The position numbers and the translations under genes are program-made. This document shows positions 1 through 64,000 of a DNA stretch of 64,000 nucleotides, in pieces. Below the pieces are notes generated by a model. The model saw nothing but the letters and a program-made list of their open reading frames with translations. It was not told where the DNA came from and made no database searches. Positions within the stretch are counted from its first letter, which is position 1, and each line of letters starts with the position of its first letter. The stretch is from Chrysophaeum taylorii (lineage: Eukaryota > Sar > Pelagophyceae > Pelagomonadales > Pelagomonadaceae), in NCBI GenBank assembly GCA_029834535.1, contig JAQMWT010000375.1:1-64000 (forward strand). The letters run 5' to 3'.

Positions 1-39
1 TGTTGTACTTCGTTCAGTTACGTATTGCTAGAAAGTCAG

Positions 40-1830
40 AACAACGTTGAAGTTCATGCGGTGGTTGACAGGAAAATAGAGTAGTGAGCGTCAGCAAAAT
101 CGAGGTCTGAAGAACAATAAAGCGACGACAAAGGTGTACAAATTTGACGTGCGTTAGACGATTGTTGCCACTGAGGATCGCAGCAGGGCAAAGATGGCGG
201 AAACACAGGCTGGGTACAGCGCGATGGCGGTGTACCAGACGTCAGTGAGAACGTTGCCTTTGGGCAGATGAACATGGTGCGTGGTGACAGGTTATGACGA
301 TGGTTGGAGTCGACAAAAGCAAAAACAGGCGTAAGCAGGTTTGATACGAATGTGGGTGTTTGGTTGTTGTGGTGCGAAACAGAGTACCATGGGCACGACC
401 CGCGTCTGTACGCGAAAATGGAAGACTTCGGACGCGCCTGCGGTGTAAGGAACGAACACAGGTAGACCAGGCTGCTGTATGCCAGCCTGCTGTGACATAA
501 GAAGGTGGCCCGTTTTCGCATTCGCAAGAACAAGTTGCATGTGCGCGGCAACGTTGGAGGAGCAAGCGGCGAGCTTCGCTCAATGTCTCAATGGAAGGCG
601 GTAGAAGTTGGCGACAGTGGCAAAACAGTTGCACGTAAGAACGACGAATGGCGCAGATAGCGTCGCAGTGGCACGTAAGACATTGCAGATAGCGTCGCGG
701 TGCTGAGCACGGAATTCACGTCGATAGCAAAACCGAATTTTAAAGGTCAGAAAAGCGGTGAAAAACGATAGTGGGTGAAGGAGAACCACAAATCACACAG
801 CAAAGAAGGCGTCCAGGATCCCGATAAGCGATCCACCACATAAGGCTTACAAAAACTGCGCACGCGAGTGACAGGCACAGGCTGGCTGGTTGTGCAGGTG
901 AAATGCGCGATGGAACGTGATTCGCTGGTTTACAAAACCGACAAGCACAACGAGTGGATCAACGAATAGGTGAAAATGCACAACAGTGGATCAACGAATA
1001 TGAAGTCGTGGCTGACGACGCGGCGGATAGCGCGGCGGAAGTGGTTGTGCATGCCATCGAAATTGGTTGTTGTTGAACTTCTCAAGGGTAGAACCACATC
1101 ATCGGTACGAAACGCAAGACGATAAAACAAAGCCAGTAAGGCTTGAAGCACGATGCACGTAGTCAAATGCGAGACACACAGAGGGTGCGTCGGATCAGGT
1201 ACAATGCCGAGCAACTGAACTCCGGTGATAGGTAAAATGCTGAGCAACTTGTATACTCCGATGATGAACTTGTTGAGAAGTTCACTACACCAATCCAGCC
1301 CATGTAGACATCGGTAATGCGCTTGTAAAGTCGCGTGTCGTTCGTCTGGTTTATCATGGATATCAACGTTGCGTTGCAAGCGAAAGTCTTCTTCAGAGCA
1401 GCCAGAAGCGGAAATGCTAGTCAAGGTGTCAGTGGTCAAGATAAGCGCGATCACCGGTGGAAATGATCATGACTTCTAGCGCCAGATTGGTGAAAAGGTA
1501 GCTCACCACAAGCATCAGAGTTTTGCGAAATCTTGGTATCCTTAATTTCGATCGAGGACATGATAAACGATAACGAACCGAACACGTAGCAATGAACTGA
1601 AGCCGAGGAGGAGTCGCTGTTGTCCGTGAAGTCAAGCTCAGGGCGTTCGACCTTGGACACCTGGAACACCTGGTACCATGTGACGAATGGTATGAGGCGT
1701 TAGACTAGCGATAAGAGAAAGACGTAAGGATACTGGATACGTGGTGCAGGGGTAAGTGTCATAGCTTCTTCACAAGTGAGGTCCTCACACAGGTGCTGGA
1801 AAAAGAAAGAAAAGGAAAAAAAAAGGGGTA
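40..1830 (-). repeat. Terminal-type repeat of the copia cluster, left copy
   Basis: This stretch aligns with 3,935-6,410. Both begin near a shared GAACAACGTTGAAGTT and both contain the GTGGATCAACGAATA short repeats and the segment TCGTGGCTGACGACGCGGCG. Lying just beyond RNase H in each half of the cluster, it is best read as a long terminal repeat or 3' untranslated repeat of the copia family. The left copy is shorter because it holds fewer internal tandem units. No coding capacity is credible here. I could not fix exact LTR ends. Confidence 0.55.
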
Positions 1831-1839
1831 AGTGAGACG

Positions 1840-1890
1840 CTCACAGAGGAGAAGCTTTGAGGTTAAAGACGTCATTAGAGGCATTGTGGC

Positions 1891-1989
<99 letters not shown>

Positions 1990-3860
1990 GGAGAGATTAG
2001 GGCGAAGTCACGAGGTGACGTAACGAGCACGAAGCCGGAGGAAGGAAGGAGCTTCCGTACTGCGGGTGAAAATATCGCGAAGGTTGTCAAGACGAGTAAT
2101 GTGTTGGAGATCAATGATGTGGTTGCGACGATATTCGGCGGTGCTGTAAAAGCGAATGTCAATATGGCGGGTGCGCCATGTGAGACATTGGAGACGGACT
2201 TGGGTGACGGTGGTGCTATTATCGACATACATTGGTACCGTGTGACGAGGGAGAGATCAAAGTCATCAAAAAGTTTGAGAAGCCAAGAGAGCTCAGCAGT
2301 AGCGGCGTAAAGAGCGAGCAATTCAGCTTCAAAAGAAGAGCGAGCACGTAAGTACTGCGAGCGGGAGCAGTAGGCTATCATAGAGCCAGCAAGGAGAAAA
2401 CAAAATCCGGTAGTGGAGTGGCGGTCATCAGGGTCGTCGGCCCAGCTGGAGTCGGAATAACCACAGAGACGAAGGGTAGAATCGCGACCAAGAACAAGGG
2501 CAAGATCGTGAGAAACTTTGAGGTAACGAAGAGTGTGGGATAAAGCGTGCCAGTGGGGTTTACCAGGATTGTGTGGAAAAACGCGCACGCCGATTGACGG
2601 ACCAAGTGATATCAGGGCGAGGCATAACAGGAAGAAACAAGACACAACAGAGAATACGACGAAAAAGGGATGCGTGCCATGAAGACGTGCGCAGGTGAGC
2701 CAGGTGCAGGAGAAGCAGCCGCAGAAAGAGGAAGAAGCACTGGGAGCGGGAGTAAATTCTGGTTTACTGTTGATGAAGCGATGTTCGGTGAGGATTTCAC
2801 GGATAGCAAGGGATTGGTAGATAGCGAGCTTGCGACGTTCGCGAGCACGCGTAAGGCGGAGACCAACGGAAGTGGGAAGGCTTTGAACGCAAAAAGGAAG
2901 CTTGGTAATGGCCAATGCAAGAACGGGGGTGCGCCACAAGAAGATCATCAACGACGAGAACAAGGCGCTGAACGACAGTAGACTTAAGCATGAGTGTGTA
3001 GCTGCAAGTGTCACCAGATCCGCGGACGAAGCCACAGTCATTGACGAGAAAGCGTGCCAAATAAAGCCACCAATTACGACAAGTTTGTTTGCAACCATAC
3101 CAAGAGCGACGGAGCTTGTAAACGATTTTGGAACCATCGGTGGGTTGGCGAGGAGCATAGCCTTTGGGTGGCCAGACATAGATGTCTTCGTCAATGAGAG
3201 CTTGGATAAAAGCGGAGTTGACATCCAACTTATGCAAATCCCAGTCATGAACAGCAACGCCAGACAGGGGCTTGTATGAAAGCAGAGATGACATCTACAG
3301 GACGGCACGTGTCGTGGTAAGCAATGCCGTGAACCTGCGTGTAACCGCGGACAACGAGGCGAGCCTTGTACGATTTGAAGCGGCCAGAGTCATACTTCTT
3401 GCGGAGGATCCACTTGAGGGTACAAATGTTGCCAGAAACATCATCATCATCGAAGGAAGGTGCTAAACAAAGGGGAAGGAAGACATAATGAACTAACAAA
3501 CGAAAGCTAACAGAAGAGACATACAAAGAGTTACAGGAGGAAACAGAAGCGACAGAGGAAACAGAATCAACATCGTGACAGGATGAAACAGAATCGCCCG
3601 TATCGACATTGTGACAGGATGAAACAGAATGGCCCGTAAAAAAAAGTTTGTTGGTTGTTGTAACGCGCGTTGGTCGACTTTGCGCGGTCGGCCCCGTTTG
3701 GCGCGACTTTGTTTTGCACTTTCTGTTGTTTTCTCTCTTTTGCACTTTCAGTTGTTTTCTCTCGAGCTCGTAGAATGGTCGGTTCACGTGATGGGGTGAT
3801 CAGTCCCAGTGAAACCGGCGCATTCTCATCAAACAAGGGGCAAGGGGGCAACAGCGGACA
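1840..3860 (-). mobile_element. Copia RT-RNase H fragment, left copy (fossil)
   Basis: Minus-strand translations show copia reverse-transcriptase blocks (CTLKWILRKKYDSGRFKSYK and LVLVVDDLLVAHP) and the RNase H block DSSWADDPDDRHSTTGFCFL with YCSRSQYLRARSSFEAELLA. It is the counterpart of 6.4-8.98 kb. It is broken in several places. It keeps the uninterrupted target sequence that carries the (GTTA)n-tailed insertion in the right copy. Confidence 0.8.
1891..1989. repeat. (GAAA)n microsatellite
   Basis: About 25 uninterrupted GAAA units. The matching site in the right copia copy (about 6,461-6,478) has only about four, so the tract expanded, or the other contracted, after the copies separated. 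The Lys/Glu/Arg-rich or Phe/Leu/Ser-rich translations over it are artefacts of the repeat. Confidence 0.95.
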
Positions 3861-3934
3861 AGGGGGCTACAGCAGGAACAGGTGACAATAGGGCAACAAT
3901 AGACGAGAGCTAGGAAGCGTGGTTCGAGAAAGTC

Positions 3935-6410
3935 AGAACAACGTTGAAGTTCCTTCGGTGGTTGACATTGCAGGAAATCGGGTAAGTGAAACTGTCAGCA
4001 AAATCGAGGTCTGAAGAACAATAGCGACAAAAGTGCCTGGGATGACGTGCGTTAGACGATTGTTGCCACTGAGGATCGCAGCGGGGCAAAGATAGCGGAA
4101 ACACAGGCTGGTACATATGATGGCGGTGTACCAGACGTCTGATGAGAACGTGGCCTTTGGGCAGATAGGTTGCATGGTGCATGGTGACCAGGTTATGACG
4201 ATGGTCGGAGTCGACAGAAGCAAAAACAGGCGTAAACAGGGTTGATGCGAACGTGGGTGTTTGGTTGTTGTGGCGCGAGCAAGTTGCCATGGGCACGACC
4301 GCGTCCTGTACGCGAAGATGGAAGACTTCGGACGCGCCTGCGGTGTAAGGAACGAACACAGGTAGACCAGGCTGCTGTATGCCAGCCTGCTGTGACAGAT
4401 AAGAAAGTGGCCCGTTTTCGCATTCGCAAGAACGAAATTGCCATATGGGCCAACGTTGGAGGAGCAAGCGGCGAGCTTCGCTCGTCATACTCGAATAGGC
4501 TGCGGTAGAAGTTGGCGACAGTGGCAAAACAGTTGTGGCACGTAAGAACGTTGCAGATAGCTTGCAGATAGCGTCGCAGTGGCACGTAAGAACATTGCAG
4601 ATAGCGTCGCGGGTGCTGAGCACGGAATTCACGTCGATAGCAAAACCGAATTTTAAAGGTCAGAAAAACGGCGAAAAAGCGATAGTGCGTGAAGGAGAAC
4701 CACAAATCACACAGCAAAGAAGCGTCTGTCCAGGATCCCGAAGATGAGCGATCCAACCACATAGGAAGCAAGAAAACTGCGCACGCGAAAAATTGACAGG
4801 CACAGCTTAGTTGTGGCAGGTGAAATGCGCGATGGAACGTGATTCGCTGGTTTTACCAAAACCGACAAGCACAACGAGGAGTGGATCAACGAATAGGTGA
4901 AAATGCACAACGGAGAGTGGATCAACGAATAGCTGAAAATGCACAACGGGGAGTGGATCAACGAATAGGCGAAATACAGAACGAGGAGTTGAGCAACGAA
5001 TAGCGGAAAATACAGAACGAGGCGCCTGTGCAATGGGAGCTAAAAACAAAAACGAGGGGCTTCCGTGGGATGGGGTTGTTGATGTGCTTGCATCAGACAT
5101 TCGGCGGTACACACGCTGACTTGGAATTATCTTGAAAGTGCTGCGCTGTTGAGAAGAACGGCGATGGTGGGTAGGGCGTTGTCGTGGAATAGCTAGGAAC
5201 TTTGAAACTTGCGGCAGTCCCCCTTAAAGTGATCCTTGCAGCCGCCAAAAACTGCAGGCAGCCCCTTAAAGTGATCCGTGCTGCCGCCAAAAAGACGTCG
5301 GGTAGTGCGTCGGAATCGAGTAGAGCCAGGTTGTTGGGAAAGGGGAGAGTCTAGGGTAGGTCAGTTGGAAGAGTCTGAAGTCGTGGCTGACGACGCGGCG
5401 GATAGCGCGGCGGAAGTGGTTGTGCATGCCATCGAAATTGGTTGTTGTTGAACTTCTCAAGGGTACAACCACATTCATCGGTACGAAACGCGAGACGATA
5501 AAACAAAGCCAGTAAGGCTTGAAGCACGATGCACGTAGTCAAATGCGAGGACACACTCGAGGGTGCGTCGGATCAGGTACAATGCCGAGCAACTTGAACT
5601 CCGGTGATAGGTAAAATGCCGAGAAACTTGAACGCCGGTGATAGGTACAATGCTGAGCAACTTGTATACTCCGATGATGAACTTGTTGAGGAAGTTCGCT
5701 ACGCGATCCCCACGGCCCATGTAGACATCGGTAATGCGCTTGTAAAGTCGCGTGAAGTTCATGTCGCGGTTTTCATGTTGTTCGCGTGAAGTTCATGTCG
5801 CGGTTTTCATGGATATCAACGTTGTTGCTTGACGCGAAAGTCTTCTTCAGAGCAGCGAGATGCTGAGATGATAGTCCAAGGATCGTTGGTCGAGATAATG
5901 TGATCACCGGTGGAAATGATCATGTTTTCCAGGCGCCGGGTCCATTGGTGAAAAAGATGTCGCTCACCACTGAGGGCATCGAGTTTTTGCGAAAGCTTGC
6001 TATCCTTAATTTCGATCGAGGACATGATAAACGATAACGAACCGAACACGTGGCAATGAACTGAAGCCGAGAAGAAGTCGCCACGAAGCAAGCTCAGGTC
6101 GTCGTCGACGAGCACCTGCTTACCATGTTACGAATGGTATGAGGCGTTAGACTAGCGATAAGAGAAAGACGTATGGATACTGGATACGTGGTGCAGGGGT
6201 AAGTGTCATAGCTTCCTCACAGGAATGGGGCGTTAGACTAGCGATAAGGGAATGACGTAGGGATACTGGATACGTCGTGTAGGGGTAAGTGTCATAGCTT
6301 CCTCACACAGGTGCTGGAAAAGAAGGAAAAGGAAAAAGGGGTAAGTGAGGTCCTCACACAGGTGCTGGAAAAAGAAAGAAAAGGAAAAAAAAAGGGGTAA
6401 GTGAGACGCT
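3935..6410 (-). repeat. Terminal-type repeat of the copia cluster, right copy
   Basis: Longer partner of 40-1,830. It contains about four units of a roughly 40-bp tandem repeat built on GTGGATCAACGAATAG between 4,874 and 5,023, and a two-unit tandem around CCCTTAAAGTGATCC between about 5,205 and 5,290 that the left copy lacks. Placed between two pol fragments, it fits an LTR shared by tandemly joined copia copies. No host gene is visible in it. Confidence 0.55.
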
Positions 6411-8990
6411 CACAATGGAGAAGCTTTGAGGTTAAAGACGTCAATAGAGGCATTGTGGCAGAAAGAAAGAAAGAAAGAGGAGAGATTAGGGCGAAGTCAC
6501 GAGGTGAGGTAACGAGCACGAAGCCGGAGGAAGGAAGGAGCTTCCGTACTGCGGGTGAAAATATCGCGAAGGTTGTCAAGACGAGTAATGTGTTGGAGAT
6601 CAATGATGTGGTTGCGATGATATTCGGCGGTGCTGTAAAAGCGAATGTCAATATGGCGGGTGCGCCATGTGAGACATTGGAGACGGACTTGGGTGACGGT
6701 GGTGCTATTATCTACATACATTGGTACCGTGTGACGAGGGAAATCAAAGTCATCAAAAAGTTGAGAAGCCAAGAGAGCTCAGCAGTAGCGGCGTAAAGAG
6801 CGAGCAATTCAGCTTCAAAAGAAGAGCGAGCACGTAAGTACTGCGAGCGGGAGCAGTAGGCTATCATAGAGCCAGCAAGGAGAAAACAAAATCCGGTAGT
6901 GGAGTGGCGGTCATCAGGGTCGTCGGCCCAGCTGGAGTCGGAATAACCACAGAGACGAAGGGTAGAATCGCGACCAAGAATAAGGGCAAGATCCTGAGAA
7001 CCGTTGAGATAACGCAGAGTGTGGGATAAAGCGTGCCAGTGGGGTTTACCAGGATTGTGGGAAAAACGCGCACACTGATTGACGGACCAAGTGATATCAG
7101 GGCGAGTCATGATGGAAATAAATAAAACACAGCCAACAATACGACGAAAAAGGGATGCGCGCCATGAAGATGTGATCTGGAGAACCAGGAGCAGGACAAT
7201 CAGCCGCAGAAAGATGAAGACCTTTGGGAGCGGGAGTCAGTTCAGGTTTACAGTTGATGAAGCGATGTTCCCTTACCCTGATCGCCGGCTGCATGGTTGC
7301 GATGGAGGACGGTGCCTCATGAATCCTGAGCCTTGCGAGGGCATCCGCCCTCCCGGCGTAGGTTGGCACCTATTCGCCTCCCTGGCGGGCCGGTTGGCAG
7401 CCGGAACGTTCGCAGTGGGACGGGGTATGGCCGGGGGGCGCAGACGGAAGGTTATCGACGAGTTGGTTGTCAGTCACATCGAGGTCTCCTCGTCGCATGG
7501 CGACAAGCTTGATGATCACTCTCCGCCGACCCACCTTTCGGCGCCCCTCGTCTACAGGCCCGTGATTCCGGACTGGCTCCTGTCGGTCCGGCCTGGCTCC
7601 CATGCTCGGGAGAGGTCTGAAGTTAGTTAGTTAGTTAGTTAGAAGCGATGTTCGGTAAGGATTTCACGGATAGCATGGGATTGGTCAAGAGTGAGGGTTC
7701 TCCGAGGGCGATCACGCGTAATGCGAAGACCAACGTAAGAGGTGAGATCAAGCTCGTTAACATCAGTGAAGGTTCTGAAACGGAGGAAGAAGGCTTGGTA
7801 ATGGCCAATGCAATGACGAGGGTGCGCAACAAGAAGATCATCAACGACAAGAACGAGACGTAGGACAACGGTAGAATTAAGCACGAGCTTGTAATTGCAA
7901 GTGTCACCAGATCCGCGGACGAAGCCACAATCATTGATAAGGAAGCGTTCCAAATAAAGCCACCAATTGCGACAAGCTTGTTTGCAACCATACCAAGAGC
8001 GACGGAGCTTGTCAACGATTTTGGAACCATCGGTGGGTTGGCGAGGAGCATAGCCTTCGGGTGGCCAGACAGAGATGTCGTCGTCAATGGGAGCTTGGAT
8101 AAAAGCGGAGCTGACATCCAACTTGTGCAAATCCCAGTCATGAACAGCGACAAAGGTTAGAAAGAAACGGATCGTGACGATGTTAGCAACCGGCGAGTAG
8201 GTGTCGTGATAATCAATGCCGTGAACCTGGGTGTAACCGCGGACAACGAGGCGAGCCTTGTACGATTTGAAGCGGCCAGAGTCATACTTCTTGCGGAGGA
8301 TCCACTTGAGAGTACAAATGTTGCCAGAAAAAGTCGTATGAAGGCGAACAACATCCCAGCAACCAAGCTGACCAAGGGAGTGATACTCTTTGGCGATGGC
8401 TTGCAACCAGCCAGGACGCTCAGGATTGGTCTGAGCTAAAGCTTCACGTAAATGGGTGGAAGTAACGGTTGACTCGTCAAAATATGAATACTGAGAGGTT
8501 TCTTCGGAAGCAGAGTAATAAACATGTGCATGGGGATCAACAAGGGTGTTAGCTAAACAAAGGGGAAGGAAGACATAATGAACTAACAAACGAAAGCTAG
8601 AATAAGAGACATACAAAGAGTGACAGGAGGAAACAGAAGCGACGGAGGAAACAGAATCGACATTGTGACAGGATGAAACAGAATCGACATTGCGTTGTTG
8701 ACAAACGCCAGTATGAAAGTTTGTTGGTTTTTGTAATGCGCTTTGGTCGACTTTGCGCGGTCGGCCCCGTTTGGCTCGACGTAATGGTGCACGTTTCGTA
8801 TTGTGCTGTGACGGGTGAGATATTGTTTCAGGGGTGATCAGTCCCGATAAGGCCGGCTCCTGAGCATCAAAAACAGAAGACAAGGGAGCAACAGCGGAAG
8901 ATAAACGAGGGTCGTAATAAAATAAGTCAGGAAAACGAGAATCCACAAGAGACAGAGGAAGGGGTTGAGAGGACAAAGACTTACGCAGAG
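6410..8990 (-). mobile_element. Copia RT-RNase H region, right copy (fossil)
   Basis: Carries the usual copia order on the minus strand: a divergent region, reverse transcriptase with LVLVVDDLLVAHPRHC (the YVDD-type box) and YHDTYSPVANIVTIRFFLTF, then RNase H with DSSWADDPDDRHSTTGFCFL. It is split by a 371-bp insertion at 7,271-7,641. Broken, with several breaks. Confidence 0.85.
7271..7641 (+). mobile_element. Short non-LTR element with (GTTA)n tail, copy 1
   Basis: A clean insertion in the copia RT. The 12-bp sequence GAAGCGATGTTC sits on both sides (7,259-7,270 and 7,642-7,653), and the left copia copy at about 2,775-2,785 shows the unoccupied site. The insert ends in a hairpin (CTCCC-loop-GGGAG), a short link GGTCTGAA and GTTAGTTAGTTAGTTAG. 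A variable-length target duplication and a simple-repeat 3' tail are hallmarks of LINE/SINE insertion by target-primed reverse transcription. The 371-bp body has no reverse transcriptase, so it is either a SINE or a 5'-truncated LINE. I did not find convincing tRNA-type A and B boxes. Two further copies share the 3' end. Confidence 0.85.
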
Positions 8991-9965
8991 CAAAATTTTC
9001 ATCAAAACAACATCAATCGAGGTGTGGATGACGGGACCAGTGGCGCGTTGAAGCAATATGCGATATCCAGGGCCTGCAGAGGGATACCCAATGAAGATAC
9101 CGGTTATAGCTTTGGTAGGCCATTTGTCGCCAGTAAGAATTGCAGCAGGACAGCCCCAAACACGAAGAAAATCAACACGGGGGAGAGTTTCATGTAGCAT
9201 TTCAGATGGCGTCATATATCCAGGATTAGAGGCATTTGGCATGCGCTCAGAGATGAAGTCAGCCGTTTCCATGGCCCAACGCCAAAAATCAGGTGGACGG
9301 TGCGCATGTACCAAAAGAGTACGAGTAATATCAGCAGTTGCGCGATGAGAGCGTTCCACAACACCAGAAAAAGCGTGCGCCTGTGAAGTTTTGGACTGAG
9401 CTGCAGGAGCACGTTTGAGAGCGATGTTGTTGCCCAGACAGAAGGTTTCGAATTGGCCCATAAGAGAGCGGTCACGATCGGTGTGTATGAGGGCAATGCG
9501 ATATCCGAATGGGCGAACCACGGTAGACAGAAAAAGTTCGAGTTGACGAGCGTTCGTAAGTGCATCGTGTCGTGGAGCAAAGTAACGTGTGCGGTGGCGC
9601 GTATGATCATCGACAAACGTGAGGACCGCTCGGTCTTGATAAAGGAAGGATGGGACGCCTGCAAACATGAGATCGGCGTGGATAATAAGGTAGGGCGCAA
9701 CGGCACGTGGACGAGACAAAGGCTCGGAGGCAGGAAGCGAAGTGGAAGCGGAAGCATGTGCTTTACGTTGGCCAACATGCGCAGCATGCATTTTACCTAG
9801 AGCACAAGCAGGACAAAAAGAAGAGACACGGAACTCGGGAAAAGCGGGGCGCCAACAGCGAGAGAAGACAAACGTCGGATATAAGAGGGACTGTAGTGAC
9901 CAAGACGAGCATGCCAAAGGTCGAAGGTAAGTTGAGTGCGTTGAGACACAGCGGGAAACGCACAA
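8990..9965 (-). mobile_element. Copia integrase core (fossil)
   Basis: Minus-strand translation shows an integrase zinc-site remnant (FCPACALGKMHAAHVG), the catalytic-core blocks HADLMFAGVPSF, FVDDHTRH and ALIHTDRDRSLMGQFETFC, the segment GVVERSHRATADITRTLL, and the downstream copia block DFLRVWGCPAAI followed by GIFIGYPSAGPGYRI. It belongs to the right-hand copia copy. Part of a broken element. Confidence 0.85.
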
Positions 9966-10067
9966 GGGTCATGGACGCGAGGGCAAGACGAAAATGCCAC
10001 AGAAGGTGAAAAAAAAAAACGAAGTCCGCGTAGGGCGCAGCGGTCGTATTGCCGATCCAACAGACGA

Positions 10068-10640
10068 TCAAAAGAAGACCACAGCGACGAAGCAGGGGAA
10101 TAACGTGATGCGTTTGGCGGTGACGTAAAATGCGTTGCGGATGAGCAGGGCCAACAGCCTGAATCGTGTGACAGTTTGGTAGAATGGTGGATGGGGCCGA
10201 GGTGGGTATTGGGGATTGAGTCGAGGTGGGTAGTGGGGATTGAGTCGAGGTGGGTAGTGGGGATTGGACCGTGGTGGGTATTGAGGCCGAGGGCGAGGGC
10301 GGGCGGCGGCTTGGGAGAGCAAATAGCGCTGGCGCTTACGACAATCCCTCTGGTGATGGCCAGGAATACCACAAAAGTGACAAAGGTCAGTAGGGCGTGG
10401 GCGCTTGCGAGGGATAGAACCATGAGAAAATGAAGGCGAAGGTCGGTTACGGAAAGATGGGCGAAAAGATGGGCGAGGGCTGGAACGTTGTCGGGAGCGC
10501 AAAGCATTGAGACGATGAAGGCATTTATCAGAAGGATGGTTGGTACGACCGCAAAAGTTGCAACGTTCACGATGGCGGGGACTTTCACGGAGCGTAGCAT
10601 GGACAAGCGCAGACCTCGTCGTCGGAAGCTGGGCTTTCAA
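10068..10640 (-). mobile_element. Copia Gag with two zinc knuckles (fossil)
   Basis: Minus-strand reading with two CCHC knuckles, CNFCGRTNHPSDKC and CHFCGIPGHHQRDC, followed by a Pro/Arg/Tyr-rich tail made of short YPPRLNPH-type repeats. Two knuckles are less common than one in copia Gag. It lies upstream of the integrase in element order, as expected. No upstream LTR is seen; the element meets the nuclease-like ORF near 10.65-10.69 kb. Confidence 0.75.
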
Positions 10641-10684
10641 TTTGAGTGGCGAAAACTTCTGCGTATTCTCTGAATGTGTCCGAG

Positions 10685-11683
10685 ATGTTCATTAGGCTAT
10701 CGACGCTCTCCCGAGACGCCGACGTCCTCACGAGAGTCTACCGACCGTCCAAGATCCGGCGGGACCGACACCTGCAGAAAGCGCGCGTCTCTCACTCACC
10801 CCCGTCCGCAGGACCGCTGGCAAACGGTGCACTGATACGAAACTGCCGGCGTAAGTCTGATTTGAACTACGTTCCATCAACTGTTCCTCTTTCTCACATC
10901 ACTTTTACCGTTTTTCTAATATGGGTCATATCACTCGTTACTATACACCAGTTCGGGACACATCACTGGTTCGGCATCTTTGCTGACGTCGTCGCCCCTA
11001 CCATTCGCACGCGCCTCTACGGCCGGTACCGAGGCAATCTCGCCCGACGTCAAGTCGTCCCAGACATCCTCACCACGCTCGACAACAAGGAGCAACTCTA
11101 CGAGATAAAAACCCTCGCTTGGGGTTCGTTGTGCACCGCCCACGCCCTCCATCCCTCCCACCCGTCGCCTGTCGATCGGCGCGCAGCGCAAGTCCACTCC
11201 GAATACCTCGCTCACGCCCGCGGCATCGACGCCATCATCCCCCAGCCGGGTACAGCACCACCGCCTGGCTTCTTGGGCCCTGTCGAACAGCGGCTACGTA
11301 GCTACGGCACCGTCGCCGGCCTCGTCTTTGGTGCCTTCGGTGAGGCCAGCGCGGCGTGCCACGCTCTCGCCCAAACATGCGCAGAGCGCATCGCTGCGCG
11401 AACCTGGGTGACAAGCGGCTGCGCCAACTTCACAGAGGCAAAGGCGGCCCAAACTCGCCGCATCTACCGTGAGTGGGGGATCGCCAACGCATTAGGCCGG
11501 GCTCGCTGTGCCCTCACCGCCCTCACCCATGTCGCCGCCTCGGGGAACCCCACCCAGGCCGCCCGATCCCAGCAGGACGTCACCCTTCGTCGCACATACG
11601 TCCGGCGGCAGCATGCGTACGACCTACGGGCGGGGCCCGTCCTCTCTTCGCCTGCCCCACGCCTCGGCGATGACCCCGACTAG
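10685..11683 (+). CDS. PD-(D/E)XK nuclease-like retroelement C-terminal ORF
   Basis: Open frame from the first in-frame ATG at 10,685 to TAG at 11,683. Coding character is best from about 10,970 on. It shows VVPDILTT followed twelve residues after PD by EIK (PD-x12-E-x-K), matching the active-site spacing of restriction-like endonucleases of non-LTR retroelements. Next come RRAAQVHSEYLAHA, GPVEQRLRSYGTVAGLVFGA and a helical tail with RRIYREWGIANALGRARCAL. From memory, this tail arrangement is frequent in algal genomes at the C-terminus of mobile-element polyproteins. No reverse transcriptase lies upstream; copia sequence adjoins instead, so this is probably a 5'-truncated copy. Its last codons and 3' flank are the unit of the array that follows. 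The nuclease call rests on one motif plus context. Confidence 0.5.
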   Translation: MFIRLSTLSRDADVLTRVYRPSKIRRDRHLQKARVSHSPPSAGPLANGALIRNCRRKSDLNYVPSTVPLSHITFTVFLIWVISLVTIHQFGTHHWFGIFADVVAPTIRTRLYGRYRGNLARRQVVPDILTTLDNKEQLYEIKTLAWGSLCTAHALHPSHPSPVDRRAAQVHSEYLAHARGIDAIIPQPGTAPPPGFLGPVEQRLRSYGTVAGLVFGAFGEASAACHALAQTCAERIAARTWVTSGCANFTEAKAAQTRRIYREWGIANALGRARCALTALTHVAASGNPTQAARSQQDVTLRRTYVRRQHAYDLRAGPVLSSPAPRLGDDPD

Positions 11684-12321
11684 GTCCCGCGTACTTATCT
11701 CCGCCCGTCAGGCACATCCCTCATACCCCACAAACCCACCCACATCCTTCATGCTCCCCACACACACCCCCCTCTTAGCAGTCGACATTTAAAGACAAAC
11801 ATACGTACTTATCTCCGCCCGTCAGGCACATCCCTCATACCCCACAAACCCACCCACATCCTTCATGCCCCACCCACACCCCCCTCTTAGCAGTCGACAT
11901 TTAAAGACAAACATACGTCCGGCGGCAGCATGCGTACGACCTACGGGCGGGGCCCGTCCTCTCTTCGCCTGCCCCACGCCTCGGCGATGACCCCGACTAG
12001 GTCCCGCGTACTTATCTCCGCCCGTCAGGCACATCCCTCATACCCCACAAACCCACCCACATCCTTCATGCCCCACCCACACCCCCCTCTTAGCAGTCGA
12101 CATTTAAAGACAAACATACGTCCGGCGGCAGCATGCGTACGACCTACGGGCGGGGCCCGTCCTCTCTTCGCCTGCCCCACGCCTCGGCGATGACCCCGAC
12201 TAGGTCCCGCGTACTTATCTCCGCCCGTCAGGCACATCCCTCATACCCCACAAGCCCACCCACATCCTTCATGCTCCCCACACACACACTCTCTCTTAGC
12301 AGTCGACATTTAAAGACAAAA
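11599..12321 (+). repeat. 203-bp tandem array built from the nuclease ORF 3' end
   Basis: The unit starts CGTCCGGCGGCAGCATGCG, covers the last 25 or so codons of the nuclease-like ORF, its TAG stop and a C-rich flank (CCCACCCACATCCTTCATGC), and ends GTCGACATTTAAAGACAAAC. Full units start at 11,599, 11,916 and 12,119; an extra partial unit of about 112 bp begins at 11,804. Units are nearly identical, so the expansion is recent. Confidence 0.9.
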
Positions 12322-12489
12322 AAACAAACAGACAGACAGACAGACAAACATCTGTCGATTAGTAGTAAGGACTGCTAAGAGGGGGGTGTGTGTGGGGTGC
12401 ATGAAGGATGTGGGTGGGTTGTTTGTCTTTAAATGTCGACTGCTAAGAGGGGGGGTGTGTGTGGGGAGCATGAAGGATGTGGGTGGGTT
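12322..12489. repeat. (GACA)n tract and inverted junction repeats
   Basis: Contains CAGACAGACAGACAGACAAAC, then TCTGTCGATTAGTAGTAAGG, then two copies of the C-rich flank in the opposite orientation (GCTAAGAGGGGGG...GGATGTGGGTGGGTTGT), separated by TTTGTCTTTAAATGTCGAC. The same pieces recur at 13.49-13.55, 29.19-29.25, 48.06-48.39, 56.34-56.44 and 57.38-57.73 kb, where they join helicase fragments and nuclease-tail fragments. Confidence 0.8.
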
Positions 12490-13130
12490 GTCCCCCGATT
12501 TAGGGTAAGTATCAGGTAGGCGCGCGAGGCAGGCATTGATCCTCCAAGCCGTCTACGGCGACCTCGCAGACTATTTTCACGACCCGCGGCGGCTCTTTCG
12601 GCGCGACATTCTCACGCCCCGTCGAAACGATGTTGTCGATGCTGACAACGCGCGCATGAATGACCGCGGCCTTTTTTTCCTGGAGACGAGGCGTCGGGAG
12701 TTCTTTTCAGCCGACTAGGTTGGGTCAGAAGACGACGCCTCGCTCTCAAGAGTCGAGTTTTCAACTCCCTGACAACCAACGGCATGCTGAATTTGATCGC
12801 GAGCTTAAAGTCTTCGCAACCTCGACCCGTCGCACGGCCACTGCAACGGCACCCGATACATCATCGATAGTGTCGTGTCACCGAGGCTCCTCCAACCTGT
12901 ATCCCTCAAGCCCCACCGACGCCAAACGATCAACAAGAGCCAGAGGCAGACGCCCCGCAAGGTCGGCGTCCTCTTGCCCAAGCCCGTCTTCTGCCACGTC
13001 CAGCTCTACGTGGCTCTCTGTCGATCGGCAACCCCGAGGATATGCTCTTCTGAGTCGACGACTCCACCCTACCCCACACGTGCTGCGCAATACCGATAAG
13101 CCCCCTCCCGGCGTCTACACGCGCACTGTA
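12490..13130 (+). pseudogene. Helitron/PIF1-type helicase C-terminal fragment, copy 1
   Basis: Starts at CCCCCGATTTAGGGTAAG. Translations show AVYGDLADYFHDPRRLF then RRDILTPRRNDVVDADNARM, matching the PIF1/Helitron block in which a polypeptide of the type RAIL-P-N-DVD-N follows the AVYPDL-like segment. In other frames come a RELKVFATS-type segment and the C-terminal block QTINKSQRQTPRKVGVLLPK followed by PVFCHVQLYVALCRSAT, the signature of motif VI in these helicases (canonical TINKSQGQT and GQLYVALSR). The domain lies in more than one frame, so this copy cannot encode a helicase. It is the C-terminal third only. Confidence 0.75.
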
Positions 13131-13490
13131 GGTGAACTTACTGGGCCAGGTGAACTTACTGGAACCAGGTGAACTTACTAGGGTTAGAGATTGGGACAAT
13201 GTGAACTAAGTGACCAGGTGAACTTACCGGGACCAAGTGAGCTTACTGGGGTTTTTAGAGTAAACTCAAAGGTTAGCGGCGTGTGCGGATCAAAGCAGCT
13301 TATATTGGCGGGGGTGAGAGCGACGAGTTCAAAGGAGAGTGGGGTGAGTGGATGTGAGCACGAGTGGGTTTATGCCGAATTTACTGGGGTTAGAGATTGG
13401 GAGTAGGTGAACTTAACGGGATTAGGTGAACTTACTGGGGTTAGAGATTGGGACTAGGTGTGAACTTGCTGGCCTCTGCACTCGTGTCGA
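13131..13490 (+). repeat. GTGAACTTACTGG minisatellite
   Basis: Irregular array of a 17-19 bp unit, AGGTGAACTTACTGGGACC, with variants GGGGTTAGAGATTGGGACT. It follows the helicase fragment directly, as it does at 49.02 and 50.03 kb and, inverted, at 56.44 kb. It therefore belongs to the same repeated unit and not to this locus. Confidence 0.85.
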
Positions 13491-13550
13491 CATTTAAAGA
13501 CAAACAGACAAACAGACAAACAGACAAACATCTGTCGATTAGTAGTTAAG

Positions 13551-13738
13551 ACATGTTCTGAAACATGAGCTCTACATATCATAAAGAAGACATGGAGCTT
13601 GATGGCCACTCTCCGCCGACCGACCTTTCGGCGCTCCTCGTCTACAGGCCCGTGATTCCGGACTGGCACCTGTCGCTCCGGCCTGGCTCCCATGCTCGGG
13701 AGAGGTCTGAAGTTAGTTAGTTAGTTTTCAGAACATGT
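13551..13738. repeat. 13-bp inverted repeat around (GTTA)n element copy 2
   Basis: ACATGTTCTGAAA at 13,551-13,563 and its exact complement at 13,726-13,738 enclose the second (GTTA)n-tailed copy. It may be a small terminal-inverted-repeat element carrying or hit by the non-LTR copy, or a chance foldback. No target duplication was identified. Confidence 0.5.
13596..13727 (+). mobile_element. (GTTA)n-tailed non-LTR element, copy 2 (3' end only)
   Basis: Homologous to the last 140 bases or so of the copy at 7.27-7.64 kb: AGCTTGATGGCCACTCTCC, CGATTCCGGACTGGCACC-like segment, hairpin CTCCCATGCTCGGGAG, then GGTCTGAAGTTAGTTAGTTAG. Truncated at its 5' side, as expected for a non-LTR element. Confidence 0.8.
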
Positions 13739-13740
13739 AA

Positions 13741-13999
13741 TAGGGTCGGATAAGAAAGTTCGTACGAGCCGTTAACTATGTTTCAGTTTGTACGAAGACA
13801 TACTCAACGGATCGCTGAGCTATGTTCATTTGTACTCAAGCAGTATGTGCCGCCACGCCGCGAGATCGTCGCGATGGAACTAGTCCCCATAGTGAAGTCG
13901 GCATCCTTTCGTCCCCTCACGCAAAAAAAGGGAAAAGCCCACGCGTTGTAGGACCCGTCGTTGCGGCGCGGGCTAGTCTCGTTTTCTTATCCGACCCTA
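13741..13999. mobile_element. MITE-like inverted-repeat element next to the Nup155 start
   Basis: TAGGGTCGGATAAGAAA at 13,741-13,757 is repeated as its exact complement at 13,983-13,999. The enclosed 259 bp have no coding capacity. The right end lies 7 bp before the ATG of the Nup155 gene, so the element occupies the whole proximal promoter/5' leader. No clear target duplication is visible, so the class is not set. Confidence 0.55.
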
Positions 14000-14005
14000 G
14001 AATGG

Positions 14006-17000
14006 ATGGCGGACCACCACTGCGCGGAAGAGAAAGGGTTACTATCATCATCATCATCATCAGATAGTTGGAAGAAAGGAAGAGCGATGTTGGTCCAACA
14101 ACGCGGCGAGGAGGAGGACGAGGAGGACGAAGAAGATGAAGAAGAAGAGCGTGGTCGTCGGCGTCGTGAAGAGGATGAGGAAAAAGAAGACTTGTCGGAG
14201 TGGGAGGCCGTGAAGTTCGAGGTGTCCGCCGAGCGGTTCGAGCTGTTTGAGGAGCTGGAGGCCCCGAAAACCGAGGTCGTGGCGTCCGTCCTCGCGAACA
14301 CAAAAAACGCGGCGTGGCCGGCGATGGTGGCGCAGGAGGGCCGGCGGCAGGGGTTTGGGAAGTGCGGGCTGCTGCCGGAGATGGAGTGCGCGTGGGTGGG
14401 GCTGGGGAAGACGTTGGTCGTGTGGGACTACGGGAGGCAGGACTTGGCGGCTTACGAAGGCTTGAGCGGTCCGCCAACATGCGCCTGCTCTGCGCCCGCA
14501 AAGTCGCGGGTTTTCGAGGACGTGGTGTCGCGGGTGGTCGCGGTCGCCACCGAGACCGAGCTGCGTTTGCTCGCGCTCGCGTACCGGAAGGACGGATCGA
14601 CGCTCGAGCTGTTGCCGACGGAATTTGTGGCGCCCGTCGACCCGCGAGTTGAGCTGAGGGCGGCCGTCGCGGCCGCCGATGGACGCGTCTTTTTTGGAGG
14701 GAATGACGGGCTCGTCCACGAGTTCGACTACGCGACGCGCGAGTCGTGGCCGGCGAGGCTGACGCGACTCGTCTTCGCCAAAGAGGGAGGCCGATTTTTG
14801 GGATACGAGGGGTTTCGGCCGCCAAAAATGGCGCGGCGCGGCGACTCGAGGGCGCGGCGGGTGGTTGCGGCCGCCTTTGGGGACTGGTTTTTTGAGAAGG
14901 ACCCGGTGCTACGGCTGGCGGTCGACGACGTCCGCGGCTGCTTGTACGCTCTGTCGGACGGCGGAACGCTCGACGCGTACGCTTTGAAGGACCTGAAGCA
15001 CGTCGGACGATCTAGCGTTGTGGAGGCGGCCCGGCGCTGGTGCGAGCGGCGGGCGCAGCACGAGCTCGCGGCGCCCTACAAACCAGCGAAAATCGTCGAC
15101 CTCGGAGTAGTTTCTCCCTTCCACTCGAGCTTGCTGCACGCGGTCTGCGTCGACGAATCGGGAACGAGGTACTACTACACGACGGCGCGCGAGCGCGACC
15201 TCTATTGGCGCGAGGCGCCGCCGAACCTCCTCGCGACGCTCTCCTTGGTGTTCGTGCGCGCACTCCAGGATCCTCTTCGCATCGCGCTGGCGTGGGAGTC
15301 CTACGGTCTAGCGGTCATGCCGGCCAGAGTGGACGACGACGCGGACAAGCTCTTCTGCTGCGCGCACGACGCGGGCGTTTTCTTCGAGGGAACCAACCAC
15401 CACAAAGTCCTGGGGATCGCCGAGACGTCGGCGCCCTGCAAGCTCCGGACGCTCATGTTGCTTTCTTCTTCTTGTTCTTCGAGGGGGGTCGTTTCGGGCC
15501 TCGCCAACGAGGTGCCCGTCCCGAAAAAGTCGGCCGCCGCAGGCCTCGCGGGGCAACGAGAGAGGAAACCGCTGCTGGCCCGCTTTCTTGCTGCTGCAGC
15601 TGCTGCTGCTGCTGCTCGGGAGGAGGAGGAGGAGGAGGTGGTGGTCGCACCATCTTCTTCCTCCAAAAAAACGGTCGTGTCGGCGAACGGCGGGGCGCCT
15701 CTGCTGCTGCCCGAAGAGATGGAGGAGCAGCTGGACGCGACGCCGGTCCCCGAGGTCGCGGCTCAATACCTCTTCGGCGCGCGGCGAGTAGCGATCCTGA
15801 CGCGCGCGGGCGTCGAGGAGTACGCGCGGATCTGGCCGATCGACCAACTCCGCGATCTCCTCGACCGCGGGGCGGACGTCGGGTGGTTCGCGAAGCGGTA
15901 CGGCGAGCTCGAGACGTGCTGCATGGCCCTCGGCATCGTCGTCCTCCGAGCCCCGGGCGACGACCAGGCTCTCAAGGCTCTCGCCCTAGCCAAGTTCAAG
16001 GAGATCGGCACCAAGGCCACCTTCACGCAACAACAACAACAACAATGGTTCTTCGGGCAGCCGGCGCCGACGATCGCGTTCGCGCCGTCGACGCAGTACC
16101 GGGCTCTCCGGCTGCTGGTGTCGCGTCTCGCGCGGCCGGTCTGGTCCAAGCCGATGGTCTGGAGCGAGGGCGGCAGAGCCGTTTTTCTCCTCGAGCCCTC
16201 GGAGCTCGCGCAGATCAGGATCCCCGTCCTCGAGCTTCGGGCTCTCTTGAAGCGCGACGAGCTCTTCGCGGACGCGACGGCCAACGACGTCCTCGAGCTC
16301 GAAAGGACGTACGCGTCGCAAAACGTCGTCGTGTCTTGGGACAAGGCGAGCGCCGCCGCTCGAAACGCCGAGTCCGCGCGCCGCGAAACGCGCGAAACGC
16401 ACAAACTCTATCGGTTCGTCTCGCGCCTCGCGAACGCGCTGTCCTTGCTGGACATCCTGCGCCGCGCGCGCGACGCCGAGGACGACGGCGGCAGCGATCA
16501 AGGCGGGGCCGTCGACGCGCGGCTCAAAATCCTCTGTCCCGTCTCGCTCGCGGATCTCGCCTGCTCGCGCGATACCCACGAGAAAGTCGTTTCCTGCTTG
16601 CGCGCGCTCACGGTCCCGCGGTGGCTGGATAAGCGAGGAACGGGATACGAGTGGCCGGAGCCTCTCGCCGCAGCCCTCGGCGAGGCGTGCTCTTCGTATT
16701 TTAATTCGGCCGACGCGACGGCCCAGCACGGCGCGGCCCGTCTGCGCCGGGCTAAAGAGCTCGACTCTCGGCAAAGATGGGACGAAGCGCGGGCGGAGCG
16801 TCTTCTCGCGCGCGATTTTTACCTCAAGGCGGCAGCGCAATGGCGGTCGCCGAACGACGCCGAGACCGCCCTCCCCGTGGCGTGCGACGCCCTCCTCGAC
16901 GCCAATTTCGCGCCGGCGGCCGTCGAGGTGGCGGTCGCGTGCGCGAGAAATTTCGAGGAGGGGGACTCCTCCTCCTACGACGCGCTACACTCCGAGCAGC

Positions 17001-18406
17001 ACCACTGGGAGCTCGGCCTCTACCGCGGCGGCGGCGGCGGCGGCGGCGCGGGCTCGAAGAAGAAGAAGAAGAAGAAGAAGGCGCGGGACGCGTGCTACGC
17101 GATCGCCGCGGACGTGGCGCGCGCCGCGCCGCACCCCGCGGTCCTCAAAGCAGCGCTCTCGCCAACAGCAGCCCCCGAGTGGTTCGCGTCGCAGATCGTC
17201 CGCGATACCTTGGACCGCGACGAGCGGGCGCTCCTCGAGGTTAGGCTCTCGACGTCGCTCGCGAAACTCCTCGAGCGCCAAGCCCCGCAGGTCCTCTGGC
17301 GCCACCATCTCCACTGGCGCCGCGACGCAGAAGCGAGCTCCTTGATGGAACGCCTCGCGACTGCTCCGGATTTGTCGCTGGATGTGCGAATCGGGTACCT
17401 CGTGCGAGCCGTCGAGGCCGCCCGGAGAGCTGGCCTGGACGACGAGTCGCGTCGACTCGAGGAAGCTCTCGAACTCGCGCGCCTTCAGCACCGGTGCGCC
17501 CTGGCGACCTTAGATCTCGCCAGAAAGGCCACGTCTTCTTCCACCTCCTCCTCCGAAGGAGGAGGAGGCGCAACCAAGCAGGAGCTCCAGGCGGCGCACG
17601 CGACGCTCTCCTCCTCGTTGTTGCCCGTCTCGGAACTCTACAACGATTTCGCCTCGAAATTCGACCATTGGGACGTGTGTTTGGCGGTCATGCACGCGAC
17701 CAACCAGGGCGACGCCAAGTACGCCGAGCTGCTGTGGCGATCGATCCTGAGAAGGGCGGTGCCCCTAAGATCTCGCGACGAGGAAACCCGCGCCAAGCTC
17801 AAAGATCCGGCCTGGTGGTCGGACGACGACGTCATGGACGACGCGTTAGCCCACCTCAGATCGCCTCCTACCGGATTCTTCGAGGACGGCGACTGGATCC
17901 CGCCCCTCGTCCACCTCGTCTCGCGCCTCACCGCTGATTTGGGCGCCCGCTCCCTCGATGCCCGCGGCGACGCCCGTTTCTCCCTCGCCCTTCCCCTCGC
18001 CCCGATCGTCGCTCTCCTCCACAAACTCGGCGCCGAGCACTCCAGATTCTCCTCGGAACTCGCGATCCCCTCCTGGGTCCTCGCGGCCATCTCTCCCGTC
18101 CCGCGCGTCTACCAGTTTCTGGCTTTGCGCGACATTTATCGCCACAAAGCCGAAGACATGTTCGAGAAGTTTCTCGCCCTCAAAGCCGCGGCCGATCTCC
18201 TCGACTCCTGGTCCCGCGACGTCGCGAACGCCCCGTCCGAACGACCCCTCTTCGCGGCCGCCGAACGCCGCGGCGCCAGGCCCCAAGACATCCTCGCAGT
18301 CCTCGATTCCGACTTCGACCAACCCCAACGCTCCCCCGACCTCGTCCAACTCAAACACTCCCTCCACCTCACCATTACCCGCGTAGACCAAATCTTCCGA
18401 CGTTAA
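14006..18406 (+). CDS. NUP155: Nucleoporin Nup155/Nup170 homologue
   Basis: 1,466-residue intronless frame. Nup155 is a large scaffold subunit of the inner ring of the nuclear pore complex. The N-terminal half has the beta-propeller of this family: an early ISGLS-like LSGPPTCACS segment, then FFGGNDGLVHEFDY, GDWFFEKDPVLRLAVDDVRG and LYALSDGGTLDAYAL, the segment where family members read 'D-R-LYT-SE-G-L-YDL', followed by VVSPFHSSLLHAVCVDESGT. The C-terminal half, from about residue 750, is an alpha-solenoid (YNDFASKFDHWDVCLAVMHA and WSRDVANAPSERPLFAAAER). Low-complexity inserts (acidic near residues 35-70, poly-Ala, poly-Gln, poly-Gly then poly-Lys near 1,015) lie between helices. Length is close to the 1,390 or so of animals. 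ATG at 14,006 is the first in-frame ATG. TAATAAATAAATAAATAA at the stop may serve as the polyadenylation signal. Confidence 0.85.
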   Translation: MADHHCAEEKGLLSSSSSSDSWKKGRAMLVQQRGEEEDEEDEEDEEEERGRRRREEDEEKEDLSEWEAVKFEVSAERFELFEELEAPKTEVVASVLANTKNAAWPAMVAQEGRRQGFGKCGLLPEMECAWVGLGKTLVVWDYGRQDLAAYEGLSGPPTCACSAPAKSRVFEDVVSRVVAVATETELRLLALAYRKDGSTLELLPTEFVAPVDPRVELRAAVAAADGRVFFGGNDGLVHEFDYATRESWPARLTRLVFAKEGGRFLGYEGFRPPKMARRGDSRARRVVAAAFGDWFFEKDPVLRLAVDDVRGCLYALSDGGTLDAYALKDLKHVGRSSVVEAARRWCERRAQHELAAPYKPAKIVDLGVVSPFHSSLLHAVCVDESGTRYYYTTARERDLYWREAPPNLLATLSLVFVRALQDPLRIALAWESYGLAVMPARVDDDADKLFCCAHDAGVFFEGTNHHKVLGIAETSAPCKLRTLMLLSSSCSSRGVVSGLANEVPVPKKSAAAGLAGQRERKPLLARFLAAAAAAAAAREEEEEEVVVAPSSSSKKTVVSANGGAPLLLPEEMEEQLDATPVPEVAAQYLFGARRVAILTRAGVEEYARIWPIDQLRDLLDRGADVGWFAKRYGELETCCMALGIVVLRAPGDDQALKALALAKFKEIGTKATFTQQQQQQWFFGQPAPTIAFAPSTQYRALRLLVSRLARPVWSKPMVWSEGGRAVFLLEPSELAQIRIPVLELRALLKRDELFADATANDVLELERTYASQNVVVSWDKASAAARNAESARRETRETHKLYRFVSRLANALSLLDILRRARDAEDDGGSDQGGAVDARLKILCPVSLADLACSRDTHEKVVSCLRALTVPRWLDKRGTGYEWPEPLAAALGEACSSYFNSADATAQHGAARLRRAKELDSRQRWDEARAERLLARDFYLKAAAQWRSPNDAETALPVACDALLDANFAPAAVEVAVACARNFEEGDSSSYDALHSEQHHWELGLYRGGGGGGGAGSKKKKKKKKARDACYAIAADVARAAPHPAVLKAALSPTAAPEWFASQIVRDTLDRDERALLEVRLSTSLAKLLERQAPQVLWRHHLHWRRDAEASSLMERLATAPDLSLDVRIGYLVRAVEAARRAGLDDESRRLEEALELARLQHRCALATLDLARKATSSSTSSSEGGGGATKQELQAAHATLSSSLLPVSELYNDFASKFDHWDVCLAVMHATNQGDAKYAELLWRSILRRAVPLRSRDEETRAKLKDPAWWSDDDVMDDALAHLRSPPTGFFEDGDWIPPLVHLVSRLTADLGARSLDARGDARFSLALPLAPIVALLHKLGAEHSRFSSELAIPSWVLAAISPVPRVYQFLALRDIYRHKAEDMFEKFLALKAAADLLDSWSRDVANAPSERPLFAAAERRGARPQDILAVLDSDFDQPQRSPDLVQLKHSLHLTITRVDQIFRR

Positions 18407-18828
18407 TAAATAAATAAATAACTTTTTTTTTTTTTTTTTAATCCGGAGGGTGGGTGGGTGGGTGGAAGGAAGGGGGGCGCCAAGGCGTCGTCGTTAGCCT
18501 AACCGTCCGGGTCAACAAAAGGGAGACCGTTGGCGTTTCTGTAAATTACGAAGGGGTTGGGGGTCCTTCAAAAGAAACGGTGCTCCCTCAATTTTTTTTT
18601 TCTTGTCTCTCAGACAGAAGCGGCGGCGGCGGCGCCTCGTGGACTTTTTTTTTTAGGCCCTGTCCGAGTCCGGACCTCGTACGTACGCCTCGTCGTCGCC
18701 CTCCTCGTTCTTCGCGAAGAAGAAGCTTCGCAATACAATGATTCGTCCTTCCATAATAATACGAGATTGTTCTTTGACTAGTCGCGTGGGCCACCACCAT
18801 TGTGTCCTCCTCTTGATCAAAAAAGTAT

Positions 18829-18858
18829 TCATTCATTCATTCATTCATTCATTCATTC
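18829..18858. repeat. (ATTC)n microsatellite
   Basis: About seven ATTC units. Confidence 0.9.
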
Positions 18859-18909
18859 TACAGGAATCTTTAATTATTACTTCTTGGTACCAACCAAAAC
18901 CAACCAACC

Positions 18910-19620
18910 AACCACGGCTGCAAGAGCTTGTCGTCGCAACATATGGATCCCACCACCTAAAGCGCTTGCGGTATTATTACTGGCCATACACCTGTCGTCG
19001 TCGTCGTCGCACACACACACCAGTTGTTTTTGATCCTCGTCGTGGTCTTGCCAGGCTCTTGGCGACGATCTGCTCTTGCCGCTGATCCTCGTCGTGCATG
19101 CATGTCTAGGACAGTCGTTCATGGAACGCTCGCGCTAAAACCTGGTACTCGAAGAAGAAGAAGAATAACTTTTACCATTCTTTTCTCAGCCCACGTGCTT
19201 CGACGGGCGCACCAAAAGCTCAAAGCCCGGCAATCAGCCACGACACGCGAGACGATCGCGGTGGACAATCTAGTCGGACGGACACTGCGCGTTGGGTTAC
19301 TTACTTGGCCCCATATAATAAATGCTTGATCCTTGCGGCGGCCTGCATTGCGAATCTGGCGGCCAGCGAAGAGTCCGCGCCGGATCTCTGAGCGATGGAC
19401 GCCCGCGGTTTCCCTACCTGACCGCCATGATTCTTCCCGTCGTAGAATCCCGTTTCCCTCGGCGTCGCCGTACCTCAAAACAAGGAGAGCGAGATGCGAT
19501 CGTCGCGCTGCGACGACACACAACAACGTGGCGTTCGAGGACGAACAGAGTACCCTCCCACTGGAACTCTGGGGGCAGACCACCGCTCGAGGCTCGGCGC
19601 GCTGCCTCTTCTCGACCGTC
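18910..19620 (+). repeat. Diverged dispersed segment, copy 1
   Basis: Shares with 27,590-28,270 a series of short blocks in the same order: GCTTGTCGT then TGGATCCC, CGCTTGCGGT, CATAC-TGTCG, GCTTCGACGGGCGCA-CAAAA, GCGAATCTGGC-GCCAGCGA, TCTGAGCGATG, GTCGCCGTACCTCA and GCGTTCGAG/GCGCTCGAG. Plus-strand translations are related (ACRRNIWIPPPKALAVLLLAIH here, ACRNKWIPFETLAVVLGILV there; LRRAHQK in both), which suggests an old coding repeat. The family is unknown to me. Confidence 0.5.
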
Positions 19621-21951
19621 GCGATATAATAATGCCTGCGGCCCAAGATCTCGCGGCCGCCGCAGGGGCTAACACCGCCAAGCTCCAGGTTCGAGGCGTC
19701 GTAGACCTCGATGTGCTGCGAGAGCGACTTGCCGACGACAAGTTCGCGACCTAAATAAGTTCCGAGGAGGAAGGAAGATCACAGATGTACTATTTATCCG
19801 CGAGAGAGCGAACCATACGTCGCGAAGAGGTGACGGATGCAGATACGCCGCGGGATGCGGACGGCCAGCGGATTCTGCGAGTGCGGATAGCCACCAGATG
19901 CAGAAAAACACCAACAAATGCAGACAGACAGACTGCTCGCGGACGCAGAAACCCAGCACCAGTCAGTTCGGAGACAGCACGCGCAGAAAAAAATGGCGAA
20001 TCCACCGCCGACGATTCAGTTTCTATGCGGCAGAAACTCGACGTTGCTCGAATACTGGTTGCGAAATCCGGGTGATAATAAATAGCCAAGGACGAATAGC
20101 AGCCGTTCGTTTTCGCGGCGGCCAGCATCTCCTCGATAATATATATGCCAGAGTGCGACGACGACTACGTTGCTCGAGAGCAACAACACGGATTGCCGAA
20201 GCGATCCACAACGACTATGCTGCTGCTGCTGCTGCTGCTGCTTGAGAGCAACACAGATCACAGAAGCTCGAGCGGGTCTTTCTTCGAGGTTTGCACAAAG
20301 ATGAACAAAGCGGCGTCTTTCGCGCGAAAGACGACGACCCGGACGACTCTGCTCTCGTTGCCTCCAAGTTGCTCTCAAGGCCTTCTTGGTGACCATCAAA
20401 CTAAACTTTCCTATTGGAAGAAGAAAGTCAGTCGACGGTGGGCCACATCGAGACTGCTACGACCGGCTTTGGAAACTGGTTTTCAAATAGACACCCAACA
20501 CCCCTCCCCGACGACGACACGCGGGAGGTGTGGTGTGTTCGTAGAATGAAGAGTCTAATAATAGTCTTCTGAGAAGCTCGGCTTCGAGGACTACACCATC
20601 GAATCGCATCAACAACAGGAGGTTGCGTTCGGTACCGCCGCTCACCTCGCAGACGGAGTTGTGCTTTCGCATACTTAGTAGTCGCGAGCCACTGCTGCGC
20701 GACTCGCGCTTTCGGTCGACGGCGAATAATTAAGATGGTCACGCAGCGTAACGACTTTGGACGCAGAAGATAGCAAAGGCCCGTGCAATAAATAAGACGT
20801 GCAAACGGTCGTGCGCGCAAAAGGGTCGTGCACATGCCGTGCCTTAGTTTATTTGGGTTTGCACGAGCACCGCGTCCATCGCCAGAGTCTAACGAGCGCA
20901 CGCATAGTTATTATCTCACATATCGACCATGTCCGTGCGGCGGATGTGCCGCGCTTTTCCAAGTGGCACGGCACGGAATGTGCCGTGCAGGATTTTTTAG
21001 TGCACTGGCCAACGACGCTGGGAATGACTGGTGGGCGGGCAGCAGCACGCACCAAGCCTAATAAGCGCAAAATTTGTTCGCATTCAAGTTCTTCCTCGTG
21101 TGGTACGGCCGTGACCACAACAACAAGAAGATAGGTCGAGCAAGCCGAACGCTCCGGACAATGATTACCATGGCGTTGGCAGTTTGTTCTACCGCCGCCG
21201 CGCAAGTATTTTCCTTTGATCGTGGGACGCGTGGCTCGGTCGAAGTTCTAGTACTTTCGTAATCCGATTCGGGCAAGAACTCGCCGTGCGGTGAAATGGA
21301 TGTTGCGACGGAACAAATATTACGCAGCCACACGGCGAGGGGCGCGCTGCTGGTGTCTCTAGATTCAAGTAGGCAGCGGTCTTCGAGGAAGCATTAGGGA
21401 GAAGCACGTAAGGCCGCGGCCAGGCAAGCGAAACCCCGCTGTCCGGGCTGCGCGATTCTTGAAAATTGGGCTGTCGGCGGCGGCATTGTTAAAAGAAAGT
21501 TGTGTGGTGTAGTTGGCTGCGTCGATGATTTTAATGCCTGCGATGCATTTTGGGGATCGTGTCGCAGACGACTAGGCGCGCGTACGTACCATGCGCGCGT
21601 GATGACACAGTCTTCTTCCTAGGAGGAACATGCGCCGAGTAAAGAAAACTGGTAAGGAAGGAGGCTGCTTCAGGTTGTTGCTAGCCGCCTGACTGGGATG
21701 CCCTGCTTTCTTTCTGAGAAGCGCACAAGAATGAGGAGCTTGGCGCTTTTCTGGCCATTTTTTTCTGTGAATACCTGGCAAAAGTCTAGCAGTATGTACA
21801 AACATGTAACAAAATTTCTGTGAATCCCCCGCATTGAGTGGCAAATCGAGAGTGGGTTCCCCGGCTTTCGGGGAAGACACGCTCTTTGACAAGGGGAAGA
21901 ATAGAAGCGAAACGCATCCAAATCAAACGAGAGACCTTGCCATAACAAAAG

Positions 21952-23337
21952 ATGATGTTTGTTGCGATGTTGGGCGTGGCGTCCGCAATGCGGCGCGAAG
22001 AGATCGAGGTCGAAACCATCTTGAAGGGGCTCGCACTCATCCAGGACGACGACGACGACCAGGAACATCGCGAGCTCTTGTACACGCGCGAGAACGTCTC
22101 GAGCGAGCTGATGACCTCGGGGTCCTCTTTCGTGCAGGCCGACGACGACCCGTTGTGCTTTGGGTCGAACTATTCGGGGACGATCATTCCAACGACCTAC
22201 ACGTTCAGTGGCGATTGCACGGGGTGGCGGCTGAGGAGCGCGATGTTCTGGAAGTGCCGTTACCTCTTTCCCGACGTCTCGTACCTCGACGAGCTATGCG
22301 CGGCCGCCAAGCTCGCGACCGACTACGCGAACGGCCGCGACCTCGAGTACCTCTTTGGGATGAGCTCGCAAGATCTCATGCTCCACTTCGACGGCCTCGG
22401 GAACTACAACGTGCGGACGGAGGAGACGTTGACGGGCGAACACGATCTAACTGCCGAGACCGACTTTATGGAGGACGTGATGACTCATTTCGCCGAACCT
22501 GGTGGGCACGTCTTTTGGCCGACGCAGCACCAGATGAATTCTGGCACCGCGGGGGTGACATACCCTCAATTCGAGTGCGACGCGACCAAGTGCAAAAACG
22601 GATGTTGTAGCAGCTGCGAAGACGGGTACTCGCCGATCGCGATAAACGGCACTTCGTGCGGCTCGGGCCCAAAGTACGAGTGCTGCAAGCCACCGGCGAT
22701 CGAGGATCTCTCGTATCCGTCTTGCGAATTGAACGCGGTGATGTGCTGCTTTTCGCGCGACCGCTCGGCGAACAACAATCAGGGCTCGTGCAGGGAACCC
22801 TACGATACTAAGTGCTTTGACAAAGACCCCGCCGACAACACTGACCTCTGCCACGTCAACTTCACGCGCGGTGCGGCCTCCTCGCATCTCCGGGGGGGTA
22901 TGGCCTATTTCGACGGCGACGTCGAGGGACCTACCCATTGCCACGGAACGGCGTGGTCCGACGATGTTCTACACTCCAGCCACCGCTACTTGGGGACAAA
23001 TCTTTTCTACATCGCCTTCTACGACCATCTCCGCGACCGCGGCTACGTCCAGAACATCCCGGGCGCGCCCATGTGCGGCTGTATCGAGGAAATGCCCACC
23101 GTCTCGCGTTCCGACTGCACCGAGGTCATCGTCGCGGAGACTTGGGAGTTCGTCATTCGGAACGACGCCTTCCACCGCCTCCGCCGCACCGACGCCGAGG
23201 TCAGGTTCATCTCCTGCCGGGGCGTCAACGGCACCCGGAACGACCTCGAGTCCTACTTCCTCACCGACACCATCGCCGGCCTCGAGGGTGAAGACGCTAT
23301 CCGCCCCTACCTCGCCGGCACCTGCCCCAACCCCTAA
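21952..23337 (+). CDS. Secreted Cys-rich protein, unknown function
   Basis: 461-residue intronless frame from an ATGATG start to TAA. The first 13 or so residues (MMFVAMLGVASA) look like a signal peptide, followed by an acidic linker (QDDDDDQEH). About 20 Cys lie in the mature part, many paired: CDATKCKNGCCSSCEDGY, YECCKPP, VMCCFSRDRSANNNQGSC and KCFDKDPADNTDLCHV. The C-terminal third, with GGMAYFDGDVEGPTHCHGTA, NLFYIAFYDHLRDRGYVQNI and PGAPMCGCIEEMPTVSRSDC, reads like a conserved domain with possible metal-binding His/Cys/Asp. I have an impression of similar proteins in diatoms but cannot name a family. Likely extracellular, disulphide-rich and N-glycosylated (NYS, NGT, NFT). No function is inferred. 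Confidence 0.75.
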   Translation: MMFVAMLGVASAMRREEIEVETILKGLALIQDDDDDQEHRELLYTRENVSSELMTSGSSFVQADDDPLCFGSNYSGTIIPTTYTFSGDCTGWRLRSAMFWKCRYLFPDVSYLDELCAAAKLATDYANGRDLEYLFGMSSQDLMLHFDGLGNYNVRTEETLTGEHDLTAETDFMEDVMTHFAEPGGHVFWPTQHQMNSGTAGVTYPQFECDATKCKNGCCSSCEDGYSPIAINGTSCGSGPKYECCKPPAIEDLSYPSCELNAVMCCFSRDRSANNNQGSCREPYDTKCFDKDPADNTDLCHVNFTRGAASSHLRGGMAYFDGDVEGPTHCHGTAWSDDVLHSSHRYLGTNLFYIAFYDHLRDRGYVQNIPGAPMCGCIEEMPTVSRSDCTEVIVAETWEFVIRNDAFHRLRRTDAEVRFISCRGVNGTRNDLESYFLTDTIAGLEGEDAIRPYLAGTCPNP

Positions 23338-23732
23338 TTCTCTTTTGAAAGAAAGAACGAACGAACGAACGAACGAACGAACAAGAGGGAGGGCATTATT
23401 TTGTAAGAGGGGGGGCATTCTTTTGTAAGAGGGGGGGCATTCTTTTGTTTTCGACCAACCTTGTTCTGCTTTTATTACTCGAACGCACCACTGTCTTAGG
23501 TGCCCTGTCGAGGCGCTTATTACTATTAGAAGGTACTGGCACCGCGCGTGCCTCTCAGTACTGTCGGCTTTTACTTCGTAGCGCGAGCTCTAGACTAGTC
23601 CAGAAAGTCTATTGTTTTGGTGTGCGAAAAGAAAGGAGAAGGAAGTTCGTCCTCAAAGAAAAGGGAAGGAAGTTCGTCCTCAAAGAAAGGAGAAGGAAGT
23701 TCGTCCTCATCTCGACGCTGATGGGCTGAGCT
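23338..23732. repeat. 3' flank with three short tandem arrays
   Basis: Directly after the secreted-protein gene: (GAAC)n at about 23,352-23,385; three copies of a 22-bp unit GAGGGGGGGCATTCTTTTGTAA-like at 23,387-23,449; and three copies of a 27-bp unit ending GGAAGTTCGTCCTCAAAGAAA at about 23,628-23,708. No gene. Confidence 0.8.
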
Positions 23733-24884
23733 CTAATAAGTGTCGCTCGTTGCGAGCGCATAAATAACCAGGCTGCGGGTAGCCATCTGCGTACTTTGAT
23801 GGCAGCCTGCTCGAGTTCGACGCTTACCTAGGACGTGTAGAACTATGCCGTCGTGGTCAAATTTAAGGTCTTCCCGACTCGGTGTGCAGCGACTGATCGG
23901 CACGTCTTCGAACGGCCCATCAGCGTCGAATCTCCGAACAGTGATGTCCAAAAGCGAAGTCGAGTAGACATTGGCCTGGGACTAGACCGTCGATCGAGTC
24001 GGTGCTGCCGAACAGATAGTGGCGGTCGCAGGGCTGAGTGCAGTCGACGGGTCCACGAAGATCCGATGGCCTCCTCCTTGCAACAGCGTGCTCCGCGAAG
24101 TCGGGGTCGAGCGACAGCTTTTTGACGATGGCGTCAGGTTTGTCCTCAGATCCTCTTGCAACCACATCGCGCGCCATCTCGACGACGCGCGCGGAAGTGA
24201 TTGAGGCGACGCAATTACCGCGCTTCAGGAGAACCTGCTAAAGCACGCTACCGCGGTAGCCGCAGTGCCCGTCGCCCACCTCGTTCTGCCGTCGGCGTCC
24301 ACATTTCTTCATTTGCTCGTCGTCGATAAGACTGCGCATCACGTCGCCGGCGGCGAAATCCGCATTGCCTATGATCCGAAACCAAGGGGGCGGTTTTTCC
24401 GAAGCCGCGACGCCAAGTCAATCCCTGTAGCGCGACGGGGCCAACAAGAGGTCGACTACCGAGTCGCCCATTCGCACGTGCGAACAGAGCGTCGTGTCGG
24501 CTTCCGCAGGACGGAGGACAGTTCCTTGGCGCGCGCCAAGAGCGACCGCCGTCAGCCGAACGAGACATAATTGTCCATCCGCGCAGGAGCTCGCCCGGGA
24601 TGATGCCTCGAGATCGAGTGCTGTCGGTACAAACCCCGACGCGAGAGCTCTGTATTCTTGTCGAAGGCGCCGAGTCCACACAAATTGCTTGGATTCTTAA
24701 TATCGGTCGCGTCGCCGTAGGGGTCAATCGGGTCGGTACTTCTGACAGGAGTTCGCCTGACCGGCTCTGCTTCTGACATCATTGTGTACATGGTCCTCGT
24801 CGTCACGCGCACTCCACCGTTTTCCCTGACGGACTTAGCTCGTTTCCTCCTCGCAGCTGGTCGCGGCTGGAAGAAGGCCAACAA
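23733..24884 (-). pseudogene. Decayed minus-strand coding sequence, possibly OTU-like
   Basis: Several overlapping minus-strand frames have coding-like composition but no single long frame: TDPIDPYGDATDIKNPSNLC, MGDSVVDLLLAPSRYRD, WFRIIGNADFAAGDVMRSLI, VGDGHCGYRG, EMARDVVARGSEDKPDAIVK and FEDVPISRCTPSREDLKFDH. The DGHCGYR block resembles the catalytic-Cys loop of OTU-type peptidases (DGNC-x-R), and DHDGIVLH could be the His region, but spacing and flanks are weak. It may equally be a dead mobile-element ORF. Confidence 0.25.
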
Positions 24885-25970
24885 TTCGAGCCTCTGCAGC
24901 GTCGCCTTTCTACTACAGCTACCCGCTGCTCCTCAGCACGCTTCTCGCGTTCAATCTCTTCGTTGGTACGGCGCTTTCGCTGCTGAAAGGTTCCTCCCCC
25001 GGGACATCGTTCGGGGATCAGTGGTCGGTCGGTGTTATTTGCTCGTCAAAAAGTCTCCAACAGCACGCCTCAAAATTGATGCTGACGTGTGAAGAGCTAT
25101 ACTGGCCTCTCGGTGGTGCTGGTGGTGACGCGTTTGTGACTAGAGCTAAACGAACCAATCTGCGTTCAGATTATGGCTCGTCATAGAGCTCGCAGTACAA
25201 AATCAGCCTCGAGGGACGCTGTGACCAATTATTAACTGGGCGTTTCATCGCGTGGATTTGAAGTAGCAATTCCCTCCAGCAGCAGCAGCACCTTGGACAG
25301 ACGCAGGCACGGCTAGACGCCACGTACGGACGTCCCGCGAGCGAGGTGAGACGGCGGAATCGTACGGGCTGCAGATATAGATGTGGACAAAGCGGACACG
25401 CGGATTTGGACACCCACGAATGCGGACGACACGGATAATGAACGAATCACGAATCTATCCTCTCGTTGCCTCCACGCGCGCATAGTTGCGCACGTCTCTG
25501 TCCGTCAGAGCCTTGTTCGCAACCAACCAAATGATATCCTCGACGAAACGCCTCGCCGCGCTCTCTACTTCAGCCACCGAACGTCAAACAGCGGGCGGAC
25601 GAGCATGCGACGGAGCCTCGGTGGAATCATATCGAAGGAACCCTCGATCGACGACGCGCAGTCAAAACTCTGGTGGGATTCGTTCGTTCGGCACTAGGAG
25701 ATAATCGACGACGACCTTCGCCCTCCCTGTGGGGCAGCTGCACGTTCACCACCGCGAAACTGCATCAGGCCGCGCGCTATCACTCGCTTATTTGCATACG
25801 TCCATCGACGCCGTCGGCATAACGAGTCTTACCCAGTATGTCCTGCCGACGGTCGCTATCCTGTGAGAGTGGAGGCCTTCCCTCTCTCTTTGCTGTACCC
25901 TCCCTCCAAAATTTAATGTTTGATATGAATGGCCCGAGGTATAAAATGTTTCTTTCTACTACTGCTACTA
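24885..25970. other. Intergenic stretch without recognised gene
   Basis: About 1.1 kb. It has a GCAGCAGCAGC run near 25,280, a GCGGAC-rich patch at 25,385-25,435 similar to 19,850-19,960, and CTCTCGTTGCCTCCA shared with about 20,350. This suggests pieces of the same decayed repeat family as the 18.4-21.9 kb region. No coding sequence is supported. Confidence 0.4.
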
Positions 25971-26639
25971 CTAATGGAAGTAGGCGCCGCCGAGGGGATT
26001 GTTGATAGGGAGCTTGTACTTATCCGAGTCGAAGTAGGGCTTGAGCTTGGGATCGGCCTTGAGGGTGTCGTGGAGGCGCTTGAGCTTGGGGAAGGGGATG
26101 AGCGGGGACGGGTGGTTGAACTTGAGGGCGAGGCTCTCGTGCTGGTCGAGCATCTCCCAGACGTGGAAGTCGCAAACGGAGGGCGTGTCCTTCAACATGT
26201 ACAGAGTTCCGTTTTTCTCGAGGACGGCCTCGAGCTTGGCGTACTGTTTTGGGGCGACTTTGCCAAGGTGCGCCTCCGCCGCCACCTCAAACTCAGCCTG
26301 GTCGCGCGCGACCTTACGGAAAGGATACGCGAGATCCACCACGGCGTTGCGCAGATCAAAAATCTCTACCAGCAACTCGAGGTCGCGGAGACCCTCGTAG
26401 ATACCGATCTTCTCGCCGATATGCACCATTGTCGCGTTCGACTGGCAGATGCACTTGTCGCCGTCAACCACGTACGGCAGATTTGCGAGCGGATTCATTC
26501 CCAAGATCCGCGGCTTGTGCTCCTTGAACCAAGCCTCACCCGACGAGTACTGCGAATCCTTGTACTCGAGCCCCCCGTACGTCGCCATCATGCGCAGCGG
26601 CGCGCCGAGCCCGCGAATCGCCCAGTAACCGATCTCCAT
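25971..26639 (-). CDS. Mu-type glutathione S-transferase, copy 1
   Basis: 222 residues. The cytosolic enzyme conjugates glutathione to electrophiles. The N-terminal thioredoxin-fold domain starts MEIGYWAIRGLGAPLRM, with Tyr5 in the position of the catalytic Tyr of mu/sigma/alpha GSTs. NPLANLPYVVDGD holds the cis-Pro, and QSNATMVHIGEKIG the Gln-Ser pair that binds the gamma-glutamyl part of glutathione. The helical C-terminal domain runs from about residue 85 (LLVEIFDLRNAVVDLAYPF) to PINNPLGGAYFH. ATG at 26,639 is chosen because homology with copy 2 begins exactly there. An open frame continues upstream without a stop for about 180 bases but has no homologue. A long antisense frame over the gene is a codon-usage shadow. 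Confidence 0.92.
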   Translation of the reverse strand: MEIGYWAIRGLGAPLRMMATYGGLEYKDSQYSSGEAWFKEHKPRILGMNPLANLPYVVDGDKCICQSNATMVHIGEKIGIYEGLRDLELLVEIFDLRNAVVDLAYPFRKVARDQAEFEVAAEAHLGKVAPKQYAKLEAVLEKNGTLYMLKDTPSVCDFHVWEMLDQHESLALKFNHPSPLIPFPKLKRLHDTLKADPKLKPYFDSDKYKLPINNPLGGAYFH

Positions 26640-28562
26640 GCCCTCGATCTCGATAGAATTTGGTTGAAGCCTTTGCCACGTGTTCAAACATATTATTACT
26701 CCACCTATCAGCGGAGAGAACGACTTATCGTCGTCAACCCTCGCTGGCAGCGCGTAGCAACCCTTCGCGTCGATCTCGATGGTGGCGTTGACGGCGTTCC
26801 GCTCTTCGCTGTTGACTCAGGTTAGCCTAGTCTCCACGCCGCTGTCCGAGTGGATACCCGGACCTCGGTCTTGGAATCTTGCTGACGCGTCGATCAGCAG
26901 CCACCGCACCTTCATGAGCTCACACCGGAGCTTGCTGACACACTGGCTCTGCCTCAAACTTGTTGGCGAACTCCATCCGCGCGTGTCTAGTTCTACCTTG
27001 GAGACTTGCCGAGCCAACGTGTGGCTTGTGGAACATGCCACAGGTTGTCAACAATCAATGGGAACGTCCTCGAAGTTGGCCTCGACCGTGAAGTTCGGTA
27101 AAAGTCGTCTTCAAGGCCAAGCCGGCGGCCACGAGTGGCGAGGCGCCACACGCGATCGACGATTTCATTGACGCCCAGGGCGACGGGGACGTCGCCCCGC
27201 TCTGCATCCTCTAGGGTGGCCTCTTCGCCGGGTATACCCTCCACCGCGAGCGCCAGGACCTTGTCCACGTCCATCGCACCCATTTTGAAACCACCACCGA
27301 AGGAGCCAGAAGGCCGGGAAATGCAGAGGTAACGAGAACAAAGCTGACTGTCCCCGAGGCCAGTGTTTGAAGCGCGCGTTGTCGATCGATGCTTCACACG
27401 ACTCCACAGAGTCGATTTCTACAAGAATTATGAGCACGGTTACCTTCCGATTTTTCGAACCTTATTACGTTGCTTTTCATGATTGAAACAAAAAACTCGA
27501 CGTAATGTTCATTCAGACAGGATGGTTACGCGTGGTCCCCTCAGGGCTCTGCACCTCCCGAGCCTACCGATGAAGCCAACACTTCTTCATGCGATTCCAA
27601 ATGCTCGTCCTATGTTGCAAGCTTGTCGTAACAAGTGGATCCCTTTCGAAACGCTTGCGGTTGTACTGGGCATACTTGTCGGTCGTCGCAAACTCGCGAT
27701 CAACGGTGCGGTTATCCTTATCGACGATTTGCTTGTCGCTAATGCACGTCTGAGACAGTAAGACGCAGTAGTTATGGCGCGCTTATAAGCTGTAACTCGA
27801 AATCGAACTTTGTAGTAGCTATGTTGAACCATCCGCGAACGTCCACATCATTATGTTTCGGCGGCCCGCCCTCTACGAGCTTCGACGGGCGCATCAAAAA
27901 TTCGTCAAAGCTCGGAAAATTCAGCGTGGCGTCAGAACGACAGGAGTACGTGCGAGGCGATCACGGAGAACAAACTACTCGTCATTTCACAGGCTGTGCA
28001 TGGGACTTGGGCCAAGAGGCCTGAACTTGGCGTGATCGCGGCCTACGCGGCGAATCTGGCTGCCAGCGAGAGACAGGTTCGCATCGAATCTCCGAGCGAT
28101 GAACGACCGCGTGGTATGCGCGTGACCGGTCTTCGCGGAGTCCCGTTTCCCACCGTGCGTCTCGGAGTCGCTGTACCTCAGGACAAGAGAGTGCGATGCG
28201 ATCGACGCGCGGCGGTACTCGAAATGGCGGTCTAGCTGGGATGACAACGTCGCGCTCGAGTACGAACATGGGGTAGAGACGCTCTCCTACTGAAGAAGCT
28301 CTGTGCACGCAATCACCACCGCCCGCAGTTCGGCGTGCCGTCGTCTCTCCTCGAACTTCGCAACGATGTATATACGTGTGGGAAAAAAAAAAAACTCGGG
28401 GTCAGAATGCTCACGTCGTGTCCGCAGGCTGCCCCGACGAAGCATGAGAACCACCAGTCACGTCTCGACGGCGGCATCGGGACGCCGGGGCTCGGGCAGC
28501 GATCGGCGGTGCGACCGCGCTGCTCGCGCTCAAGGATGAAACTCGTTGCTAATCTCCTCCTC
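26640..28562. other. Intergenic stretch with decayed repeats
   Basis: About 1.9 kb between GST copy 1 and a helicase fragment. Minus-strand frames near 26.8-27.4 kb (MKVRWLLIDASARFQDRGPG, GEEATLEDAERGDVPVALGV) look coding-like but are broken and unrecognised. 27.59-28.27 kb is the partner of the 18.91-19.62 kb segment. An A-tract lies at 28,384-28,395. No intact gene. Confidence 0.4.
27590..28270 (+). repeat. Diverged dispersed segment, copy 2
   Basis: Partner of 18,910-19,620. The plus-strand frame at 27.60-27.76 kb reads ACRNKWIPFETLAVVLGILV then GRRKLAINGAVILIDDLLVA and is better preserved than in copy 1. Protein family not recognised. Confidence 0.5.
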
Positions 28563-29006
28563 GACAGAAACGTTTTGGCGTCGGCGGGCCTTAAGGGATA
28601 CAGGTTGGAGGAGCCTCGGTGACACGACACGATCGATCATGTATCTGGTACCGTTGCAGTGGCCGTGCGACGGGTCGAGGTTGCGAAGACTTTAAGCTCG
28701 CGATCAAAGTCAGCATACCGTTGGTTGTCAGGGAATTGAAAACTCGACTGTAAAGAGCGAGGCGTCGGCTTCCGACCCAACCTAGTCGGCCGAAAAGAAC
28801 TCCGACGCCTCGTCTCCGGGAAAAAAAGGCCGCGGTCATTCGCGCGTTGTCAGCATCGACAACATCGTTTCGACGGGGCGTGAGAATGTCGCGCCGAAAG
28901 AGCCGCCGCGGGTCGTGGAAACAGTCTGCGAGGTCGCCCTAGACGGCTTGGAGGATCACTACCTTGCTCGCGTGCCTACCTGATCCTTACCCTAAATCGG
29001 GGGACA
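28563..29006 (-). pseudogene. Helicase C-terminal fragment, copy 2 (truncated)
   Basis: Minus-strand copy starting at the shared boundary (CTTACCCTAAATCGGGGGACA on the plus strand at about 28,987-29,006). It stops at 28,563 inside the family sequence, so the motif-VI end and the minisatellite are missing here. The sequence is otherwise close to copies 3-6. Confidence 0.75.
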
Positions 29007-29010
29007 AGCA

Positions 29011-29250
29011 CATACGTCCGGCGGCAGCATGCGTACGACCTACGGGCTGGGCCCGTCCTCTCTTCGCCTGCCCCACGACTCGGCGATGACCCCGACTAGG
29101 TCCCGCGTACTTATCTCCGCCCGTCAGGCACATCCCTCCTACCCCACAAACCCACCCACATCCTTCATGCTCCCCACACACACCCCCCTCTTAGCAGTCG
29201 ACATTTAAAGACAGACAAACATCTGTCGACTAGTAGTAAGGATTTGTTTG
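29011..29250 (+). repeat. Nuclease-ORF 3' end fragment with junction repeats
   Basis: A near-identical copy of the 203-bp array unit (CGTCCGGCGGCAGCATGCG to GTCGACATTTAAAGACA), followed by GACAAACATCTGTCGACTAGTAGTAAGG-type tail. It abuts helicase copy 2 head to head. Confidence 0.85.
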
Positions 29251-29899
29251 AAGAGTGGTAAGAAAATGCTGTAACTACTAGGCGGATTCTAGCGTGGCGG
29301 TTCACGCACGGCATGGGCGGCGATGCACGAGAAGTTTGGGGTTAAGTAGGCAGTGATGCGCGGCCCTACCATCGTGGGAGCATCACAGACCGCGACTCAA
29401 CACGCTGCTGTTGCCGTCGGCGGTCGTCCGCATTTCTTCAAAAGCAGGCAGGCACCAGACGTCAGATCTCGGGCAACTGCTCGCGTGGGAACGCTAGTGG
29501 AGCAGCCGCGCATCGTCGTCCAACAACTGCGCGAGAAGGTATAGCGCCGCGCACGCCGCTGAGGACACCTTCGCGTGCCCGATCTGGAGTTGGCTGCTCA
29601 GCTTGGACCGCAAGCAACTCAGGCACTTACCGTAACGCCTACATCAACATCTCGCACGACCGCTACTGAACACCATGTGCTTCTCCTTTTCCTCCTCCCC
29701 CGACCCGCCACACGATCTCCCGCGGCCACCGTCGAGCACTGCACGAGGACGGCGGGAAATACGACCCGTGGCATCTTAACGGCAAGGGATGTAATGAACG
29801 ACAGCCGCAACTTTGATCAAATTTTACAAGTTTGATAACAAAATTACAAGATTACAGGCGGGTCGACACTAAAAAATCACCTGACACTAAAATTTGCTT

Positions 29900-30035
29900 A
29901 CCCGCTCTTTCGAAGCTCAGCTTCCCCGGCTAGGGAGGCCACCAGAGCCAAGCCGAAGGTGGCGAAGCGCCCCAAGGCATGGAAGGAGCCTGGGCGGGCC
30001 CCTATGACAGACAGACAGACAGACAGCCCGGGAGA
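29900..30035 (+). repeat. GC-rich segment with (GACA)n tail
   Basis: GAAGCTCAGCTTC palindrome, CGAAGGTGGCGAAGCGCC, then GGCATGGAAGGAGCCTGGGC and ACAGACAGACAGACAGACAG. A structured GC-rich end followed by a tetranucleotide repeat resembles the 3' end of a second non-LTR family. Only one copy is seen, so this is tentative. Confidence 0.3.
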
Positions 30036-30079
30036 AGCGGCAGCGAGAACAAAAAACGGCACCGAAGCTAGTTTTCAAC

Positions 30080-31320
30080 AAGAAAACGGCTGCGTTGGAC
30101 GCGGAAAAGAAACGCCAGCAGCAGAAAGTTTTTCTTCGCGGAGGCCTTAGCGTATTGCGAGAAGGAGGGAGTAGGGGCCAAGAAGTGCATGACTGGCCAC
30201 GCAGAGTGGATTGAGCTCATCACCTGGAGACAGCTCGACGATAGACTGAAGGAGCGTGTTATGTTTGATGAAACATCCGCGACGCACACTCGCTCGGACC
30301 GGATGTTGCTCACGCCGAAGGAGGAGCAGGCGCCTGTGAAATGGATTGTTGAGAGCAACAAGGCCCGCGCCGCGCCAAGCTGCGAAGAGATTGGAATCAA
30401 AGTGCGCCATATTTTACTCCTCAACCGTCGACTTCAGAACCGGCGCGGCGGACGCAAGAAAGTCCCGTTCAACAACGCCAACTACAAACTTGTGTGCGGC
30501 AGTGGCGGTCCGCCATCAACGGCTTTTCATCCCTCGCCTCTACCCCAGCTGTGTGATTTTTGCTCTGTGATCCTGGACCGGCTACTGCCGGCCCAGCCTG
30601 GCTCCCATGCCCGGGAGAGGTCCGAAGTTAGTTAGTTAGTTATTCGCCGTCGGAAGAATTATTCATAGGTTTCTTCGCCCGCAACTCGCACCGGATTAGC
30701 ACGAAGATCAAGCAAAATAATCGAAGCGAAGCGTGCTGCCGTGAACTGCGACGAGATGGTCGAGGAGTACTTTGCGGGCATCCACGGACTTCGCGCCGAG
30801 CTCAAGGCCGCGGGGATTATGGACGAGCACGGCGCCATATCGGACCCCCGCCTTGTCCTGAACCTCGACGAGACGCCCCAGTTCGTGGACTACGCCGATA
30901 ACAACGAAGGGAACACGCCAAGACCAAGTTTGGGGCCGGCAAGGGTGACGTCTGCTGCTGGGCCGAGGCTTTTGACTACCGCGAGTGCAACACTGTCATG
31001 ATGTGCTGGGGCCTGTGCGGGCCGCGATGGACGCGGCTGTCTCGGCATGCTTCGAGGCGTGGCAGCGCTGCAAGGACGGCTGCGTCTGCGGCCTTGACAA
31101 CGGCGCCGTGTGCGACGCCAGCAAACTCAAGTACTGCGAGATCTGCGGGGACCTCAAATGGAAGCGGTGCAGTAAGAAGGCGTGCAAAAAGGCGCTGGAG
31201 GATCTTGCATTTGCCGTGCCGGATGATGCTGATGCTGAAGATGAGGAGGAGGAGGAGGACAGCAACGCCGAATTCGAGCGCGAGATCGGTCACGATCGTT
31301 GCCGCTGTCGGCGACCCCAG
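30080..31320 (+). pseudogene. Pogo-like transposase, decayed
   Basis: The first part reads MLLTPKEEQAPVKWIVESNK then ARAAPSCEEIGIKVRHILLL, a CENP-B-type helix-turn-helix block. After the inserted non-LTR copy come MVEEYFAGIHGLRAELKAAG and ISDPRLVLNLDETPQF, the latter the first catalytic Asp region (NLDET) of pogo-type DDE/D transposases. Then come KGDVCCWAEAFDYRECNTVM and a Cys-rich, acidic tail (LKYCEICGDLKWKRCSKKAC). Blocks lie in different plus-strand frames with several stops, so the gene is dead. A Cys-rich tail ending in an acidic run is unusual for pogo. Confidence 0.6.
30535..30642 (+). mobile_element. (GTTA)n-tailed non-LTR element, copy 3 (3' end only)
   Basis: Ends GTGATCCTGGACCGGCTAC then GGCTCCCATGCCCGGGAGAG, GTCCGAAGTTAGTTAGTTAG. 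It lies between two transposase blocks of the pogo-like element. Compared with copies 1 and 2, the upstream stem has changed on both sides (see findings). Its 5' limit and target duplication were not fixed. Confidence 0.7.
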
Positions 31321-32500
31321 CCACGAACCAACCAGCTACCTGAGACCCGCCCAAAGCAGCTCCCAGGGTCCCCACCGACACTTCGGGGGCTACGGTCATG
31401 CTCATTTCGACACCTAGTGCCCCTAGTGAGCCATCCTCCCCTTCCTCGCGCCTCTGGTAATTTTTAGTGTCGGGTACTGCTAGACATTATTACCCCACAC
31501 CACGCCCCGATCACGCTAAACTGGGGCATGGCGTGTCCCAGGTCTGTCCGAAAGGAGAGTGGTCGGGAGTACTCCTGAGCGTCTCACTTCCCTCGTTGGT
31601 CGAGTTCGGTCCATGGTACTGCCCTTGCAACAACAAAGCAGTAATTTTTAGTGTCGACCCGCCTGTATTGATCACAAAGTCACAAGGTTAAAAAGTAAAG
31701 GCTGATCGCAAAACTCGCGCAGAACAACATCCACAAACAAGGCCTGGGCAATACACCGCTAATACCGCGCTCTTCACCTCGTCGCTCAAGAGCAATTGGC
31801 TGCATTGGAGCTTGATGTTCTCGACGGACGGACGCGAAGGTGGTGAGAAGGTGGTCGTGGTTCGTCACATTATTGAGCCTTTGGTCTATCGGACGCTTTT
31901 CCCAAGTAGAGTTTGCCCTCCATGGAGCCCTTGATGAGGGCCATCACGTCCTCGAGGAAGTACTCCGCGCGATTATTAGTCGGATTGTCCCATCCGCACG
32001 CGCAAAGAAGACAAAGCCCTTCATGCCCATCAGACGAGCAGCAGCTTTTTCTTTTGGATTTCAACGACAGCGCCGTCGCACTGTGGACCATCGCGCTTGC
32101 TGCCTTTGTTGACCATCATCTTTGCAACTCGATGGACACAGAGCATGCGAACGCGAGGTCCTACTGCTTACTCGGCTTAGCCCAACAAAAAAACGAGTTC
32201 AGTGCTGGAGTAGGTCGAGTGCAGTAGGGCCTCGTGTTCGCAAGCTCTGAACTGCGACAGCGCCAATCACAGCAATTACTTCCGCTTCGACAGGTACTTT
32301 GTTGTCTACTTTCTTCGCGTCGTGAGATCACGACGACGACGACATCAGCTGTGCGTTGCGACCACGCTCCTGCACGACGTGAGCGAAGCCCGCATCGACG
32401 TCATCCTCGTCGTCGTCCGTTTCAAACTTCGAACTCGAAGGACGGTCCGACGACGACCGGCACGACGACCTGCAGATCCTTAAAAATCACAACGGCCCTA

Positions 32501-33075
32501 GCGAGCCGTATCTTTGGTCTTTTTTACGTACAAGTTTGATCACGAGATGGAGTTATATACAAGTGATCAAATTGTGGTGATTATACAGTTTTTTTTTTTT
32601 TATCGTACGTGGTCTTCAGGGGTCGTTGCAAACTAGACTTTATTATGATAATTTCTCATGTTTGATTTCGGCGGCACAGTTTTACCACCAACCTCCGGCG
32701 CCACTCGTGGCCGTGTTCGGTCTAATCGGGACATTACGCTCGACGACGCGCTTCTCTGGAGGCTGATTGGCGCTCGGTGATCATCGACGAACCTCGCCTT
32801 GTGGAACCAATGCGCCCCTTGAGCGTCTTCGACTTGATTAGTGCCCGCCGCGCGCTGCTGCTCGCGTTCGAACACACCGACGACATCGGTCTCAGCCTAT
32901 CGCGTCACTATATATATTCCAGGAGGAAAGAGGAGGGCCTCCACATCGCCAGGCCCTTGCTGCTGCACCCATGATCGGCCGGCCATATTTTCAGGTTATG
33001 AGTACGACGACAATAAGTCTTATAAAATATAAAGCAACAAAAGGTCAAAAAAAAATAATAAAGAGCAAAAAAAAA
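32501..33075. other. Short intergenic stretch upstream of GST copy 2 tail
   Basis: Contains AAGTTTGATCACGAG near 32,531, a T-tract at 32,589-32,600, weak frames near 32.65-32.95 kb with no recognised domain, and AT-rich sequence with A-tracts leading to the GST copy 2 stop codon. No gene supported. Confidence 0.5.
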
Positions 33076-33744
33076 TTAGTGGAAGAGAGCGCCGCCGAGG
33101 GGATTGTTGATAGGGAGCTTGTACTTATCCGAGTCGAAGTAGGGCTTGAGCTTGGGATCGGCCTTGAGGGTGTCGTGGAGGCGCTTGAGCTTGGGGAAGG
33201 GGAGGAGCGGGGACGGGTGGTTGAACTTGAGGGCGAGGCTCTCGTGCTGGTCGAGCATCTCCCAGACGTGGAAGTCGCAAACGGAGGGCGTGTCCTTCAA
33301 CATGTACAGAGTTCCGTTTTTCTCGAGGACGGCCTCGAGCTTGGCGTACTGTTTTGGGGCGACTTTGCCAAGGTGCGCCTCCGCCGCCACCTCAAACTCA
33401 GCCTGGTCGCGCGTCACCTTCCGGAACGGATACGCGAGATCCACCACGGCGTTGCGCAGATCAAAAATCTCTACCAGCAACTCGAGGTCGCGGAGACCCT
33501 CGTAGATACCGATCTTCTCGCCGATATGCACCATTGTCGCGTTCGACTGGCAGATGCACTTGTCGCCGTCAACCACGTACGGCAGATTAGCGAGGGGATT
33601 CATTGCCAAGATCCGCGGCTTGTGCTCCTTGAACCAAGCCTCACCCGACGAGTACTGCGAATCCTTGTACTCGAGCCCCCCGTACGTCGCCATCATGCGC
33701 AGCGGCGCGCCGAGCCCGCGAATCGCCCAGTAACCGATCTCCAT
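33076..33744 (-). CDS. Mu-type glutathione S-transferase, copy 2
   Basis: 222 residues, nearly the same protein as copy 1, differing at a handful of sites (ILAMNP for ILGMNP, RKVTRDQ for RKVARDQ, PLLPFP for PLIPFP, GGALFH for GGAYFH). All functional residues noted for copy 1 are present (Tyr5, LPY, QSN). Nucleotide identity is very high, including silent sites, but stops at the ATG on one side and at the stop codon on the other. Neither 5' nor 3' flank is shared with copy 1. About 7.1 kb separates the two. Both look functional. Confidence 0.92.
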   Translation of the reverse strand: MEIGYWAIRGLGAPLRMMATYGGLEYKDSQYSSGEAWFKEHKPRILAMNPLANLPYVVDGDKCICQSNATMVHIGEKIGIYEGLRDLELLVEIFDLRNAVVDLAYPFRKVTRDQAEFEVAAEAHLGKVAPKQYAKLEAVLEKNGTLYMLKDTPSVCDFHVWEMLDQHESLALKFNHPSPLLPFPKLKRLHDTLKADPKLKPYFDSDKYKLPINNPLGGALFH

Positions 33745-34300
33745 TTGGCTTGAGCGAACAATTCCTACAACTCTTAAAGCTTAGACCCGTTCCTACAAAT
33801 CTTAAAGCTTATTAGACTAGACCCGGGGACTTATCCTTATTAAATCTTTTGATTATATTTTTTGGACGAAAAAACAAGGAGTCATTCTTTACCCACTATT
33901 GAACGGAACTATATTATATTGCAAAAATTATAATATCGTTTTTTTTGTTTTATATTGATATTATATAGAAGCCATTTAAAAAAAAAAAGGATTGGTTAAA
34001 AAGTTTGGTCAACAAGTTTGGTCAATTTCTTTCAAGTTTGCTCGATTTGATGTATGTTTAAGGAAAAATGATCAGCTAAAAAAGTTTGGTCACACCGAAG
34101 TTGCATTAAGTCTGATCAATCAACCCTTCAAGTTTGATTAATAACCTTATAAGTTTTGTCAACAAGAGTTTGATCACGACTTCTCAAACTTCCGCGGTAT
34201 TGACCAAACTTTGGCTTTTAAAATCAAACTTAAGGAGCCTTTAAAGGAGCTTTTAAGGGGGCGCGCGCGCGCTTTTGGTGCGAAAATGCTTTAAAAACGA
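33745..34300. repeat. AT-rich spacer with AAGTTTGATCA repeats
   Basis: Begins with two copies of a 28-bp unit (CGTTCCTACAA-TCTTAAAGCTTA), then AT-rich sequence. From about 33,998 to 34,230 there are roughly ten variants of AAGTTTG(A/G)TCA in both orientations. The same motif recurs at 29.82, 32.53 and 35.12-35.32 kb, so it appears to mark edges of the old diverged repeat. No gene. Confidence 0.6.
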
Positions 34301-36130
34301 GAGCTAGGTGGTGCAGCTACGCAGAATCTACCGTGGCGTTACACGCGCGGCATGGCACCCCCCCATGACCGCCTTAGAAGGAGATCCTAAGACAGCGCGG
34401 CGATACGCAAGGAGAGCGGACAGCCACGCGCGGCCTCGAGAGCAGATTTTCCCCACGGCTTGGCGTACTTCAGCTGGGCCCATTATCGTACCTTCCATCG
34501 TTCGTAGAAGCCACCCAAACCGCGACTCACCACGGTGGTGTTGCCGTCATTCTTCCGCAAGCCACAGGCGGACATCGGACACCAGACTTACATGGTCTGC
34601 GTGAGACGGATCACCCCATTCTGCATCCCACAATCCGAGAGGGAGCGCGTCTTTGATAATCGACTCGGGGTCGAGAACGCGAAACTCGACGACCTCGAGA
34701 AACTGCGCGAGCAACGCCCCAGGCGCACCCAAAGATTGTAGTCCCACACTTGTGCGGGACCGTACAGGACCACGTTCAGGAGTTCCTCACCGTCGGGTAC
34801 CCGAAGCGGAGTTAGCTGTCCAGCTTGGACATGGGACGGCAACGCGAACACGTGCCGTTACGCCTGCATAAACAACTTGCACGACCGTAAGTGTGAACAC
34901 CTCCTTATCCTCCTCCTCCTCGAGCATCTCAACAACCCCGCCCCGCCGCAAGATCTCCCCGGGAGCTGCTGCTGCACCGTCGAGCACTGTACGAGAAAGC
35001 CGGCAAATACAAGCTGCGGCGCGAAGGGATGTCAAGACGTCGACAGCCTCGCTCTGGAAGATCGCTGACACCACCCCTGTAATTCTAACGCAGTCATCAG
35101 GACGAGTCTCAAATATGACAAGTTTGATGTGAATGTTCGAAATTTGATCACACCTAATTGAATTAAGTTTGATCACAAAAGAACGCAAGTTTTTTTGTCA
35201 CGTAAATGTAAGTTTGATTAATTAAAGTGAAGTTTGATCACAAGGCCGCAAGTTTGATCACAAAGTTTGATCAACAATGTTACAAGTTTGGTCACAAAGC
35301 CTCCAAGTTTGACCATACACACGCATCAACACGCGAATACTCGCAGAACAACATCCACAAACAAGGCCTGCGTAAGACAACGCTGATACCACGCAGTTTC
35401 GTCGCCCAAGATTATTCGGATGCGCCTTATTAGTTCGATGTTTATGACAGACTACAGCGAACGATCCCGGTTCGTCATCTCGTGCCTTTAGCGGATGACA
35501 TTGTTGCAGATGTCTATCAAACGCATATGCCGAGAAGAGCCGCCTGACTTGCCCTCCATAAAGCCCTTGATGAGGACCGACACGGCCTCGCAGAAGTGCT
35601 TCGCGCGATAGCTGGATCTTTGTCGGCACGAAGGTTCGGAGCAGGTGTGCCTTTCAGCACGCGTAACGATATGGTCTACTTGCACATCACAACGAGCAGC
35701 ACGCACAGAGAAGCTGCAGCCATTTATCTTGCAATTGAACGACAACGCTGTCGCACTGTTGTTAACCATGTTGTTTTACGCACCGCCAACTTGCCGCCCG
35801 TGTCGAACATCATCTGCTGCAAGTGGGCCTCGCGAACACACACGCTGAACTTGGCATTGTTCGGCTAGGTTGAGTAAAGTGGAGCTTCGCGTTTGCCAGC
35901 TCTGAGCTGCGACAGCGTACGCGGCGATCTCTCATAATCGTTTACGTCAGAACACGCGATTTCTTGTTCTCATTATCGGCGTCGAGGTCAACCGACGTCG
36001 GCGTGTTACCACCACGCTCCCGCTCGACCTGAGCGAAGCCCACATCGATACCGTCCTCAACATCGTTCGTTTCGTCGAAGTCGAAGGACGCTCCGGAGTC
36101 ACAGCGCGACATGCAGAACGGGTGCGCGAA
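34300..36130. mobile_element. Old diverged repeat, copy 2
   Basis: Uninterrupted partner of the 29.26-32.5 kb copy. It has the AAGTTTGATCACA cluster at 35.12-35.32 kb where copy 1 carries the pogo-like insertion. Minus-strand translations include FVPTKIQLSREALLRGRVGP, VSVLIKGFMEGK and an acidic segment VEDGIDVGFAQVERERGGN. Broken; family not recognised. Confidence 0.5.
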
Positions 36131-36372
36131 AGTTGCAAAAAAAGGGACTTAGACCCGTTCTCTACCGGGTAAAGTTGGCCAAATAATGAAATTGGCCAAA
36201 TAATCAGGGCGGGATATTTGGAGGATTTTCAAATAATCCGACCTGACTTGGGTCAGATTTTTCGAGGGCGCCAAAGTGAAAAAACATAAGCAAATATACC
36301 GACCATGGCGAGACCACAAATGAAGCGCAGCGGCGGGCAGCGACGCTGAAGATCAAACCCGGCTGGGCTGCG

Positions 36373-37110
36373 ATGACGATGCAGAGCTGGACCCCGAAGG
36401 TTTCGCGGCCGGAAAACAAACACCTCATGGCGGGGATCAAGCGCCGGGCGGCAGAGCAAAGCGTGCAGGAGCCCAGGTGCAAGGCCTGGACCTGGTCCGC
36501 GCTCGTGGCTTGGCTCGAGATGGCGGAAACGAGTGCCATGCTCTTCACACTGAGTGACTCGACCGAGTCGGAGCCGGAGGGCGCTGAGTCAGAGGCTGCA
36601 TCTGTCGACAGAGCGTGTGCGGCCGCAACTGAGGCTGTGTCCCCGAGCTGGCGCAACCTGCTTTGTGAAGCTCGCTCGCCGCCGTCGCCGTCGAAGAATC
36701 ACTGGTCGAAGGATCCCTGCCGATCGCGGATGGTCATGTCCATCGTCCAGACGCGAGACGCCCACCTTTTGCGGTTCATAACGCCATCTTGGCAAGACCT
36801 TGACGCCAAGGAGCCCAGCTTGCATTGGGAGGAGCTGGCCAAGGTCTGCAAATCGAACGATCCAGCAGTGGACGATATCCTGTATGCCGCCGATCCTGAT
36901 GTTCCCGAGCTCGTCAGGAACCTACAACTCCCTCTTTACCTTCTTGACTCCACCTCCGCGCCTCGTCACCTAAAAAACCTCCTCCGCCCCAAGGCGGCCG
37001 GCCCGCCCCTGCCACCGGCCGCCTCCTCCGATATGAAGAGTGCTATCGTTAGACTTAGCGCTGCCGAGGGCGCCGAAGCCCCTCCTCGCGGAGGAGCATC
37101 TCAAGCATAG
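36373..37110 (+). CDS. Harbinger-element second ORF, unknown
   Basis: 245 residues from ATG to TAG, convergent with the transposase. It begins MTMQSWTPKVSRPENKHLMA and has a conserved-looking block WTWSALVAWLEMAETSAM, an acidic Ser/Glu stretch and a Pro/Ala-rich tail. PIF/Harbinger elements usually carry a second protein with a Myb/SANT DNA-binding domain that helps transposase enter the nucleus. I cannot see a clear Myb Trp pattern here, so the role is only inferred from position. Confidence 0.5.
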   Translation: MTMQSWTPKVSRPENKHLMAGIKRRAAEQSVQEPRCKAWTWSALVAWLEMAETSAMLFTLSDSTESEPEGAESEAASVDRACAAATEAVSPSWRNLLCEARSPPSPSKNHWSKDPCRSRMVMSIVQTRDAHLLRFITPSWQDLDAKEPSLHWEELAKVCKSNDPAVDDILYAADPDVPELVRNLQLPLYLLDSTSAPRHLKNLLRPKAAGPPLPPAASSDMKSAIVRLSAAEGAEAPPRGGASQA

Positions 37111-37172
37111 TGCGCGGGGTGGGACTTGACGAGACGGTGGGACTGGACCTTTCGCCGCGATTCGACGACGCT

Positions 37173-37796
37173 TTATCGCAGCCAAATGCAGCAACCGTCG
37201 ATGGCACCCACCACGCTTCGAAGGACCGCGGGGCGTGACTTGCGAGCCCAGCCCGCCTCCAGTTTCTCGAGTTTCGTCTCGTCGTCCAGCGGGAAGTCTG
37301 TAGGGAATGTGTTGTTGATGGCTTCAACACATCTCCAAATCGATCGATAAAACTCCGCCGGAGACACCCCAAAGTTAGAGCAGATATCGAGGTAGCTCCC
37401 CCCAGCAAGGTAGCGTATGCTGATCGCAAGTCGGACCTCGGCGCATACCTCGGACCCAGAAGAACGCACGGCTCTCTCGATGTCTTGCGTCTGTATCTCC
37501 CTCCGCACCAACTCCAGCAACTCGTTGAAATGCTAGACCTCCATGCGATACATCCGTCGAAATTTTCGTGGACCCTCTGTCCGCACGTGATGATGCCACT
37601 CTTTGCGCGACGCACGAAGCTTGGGCCCCGTCGGCCCTGGGCGCTTCTCACGGTCAAACGCACCAAATGCGGTGATCGCTGCGATTCGACGACGCTTTAT
37701 CGCTTCGGCGATCTCGGTCGTGCGATACTCGTCGTCGCTGTCCGATTCGGAGTCGCTCGTATGAGCGCGCCGTCGTTCAAGTCGTGACCCGGACAT
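37173..37796 (-). pseudogene. PIF/Harbinger transposase, N-terminal part
   Basis: Minus-strand frame starting MSGSRLERRRAHTSDSESDS, with KFRRMYRMEV, one in-frame TAG at 37,533-37,535, then HFNELLELVRREIQTQDIER, RLAISIRYLAGGSYLDICSN, FGVSPAEFYRSIWRCVEAIN and VLRSVVGAIDGCCI. The RYLAGGSYLDI and VVGAIDG blocks are diagnostic of HARBI1/PIF transposases, the latter holding the first catalytic Asp. The frame stops soon after. The second Asp and Glu regions are absent, the rest of the element being occupied by the convergent ORF. A 23-bp direct repeat (GCGATTCGACGACGCTTTAT plus CGC) at 37,157-37,179 and 37,681-37,703 may mark the internal rearrangement. Confidence 0.75.
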
Positions 37797-37946
37797 TTAT
37801 TAAATATTATGCAAGCCACAAAACAACCATCAAATCCATTTCATTTTTACATCACTGGTAGAGAACCGAAACGTAAAGTGGGCCAAATAAGCTGCCCTTA
37901 CTATTCGGCCAACTTTCACTTTGGTAATCCGGTAGAGAACGGGTCT

Positions 37947-38282
37947 TGTGGCGGCAACTCCCGCCTCCTAAGGCCTACCCCTCTTCTAGGGCCCCCCCTC
38001 ATCAGGGGCACCCTACTCCGTTCCGATGATGTCAGAGTTTTCTCTGACATCATCTTCCTTTTCCGTGACATGTGTCACCCTGATTTCTGATTTCGATTAT
38101 CCTTGATCATAAAGCAACAGCCGATCCTCAAGTTGAGAGGACCAGGCGCAGGAGTTGTTTGTGGTCGCGTGGCGGGAGAATGGCCATCCTCGTCCAGTGA
38201 TCCCACTAAGGGCACGGACGCGATCGGCGAGCCAGGATTCGAAGGCACGCCAGGTAGCCCCCAAAATTCTCCTTACGCCACA
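37947..38282 (+). repeat. 5' LTR of the gypsy element
   Basis: 336 bp, TGTGGCGGCAAC to TTACGCCACA. Contains a perfect 13-bp stem GATGATGTCAGAG/CTCTGACATCATC around TTTT (38,025-38,054) and a C-rich foldback GCCCC...GGGGC just upstream. Such an LTR hairpin could act in 3' processing or RNA packaging; this is inference. Confidence 0.92.
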
Positions 38283-38687
38283 GGTGGTGGAGGAATACGA
38301 GATTCGAGCGACTATATCGGTCGCAACGAACTAGTGCATCTTGCATTCTCTACACGGTCCGGACAAGCCGTGCGCGCCCTGATCAAGCGCGCCGACAAGG
38401 AATTCCAGAAGGACCATTGCCGTGGGAAAGTTCCCCGGCCGGATACGTTTGTCGTCGGAAGTGACGACGCGCGATTTGGTGCTAACCGACGCGCAACCCG
38501 GGTACCGCTGCCGCAGGCGAGCGGAGTGAGATCGCAACTCACGGATAAGGCATTGTTTGCCGGGCAGAGACGAGTTCTGCCGCCCACCGTACGGATAGAT
38601 TTGTCGGTGGAAGACGCACGCAACGACGATATTACGCGTGTCGTGGACGATTAGAAGTTCCGGAGCCGAAGGAGCACGAGAACGACG

Positions 38688-40310
38688 ATGACTCAATTAT
38701 TTTGGACCCGTTCTGATCTCGGCCGACTAGAACGAGCCAGAGCCGATACGGAAGACGATGATGCTGCCGTCGAGCAGCTACGATATGAAGAACCGCCAAG
38801 CCGTCAGGATGAGACGAACGAGCGGAATGATGATGATGATGATGATGACGATGAAGAAGAGCACGATACAGAAGTTGACGAGGAAGAAGAGCTAAACTAC
38901 AACTACAAGCCCACGGAGAGACCGGCGGGAGGACGATCGACAGCTCCGTCAACGCGTGCAGAACCCCCGGATGCAACGAAAATGAATGAGTTCTACGAAG
39001 CTCACTTGCGGGCATTACGCGAAGAGAACGAACGCGCGCAAGAACGACTTTTAAAACAAATGGGGGAAGAGAACGAACGAAAAGAACGGCTACACCGGAA
39101 GGAGATAAAAATAATGCGAGAGCAACTGCATATGGCCAATGCTCGAGCAGACGCCCTCCAAGATCAAGCAAGCGCGTTGACACGGGAAATAGATGAATTG
39201 CGTATGCCGAATCGCCCGAGGCGAGCGAACGGTCTCGAGGGAGAATTCCGAACTTCGAAGGTACCGCCGCCCACGCGAACGCGAGCGAAAGTCAGGAAGC
39301 CGCGCGACGACGACGACGAGTCGTCCGAGATGACCGAAACGTCGTTAAACTACGATCAAGAGCAATCCAAGTTGAAGGAGCTCACCCAAACCAAAATCCC
39401 CACAGAATCGAAGAATTTGACCGAAACGTCGTTAAACTACGGGTCGAAGCCGTCTACCGCTTCTAACCCGGTGTCACCGTTGGTGGCACGATATGATTTG
39501 TCGTCAGCTGACACAACCCTCGGTCTTGACGACGCGCCGGAGTTATGTGTGAATCCGATTTACGAGCCCCGTGCAGCCGATGACGCCCAAAGTAAAGGAC
39601 CCTCCGCTGCTACGCTCGATGCTATGAGTTTACCTCCGAACATTCAAGTGGATGGCACGTCGCCTCCACGATCGATCGACGATGCGTCGCAGAGGATTAC
39701 CTCGAATGATAAGCGCGCACCTGAGTACACACCCGTCGAACGTCACGTGCCCTTTGGTGGCCAGTTTTTGACAGATATGACGTCGGGGACGACGCCTTCT
39801 TCTTTTGCAGCCCCCCCCGACGAACCGACTGCAGACGTTTTTGCAGATGTTTTATTCCCTTTGACGATGGCAGACAATTCGTGTGCCGACATTTTTAGTG
39901 ACGAGGCGATTGCCGATATTCGAAGCGATGGAGTGGATGAGAGGCCGAGTGAAACGGCCGAGAAAATGAATACGAAAGCGGAAGAGATGAAGAATCTTAT
40001 AACGCATGAACTGCCTTTGGAGCTCAGTGAAAGCCCTGGCGTATTACTCACGAACGAAGAGTTCAAAGATTTTCAGCCTGCATATGATGATGGCTACGTG
40101 ATAAAGAAAGATCCCGAACATACTATGAGGGATGAGTATAGCTGCCGCCCGGAACCGAATTTGGATGGGACGATCAGCATGGATAATAGGAAGATGAGCG
40201 TACCGACGATAAGGATACGAGCTCAATGTTTCCTGAAGAAGAAACCGCCAGAGCGGAAAGAAGTACAATTCCGACCCCGAGGCACGGGTTATTGGCCAAC
40301 CGAGATTTAA
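38688..40310 (+). CDS. Gypsy element ORF in Gag position, acidic
   Basis: 540-residue frame from ATG. It has an acidic DE-rich N-terminus, a coiled-coil-like stretch around residues 85-175 (NERAQERLLKQMGEENERKE), two copies of MTETSLNY, and later the block LTDMTSGTTPSSFAAPP and FLKKKPPERKEVQFRP. It sits where Gag is expected, but I recognise no capsid or zinc knuckle. Related blocks recur in the next ORF. Confidence 0.6.
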   Translation: MTQLFWTRSDLGRLERARADTEDDDAAVEQLRYEEPPSRQDETNERNDDDDDDDDEEEHDTEVDEEEELNYNYKPTERPAGGRSTAPSTRAEPPDATKMNEFYEAHLRALREENERAQERLLKQMGEENERKERLHRKEIKIMREQLHMANARADALQDQASALTREIDELRMPNRPRRANGLEGEFRTSKVPPPTRTRAKVRKPRDDDDESSEMTETSLNYDQEQSKLKELTQTKIPTESKNLTETSLNYGSKPSTASNPVSPLVARYDLSSADTTLGLDDAPELCVNPIYEPRAADDAQSKGPSAATLDAMSLPPNIQVDGTSPPRSIDDASQRITSNDKRAPEYTPVERHVPFGGQFLTDMTSGTTPSSFAAPPDEPTADVFADVLFPLTMADNSCADIFSDEAIADIRSDGVDERPSETAEKMNTKAEEMKNLITHELPLELSESPGVLLTNEEFKDFQPAYDDGYVIKKDPEHTMRDEYSCRPEPNLDGTISMDNRKMSVPTIRIRAQCFLKKKPPERKEVQFRPRGTGYWPTEI

Positions 40311-40317
40311 TTTACGT

Positions 40318-41886
40318 TTGGTCGGAGGTTTGGCAAAAGACGACGAAGGCGTCGATGTTTGGATAGACGAGACGATTGAGCCAGTTCGGATAGACTTGGG
40401 AGCACCAGTCGCCTACAGGGACGATCCAGAGGTACTAGGACCTGCCGAACTGACGCCAGAGAGAGACAAAGATAACAAGAGCCCCAGTCGAAGTTCGCGC
40501 CGGCACAGACGACGACGATCGCGCGACGACGAATACGACGGAGGCCGACACCAATATAATTCGAGTTTTTCGAGCGCAACGCTCGCATTTACGACCCCTT
40601 GCGGTCAACAGTTACCATTAGGAGTGACGGTGTACCCGAACACGTACACCCGCACCGACGACGCAGCCGACGCCCTTGCCGCGGCCGCATTCGAAGATCT
40701 TGCTCGCCCACCGATGGACGAGCCACCCAACGACGTGTTGACCAATCGTCGGTCTTTGGCAAAGATTTATGAGCAGATGTCGAGCGATGAGCTCGAAGAT
40801 TCGAGCGAGGAACTTGAAGCTACACGATACTGGGAAGGCGATTCAGATTCGGAAGATGAAGAAGCTACACTCTGTGAACCAGTGTCTGCGTTAACGTTAT
40901 TTGACGAGTCGTCCATGGACGACCCACCGTTTATTTTTGATGCGGAAGCCCTCGATGCCATCGGCTTATCTTTGGACCCTCCAGAGACGACCGCTGGCGA
41001 CCGAACTGGCTGTGAGCCAGACATGAATTTCTGCAGTGATAGCTCGTGCGCGCATTCGACTGAAGAGACGATGACCAGCGCGAGTATTGCAGACGACGAT
41101 TTTATGACAGAGTTGACGTCGGGGACGACGCCATCTTTTCCTGCGGACCCCCCCGAAACGGTTTCGATTACTACGGATCGAGACACGGATACGCCGCCGG
41201 AAGAAAAGGATAGATTTATGAAGAAGATTTGCAGCGTTCTCGAGTGTGACGAAGACGATCAGACGTGGAACCTGCAGGATTGGTGGACGAAAGCTCAGAA
41301 TTTCTTGCTGAAGAAGCCACCAGAACAACCGCGCAGCTGCAGACTCAAAGCCGCAGCTGACACGGAACCGATCGCTGATGCTGATGAGGATCAGCAGGCG
41401 ACGAATGAATTTACAGATGCATTCTGGAAAGACGAAATGAATGAGTTATGGGAGGGGTCCTTTGCTTCCGTGAACTACGAAGACCAGGATCCCCTACCAG
41501 CACGGATTCCCTCTGAGATTGTCTTGGAGGAAGAGCGAAAGCCGCCAGATAAAGAGGCTTCCGCGAGCATTATGGCGAAGACGCCAACAACAGATAATAC
41601 GAAAGCTCAAGCCGCGGTATCGATGCCCAACCCCGGAGATGAGCGATTCAGAGCCCGATGTGCTCACACTTCGTTGACGCCGCGAGATGGCAAGACGATC
41701 GAAGATGATTTGATTACCCTCAGTTGCTTAGATACGGGTACTTTAACGTTTATAGCCTGTCACATCTACAGGAATCGTGACGGACCGAAATTCTCGACGA
41801 CCATTGGTGTCGATGGAATGGCAGATGTTTCTTATTTTGCCGAGAAATGGTCAAAAGTTGACCAGAGATCAGTTGATTTTCGATGA
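40318..41886 (+). CDS. Gypsy element second acidic ORF
   Basis: Open frame of about 520 codons directly after the first. It repeats two blocks seen there: MTELTSGTTPSFPADPP and FLLKKPPEQPRS. The C-terminal end has LSCLDTGTLTF, in which DTG could be a retropepsin active-site triplet, the only protease hint in the element. Highly acidic throughout. Role unknown. Confidence 0.5.
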   Translation: MVGGLAKDDEGVDVWIDETIEPVRIDLGAPVAYRDDPEVLGPAELTPERDKDNKSPSRSSRRHRRRRSRDDEYDGGRHQYNSSFSSATLAFTTPCGQQLPLGVTVYPNTYTRTDDAADALAAAAFEDLARPPMDEPPNDVLTNRRSLAKIYEQMSSDELEDSSEELEATRYWEGDSDSEDEEATLCEPVSALTLFDESSMDDPPFIFDAEALDAIGLSLDPPETTAGDRTGCEPDMNFCSDSSCAHSTEETMTSASIADDDFMTELTSGTTPSFPADPPETVSITTDRDTDTPPEEKDRFMKKICSVLECDEDDQTWNLQDWWTKAQNFLLKKPPEQPRSCRLKAAADTEPIADADEDQQATNEFTDAFWKDEMNELWEGSFASVNYEDQDPLPARIPSEIVLEEERKPPDKEASASIMAKTPTTDNTKAQAAVSMPNPGDERFRARCAHTSLTPRDGKTIEDDLITLSCLDTGTLTFIACHIYRNRDGPKFSTTIGVDGMADVSYFAEKWSKVDQRSVDFR

Positions 41887-42950
41887 AGGCGAACTTCCGA
41901 TTAAGCGCAAGCTGTACGGATCAGGATTGAATACGACGACGATCCATCGTTGGATCGCCCTTCGGGTCGCTTTCGCCGATGACTTTGCCGCTCCCATTGT
42001 TGCTATTGTAGCCGATACGAATTATCTGTTCCTGTTGGGAGGGCGCGATATACGAGTTTTAGGAGCATGTGGATTTTCCCCATGATCGGATCTGTTTTTG
42101 TCGAACCCAAGTCGTCTACGGGCGCAAGAAGATTAAAGTTAAGGATGAACGAGTCGATGCACCAATCGTGACCTTCCGGTCTATTTACGATCGAAATCCG
42201 ATAACCGTACCGATTTACAATCATCAACACGATGCCTTCGGCAGAGTCTCGACCTGGTCAAGACTCGAGTTTATGCTCGTTTGAGCACGATTAAAGATCT
42301 CCGAAGCCCGCCGCCGGAACGTACGGTAGCCATGGCTACACGGGGACATGCTACGACCAAATTCTCCCCAGCTCCGGGAGAAGACGCGCGCGAAGTAATC
42401 GCTTATGCCGCGCGCACGATTCAAATCGAGCCCGGTCGAACGTACAATCTACCGGTTATTTTGTCGAAGCCTATGGAAAAAGGACAGTCGCTACGTTTGC
42501 TGAGAACGAGCAGTTGGGAGTTGTCGAAGGTGTGTTCTTCTTGCGAAGAGCGCGACCGGTCCGCTGCTCGGGTGGCAGTTACTGCCACGGAAGAAGTGCC
42601 GACGATCGTCACTCAAGGCGAAGCCCTTGCGATTGGTGATATCGTTAGGTACGAAGATGAGTTGAACGTCTCTACGATCAACGAACTTACGAAAGAATGT
42701 GAAGAAGGATACGACAAGGGGAACCTTTCTTTCACCGTTTCTGTCGCTAGTCATTTGACGCGATGCGACGAATCTCCCCCGCCGATGCTGCTGAGCACGG
42801 TGCAGAAGGACGCTATGACCGCTATGACGGACAAGTCCACCCTCAAACGACCTGAAGGCAGCGACGATTTCGCTCGAAGGTCAGAAAAAGATGAAAAGAA
42901 ATGCCGCGAGATCACCGAAGCGGAGATCCGCCGCCGATATGAAAAGGTGA

Positions 42951-43685
42951 ATGGCCAATCACTTATCGCAAGGTGGTGATGCTGTTCAGTGGAGCCGGAG
43001 GCAGTACTTTAGGTCTCCAACGGGCCAACGAAATGTGTGGAACGTCGTTTCGAGTCGTGCTAGCACTCGATGCGTCGGACACCGCCAACAAGATCCACCA
43101 CAAGAACTTTCCGAATATTCCTGTGGTGCAGCACACATTGTGTGGTCGCTATGTTACAACCTTACGGTTGATCGAATCTTATTTACCCTACGCGGAATGG
43201 TCGTCGTCGATGTGTGTCGCGTCGCCACCCTGCGTACACTCCGCTCTGTGCAACTTGACTTCCAGAGATGTTGGGAAGGAGTTACCGCTACCCACTGGAC
43301 GATGAAATTATGCAAGATGGCTGGTTTCTTCATGTGGTTGATAGAGCAGGAGGCTTCGATTATTTCTTACGTTGCACGTTTGCACCCGTACGTATACGTC
43401 GTCAATTTTTACGACATAACTCCCAGTTTGATGAGCTGTCGCGTGCGATTGTTGGTTTCCAGCCATCCGCTCCATTTGCGCGCAGTTCCAAAGACTTGCA
43501 AGAATATGCAGCAAGTTCGCCGGAGCACTTGGTTACGCCGACGAACGACATTTTCAGATGAACAATTTAGGATCATCACGAGCCGCGACAGACGCAGCTT
43601 ATACTGTTACGCGTGTCCCGCTTCGCGTAGGACCGCACCGTTCCGATTACAGATCTCTGAATCTGGAAATGACTTCGGTTGCTGA
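42951..43685 (+). pseudogene. C5 cytosine DNA methyltransferase-like module in the gypsy element
   Basis: C5-methyltransferases transfer a methyl group from S-adenosylmethionine to cytosine in DNA. Visible family blocks: motif I MLFSGAGGSTLGL (SAM-binding FxGxGG), motif II-like LALDASDTANKIHHKNFP, motif IV ASPPC with the PPC catalytic Cys, an ENV-like MWLIEQEAS (motif VI position) and a motif VIII-like NFYDITPSLMSCRVRLLVSS. The blocks are in the right order and roughly the right spacing. They are not all in one open frame, so this copy is broken. From memory, methyltransferases captured by LTR retrotransposons are known in a few eukaryotes (dinoflagellate Symbiodinium, charophyte Klebsormidium). 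It lies between the acidic ORFs and the reverse transcriptase. Confidence 0.65.
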
Positions 43686-44383
43686 CGATGCCCCTGATTT
43701 TGAGTGGGCCGGCTTCTCCAGGACGACCTCGTTGAAACACGTCCGTCGTGCCACCTGACACGATGGCCTTATGCTCGATCTGCACAACTCTGTGACCAAG
43801 GAATTTCACCTGAGCGGCGAAGCTTTGCCGTCAGCGTTGAATCCTGCAGACCGACCGTTTGATTATTTACAAATTGATGAAACCACCCTTAGTCACGTAC
43901 AAGTTCCGCTGTTAAACACGCGCACGTGTCATAAGATGGTGTCGACTGATGATCTTCAAGATCGCACCAAATGGAAACCTCCAGATGTACCGTTGATTCC
44001 GCCTGCAACAGATGAGCCGGGGACGTCTCATGCTTCTTCTGCTGGCCCCCCCGACAACCAAATTTAGACGTTCCGCCAGATCCTGAGCGAGATCGGGAAC
44101 CGAAGATTAAGAGCGAGCCGAGTGTTCGTGTCAAAGGCGAGAGGATCAACAAAAGCCACCCGGAAGTGAAACTAAAATACGAGAAAAAGTTCGATGTGCC
44201 ATGGAAAGATGCGCCGCGCGATGTCGAGGTGCACCACTGCCGCAGACTCCTGAGCATGTCAAGGACAACGAAGCGATGAAAGTTAAATTCCTACGAAGGA
44301 AGAAGTTGACAAGGTTGTGCAGGAGTTGGGAATTCCTGACAATCCGCACTTAGATGACGAGGCGAAACTGATGCTCCGTCATT

Positions 44384-46787
44384 GTGCAATATTCTTGGGC
44401 CTTTTTCGACCCGATTATGAGACCTGTGGACTCGCCTCCTGTGTCTCTACGATTCAAAGACGCGAATCCGCGACCGATTAAGATGACGCCCTACCGATTG
44501 ACGCCTGCGAAGCTCGATTGTCTCCGCAAGCAGATCAGCGAGTGGTGCCGGGATGGAGTCATTCGTCCGGCCAACTCACCTTGGGGCTTTCCTGTGTTGA
44601 TGCTTCCGAAGAGGAGCTGAGATTGGAACGTCAAACGCGTTCCGTGCTGCAGTTGACTTACGTCAGCTCAACGATCAATTGGTCAATGACAGTTGGCCAA
44701 ACATTCGACAAGATGATGCTTTAGCCTTTCTCGCGATGAGACGATGGCGGACATGCATTGATATTAGGTGGGGATACCACAACCTTCGTTTGGATCCGGC
44801 AGCGCAGGACGCTGTCACGATGGTTAGCCCACTTGGCGCTCACAGTTTCTTGCGATTACCTCTAGGTGTGAAGACAGCCGGAGCTCTTTTCTGCAAGCAA
44901 ATGGCGAGCGACCTTTCGAAATGGATGTATCAAGACTTGGTTGCGTTTGTTGACGATATTATGATGGGATCCGACGATCTTCATCGACATTTACAAGTTT
45001 TGATCGAAGTGATGTGTCATTTAGCACAGAGAGGGTACAACGGTCGAACCGCGAAGTTCCACCTTCTCAAAGATGATATAGAATTTCTGGGACACATTTC
45101 TACCCCAGAAGGCCTGAAGCCGAATCCGAAGACGCTGGAAGCACTGCAGAAGATGCCGATTCCAGGTACTTTACCGAATACTTCCCCGAAGACCCAGATA
45201 CGCTCTTTCATCGGCATGAGTAATTACTGCCGGCGATATGTGAAGGGCTACTCGAAGATTGTGGAACCGTTGAGACGATTATGCCTCGAAGGTGTAAAGT
45301 TCGAGTGGACGCCCGAGTGTCAGAAAGCTTGGGATACGATTATTGAAGCTTTGGTTGATTCCCGAGGAGTCTACCACGCCGATTATGATCTGCCTTTTCA
45401 GATCCGATCCGATGCTTCCAAGGATGGACTTGGAGCATATCTCTTCCAAATTGTCGAAGTCAAGGACGATGCCGGAAGAGTGACTCGAGAAGAACGAGTA
45501 ATTGAATACTGGAGCCGAGCTGTGCCGAAGGAGATGCGAAATTATGAGCCCCGTCGGCTAGAGCTGCTGGCAGTTATACTTTCTCTAGAGCACTTTCGAG
45601 CCTACATCGAAGGGCACCGGACTGTTTTGGAGACCGATCACCGAAATTTGACGTTTTTACGTAAGGCGACGCACTCGTCTGGGCAGCTTGCTCGTTGGGC
45701 GATGCGCCTCGCCAATTTTGACCCTGAACTTGGTTACAAGCCGGGAAAGTCACCGGGAATGAGTATCCCTGACTGTCTCTCCCACAATCCGATAGATCAT
45801 GTCATCGAGACTGACGAGTTTGGAGAACCTTTGAACCACGCGTATTTAGTGTTCCAAGAGCTTCCCCGACCTGTTGATGACCGAGGAGTTCCCGTCTCCG
45901 GCTGCCACTTCATAATGTCGTTTATTACGACCGAACTGCCGGAAGACGAGGAAAAAGATCCTGAAATGGATCCGACGAAATTGGCTACGTCTCACGCTAC
46001 GAGACAACGTCGGAAGAACCGTGCGCGCGATGAGCCACAGATCTTCAAGGACGCAGCCGCATACAAAGATTATATCGATAAGATACCCGATAATGCTTAT
46101 AATGCTGATCATGTTGATGTTGAATACAAGGAGGGATCGCACGTTTTGCTCTACATCCCTTTCCTTCAGAACAAACTTCGACCGGAATGGCGAGGGCCGT
46201 TTATTATCAAGGAACGCCTCTCCCCGGTCACCTATAGGATTGAGTCTCTCGACTCTCCGCCCGAAGAACGACGTGTTCATGTAAGTCAGATCACGCCTGT
46301 GATGGTACCTCCGATCGTTGATCAAACCATCCGCAAACCCGAAGAAACCTTCCGTGATGATTATCAGCACGGTAAGTTTGTTGTTTTCCGGATTCCTGAC
46401 CGGAAGCGCTCTGATTGGCGCAAGAAGATTTATGTTGCTGAAGTTTACGAGCCTTACGATTACCAAAATGATCGTGTTGCTCTACATTTCTATTCCGATT
46501 TGGGTCCGAACGATGATGTCGCTTATTTCAAGCCGACCTCTCGTCTTTCGCTCCGCAAGCTCAAGCCCGAATTCAAGGACGCTGAAGGTCGAAGTTTCAC
46601 CGACAAGTCCCGAATTTCCTCCAACACAACTCCTTGTGTCACGGATTTCGCTCCGCACGAGATTGACGTGTTGGTCCCCAAGTTTACTTTACGCAGTGGT
46701 CGGGTTCCTGAACCGATCATCACCCGCGTTTACCAGAAGATTCGTTCACGAGATGCTCGTAAGGCGAAGCCGCGCTCCTCGCGCTAG
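44384..46787 (+). mobile_element. Gypsy reverse transcriptase, RNase H and integrase tail
   Basis: Gypsy blocks: PYRLTPAKLDCLRKQISEWC, VIRPANSPWGFPVLMLPK, FCKQMASDLSKWMYQDLVAF then VDDIMMGSDDL (FVDD box), GHISTPEGLKPNPKTLEAL, and MSNYCRRYVKGYSKIVEPLR. The RNase H part has FQIRSDASKDGLGAYLFQ, YEPRRLELLAVILSLEHFRA and LETDHRNLTFL. The distal part resembles the integrase C-terminal GPY/F region (HVLLYIPFLQNKLRPEWRGP, RRVHVSQITPV) and runs on into a basic tail (PRSSR). Order RT-RNase H before the integrase tail is the Ty3/gypsy arrangement. Confidence 0.88.
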
Positions 46788-46827
46788 CACCTCGCTGGGG
46801 CAGCTCGAATTCTTACCAGGGGAGTCC

Positions 46828-47163
46828 TGTGGCGGCAACTCCCGCCTCCTAAGGCCTACCCCTCTTCTAGGGCCCCCCCTCATCAGGGGCACCCTACTCC
46901 GTTCCGATGATGTCAGAGTTTTCTCTGACATCATCTTCCTTTTCCGTGACATGTGTCACCCTGATTTCTGATTTCGATTATCCTTGATCATAAAGCAACA
47001 GCCGATCCTCAAGTTGAGAGGACCAGGCGCAGGAGTTGTTTGTGGTCGCGTGGCGGGAGAATGGCCATCCTCGTCCAGTGATCCCACTAAGGGCACGGAC
47101 GCGATCGGCGAGCCAGGATTCGAAGGCACGCCAGGTAGCCCCCAAAATTCTCCTTACGCCACA
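46828..47163 (+). repeat. 3' LTR of the gypsy element
   Basis: 336 bp; I see no difference from the 5' LTR by eye. Preceded by a short purine-rich CCAGGGGAG at the polypurine-tract position. The 13-bp hairpin recurs at 46,906-46,935. Followed by the duplicated target GGTCT. Confidence 0.92.
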
Positions 47164-47202
47164 GGTCTTAAGCAAATTTTGCAACTTTGGTGGAGAATTA
47201 GT

Positions 47203-48078
47203 CTAGTAGGGCCCCGCCGCTGTCGAAGTCGACGAGCCCTCGAGTTTCGACAAGCGCGCGTCCATGGCGCTCATGGAGGCGCTGATGTGTTCGAGGAGGG
47301 CCACGATGTTCTGGGGGTTGACGTCAGAGGCAACTGGCAAGGTCCCCGGGGGTGTCCCAGTGGGGTCGGAGGAGGGAGTGCGCTGCCCATTACTGGTGGC
47401 CGATGGAATCGGTGGAGCTGAAGAGCCCGAGGACGCGGCTGTGTAGTCGGCAGCTCCAAACACAGTCGGGCTCGCGCCCAACTGGACGAGCCCGAGCTTC
47501 ATCTTGGTGAGCTCGTTCTCGACCTTGTCGAGACCTTGCTTGAGCTCGTTCTTGAGCTCGTTCTCGACCTTGTCGAGACGGTTGTCGACCTTCTCGAGAC
47601 CTTGCTTGAGCTCGTTCTTGAGCTCGTTCTCGACCTTGTCGAGACGGTTGTCGACCTTCTCGAGATTTTGCTTGAGCTCGTTCTTGACCTTGTCGAGACA
47701 TGGCTTGAGCTCGTTCTCGACCATGTCGAGACGGTTGTCGACCTTCTCGAGATCTTGCTTGAGCTCGTTCTTGAGCTCGTTCTCGACCTTGTCGAGACGG
47801 TTGTCGACCTTCTCGAGACCTTGCTTGAGATCGTTCTTGAGCTCCTTGTAAGCGCTGAACCAGCCCCCAAGGTTGTGAACACAACTGTTGCGCTTAGTGT
47901 AGCGACATCCCTGTCGACAGCCGCGCGTTTTGGGGCCGATCGAGGCGCTGGCGCGGACGTCGACGCCAGCTTGAAGTCCTGCTTCACAAAGCCTCGAACA
48001 ACGACGAGCGCTGTGGTCGCGCTGAGGAGGGAGCGCATCTCGTCTACCGAACTTAAAAAGCCGGTCTTTAAAGGTCGA
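47203..48078 (-). CDS. Partial ORF: Cys-rich head and 22-residue coiled-coil repeats
   Basis: Minus-strand frame open from 48,078 to the stop at 47,203, about 290 codons. Near its start are paired Cys (RRCSRLCEAGLQ and RGCRQGCRYTKRNSCVHNLG), then AYKELKNDLKQGLEKVDNRL and about four and a half 22-residue repeats (KNELKQGLEKVDNRLDKVEN) encoded by a 66-bp tandem. These are two hendecads each, predicting a right-handed coiled coil. The C-terminal part is Ser/Thr/Pro-rich. The only ATG is deep inside the repeats. The upstream edge is the junction sequence GTCGACCTTTAAAGAC, so this is probably the C-terminal piece of a mobile-element ORF. Other-frame translations over the repeats are shadows. Confidence 0.5.
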   Translation of the reverse strand, partial: STFKDRLFKFGRRDALPPQRDHSARRCSRLCEAGLQAGVDVRASASIGPKTRGCRQGCRYTKRNSCVHNLGGWFSAYKELKNDLKQGLEKVDNRLDKVENELKNELKQDLEKVDNRLDMVENELKPCLDKVKNELKQNLEKVDNRLDKVENELKNELKQGLEKVDNRLDKVENELKNELKQGLDKVENELTKMKLGLVQLGASPTVFGAADYTAASSGSSAPPIPSATSNGQRTPSSDPTGTPPGTLPVASDVNPQNIVALLEHISASMSAMDARLSKLEGSSTSTAAGPY

Positions 48079-48387
48079 CTACTAAGACGGGGGTGTGTGT
48101 GTGGCGCATGAAGGATGTGTCTTTAAATGTCGATTGCTAAGAGAGGGGTGTGGGTGGGGAGCATGAAGGATGTGGGTGGGTTTGTGGGGTAGGATGGATG
48201 TGTCCTTACTACTAATCGACAGATGTTTGTCTGTCTTTAAATGTCGACTGCTAAGAGGGGGGGGTGTGTGTGGGGAGCATGAAGGATGTGGGTGGGTTTG
48301 TGGGGTATGAGGGACTGTTTGTCTGTCTTTAAATGTCGACTGCTAAGAGGGGGGTGTGTGTGGGGAGCATGAAGGATGTGGGTGGGT
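48060..48387. repeat. Cluster of junction repeats
   Basis: Four units of TCTTTAAATGTCGACTGCTA followed by AGAGGGGGGTGTGTGTGGGG and AGCATGAAGGATGTGGGTGG, interspersed with ACTACTAATCGACAGATGTTTGTC. This is the reverse complement of the flank of the 203-bp array. No gene. Confidence 0.85.
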
Positions 48388-49020
48388 TGTCCACCGATTT
48401 AGGGTAAGGCTTAGGTAGGCGCGCGAGCCAGACAGGCATTGATCCTCCAAGCCGTCTACGGCGACCTCGCAGACTGTTTCCACGACCCGCGGCGGCTCTT
48501 TCAGCGCGCCATTCTCACGCCCCGTCGAAACGATGTTGTCGATGCTGACAACGCGCGCATGACCGCGGCCTTTTTTTCCCGGAGACGAGGCGTCGGAGTT
48601 CTTTTCGGCCGACTAGGTTGGGTCGGAAGACGACGCCTCGCTCTCAAGAGTCGAGTTTTGAACTCCCTGACAACCAACGGCATGCTGACTTTGATCGCGA
48701 GCTTAAAGTCTTCGCAACCTCGACCCGTCGCACGGCCACTGCAACGGTACCAGATACATGATCGATCGTGTCATTGTCACCGAGGCTCCTCCAACCTGTA
48801 TCCCTTAAGGCCCGCCGACGCCAAACGATCACCAAGAGCCAGGGCCAGACGCCCCGCGAGGTCGGCGTCCTCTTGGCGAAGCCCGTCTTCTGCCACGTCC
48901 AGCTCGACGTGGCTCTCCGTCGATCGGCAACCCCGAGGATATCCTCTTCTTGGTCGACGACTCCACCCTACTCCACACGTGCTCCGCAATACCGATAAGC
49001 CCCCTCCCGGCGTCTACGCG
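48388..49020 (+). pseudogene. Helicase C-terminal fragment, copy 3
   Basis: Opens at CCACCGATTTAGGGTAAGG. It reads ILQAVYGDLADCFHDPRRLF and QRAILTPRRNDVVDADNARM, then in another frame QTITKSQGQTPREVGVLLAK and PVFCHVQLDVALRRSAT. The frame changes are shared with the other copies. Not functional. Confidence 0.78.
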
Positions 49021-49024
49021 CGCA

Positions 49025-49370
49025 CTGTAGGTGAACTTACTGGGACCAGGTGAACTTACTGGGGTTTGAGATTGGGACTAGGTGAATATAGTGACCAGGT
49101 GAACTTACTGGGACCAGGTGAACTTACTGGGGTTTTTAAAGTAAACTCAAAGGTTAGCGGCGTGTGCGGATAAAAGCAGCTTAGATTGGCGGAGGCGAGA
49201 GCGACGAGCTCGAAGGAGTGGTGTGAGCACGAGTGGGTTTACGCCGAACTTACTGGGGTTAGAGATTTGGACTAGGTGAACTTAACTGACCAGGTGAACT
49301 TACTGGGACCAGGTGAACTTACTGGGGTTAGAGATTGGGACTAGGTGAACTTACTGGCCTGCACTTGTTT
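49025..49370 (+). repeat. GTGAACTTACTGG minisatellite, copy 3
   Basis: Same array as at 13.13 kb, including the internal segment AGTAAACTCAAAGGTTAGCG and GGCGTGTGCGGATAAAAGCAGC. It ends CTTACTGGCCTGCACTTG and runs straight into the next helicase fragment. Confidence 0.85.
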
Positions 49371-49382
49371 GTCTTCAAATGT

Positions 49383-50030
49383 CCACCGATGCAGGGTAAG
49401 GATCAGGTAGGCCAACGAGCCAGACATTGATCCTCCAAGCCGTCTACGGCGACCTCACAGACTATTTCCACGACCCGTGGCGGCTCTTTCAGCGCGCCAT
49501 TCTCACGCCCCGTCGAAACAATGTTGTCGATGCTGACAACGCGCGCATGACCGCGGCCTTTTTTTCCCGGAAACGAGGCGTCGGAGTTCTTTTCGGCCGA
49601 CTAGGTTGGGTCGTAAGACGGCGCCTCGCTCTTTACAGTCGAGTTGTCAACTCCCTGACAATCAACAGCATGCTGACTTTGAGCGCGAGCTTAAGGTCTT
49701 CGCAACCTCGACCCGTCGCACGGCCACTGCAACGGTACCCGATACATCATCAATCGTGTCGTGTCTCCGAAGCTCCCTCCCACCAAATTTGTATCCCTTA
49801 AGCCCCGCCTACGCCTAACGATCAACAAGAGCCAGGGGTAGACGCCCCGCAAAGTTGGCGTCCTCTTGCCCAAGCCCGTCTTCTGCCACTTCCAGCTCTA
49901 AGTGGCTCTCTGTCGAGTCGGCGAGTCGGCAACCCCGAGGATATCCTCTTCTGGGTCGACGACTCCACCCTACCCCACACGTGCTGCGCAATACCGATAA
50001 GCCCCCTCCCGGCGTCTACACGCGCACTGT
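49383..50030 (+). pseudogene. Helicase C-terminal fragment, copy 4
   Basis: Direct tandem neighbour of copy 3, opening at CCACCGATGCAGGGTAAGG. It reads ILQAVYGDLTDYFHDPWRLF and QRAILTPRRNNVVDADNARM. More diverged than copies 3 and 5 (for example an insertion CTCCCACCAAATTT near 49,778). Non-functional. Confidence 0.78.
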
Positions 50031-50031
50031 A

Positions 50032-50240
50032 GGTGAACTTACTGGGACCAGGTGAACTTACCGGGGTTTGAGATTGGGACTAGGTGAACTTAGTGACCAG
50101 GTGACCTTACTGCTAGTAATACTGGGACACTGGGACCAGGTGAACTTACTGGGGTTTTAAGAGTAAACTCAAAGCTTAGCGGCGTGTGCGGATCAAAGCA
50201 GCTTAGATTGGGGGGGGTGAGAGCGTCGAGCTGAAAGCGA
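50032..50240 (+). repeat. GTGAACTTACTGG minisatellite, copy 4
   Basis: Shorter array of the same unit after helicase copy 4, ending near AGCGTCGAGCTGAAAGCGAG. Confidence 0.8.
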
Positions 50241-50557
50241 GTGACTAGGTCACGGACAAATTAATAAAGTATAAAACCACGGGACTAGCGTTGGTGCACA
50301 CACGAACCCCGCTCTGGCAGGGCAGCGGGGACCGGCGCACGCAGCGTTAAAAAAAAAAAAAAAAGAAGTGTTCACTTCACATCACTTCCCTATCGCCAGT
50401 AGGAGGTCGACGACGTGTTCAAACATTCACATCACATCACTATCATCACTTGACCACTACAAACTTGGAAGTTATGATGATGGAGCCGTGTTGATTGATT
50501 GATTCGTTGGGAGGAGGGTCTAGTGAATATGCAAGAAGGCTGTAGCAAGACGTGAGG
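50241..50557. other. Spacer upstream of the WD40 gene
   Basis: Contains TATAAAA at 50,270-50,276 (about 285 bp before the ATG, a weak promoter candidate), a perfect 7-bp hairpin CCCCGCT/AGCGGGG at 50,307-50,330 and a 16-A tract at 50,349-50,364. The hairpin plus A-tract could be the 3' end of a short retroposed sequence. Repeated TTCACATCACT follows. Confidence 0.4.
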
Positions 50558-52276
50558 ATGCGGTGGCTGAGCCGGATCATTGTGACGACGTCGGTGTCCG
50601 AGACGGTGCCGTCGACGACGCGTCTCGAGACGGCTATCGCGAGCTTGCGGAGTTTCGAGGCGCCCATCGTGGTCGTCGCCGACGCGTTGCCGTCGGCGCT
50701 TGAGGTCCAAGGGCTGGCGGAAGTGGACGCGTCTAAGTGGCGGTCAGTCTGGCGGAAAGAAAAGGAGTATGAGGAGTATCTGAGGCGGGTCGCCGAGATC
50801 CCGGGGATCGAACTGGAGGTGGCGGCGCGGTTCGGACATCTCGTAGGGTCCGTGCGTCTCGGGCTGCGGGGTCTCGCGGACGACGAGATCGCTCTCATCA
50901 CGCAGCACGACCTGCAGGTCATTTCCCCTCAGGTGGTGGGCATTTTGGGGGATGGTGCCGTGTTCGAGGAGCATCCGTACGTGCTGCTGAATAGGGACGA
51001 CCCTCGGTCGCCGCGGTCCGTGGCTTGGTTCGGAGAACTGGCGAAAAAAACCGAGCGCCCGGGTCTCCTCGATCTGGGGGGAGGTTTCTCGGACCAGACG
51101 CACTTCGTGCGGGTTGGGTGGTACCGCCAACACGTTCTCCGGAAGTGCGGGGACTTGACGTGCATGGAGCACGCGGTGCGCCGGTGTCCGACGGGAACGA
51201 CGGCCTGCGTCGCGACGCGAGCGGTCAACGACCTCGGTAGAGGGAGCATGGTCTCGGCCGCCGAGGCCCGGGGGATGCTGGGTATCGAGGCGAGCGACTG
51301 GAGCGTGGTGCACTTCTGCGAGACGGGCGAGCCGCGGGGGCTCTGCGAGCACGGCGAGGGCGTCTCGCGCCGGGCGACTCGCGTCGCGCTCGCCCCGCCG
51401 CTCGAGGAGGTTTGGTCGCGCCAAGACGGGACGTCGGCGGTGCTCTGCGTAGCTCGGCGTTCTTCTTCTTCGGAGATCGTCGTCGCGGGCTCGGCCGACG
51501 GGGGGATCTCGGTCTTAAGAGGCGACGACGGGACTACGCTCGAGCGATTCGTCCACTCGAGTCCAATCTGGTCGGCGCGCGGATCGCTCGTCGGCGACGC
51601 GTCGCGGGTCAGAGACTTGGTGTCGGGGGCCTCGTCGCCCGACCTCGGGGGCCGGGTGCGCGCCCTGGCCTCCCTCGGCGACGACGACACGCTCGCCGTC
51701 GGGTGCGCGACGGTGTCGCGCCTAAAAACCGATAGACTAGGGTTCGTCGAGGCCGTGCTGGACGCCGGTCCGACCGGGGCGGAGGAGCCCTGGCGACGCC
51801 ACGACATTCTGTGCCTGGCGACGACGACGACGACGATATACGCGGGTCTCGTCGACGGTTCCCTCCGGTACTGGAGCGACGTCGGCGGCGGCGTCGCGAG
51901 ATCGTTTCCTCGACGTCACCGCGGCCGCGTCGTCGCGATCGAGATCGCGGGCGACGCTGTCATCACGGCCTCCCGCGACGGCACGGTCAAACGGTGGCAA
52001 CGCAACGCGGACCTCACGCCGATGTTGGCCTTTTTCGATGCCAAGGGGCCCATATCCTGCGCGACTGCCAACGCGGACCTCGTGGCCCTCGGCACCCAGA
52101 GCCGCGTCCTCCTCTTGGATGCGCAGACTCTCCACCTACGTTGCGCCGCCGAGACATCGGCCCGCGTCGCGTCGATTCTTTTGCTCGACGACGACGACGT
52201 CGTCGTCCTTGGCCTCGCAAACGGCCATATCCTCGCCTTGCGTCGTCGTCGCGGGACTCATACCGCTGAGGGTTAG
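50558..52276 (+). CDS. WD40-repeat protein with glycosyltransferase-like N-terminal domain
   Basis: 572 residues, intronless, from the first in-frame ATG. The N-terminal part (about residues 1-245) starts RIIVTTSVSETVPSTTRLET, IVVVADALP and GLADDEIALITQHDLQV. It reads like a nucleotide-sugar glycosyltransferase-type Rossmann fold of the sort annotated in algae, but I cannot point to a sure catalytic DxD. From about residue 265 there are WD40-type blades: AVLCVARRSSSSEIVVAGSA then DGGISVLRGDDG, ILCLATTTTTIYAGLVDGSL then RYWSDVG, VVAIEIAGDAVITASRDGTV then KRWQRN, and VLGLANGHILALRRR. Cytosolic or membrane-associated localisation cannot be told. Its stop is one base before the next ATG. Confidence 0.6.
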   Translation: MRWLSRIIVTTSVSETVPSTTRLETAIASLRSFEAPIVVVADALPSALEVQGLAEVDASKWRSVWRKEKEYEEYLRRVAEIPGIELEVAARFGHLVGSVRLGLRGLADDEIALITQHDLQVISPQVVGILGDGAVFEEHPYVLLNRDDPRSPRSVAWFGELAKKTERPGLLDLGGGFSDQTHFVRVGWYRQHVLRKCGDLTCMEHAVRRCPTGTTACVATRAVNDLGRGSMVSAAEARGMLGIEASDWSVVHFCETGEPRGLCEHGEGVSRRATRVALAPPLEEVWSRQDGTSAVLCVARRSSSSEIVVAGSADGGISVLRGDDGTTLERFVHSSPIWSARGSLVGDASRVRDLVSGASSPDLGGRVRALASLGDDDTLAVGCATVSRLKTDRLGFVEAVLDAGPTGAEEPWRRHDILCLATTTTTIYAGLVDGSLRYWSDVGGGVARSFPRRHRGRVVAIEIAGDAVITASRDGTVKRWQRNADLTPMLAFFDAKGPISCATANADLVALGTQSRVLLLDAQTLHLRCAAETSARVASILLLDDDDVVVLGLANGHILALRRRRGTHTAEG

Positions 52277-52277
52277 G

Positions 52278-52937
52278 ATGATGTGGGTCCTGCTTCCTCT
52301 CGTCGCCGCGCACCCACGGTGGCGGGCAGGTCCCGAAAAAAAGGCAACTGTTGTCATCCAGGGCGGCGCCGCCGCCGCCAGCTTGGAGCACCTTGGCTCA
52401 ACCCTCGCCGCCAACGGCTACGAGGCCGTGAGTGTTCTCAAAAAAGACCTGCGACTTGCTGTGGAAAACGAAACGAGGCCCGTTGTGGTACTGGGATCCC
52501 CGGTCGTCGCCGCGACGTTAGCCCCCGAGGTCCTCGACGCCCTCATTCTGTGTGGCGGCGCCCTCGCAGCGCCCAGGATATTAAGATTTCTTCCGAGTCG
52601 CTTCGCGAAGCGCTGGCCCGACCCCGCCAAAATCCTCGCTCCCGTCCTGGTCTTGCGGACCAGAGCCATCTCAAAAGGCGACCAGCGCTTTTTCGACGCC
52701 CTCGCCACCACCCACAAAAAAATTCTCGTCTACAAACCGGCCCGCCACCTCTGCTCCTCCTCCCAAAACGCGATCGACGACATCATCACCTGGCTCGAAT
52801 CACACTACTTCGTCACCGTTCGCGCCCCCGACGACCAAGACGACGACGACGACGACCAAGACGACGACCAAGACGACGACCAAGACGACGACGACCTTCT
52901 CGAGGTCGTCGAAGAAGAGGCGGAGGGTGAGTTATGA
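52278..52937 (+). CDS. Small alpha/beta-hydrolase-like protein with acidic tail
   Basis: 219 residues. MMWVLLPLVAAHP could be a signal peptide. The middle, VVIQGGAAAASLEHLGSTLA, RPVVVLGSPVVAATLAPEVL then DALILCGGAL, and APVLVLRTRAISKGDQRFFD with KKILVYKPARHLCSSSQNAI, follows the strand/helix order of an alpha/beta hydrolase, with LGSPVV at the nucleophile elbow and the His of ARHL at the catalytic-His position. The canonical GxSxG is not intact, so activity is doubtful. The last 45 residues are a (DDQDDD)n acidic tail. It begins one base after the WD40 gene stop (TAGGATG), and its end overlaps the opposite gene by 6 bp. It may be a co-transcribed ORF or an exon of a larger gene. Confidence 0.5.
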   Translation: MMWVLLPLVAAHPRWRAGPEKKATVVIQGGAAAASLEHLGSTLAANGYEAVSVLKKDLRLAVENETRPVVVLGSPVVAATLAPEVLDALILCGGALAAPRILRFLPSRFAKRWPDPAKILAPVLVLRTRAISKGDQRFFDALATTHKKILVYKPARHLCSSSQNAIDDIITWLESHYFVTVRAPDDQDDDDDDQDDDQDDDQDDDDLLEVVEEEAEGEL

Positions 52938-53792
52938 AGAAGAAACGTGGTGGAGATGGTGGAGGATGACGGCGGCGGTGACCGCCACGTTCAGGGAGTC
53001 GACGGTAGACTCGTCCTCCGGCGTGAGGACACCGTCGACTCTCAGTAGGTCGTCGCACGCAAAGAGGACGTTGGTCCGCAGACCCGTGCCCTCCGAACCC
53101 AGTACGACGATCGTCGGGACGTCGACGTCGACGTCTCGCAGGGCGAGGACGCGATGGTCGGTTTTGCCTTTGGACAACGAAGCCCCTAAAACCCGGAACC
53201 CATTTTCTTTGCTCTTGGCCAAAAACTTGACCAGATTCCGCGCTTCGTATACGACGACTTCTTCCATAGCTCCTGCGGACGCCTTGCTGGCGACCGGCGA
53301 GAGCGGCGCGCTGTTCTTCGCGCAAGAAACGACGGGGACCCCGAAAAACCTCGCACTCCGCAGGATTGCCCCAAAATTTCGCGGGTCCTGGACCTCGTCC
53401 AAGGCGAGCCACATATTTCGTCCATTATTTGCCGCCGCCGACTCGAGAAGCTCGAACTCCAGCGCCTCGCAGCACAGCGCTAACCCTTGATGCACGGCGC
53501 GCGGCTGCGAAATCGCTTCCTGGAGTCGCCCCTTGGGCTGCGCAACGATTGGAACACCAAGCTCTTCGCACAAACCCGCGATCTCGAGGGGGGGGTCGCT
53601 CTCCGTAAACAGGGAGTGAATTTTTCGACGATTCGAACGAAGCGCTGAGTGAACTGGGGAAACTCCGTAAACGAACTCGGCACCCACAAATTTGTCCCAG
53701 GGACGCGGTTCCCGCTCCCTGCGAACGTATGCCTTGTGGCGAGGTGCGTTGTACGCCGACAAGGCGCGAACGACGACCGCCAACCGCAACAT
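52932..53792 (-). CDS. MRM1: SpoU/TrmH-family rRNA 2'-O-methyltransferase, probably mitochondrial
   Basis: 286 residues. The family methylates ribose 2'-OH in rRNA or tRNA using S-adenosylmethionine and a trefoil-knot SPOUT fold. The N-terminus MLRLAVVVRALSAYNAPRHK is basic and hydrophobic, like a mitochondrial presequence. EFVYGVSPVHSALRSNRRKI is the substrate-binding domain that precedes the catalytic domain. Motif 1 is DPRNFGAILRSARFFGV (Asn and Arg), motif 2 IVVLGSEGTGL, motif 3 DSLNVAVTAAVILHHL. It matches MRM1, which modifies a large-subunit rRNA guanosine, better than the tRNA-specific TrmH because of the presequence and the N-terminal domain. A plastid location is possible. Stop codons of this gene and of the convergent ORF touch. 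Confidence 0.85.
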   Translation of the reverse strand: MLRLAVVVRALSAYNAPRHKAYVRREREPRPWDKFVGAEFVYGVSPVHSALRSNRRKIHSLFTESDPPLEIAGLCEELGVPIVAQPKGRLQEAISQPRAVHQGLALCCEALEFELLESAAANNGRNMWLALDEVQDPRNFGAILRSARFFGVPVVSCAKNSAPLSPVASKASAGAMEEVVVYEARNLVKFLAKSKENGFRVLGASLSKGKTDHRVLALRDVDVDVPTIVVLGSEGTGLRTNVLFACDDLLRVDGVLTPEDESTVDSLNVAVTAAVILHHLHHVSSS

Positions 53793-53805
53793 GCTTATGC
53801 TTAGG

Positions 53806-53842
53806 GTAACTTTTAGACCCGTTCTTTCTTTACCGGGGGCTT
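53806..53842. repeat. Short sequence resembling Harbinger ends
   Basis: TTTTAGACCCGTTCTTTCTT and TACCGGGGG resemble the Harbinger terminal repeat GACCCGTTCTCTACCGG with its TTA. GCTTAGACCCGTTCC at about 33,779 is similar. They could be remnants of related MITEs. Confidence 0.35.
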
Positions 53843-53937
53843 AATTCTCCACTCGAGGAGCCGCTAGCAGCAGGGAGAATGAAAAAAGGCGGAAGGGAAG
53901 GAGATGATGAAAACGGATGAATCTTTGGCATCTAGAA

Positions 53938-56374
53938 TTACGCTGGTGCTGATAGCATTGTTTGCAGCCTGCCTGCCCCGGAGATAAGACTCCTGTTCTC
54001 GTTCGTTCGCTCGCCGTCAAGGGCAGCCCACTCAAATATCGAAATGTGGGTCCCAGCCAAGCCGCCGGAGCAGCAGTCGGGACTTGAAGCGCGTAGAGCC
54101 GTTCTCAACCCCCGTTCTCTTGAGGTAGTGGTGTGGCCCGTCGACTTCCACCGCGCGCTTGGTGTCAGGTTGAGCCACGTCAAGCGACAATCCCTCTTCG
54201 GTCACGTGCTCGAAGACGTGCATCCTGCCAACTCGGTCGAGCGCGGTCGCAACGTCGCGTTGGAGCCGGTCTTGGGTCCTGACATTGATACGCCACCTGG
54301 AGTATCTGCCGGTGGTGCTTTGACAGCGGGGAGCTCCGGTTGGGCCACTCGAGGCCAAAGTGCAACGAAGCAAGGTGGAGCTGTGACAGTCCGCGATCAT
54401 CGAGGGCATCGAGATCTGAGACAGCAAAGTAGGCGAGCTCGGTGAAAAACTCGGGGTCCTTTATCCAGTCCACGCAGGCAAAAGCCCGGGCCGTGATGGA
54501 GAGCCATTGCGGATTGAACTCGCCAAGCCGCAACCAGGCCGCCAGGGCCATCGCGTCGAAGAGCTGAGGTGCCTCGATTCCTGCCGTCGCGTAGGCCCAC
54601 GCCGTGTTGGAAAAAAGTTCTGCGAATCGAACTCGTCCAGCCGCGATGAAGGCGCGCCGGCGACCGCGTCATAGAGCTCGGGCGCCTCCATTCCCGCCGT
54701 CGCGAAGGCCCGCGCCGTGTTGGCGAGCTCTTGTGGTTTGAACTCGCCCAGCCTCGAAGGAACGGTTTCGGTGATCGCCGCGAAGAGCTGAGGTGCCTCG
54801 ATGCCCGCCGTCGCGAAGGCCCACGCCGTGTTGGCGAGCTGCTGCGGATTGAACTCGCCAAGCCGCGATGAAGCCGCGCCGGCGATCGCGTCGAAGAGCT
54901 CAGGTGCCTCAATGCCCACCGTCGCGAAGGCCCACGCCGTATTGGCGAGGTCCTGCGGATTGAACTCGCCAAGCCGAGATGAAGCCGTTCCGGCAATTGC
55001 CGCGAAGAACTCAGGTACCTCGATGCGCGCCGTCGCGAAGGCCCACGCCGCGTTGGCGAGTTCCTGTGGTTTGAACTCGCCAAGCCGCGATGAAGCCGCG
55101 CTGGCGATCGCCGCGAAGAGCTGAGGTGCCTCGACGCCCGCCGTCGCGAAGGCCCACGCCGTGTAGGCAAGCTGCTGCGGATTGAACTCGCCAAGCCGAG
55201 ATGAAGCCGTTCCAGCAATTGCCGCGAAGAACTCGGGTACCTCAATGCCCACCGTCGCGAAGGCCCACGCCGTATTGGCGAGGTTCTGCGGATTGAACTC
55301 GCCAAGCCGAGATGAAGCCGCGCCGGCGATCGCCGCGAAGAGCTCGGGTGCATCGATGCGCGCCGTCGCGAAGGCCCACACCGTGTTGGCGAGCCCATGG
55401 GGTTCGAACTCGCCTAGCCGAGATGAAGCCGCGCTGGCGATCACCGCGAAGAACTCGGGTGCCTCGGTGCGCGCCGTCGCGAAGGCCCACGCCGCGTTGG
55501 CGAGGTTCTGCGGATTGAACTCGCCAAGCCGAGATGAAGCCGTGCCGGCGATCGCCGCGAAGAGCTGAGGTGCCTCGATGCGCGCCGTCGCGAAGGCCCA
55601 CGCCGTGTTGGCGAGCCCCTGCGGTTCGAACTCGCCAAGCCGCGATGAAGCCGCGCCGGCGATCGCCGCGAAGAGCTGAGGTGCCTCGATGCGCGCCGTC
55701 GCGAAGGCCCACGCCGTGTTGGCGAGCGCTTGCGCGTCGAACTCTCGAATGCGGCACCGACAAGCGTCTGCGAGGGCAATCACGCGGCGATCGCGTTGCA
55801 CGTCGCGGTTTCGGCCTCGAGACATTTTGGCGACGCGGTGTGCAGCTGTCGCCGAGTTGCGAGCGTCGAAAGTTTCCTCTTGGACCGCAAAGAGTGAGAG
55901 AATCGTTTCGGGAGTCGCACCGCGGTCCGTCATCTGCTTTCCCCATTGAATTTGTTGCCATCGCGGTGCCTCGGAACTGCTGGCTAGCGTGTGGCTCAAG
56001 GGAGTGTCGGCGCCGCGACCTTCGGAGTAGCGGCCATGCCCAGTGCGCTGAGTCTCACCCACTTGTCGTCGCGCCGGGGACTGAGAACGGCGCCAGTCTC
56101 TCTGACCACCGTCGCGCCGCAGGTGGTCGTGCGTGCGAGGTCGTCTTCGCCCCGGCGACCGAGAACGGTGCGGCAAGTCTCGACCGTCAAAGTCCTCGCC
56201 ACGGCAGCACTGGTTGTTCGCAGCGTGGTCGGGGATTCGTCGTCGTCGCATCGGCGAACGGTCTCGATTTGGACCGCGCCGCCGCTCGTCTCGCCCTAGA
56301 CCAGCAGCTTCGTGAAGCCACGATGACGACGACGGCTTTTTCCTAAACAAACAGACAAACAGACAGACAAACAT
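53938..56374 (-). CDS. OPR-repeat and RAP-domain organelle RNA-binding protein, frame-disrupted
   Basis: OPR/RAP proteins bind organelle transcripts and control their processing or translation. The first part has an Arg/Ser/Asp-rich N-terminus, then twelve 37-residue repeats of the type FNPQNLANTAWAFATAGIEA ending AASSRLGE (111-bp DNA repeats, 54.46-55.75 kb). The RAP domain follows: DRLQRDVATALDRVG, VTEEGLSLDVAQPDTKRAVE, VDGPHHYLKR and finally HISIFEWAALDGERTNENR. The homologous reading moves between frames three times: at about 54,618, in a T-rich spot of repeat 11 that carries two extra bases; between about 54,290 and 54,360; and near 54,040. Either the gene is a young pseudogene or the sequence has indel errors; a small intron could explain the second change. 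The frame's first ATG (56,372-56,374) lies in a dispersed repeat, so the true start may be internal or lost. Confidence 0.75.
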
Positions 56375-56440
56375 CTGTCGATTAGTAGTAAGGACTGCTT
56401 AGAGGGGCGTGTGTGTGGGTTTGTTTGTCTTTAAATGTCG
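56345..56440. repeat. Junction repeats at the 5' edge of the OPR-RAP gene
   Basis: AAACAAACAGACAAACAGAC, CATCTGTCGATTAGTAGTAAGG-type tail, GGGCGTGTGTGTGGG and TTTGTCTTTAAATGTCGAC. The same elements flank other helicase fragments. The repeat has landed on the 5' end of the OPR-RAP reading frame. Confidence 0.8.
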
Positions 56441-56745
56441 ACAAGTGCAGGCCAGTAAGTTCACCTAGTCCCAATCTCTAACCCTAGTAAATTCGGCGTA
56501 AACCCAATCTCTTTAGTTCGGCGTAAACCCACACCCACTCACCCCACTCTCCTTTGAGCTCGTCGCTCTCACCCCCGCCAATCTAAGCTGCTTGGATCCG
56601 CACACGCCGCTAAGCTTTGAGTTTACTCTAAAAGCCCCAGTAAGTTCGCACTTGGTCTCAGTAAGTTCACCTGGTCACTAAGTTCACCTAATCCCAATCT
56701 CTAACCCCAGTAAGTTCACCTGGTCCCAGGAAGTTCACCTACAGT
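56441..56745 (-). repeat. GTGAACTTACTGG minisatellite, copy 5 (inverted)
   Basis: Reverse-complement array (CAGTAAGTTCACCTGGTCC and variants) on the 3' side of helicase copy 5, including GCTGCTTGGATCCGCACACG. Confidence 0.85.
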
Positions 56746-57378
56746 GCGCGTGTAGACGCCAGGAGGGGGCTTATCGGTATTGCGCAGCACGTGTGGGGTA
56801 GGGTGGAGTCGTCGACTCAGAAGAGGATATCCTCGGGGTTGCCGATCGACAGAGAGCCACGTAGAGCTTGACGTGGCAGAAGACGGGCTTCGCCAAGAGG
56901 ACGCCGACCTCGCGGGGCGTCTGGCCCTGGCTCTTGGTGATCGTTTGGCGTCGGCGGGCCTTACGGGATACAGGTTGGAGGAGCCTCGGTGACAACGACA
57001 CGATCGATCATGTATCTGGTACCGTTGCAGTGGCCGTGCGACGGGTCGAGGTTGCGAAGACTTTAAGCTCGCGATCAAAGTCAGCATGCCGTTGGTTGTC
57101 AGGGAGTTCAAAACTCGACTGTAAAGAGCGAGGCGTCGGCTTCCGACCCAACCTAGTCGGCCGAAAAGAACTCCGACGCCTCGTCTTCGGGAAAAAAAGG
57201 CCGCGGTCATGCGCGCGTTGTCAGCATCGACAACATCGTTTCGACGGGGCGTGAGAATGGCGCGCTGAAAGAGCCGCCGCGGGTCGTGGAAACAGTCTGC
57301 GAGGTCGCCGTAGACGGCTTGGAGGATCACTGACTGGCTCGCGCGCCTAACTGATCCTTACCCTAAATCGAGGGACAA
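56746..57378 (-). pseudogene. Helicase C-terminal fragment, copy 5
   Basis: Minus-strand copy, with the shared boundary CTTACCCTAAATCGAGGGAC at its 5' end. It reads ILQAVYGDLADCFHDPRRLF, QRAILTPRRNDVVDADNARM and, in another frame, QTITKSQGQTPREVGVLLAK with PVFCHVKLYVALCRSAT. Very close to copy 3. Non-functional. Confidence 0.78.
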
Positions 57379-57436
57379 ACAGACAGACAGACAAACAGAC
57401 AGACAAACATCTGTCGATTAGTAGTTAGGACTCCTA

Positions 57437-57720
57437 AGAGGGGGGTGTGTGTGGGGCATGAAGGATGTGGGTGGGTTTGTGGGGTATGGGGGATGTGCCT
57501 GACGGGCGGAGATAAGTACGCGGGACCTAGTCGGGGTCATCGCCGAGGCGTGGGGTAGGCGAAGAGAGGACGGGCCCCGCCCGCAGGTCGTACGCATGCT
57601 GCCGCCGGACGTATGTGCGACGAAGGGTGACGTCCTGCTGGGATCGGGCGGCCTGGGTGGGGTTCCCCGAGGCGGCGACATGGGTGAGGGCGGTGAGGGC
57701 ACACAGTTTGTCTTTAAATG
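57437..57720 (-). repeat. Nuclease-ORF 3' end fragment, inverted copy
   Basis: Reverse-complement copy of the last 85 or so codons and flank of the nuclease-like ORF, ending at GGCGGTGAGGGCACAC, then TTTGTCTTTAAATGTCGACTG. It lies between helicase copies 5 and 6, which point away from each other. Confidence 0.85.
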
Positions 57721-57725
57721 TCGAC

Positions 57726-58261
57726 TGTCCCCCGATTTAAGGTAAGGATCATGGAGGCCCGGGAGCCAGGCATTGATCCTCCAAGCCGTCTACGGCGACC
57801 TCGCAGACTATTTCCACGACCCGCGGCGGCTCTTTCAGCGCGCCATTCTCACGCCCCGTCGAAACGATGTTGTCGATGCTGACAACGCGCGCATGACCGC
57901 GGCCTTTTTTTCCCGGAGACGAGGCGTCGGAGTTCTTTTCGGCCGACTAGGCTGGGTCGGAAGACGACGCCTCGCTCTTTACAGTCGAGTTTTCAACTCC
58001 CTGACAACCAACGGCATGCTGACTTTGATCGCGAGTTTAAAGTCTTCGCAACCTCCCCCCGTCGCACGGCCACTGCAACGGTACCAGATACATGATCGAT
58101 CGTGTCGTGTCACCGAGGCTCCTCCAACCTGTATCCCTTAAGGCCCGCCTACGCCAAACGATCAACAAGAGCAAGGGCCAGACGCCCCGCGAGGTCGGCG
58201 TCCTCTTGCCCACAAGCCCGTCTTCTGTCACGTCCAGCTCTACGTGGCTCTCTTTCGATCG
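57726..58261 (+). pseudogene. Helicase C-terminal fragment, copy 6, cut by a copia element
   Basis: Opens CCCCCGATTTAAGGTAAGG and reads like the others (ILQAVYGDLADYFHDPRRLF, QRAILTPRRNDVVDADNARM). Family homology stops at TCGATCG (58,255-58,261), where the copia LTR starts, so the minisatellite end is displaced beyond the window. Confidence 0.78.
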
Positions 58262-58506
58262 TGAACGTCTGGAAGGTTAATTCGGGGAATGAAAGGTTAT
58301 GTTCCCTATATCCTCAGAACACGACAGGCGGCATCTAGAACTACACGAGAAAGGTTAAGTGTATAGTGCTACATACCTCGGGACGCGCTAGACCATGATG
58401 ATGAGCGTAGACACAAATCAGAGGACTATTAGATTGTGTAAAAAGGAAGAAGAAGGGTAAGGAAGAGATCACGTTCTCAACGGACGGATAAGGGTAAGAG
58501 GCAGCA
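58262..58506 (-). repeat. 3' LTR of the right-hand copia element
   Basis: In element orientation it starts TGCTGCCTCTTACCC at 58,506, directly after a purine tract (GAGGGGGTGGAGAGAAA, 58,510-58,530), and ends CCTTCCAGACGTTCA at 58,262, where homology to the helicase family breaks. The TG...CA ends and the purine tract support the limits. The expected 5-bp target GATCG (58,257-58,261) cannot be checked on the other side. Confidence 0.65.
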
Positions 58507-59050
58507 GATTTCTCTCCACCCCCTCGAGATGTCTTAAGCGCAAGGTGTGACTGTAGAGCATCTCTTGAGAAAGATGATGATGAAGAGGGGGAAAAAAAAG
58601 GAAGGAATACTGTCTTGATGGTCACAGAGGTCACATACGAAGCATCAAGAGTATAGAAGGGTCTTAGGACTTGAACTTGGACTTGGTGGAGCTGAGAGTC
58701 GATTTGACCCTTTTGAACAGAGCATTAAGAAACACAGATACAACAGACAGTGTGTTAGGATTATTAATCATCGTCCGCTTCTGCTGTAAGGTGGTGAACA
58801 CCAATAGCTGAACGATGTGGTGCCAAGAGAAGGGTGAGTGCAAGTAGAGCATTCAGTATGGATGGCGACAGAGAATCTAGTTGAAAGGTGTCCAGTTGGT
58901 TTTCCAAAAAAAAGTTGGACTTGGCGAACGAAGATAGAAGAGTCTTCAGATTCACATGAGAGCGGACGGAATGCTCTGAAGCATGAGAGCAACTTGTCAC
59001 GTAGATGAAGGAGGTGATTGTCCGGGGAGGAGTAGTTGGTAGCATGTTGA
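58507..59050 (-). other. Copia element 3' untranslated or terminal coding stretch
   Basis: Between the LTR and the extra ORF. Includes the purine tract, an A-rich run near 58,592 and a weak minus-strand frame (58.77-59.3 kb) that overlaps the end of the extra ORF. No recognised domain. Confidence 0.4.
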
Positions 59051-60514
59051 TCATGAGCGGTGAGTATTAAGCGAGACAACCGCTCTGTGATCTTGAACAG
59101 TGTTACAAGCAACACGCGTGCATTGGCTGTAGGAGGAAAGAGCCGGTTTTCCAGGGAGGTAATTGAAAATTGAAGCAATGGCTGCCTGTAGATCTGTGCG
59201 CAGAGATAGATTCTCAGCGCTGAGGGTGTTGACCTTGCGAATATATAGGCGAAGAGTTTCCTGGAGTTGTTCGACTTGTTGACGCAATGCATCGACATCA
59301 TCAGGCGAGGCAGAAGGAGCAGGGTGTGTCGATGGCGAAGACATTTCCAGAGTAGATTCTGATGAGGGAAGTGAGTAGTTAAATGACATTTCGGTCAACA
59401 CATGCTGTGCAAGTAGGGGGTATTTCGTGTTTAGGAAGTGCAGAAAGTCTTGACGTTCGGCCGAAGTATAGGTGGGAACGAACATTACATCCAAGAGTGA
59501 TGGCGGCTTTGTATCGTCTGAGGATGATACGTAGTCGTCAAGGTGTTGTACCCACGATTGGATAACAGTATGAATCACATGGTGGTATTTGGTGGGCTTG
59601 AACATAGCCTGAGTTTTACGAGCTTGTGTTCGCTCGAGCGTTACAAGAAAGTTAAGATGCTCCAGGTGCATCTGAGTAATAAGCCGAAGATCCAGTCCCA
59701 ATGGTAATTGAGTAGTGGAGTCTGTGGCTGCATCGGTTACTGATAAGACTAAATGAGCAAGTGACGAATGTTGCGTTAGACTGCTAGTCAAGAGAGTATG
59801 TAGCTCCTTTGGCAAATGATACGTGCGTATGATGGTTGCGCGTATATGACCAGCTGAGCACCCATCACAGGAGGGTTGGAAGGAAGTAGCATTACGTGCA
59901 CATACGTTAGGTTGTATGGGCGCCTGATCGGTGTTGTGACAAGCACAACAAATGTTAGTGGTGATAGTTGAGATGGGGATATGACCATTCTTCTTGTGGT
60001 CATCTGTGTTGAGGTGACTCAGTACTTCAGTGGGGAGTTCACTAGGTGCTTGTGACTTCGAATTATATGTGGTAGAAGCAAGAAATGTAGGCTGCCCCAA
60101 ATCGTTGAGGCATTGCGTACAGTAGGATGGCAGGATGAAACGTTCACGTTTGGGGCCTCTGTAGCAGCCAATAGAAGTAATAGCAGGAGCAGCTTCCCAA
60201 AATGTAGTAATGGGTAGGCGCATGGATATGAACGTCGTAAGTTCCACAAACAGTAAAGAGTCAGCAGATTCATATATCGAGTTGAGTGCCGTAGAGATTT
60301 CCGCTCGCATAACAGAAGAGAGAAAGGGCGTGGCAGGAGTACGGAAGCTCTCAGAACGAGAGAATCCTCTTTCAATCAGGGCAAAATCCATGTTGAGGCC
60401 ATCCTGGAGTGTTAGGGATTGTAGTAAAACAGGTTCAGCTGGTGTCGGTGAGACAGTAGCAGCCTGGGAGGTAGTAGGAGTGACAGTGGTTATGGGTTGT
60501 CGCTTTTGAAACAA
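59051..60514 (-). CDS. Extra ORF 3' of copia pol: Cys-rich, coiled coil, unknown
   Basis: About 487 codons open; the first in-frame ATG is at 60,391 (MDFALIERGFSRS). Paired Cys/His (YCTQCLNDLG, NICCACHNTDQAP, VCARNATSFQPSCDGCSAGH) suggest a zinc-binding region near residues 130-230. DALRQQVEQLQETLRLYIRK with VNTLSAENLSLRTDLQAAIA forms a C-terminal coiled coil. Most copia elements stop after RNase H. An additional ORF in this place is known in Sirevirus-type copia (env-like ORF), but I see no membrane segment, so env is not supported. Function unknown. Confidence 0.55.
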   Translation of the reverse strand: MFQKRQPITTVTPTTSQAATVSPTPAEPVLLQSLTLQDGLNMDFALIERGFSRSESFRTPATPFLSSVMRAEISTALNSIYESADSLLFVELTTFISMRLPITTFWEAAPAITSIGCYRGPKRERFILPSYCTQCLNDLGQPTFLASTTYNSKSQAPSELPTEVLSHLNTDDHKKNGHIPISTITTNICCACHNTDQAPIQPNVCARNATSFQPSCDGCSAGHIRATIIRTYHLPKELHTLLTSSLTQHSSLAHLVLSVTDAATDSTTQLPLGLDLRLITQMHLEHLNFLVTLERTQARKTQAMFKPTKYHHVIHTVIQSWVQHLDDYVSSSDDTKPPSLLDVMFVPTYTSAERQDFLHFLNTKYPLLAQHVLTEMSFNYSLPSSESTLEMSSPSTHPAPSASPDDVDALRQQVEQLQETLRLYIRKVNTLSAENLSLRTDLQAAIASIFNYLPGKPALSSYSQCTRVACNTVQDHRAVVSLNTHRS

Positions 60515-60649
60515 CTTGGGAGAGATGCCACGGCCACGGGAGTGTCAAGAAGGCATGAACAACACTCGCCCGTGTACAAAAAAATTGTGGCAAGAGAAGG
60601 TAAGGCAGGGTTAGTTTAACGACGTTGCGGTCACTAGAGTTAGGTATCT

Positions 60650-63409
60650 TCAATCCTGTAAAGGATTGTCATGAGAGGCATGATGCATACCGAGTAGAGA
60701 ACGAAAAGTGGAGAACTCAGGAGCAAGTGGTTTTGTAAAGCCATCCGCCACGTTCAGCTTGCCGGGAACATGATGAACTCGTATTTTCTGTAGTGAGATA
60801 TACTCACGGATTTTAAACCATCTGGTCGACAGTGCCTTGGATCGAGAAGACCCATCTGGGTTATTAGAGGTGTGAACAGTAGCAGCATTGTCAGACAAAA
60901 GAGGTAGGCTTCTGATGAAGCGCATATCTTCAGCAATTGGGTTGTCATTGTCATCGAAGTCGACAGGGTCAGCGGTGTTCTCACCATTAGCATTGTTGAC
61001 GTAGAAGGTGGGGTTGACGACAAAGGAGAGTTCCAACAGCAGCTTGCGTAGCCAGATAGCTTCATCAGCACAAATACTGAGGGCAATCAACTCAGCTTCG
61101 TGAGTTGAGCAGGAGACAATCGGTTGAAGTTTGCTTTTCCAACCAATAAGGCAGTTGAAAAGATAGAAGACAAACCCGGTGGTAGATTTCCTATCTTCCT
61201 GTGCTAAGGAAGGGGCATTGTCAGCGTCAACCATGGCAACTAAGGGGTCAAACTGTCCAGTAGATACATCCTGTGGTTGGTAGTCGACCACAGTGGATAG
61301 ATCAATTCGATTAGCGGAGACAGTGCGAAGGTGAGCTTCAATGGCATTACCTTTAGGGTGAAACCAGAGGCGAAGTGAGCGGTTTTCCGGCTTCTTGAGG
61401 TAGCGAAGCAAATGCTCTAGCATTTGGACGTGAACATACGTAGGTGCATGCATACCACGCGAACATCTGCCCAAGGCTTGCGAGAAGTCAGGTCTGCAGG
61501 CAACTTGCATGAACACCAGCTTGCCAAGGAGGGTGGCAAAGTGCGAATTGATGTACAACTCTGTTTCAGAGCTGGGAGTGCCATCTTTATACTTGAAGGA
61601 CGATGACATAGGATATTTAAGCGGGGTCAGTTGCTGCAAGACTGGGTGATCAGCGAAGAGTTCATCCAGCTTGGCTTGCACATCCAGAGAAATGGAGCCG
61701 TCAGATGTGCGACACACACACATGCCTAGGAGGGTATGGACAGGTTCAAACTGCTCTACAGCATACCGTTTGTGGAGGGCATCCTGTAATTCGGCACGAA
61801 GAGGGTTGTCATTGGACACAATAACAATGTCGTCTACAGACAGACTGCATACGACGAACTTAGCATGTGCGGATACTCGAGCACATAGGCAAGAGTCCGA
61901 ATGCAGGCGTTTGTAGCCAAGGCTACGGAAGAAGCCGTCTATCTCTTTGTTCCAAAGGGATGGTGGTTGCCTAAGTCCATAAAGTGACTTCAGCAGTTTC
62001 GGTAGACGTCGGCCCTTGTACTTAGCGTCATCGGGGTCGATAAGCTTGATGCCGTCTGGTAATTGAACATAGACATTGGCATCGATGTCAGACTGAACGA
62101 AGGCGTTCGGGACGTCTGCATGGTAGACAGGCAATTGCTTGTATGCTGCAATAGCTAGTAGTACCCGGATTGCGGTCATGGTGGCCATGGGGCTGAAGGT
62201 ACCAAAGAAATCGGCGCCAAGCGATGCTAGGAAGCCACGTAGTACGAGGCGAGCCTTGTGCTTAACGTATTTGCCTGCAGAGTCTGTTTTGATCTTCAGC
62301 ACCATCTTGCTGTCAATAGGACGAGAGACACCGTCGGGTAAGGAAAGTTTGAAGCAGCCAAAGCGGATAATGTCGTGGAGTTCCTTGGCGATGGCCTTGA
62401 GGTAGGCGTGCCTGTTTTCAGGCGACAAACCGTGGAGGCACTTAAGTTTATATTCGTCAATGGAAACGTCCGCTTCTTGGACCTTATATTCGTCAGGACC
62501 AACAGTGGCTGGTGAATTATAGTTTAGCGACGTTGCGGTCGAGGCAGTGTGCGCAACTTCGGGATAAGCGGAAACAGCGTCAGTAGGAGTAGTAGGGGCA
62601 GATTCCAGTTGGATATGGATAGTAGGGTCGGTACGTAAGACCTGGGTGATAAACTCTGTAGAGACCAGAAGGTATTCCTCCAAGTCAGCCAGAGATGCAG
62701 AAGTAGCGCCAAACTCGGATGAGTTGTGATCAATAAAGCTGGTCGGCGCCAGGTACGTAAGTGCATATTGTAAGGAAGAAGTGCCGAAGGCAGCAGCGTG
62801 TTCAGTGAACGCAGATAAAAGGGGCTGAGGAATAGGGCACGCAGGTGAACCATCAGCAGTTAAATAGGTTGCAGCTGGGATGCTAGATGCGCACTTGGCG
62901 TGGGCGAAGTAACAATCGACGTGCGGGTAGCGGGCAAGTAAGTCAGTGCGCAACGGGAGAAGAAGACGAGCTAACAACGCATGTTCCCCCTCTGAGCAGA
63001 TAGCAGACCAGAGGATACCACCACGGAGATGAAGGGCGGAGAGGGCGGGAGACTTGAACGTAAGAAAGTGGTGGCGAAGATCCCAGCAGAAATCGGCGAG
63101 CTTGCCACCAGCGGCTTTGTAAGCACCAATAGTAGACGCTTGTAACCGGGCTCGGATAGTTTTCATAGAAGTGGCCTTGCGAGTGTTAGGCTGTTTGGAA
63201 CCTGGGACAAGAATGAGGTCATCTTGTGCAAAAAGGTCTTTGTAAGAAGGAAGCAAGGGCGGCGGTGACATAGAGCCAGATTCGTCGGCGATAGCGTCAG
63301 TCAGAAGAGGGAGAAGAGGCCGGAGTAGGGGACGAAGAAGGAGGAGCTGAAGGAGGTGGGGAGTGCCCCCTCTGAGGATGAGGAGTCCTTGTCCCCCTCT
63401 GAATGACAT
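60650..63409 (-). CDS. Copia polyprotein part: reverse transcriptase and RNase H
   Basis: 919-codon frame. Copia blocks: HAYLKAIAKELHDIIRFGCF, KHKARLVLRGFLASLGADFF, GTFSPMATMTAIRVLLAIAA, VYHADVPNAFVQSDIDANVY, LPKLLKSLYGLRQPPSLWNK, CSLSVDDIVIVSND (the YVDD-type box), LLGKLVFMQVACRPDFSQAL, then RNase H/junction blocks DADNAPSLAQEDRKSTTGFV, CSTHEAELIALSICADEAIW, LLSDNAATVHTSNN and KIRVHHVPGKLNVADGFTKP. It looks intact in the window. Confidence 0.92.
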   Translation of the reverse strand: MSFRGGQGLLILRGGTPHLLQLLLLRPLLRPLLPLLTDAIADESGSMSPPPLLPSYKDLFAQDDLILVPGSKQPNTRKATSMKTIRARLQASTIGAYKAAGGKLADFCWDLRHHFLTFKSPALSALHLRGGILWSAICSEGEHALLARLLLPLRTDLLARYPHVDCYFAHAKCASSIPAATYLTADGSPACPIPQPLLSAFTEHAAAFGTSSLQYALTYLAPTSFIDHNSSEFGATSASLADLEEYLLVSTEFITQVLRTDPTIHIQLESAPTTPTDAVSAYPEVAHTASTATSLNYNSPATVGPDEYKVQEADVSIDEYKLKCLHGLSPENRHAYLKAIAKELHDIIRFGCFKLSLPDGVSRPIDSKMVLKIKTDSAGKYVKHKARLVLRGFLASLGADFFGTFSPMATMTAIRVLLAIAAYKQLPVYHADVPNAFVQSDIDANVYVQLPDGIKLIDPDDAKYKGRRLPKLLKSLYGLRQPPSLWNKEIDGFFRSLGYKRLHSDSCLCARVSAHAKFVVCSLSVDDIVIVSNDNPLRAELQDALHKRYAVEQFEPVHTLLGMCVCRTSDGSISLDVQAKLDELFADHPVLQQLTPLKYPMSSSFKYKDGTPSSETELYINSHFATLLGKLVFMQVACRPDFSQALGRCSRGMHAPTYVHVQMLEHLLRYLKKPENRSLRLWFHPKGNAIEAHLRTVSANRIDLSTVVDYQPQDVSTGQFDPLVAMVDADNAPSLAQEDRKSTTGFVFYLFNCLIGWKSKLQPIVSCSTHEAELIALSICADEAIWLRKLLLELSFVVNPTFYVNNANGENTADPVDFDDNDNPIAEDMRFIRSLPLLSDNAATVHTSNNPDGSSRSKALSTRWFKIREYISLQKIRVHHVPGKLNVADGFTKPLAPEFSTFRSLLGMHHASHDNPLQD

Positions 63410-63974
63410 GGTCTTGCATAGTGGTGTGGGGTGTGAGCGAGAAAGGCGCGGAAGGAGCGTGTGGCGGAGGAGCTAGTTCAGGATCAGGAGTAGGATGCTG
63501 CAACATGTAGAGGAATTGCAGCTTGGACGAAACACGAATTTGTCCGTTTTCAGGGTTGAGGACGACGTCAGCGAGATGGTCGACGCGTGGGGAGACGAGC
63601 GGGTTTTGCGCGTTGGCGCAACAGAGATACAGATATTTGCGGCGGCACGGTTCCCACTTGTGGTGTTCATGGGGCTCCAATAGGAGGTAACATTCAGCGC
63701 CAAAAATCTTGAGCATATCGTGTTGGGGAGTGCTGAGTTGGTTGTAGAGTAGCTGTTGCGGACTCAGAATAGCATGATGAATGCGCTCGAGCGTGGCGTT
63801 CGGGAGAAGGTTATAGCTTTGAACGGTGTGTATCACCGCCCATGGGAACATGATAGCGGGTTCCACGATCTTGGCGCCACGATAGTGAGCATTAAGGAGA
63901 GAACGAAGGCGAGTTGAGGAGGCGGAGGCGATGAAACCGATGGCAGACTCAACTTCAAAGTTAAAGTGGTGCAT
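63297..63974 (-). mobile_element. Copia integrase, C-terminal part
   Basis: Minus-strand frame with MHHFNFEVESAIGFIASASS, a distal core remnant, YNQLSTPQHDMLKIFGAECY and EPCRRKYLYLCCANAQNPLV, matching the region between the integrase core and RT in copia elements (the 'R-FG-AY/P-K...R-K-G' block). Ends in a Pro/Ser-rich linker. The catalytic core lies beyond the window edge. Confidence 0.7.
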
Positions 63975-64000
63975 GTACGGCGGGAAGGCAATGAGTTGAA

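Follow-up and report, generated by a model that had tools for sequence, protein, structure and literature searches.

The locus described here raises the question of why an LTR retrotransposon of the pelagophyte Chrysophaeum taylorii should encode a C5 cytosine methyltransferase and on what such an enzyme would act. Retrotransposons bearing DNA methyltransferases (DNMTs) have been described as SymbioLINE, SymbioDIRS, and KnitGypsy in dinoflagellates and one charophyte, and de novo CG methylation has been reported for retrotransposon DNMTs (PMC5890265). An earlier note on this DNA called the capture of DNMTs by LTR retrotransposons rare, a description that is fair, although these three elements show that such capture is not unprecedented. 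The same source reports the Copia elements of Symbiodinium as devoid of a DNMT (PMC5890265). Elsewhere, DNMT3 members are assigned to 'LTR Copia and DIRS' elements (PMC12344493), a wording in which 'Copia' perhaps stands for Gypsy, and methylase-bearing Gypsy and DIRS elements are mentioned, in general terms only, for stramenopiles (PMC6338049). The excerpts available from PMC9998398, PMC6338049, and PMC3145265 contain no pelagophyte case, and titles and abstracts of the open-licence literature yielded no report of DNMT-bearing retrotransposons in Chrysophaeum or other pelagophytes. The genome paper describes 71 Mbp in 702 contigs, obtained from short and long reads, and the words 'transpos' and 'repeat' are absent from its main text (PMC10366177). 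The assembly searched here comprises 70.8 Mb in 697 contigs; the window, that is, the whole stretch of DNA analysed, covers 64,000 nucleotides of contig C375.

Structure of the Gypsy element

The window copy is a Ty3/Gypsy LTR retrotransposon with a total length of 9,217 bp (37947-47163). Its 5′ LTR (37947..38282) and 3′ LTR (46828..47163), both on the plus strand and bounded by TG...CA, are identical at 336/336 bases and are enclosed by the 5-bp target-site duplication GGTCT (37942..37946 on the left, 47164..47168 on the right), in agreement with the note's reading of a Gypsy element of about 9.2 kb with matching LTRs. The internal parts, likewise on the plus strand, follow one another in the order gag-like acidic ORFs, protease-like motifs, spacer, methyltransferase module, reverse transcriptase (RT), RNase H, and integrase C-terminus. 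An acidic ORF in the gag-like region (38655..40310), for which no Pfam family scored above cut-off, is followed by a second acidic ORF (40237..41886) containing a protease-like LDTGT motif (41728-41742) and by an LLGGRDI block (42032..42052) with likeness to a C-terminal protease motif; we take both to be protease motifs, the protease being assigned by motif only. A spacer ORF without a Pfam match (42149..42979) leads from these motifs to the methyltransferase. The region downstream of the module (44601..46787) matches the Pfam families RVT_1 (3.6e-12), RT_RNaseH (5.1e-26), and Integrase_p58_C (3.8e-6), corresponding to RT, RNase H, and the integrase C-terminal domain. A copy on contig C5 has 1,020 bp, occupied by Integrase_H2C2 and rve, that the window copy lacks at the junction 46094..46095; this loss of the zinc-binding and core part of the integrase and a module split over several frames bear out the claim that the window copy is broken. 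LTRs, a target-site duplication, and the protease-RT-RNase H-integrase order typical of Ty3/Gypsy elements are all present, the integrase core being found in the contig C5 copy and lacking in the window copy. In the contig C5 copy, the module lies within an open frame of 3,067 codons, and gag through integrase can therefore form a single polyprotein.

Several further features were observed. A primer-binding-site-like sequence, GGTGGTGGAGGAATACGAGATTCGAG, stands after the 5′ LTR (window 38283 onward). A 56-bp repeat (84%; window 39765-39820 and 41101-41156) places TSGTTPSSFAAPPDE-like peptides in both acidic ORFs, and a similar peptide stands after the methyltransferase; these peptides are possibly processing sites or linkers. 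Elsewhere in the window, a large nucleoporin host gene with Nucleoporin_N and Nucleoporin_C domains is located at 13952-18403 (+). A 203-bp tandem repeat with CGACATTTAAAGACA occupies 11804-12320 (2.5 copies, 97%) and recurs in inverted form near 48.1-48.4 kb, and a sequence of about 1 kb with short AGGTGAACTTACTGGG repeats inside occurs twice in direct orientation at 48423-50237 (88-96% in pieces).

The methyltransferase module

In the window copy, the module extends over 42949-43995 on the plus strand and is divided into at least three frame pieces. Piece 1 (42943..43305) holds motif I (LFSGAGG, 42982-43002), a motif II-like block (43060-43080), and motif IV with its PPC (ASPPC, 43219-43233), motifs I and IV both being in its frame. 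Piece 2 (43275..43514), in another frame, contains a VI-like IEQEASI (43341-43361) and a VIII-like CRVRLL (43437-43454), and piece 3 (43462..43995), which has further breaks, contains a IX-like RSLNLEM (43651-43671) and an X-like block (43729-43740). Compared with an open copy by tblastn, the window sequence matches at 97% (42949-43278), 99% (piece 2), and 74% (piece 3); some of the frame breaks could be assembly errors. The ORF at 42951-43685, to which motifs I-IV had been assigned, does not carry them: it has no PF00145 match and runs in another frame until about 43275, and only from there on does it follow the frame of the module with its VI- and VIII-like blocks.

The piece at 42943-43305 matches the methyltransferase family PF00145 with E 6.8e-5 and 22.9 bits, barely above the curated cut-off of 22 bits, as well as two PHROG DNA-methyltransferase models with E 9.5e-8 and 3.7e-7. 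Two open window-type copies score 20.9 and 21.9 bits and fall under the cut-off of 22, and scores of 34.9 and 36.8 bits are reached by two sister-subfamily copies, each of which matches in two stretches, the better ones covering profile positions 260-321 and 257-321. Since other copies have an open module and the sisters score this high, the match is not attributable to chance, and the location given for a C5-methyltransferase module, after the acidic ORFs and before the RT, holds. In profile comparisons with hhalign, the Gypsy module aligns with 22 Dnmt2 proteins across motifs I-IV (E 1.1e-10), and the subfamilies combined align with known C5 methyltransferases from motif I to motif X (E 1.1e-9, 267 columns) under a lenient setting (-mact 0.05). 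For the window-type C-terminal half, the local hhalign score was reached by 10/100 shuffles, and the -glob mode was uninformative. AlphaFold runs on two window fragments without an alignment gave pLDDT values of 41 and 52.

Among 50 fetched window-type and A2 copies, 31 have a module whose frame stays open over 345 codons starting at motif I, a proportion that is not a population rate, 20 of the 50 having been picked partly for long frames and divergence. FSGAGG is present in 28/31 of the open copies, ASPPC in 30/31, and IEQE in 28/31, and the motif-IV cysteine is invariant in the 23/23 open copies that were aligned. The multiple alignment further reveals a conserved EQE at the place of motif VI, instead of ENV, and an R-[VT]-R-L-L (RVRLL or RTRLL) at the place of motif VIII, shortened with respect to QxRxR. 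An alternative assignment of VNF as motif VI, which would have meant loss of the catalytic glutamate, was rejected since the alignment places IEQE there, 38 residues past the motif-IV cysteine. The statistical signal is uneven along the module. For motifs IV-VIII, the real score was reached by 97 and 46 of 300 shuffles of the window-type and A2 sequences and by 26 to 124 of 200 shuffles of five subfamily sequences; for motifs IX-X, it was reached by 0/200 shuffles in four of the five subfamily sequences and by 5/200 in the window type. The sequence thus supports motifs I, IV, IX, and X, with EQE and R-[VT]-R-L-L as likely equivalents of motifs VI and VIII. Of the motif calls made in the earlier note, I and IV are upheld, and those of VI and VIII are only plausible, given that EQE and RVRLL do not beat shuffles.

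The replacement of ENV by EQE and the weak signal between motifs VI and VIII would be compatible with a module that has lost catalysis and is retained in the polyprotein for binding SAM or nucleic acid. This interpretation appears improbable in view of the conservation of motif I, the PPC cysteine, and R-x-R-L-L in sisters at about 41% identity, single decayed copies such as L119 excepted. It is also at odds with the putative catalytic glutamate, which follows the motif-IV cysteine at 38 residues, the same spacing as in the SPR phage enzyme, and with the retention of IEQE in nearly all open copies.

Copy number, age, and selection

Counts of 36-mers across the genome, with up to three mismatches allowed and reversed control patterns giving 0, yielded 190 motif-IV sites, the window site included, and 197 RT sites, these numbers being site totals rather than adjacent pairs. 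At least 150 scored matches, distributed over many contigs, came from a search with the module, and two of these lie within open frames exceeding 3,000 codons. The module is found well beyond the window copy, and neither of the two outcomes named in the note as refuting its reading, lack of a significant family match and absence of the module from all other copies, has come about. To these, a survey of sister loci can be added, in which 1.3-kb stretches at the expected place were inspected for 14 of 150 listed Gypsy RNase H loci, chosen for having no methyltransferase at that distance among the module matches listed (at least 150). The module was detected in 11/14 and in part in one more; it was not found within the 1.3-kb stretches of the other two. 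Eight of the 11 new loci belong to the A2 subfamily and three to a third subfamily, whose module is about 41% identical to that of the window copy. With the third-subfamily module as query, at least 142 matches were obtained, 135 of 854 candidates being scored and matches being listed down to 56% identity. Decayed copies occur as well, with PPR in place of PPC in L119 and PPS in L041.

Dating was confined to five insertions with matching target-site duplications, namely, the window copy and four of seven assumed LTR pairs. Their LTRs differ at 0 (window), 4 (C514), 0 (C477), 2 (C126), and 0 (C565) of about 336 sites. The Gypsy-DNMT family has been active recently, and the note's claim of an active family is supported in this sense of recent activity. 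The other three assumed pairs (two on contig C5 and one on C24, with 0, 4, and 4 mismatches) were excluded from dating since their outer flanks do not match, and the LTR partners on C30 and C310 lie beyond the contig ends. On contig C5 (520043-554379; L088-L091), two near-complete Gypsy-DNMT copies are arranged in tandem; the outermost LTRs share AGGAG on their outward sides and the inner flanks mismatch, as if a single insertion had been duplicated or recombined.

Between the A1 and A2 subfamilies, dN/dS of the module amounts to 0.063-0.072 at dS 1.56-1.74 (five pairs). A single pair of copies gave 0.029 at dS 1.87 for linker-RT and 0.072 at dS 1.62 for RNase H-integrase; in a third stretch, dS was saturated. 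The module is thus kept by purifying selection that equals in strength the selection acting on RNase H-integrase. Its synonymous distances resemble those of the polymerase, which suggests that module and polymerase have travelled together. Sister subfamilies show module dN/dS values of 0.11-0.18 (four pairs). Within the window type, pooled pN/pS is 0.24 (28 copies) and single close pairs range from 0.14 to 0.42; such values are to be expected when decaying copies are counted in.

These data also bear on the view that the module is a passenger sequence, a pseudogene, or an assembly artefact without any role. Failure of 19/50 fetched copies in the open-module test and the broken frame of the window copy would fit such a view, to which hardly any credence can be given since dN/dS remains near 0.07 over a nearly saturated synonymous distance. 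It is contradicted, moreover, by the number of motif-IV sites, the distribution of copies over many contigs, and the two open frames mentioned above.

A second methyltransferase in a Ty1/Copia family

A second METHYLTRANSFERASE, a Ty1/Copia family, carries a different C5 methyltransferase between protease-like and integrase regions. The element on contig C96 (L063, L017, and L062; 60.5-70.5 kb) comprises a gag-like region, a protease-like DGGAS motif, the methyltransferase, an integrase core with a weak match (E 0.003), RVT_2 (E 3.6e-39), and an RNase H that looks Copia-like by eye, and it has short LTRs. A pattern for the PCQ motif of this module has 122 sites in the genome (control, 0). The real score for motifs IV-VIII was reached by 0/300 shuffles, motif I is contracted or degenerate, and dN/dS of the module is 0.095-0.232 (seven pairs). 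A PF00145 profile search of the genome returned at least 57 matches, including the host DNMT2, a DNMT5-like protein with SNF2, and the Copia family; the window's own module is absent among the matches listed. The Copia PCQ pattern, for its part, has no site on the window contig among 100 of the 122 sites listed. The module is apparently missing from many Copia elements: only one of the best 150 Copia RT hits (on C58) was seen by eye at the expected distance from a listed methyltransferase site, in a comparison that covered the best 150 of 1,670 candidates, C96 not among them, and 100/122 methyltransferase sites. Two more Copia reverse transcriptases (RVT_2) were observed in the window itself, at 7639-9009 (-) and 60650-63469 (-).

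The two modules differ in their affinities. The window-type Gypsy module aligns by hhalign with six Dnmt2 sequences at a score of 65.4 (E 1.7e-8, 77 columns) and with six phage enzymes at 35.8 (E 3.8e-4, 21 columns). For the Copia module, the order is reversed, with 73.1 against phage enzymes (E 1.6e-9, 213 columns) and 38.1 against Dnmt2. A direct profile-profile comparison of the Gypsy and Copia modules gave no significant match (E 0.08). Since the modules do not match each other and have opposite nearest profiles, two separate captures may be inferred. Among 5.8 billion protein sequences, 0 of 6,004 candidates for the open Gypsy piece and 0 of 3,600 for the Copia piece reached E <= 0.001, although length limits could hide relatives. 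Viral contigs gave 13 (Gypsy) and 10 (Copia) pattern matches, 0 of which were confirmed. In phages, the Gypsy module had no match at E 0.1, and the Copia module matched two records that belong to a single phage (vir335; tblastn E 4e-6); in plasmids, three weak matches to the Copia module were found (E 6e-3 to 3e-2).

RNA or DNA as substrate

The proximity to Dnmt2 raises the possibility that the Gypsy module is a Dnmt2-like RNA m5C methyltransferase whose target during reverse transcription would be the element's RNA or the primer tRNA. In addition to the scores of 65.4 against 35.8, two Dnmt2 proteins are the only C5 methyltransferases among the 16 solved-structure matches listed, at an E of 0.3 that is the level of unrelated chance hits, and no DNMT3 is among such matches up to E 10. 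The closeness to Dnmt2 is relative, however, to the profiles compared, i.e., Dnmt2, phage enzymes, and one DNMT5-like protein only. Furthermore, 22 Dnmt2 proteins share, with little or no variation, a CFT..Y....GTGS block in the target-recognition region for which the Gypsy modules have no equivalent, and no tRNA matching the primer-binding-site-like GGTGGTGGAGGAATACGAGATTCGAG was found with one exact pattern. An RNA substrate is, in our judgement, rather unlikely.

The mutational record offers a second line of evidence. The observed/expected ratio of CpG is 1.30 for the whole element, 0.77 for the LTR, and 1.19 for the rest of the window. In 30 Gypsy copies, singletons at CpG amount to 41/6,087 for C>T and 46/5,868 for G>A, compared with 90/12,250 and 90/12,221 elsewhere. 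The corresponding figures for 28 Copia loci are 24/2,151 and 30/2,848 at CpG and 83/8,379 and 54/4,904 elsewhere. No CpG deamination signature is thus seen in the coding region sampled, singleton C>T being no commoner at CpG, and no context clearly stands out (top observed/expected 1.6 with 27 events in Gypsy and 1.6 with 20 in Copia). Signals of this kind may be weakened by errors in the assembly, and the copies sampled are young. Given an element CpG of 1.30 and no CpG excess of C>T, heavy, mutagenic CpG methylation is not indicated, and the missing trace in the sampled copies is in keeping with an RNA substrate. The LTR value of 0.77 may reflect a methylated promoter region or chance in 336 bp.

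Possible roles in the element's life cycle

Based on the observed anatomy, copy number, purifying selection, and likeness of module and polymerase synonymous distances, the window element can be viewed as a damaged copy of a recently active Gypsy family whose polyprotein contains a divergent C5 methyltransferase that is packaged with the RT and methylates cytosines, an interpretation to which we give an even chance. According to this scheme, the domain would be made and packaged together with the RT inside a virus-like particle and would methylate cytosines, most likely in the new cDNA or the fresh insertion. Methylation could then serve as a self mark or bring about a chromatin state that spares both element and host, as has been proposed for SymbioDIRS-Dnmt3 (PMC5890265). 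That a second LTR superfamily carries a distinct C5 methyltransferase at the corresponding place speaks for a function in the life cycle of LTR elements.

A broader proposal would be that Gypsy and Copia elements independently captured C5 methyltransferases of different branches in one and the same position behind the protease, that both were kept by selection across deeply diverged subfamilies as a repeatable LTR adaptation, and that the Gypsy enzyme is an RNA m5C methyltransferase for genomic RNA or the primer tRNA; taken as a whole, this proposal is speculative and rather doubtful. A stramenopile with two apparent captures, hundreds of sites, and strong selection points to DNMT capture as a recurring strategy, and gene capture of the DNMT type seems to be more diverse than the small number of cases in the literature suggests. 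The oddity of an element that encodes the very mark that usually silences it becomes testable in a compact 71-Mb genome, where the enzyme's value to the element can be probed.

Comparison with known systems

The Gypsy module shares its genome with two other C5 methyltransferases. In contrast to the host DNMT2 (L001; 360 aa on contig C634, 100% identical to CTAYLR_008533), it lacks the CFT block, and it has no hhalign match to the host DNMT5-like protein with SNF2 (L002/L131; score 13.3). The closest profile found for the Copia module is that of phage and bacterial enzymes (PHROG 116 and 363; vir335), from which the module differs in being embedded in a Copia polyprotein and in its altered motif I.

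Among published retrotransposons, KnitGypsy-Dnmt3 of Klebsormidium nitens is similar in being a Gypsy element whose Pol polyprotein includes a cytosine methyltransferase and in showing purifying selection, with Ka/Ks below 0.2 (PMC5890265) as compared with 0.063-0.072 between subfamilies in Chrysophaeum. While KnitGypsy is reported to carry a Dnmt3-type enzyme in a charophyte (PMC5890265), the Chrysophaeum element resides in a stramenopile and its enzyme is nearest Dnmt2 among the few profiles compared. SymbioDIRS-Dnmt3 and SymbioLINE-Dnmt of Symbiodinium are likewise multicopy, with a DNMT under purifying selection and more than one element type per genome, and differ from the Chrysophaeum Gypsy by element class, being DIRS and LINE elements (PMC5890265). 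SymbioLINE is also reported to be CpG-depleted (PMC5890265), whereas the Chrysophaeum Gypsy is not depleted over its length, its LTR standing at 0.77. DNMT capture by retrotransposons is already known; what is new here is the host lineage, the enzyme branch, and a probable double capture.
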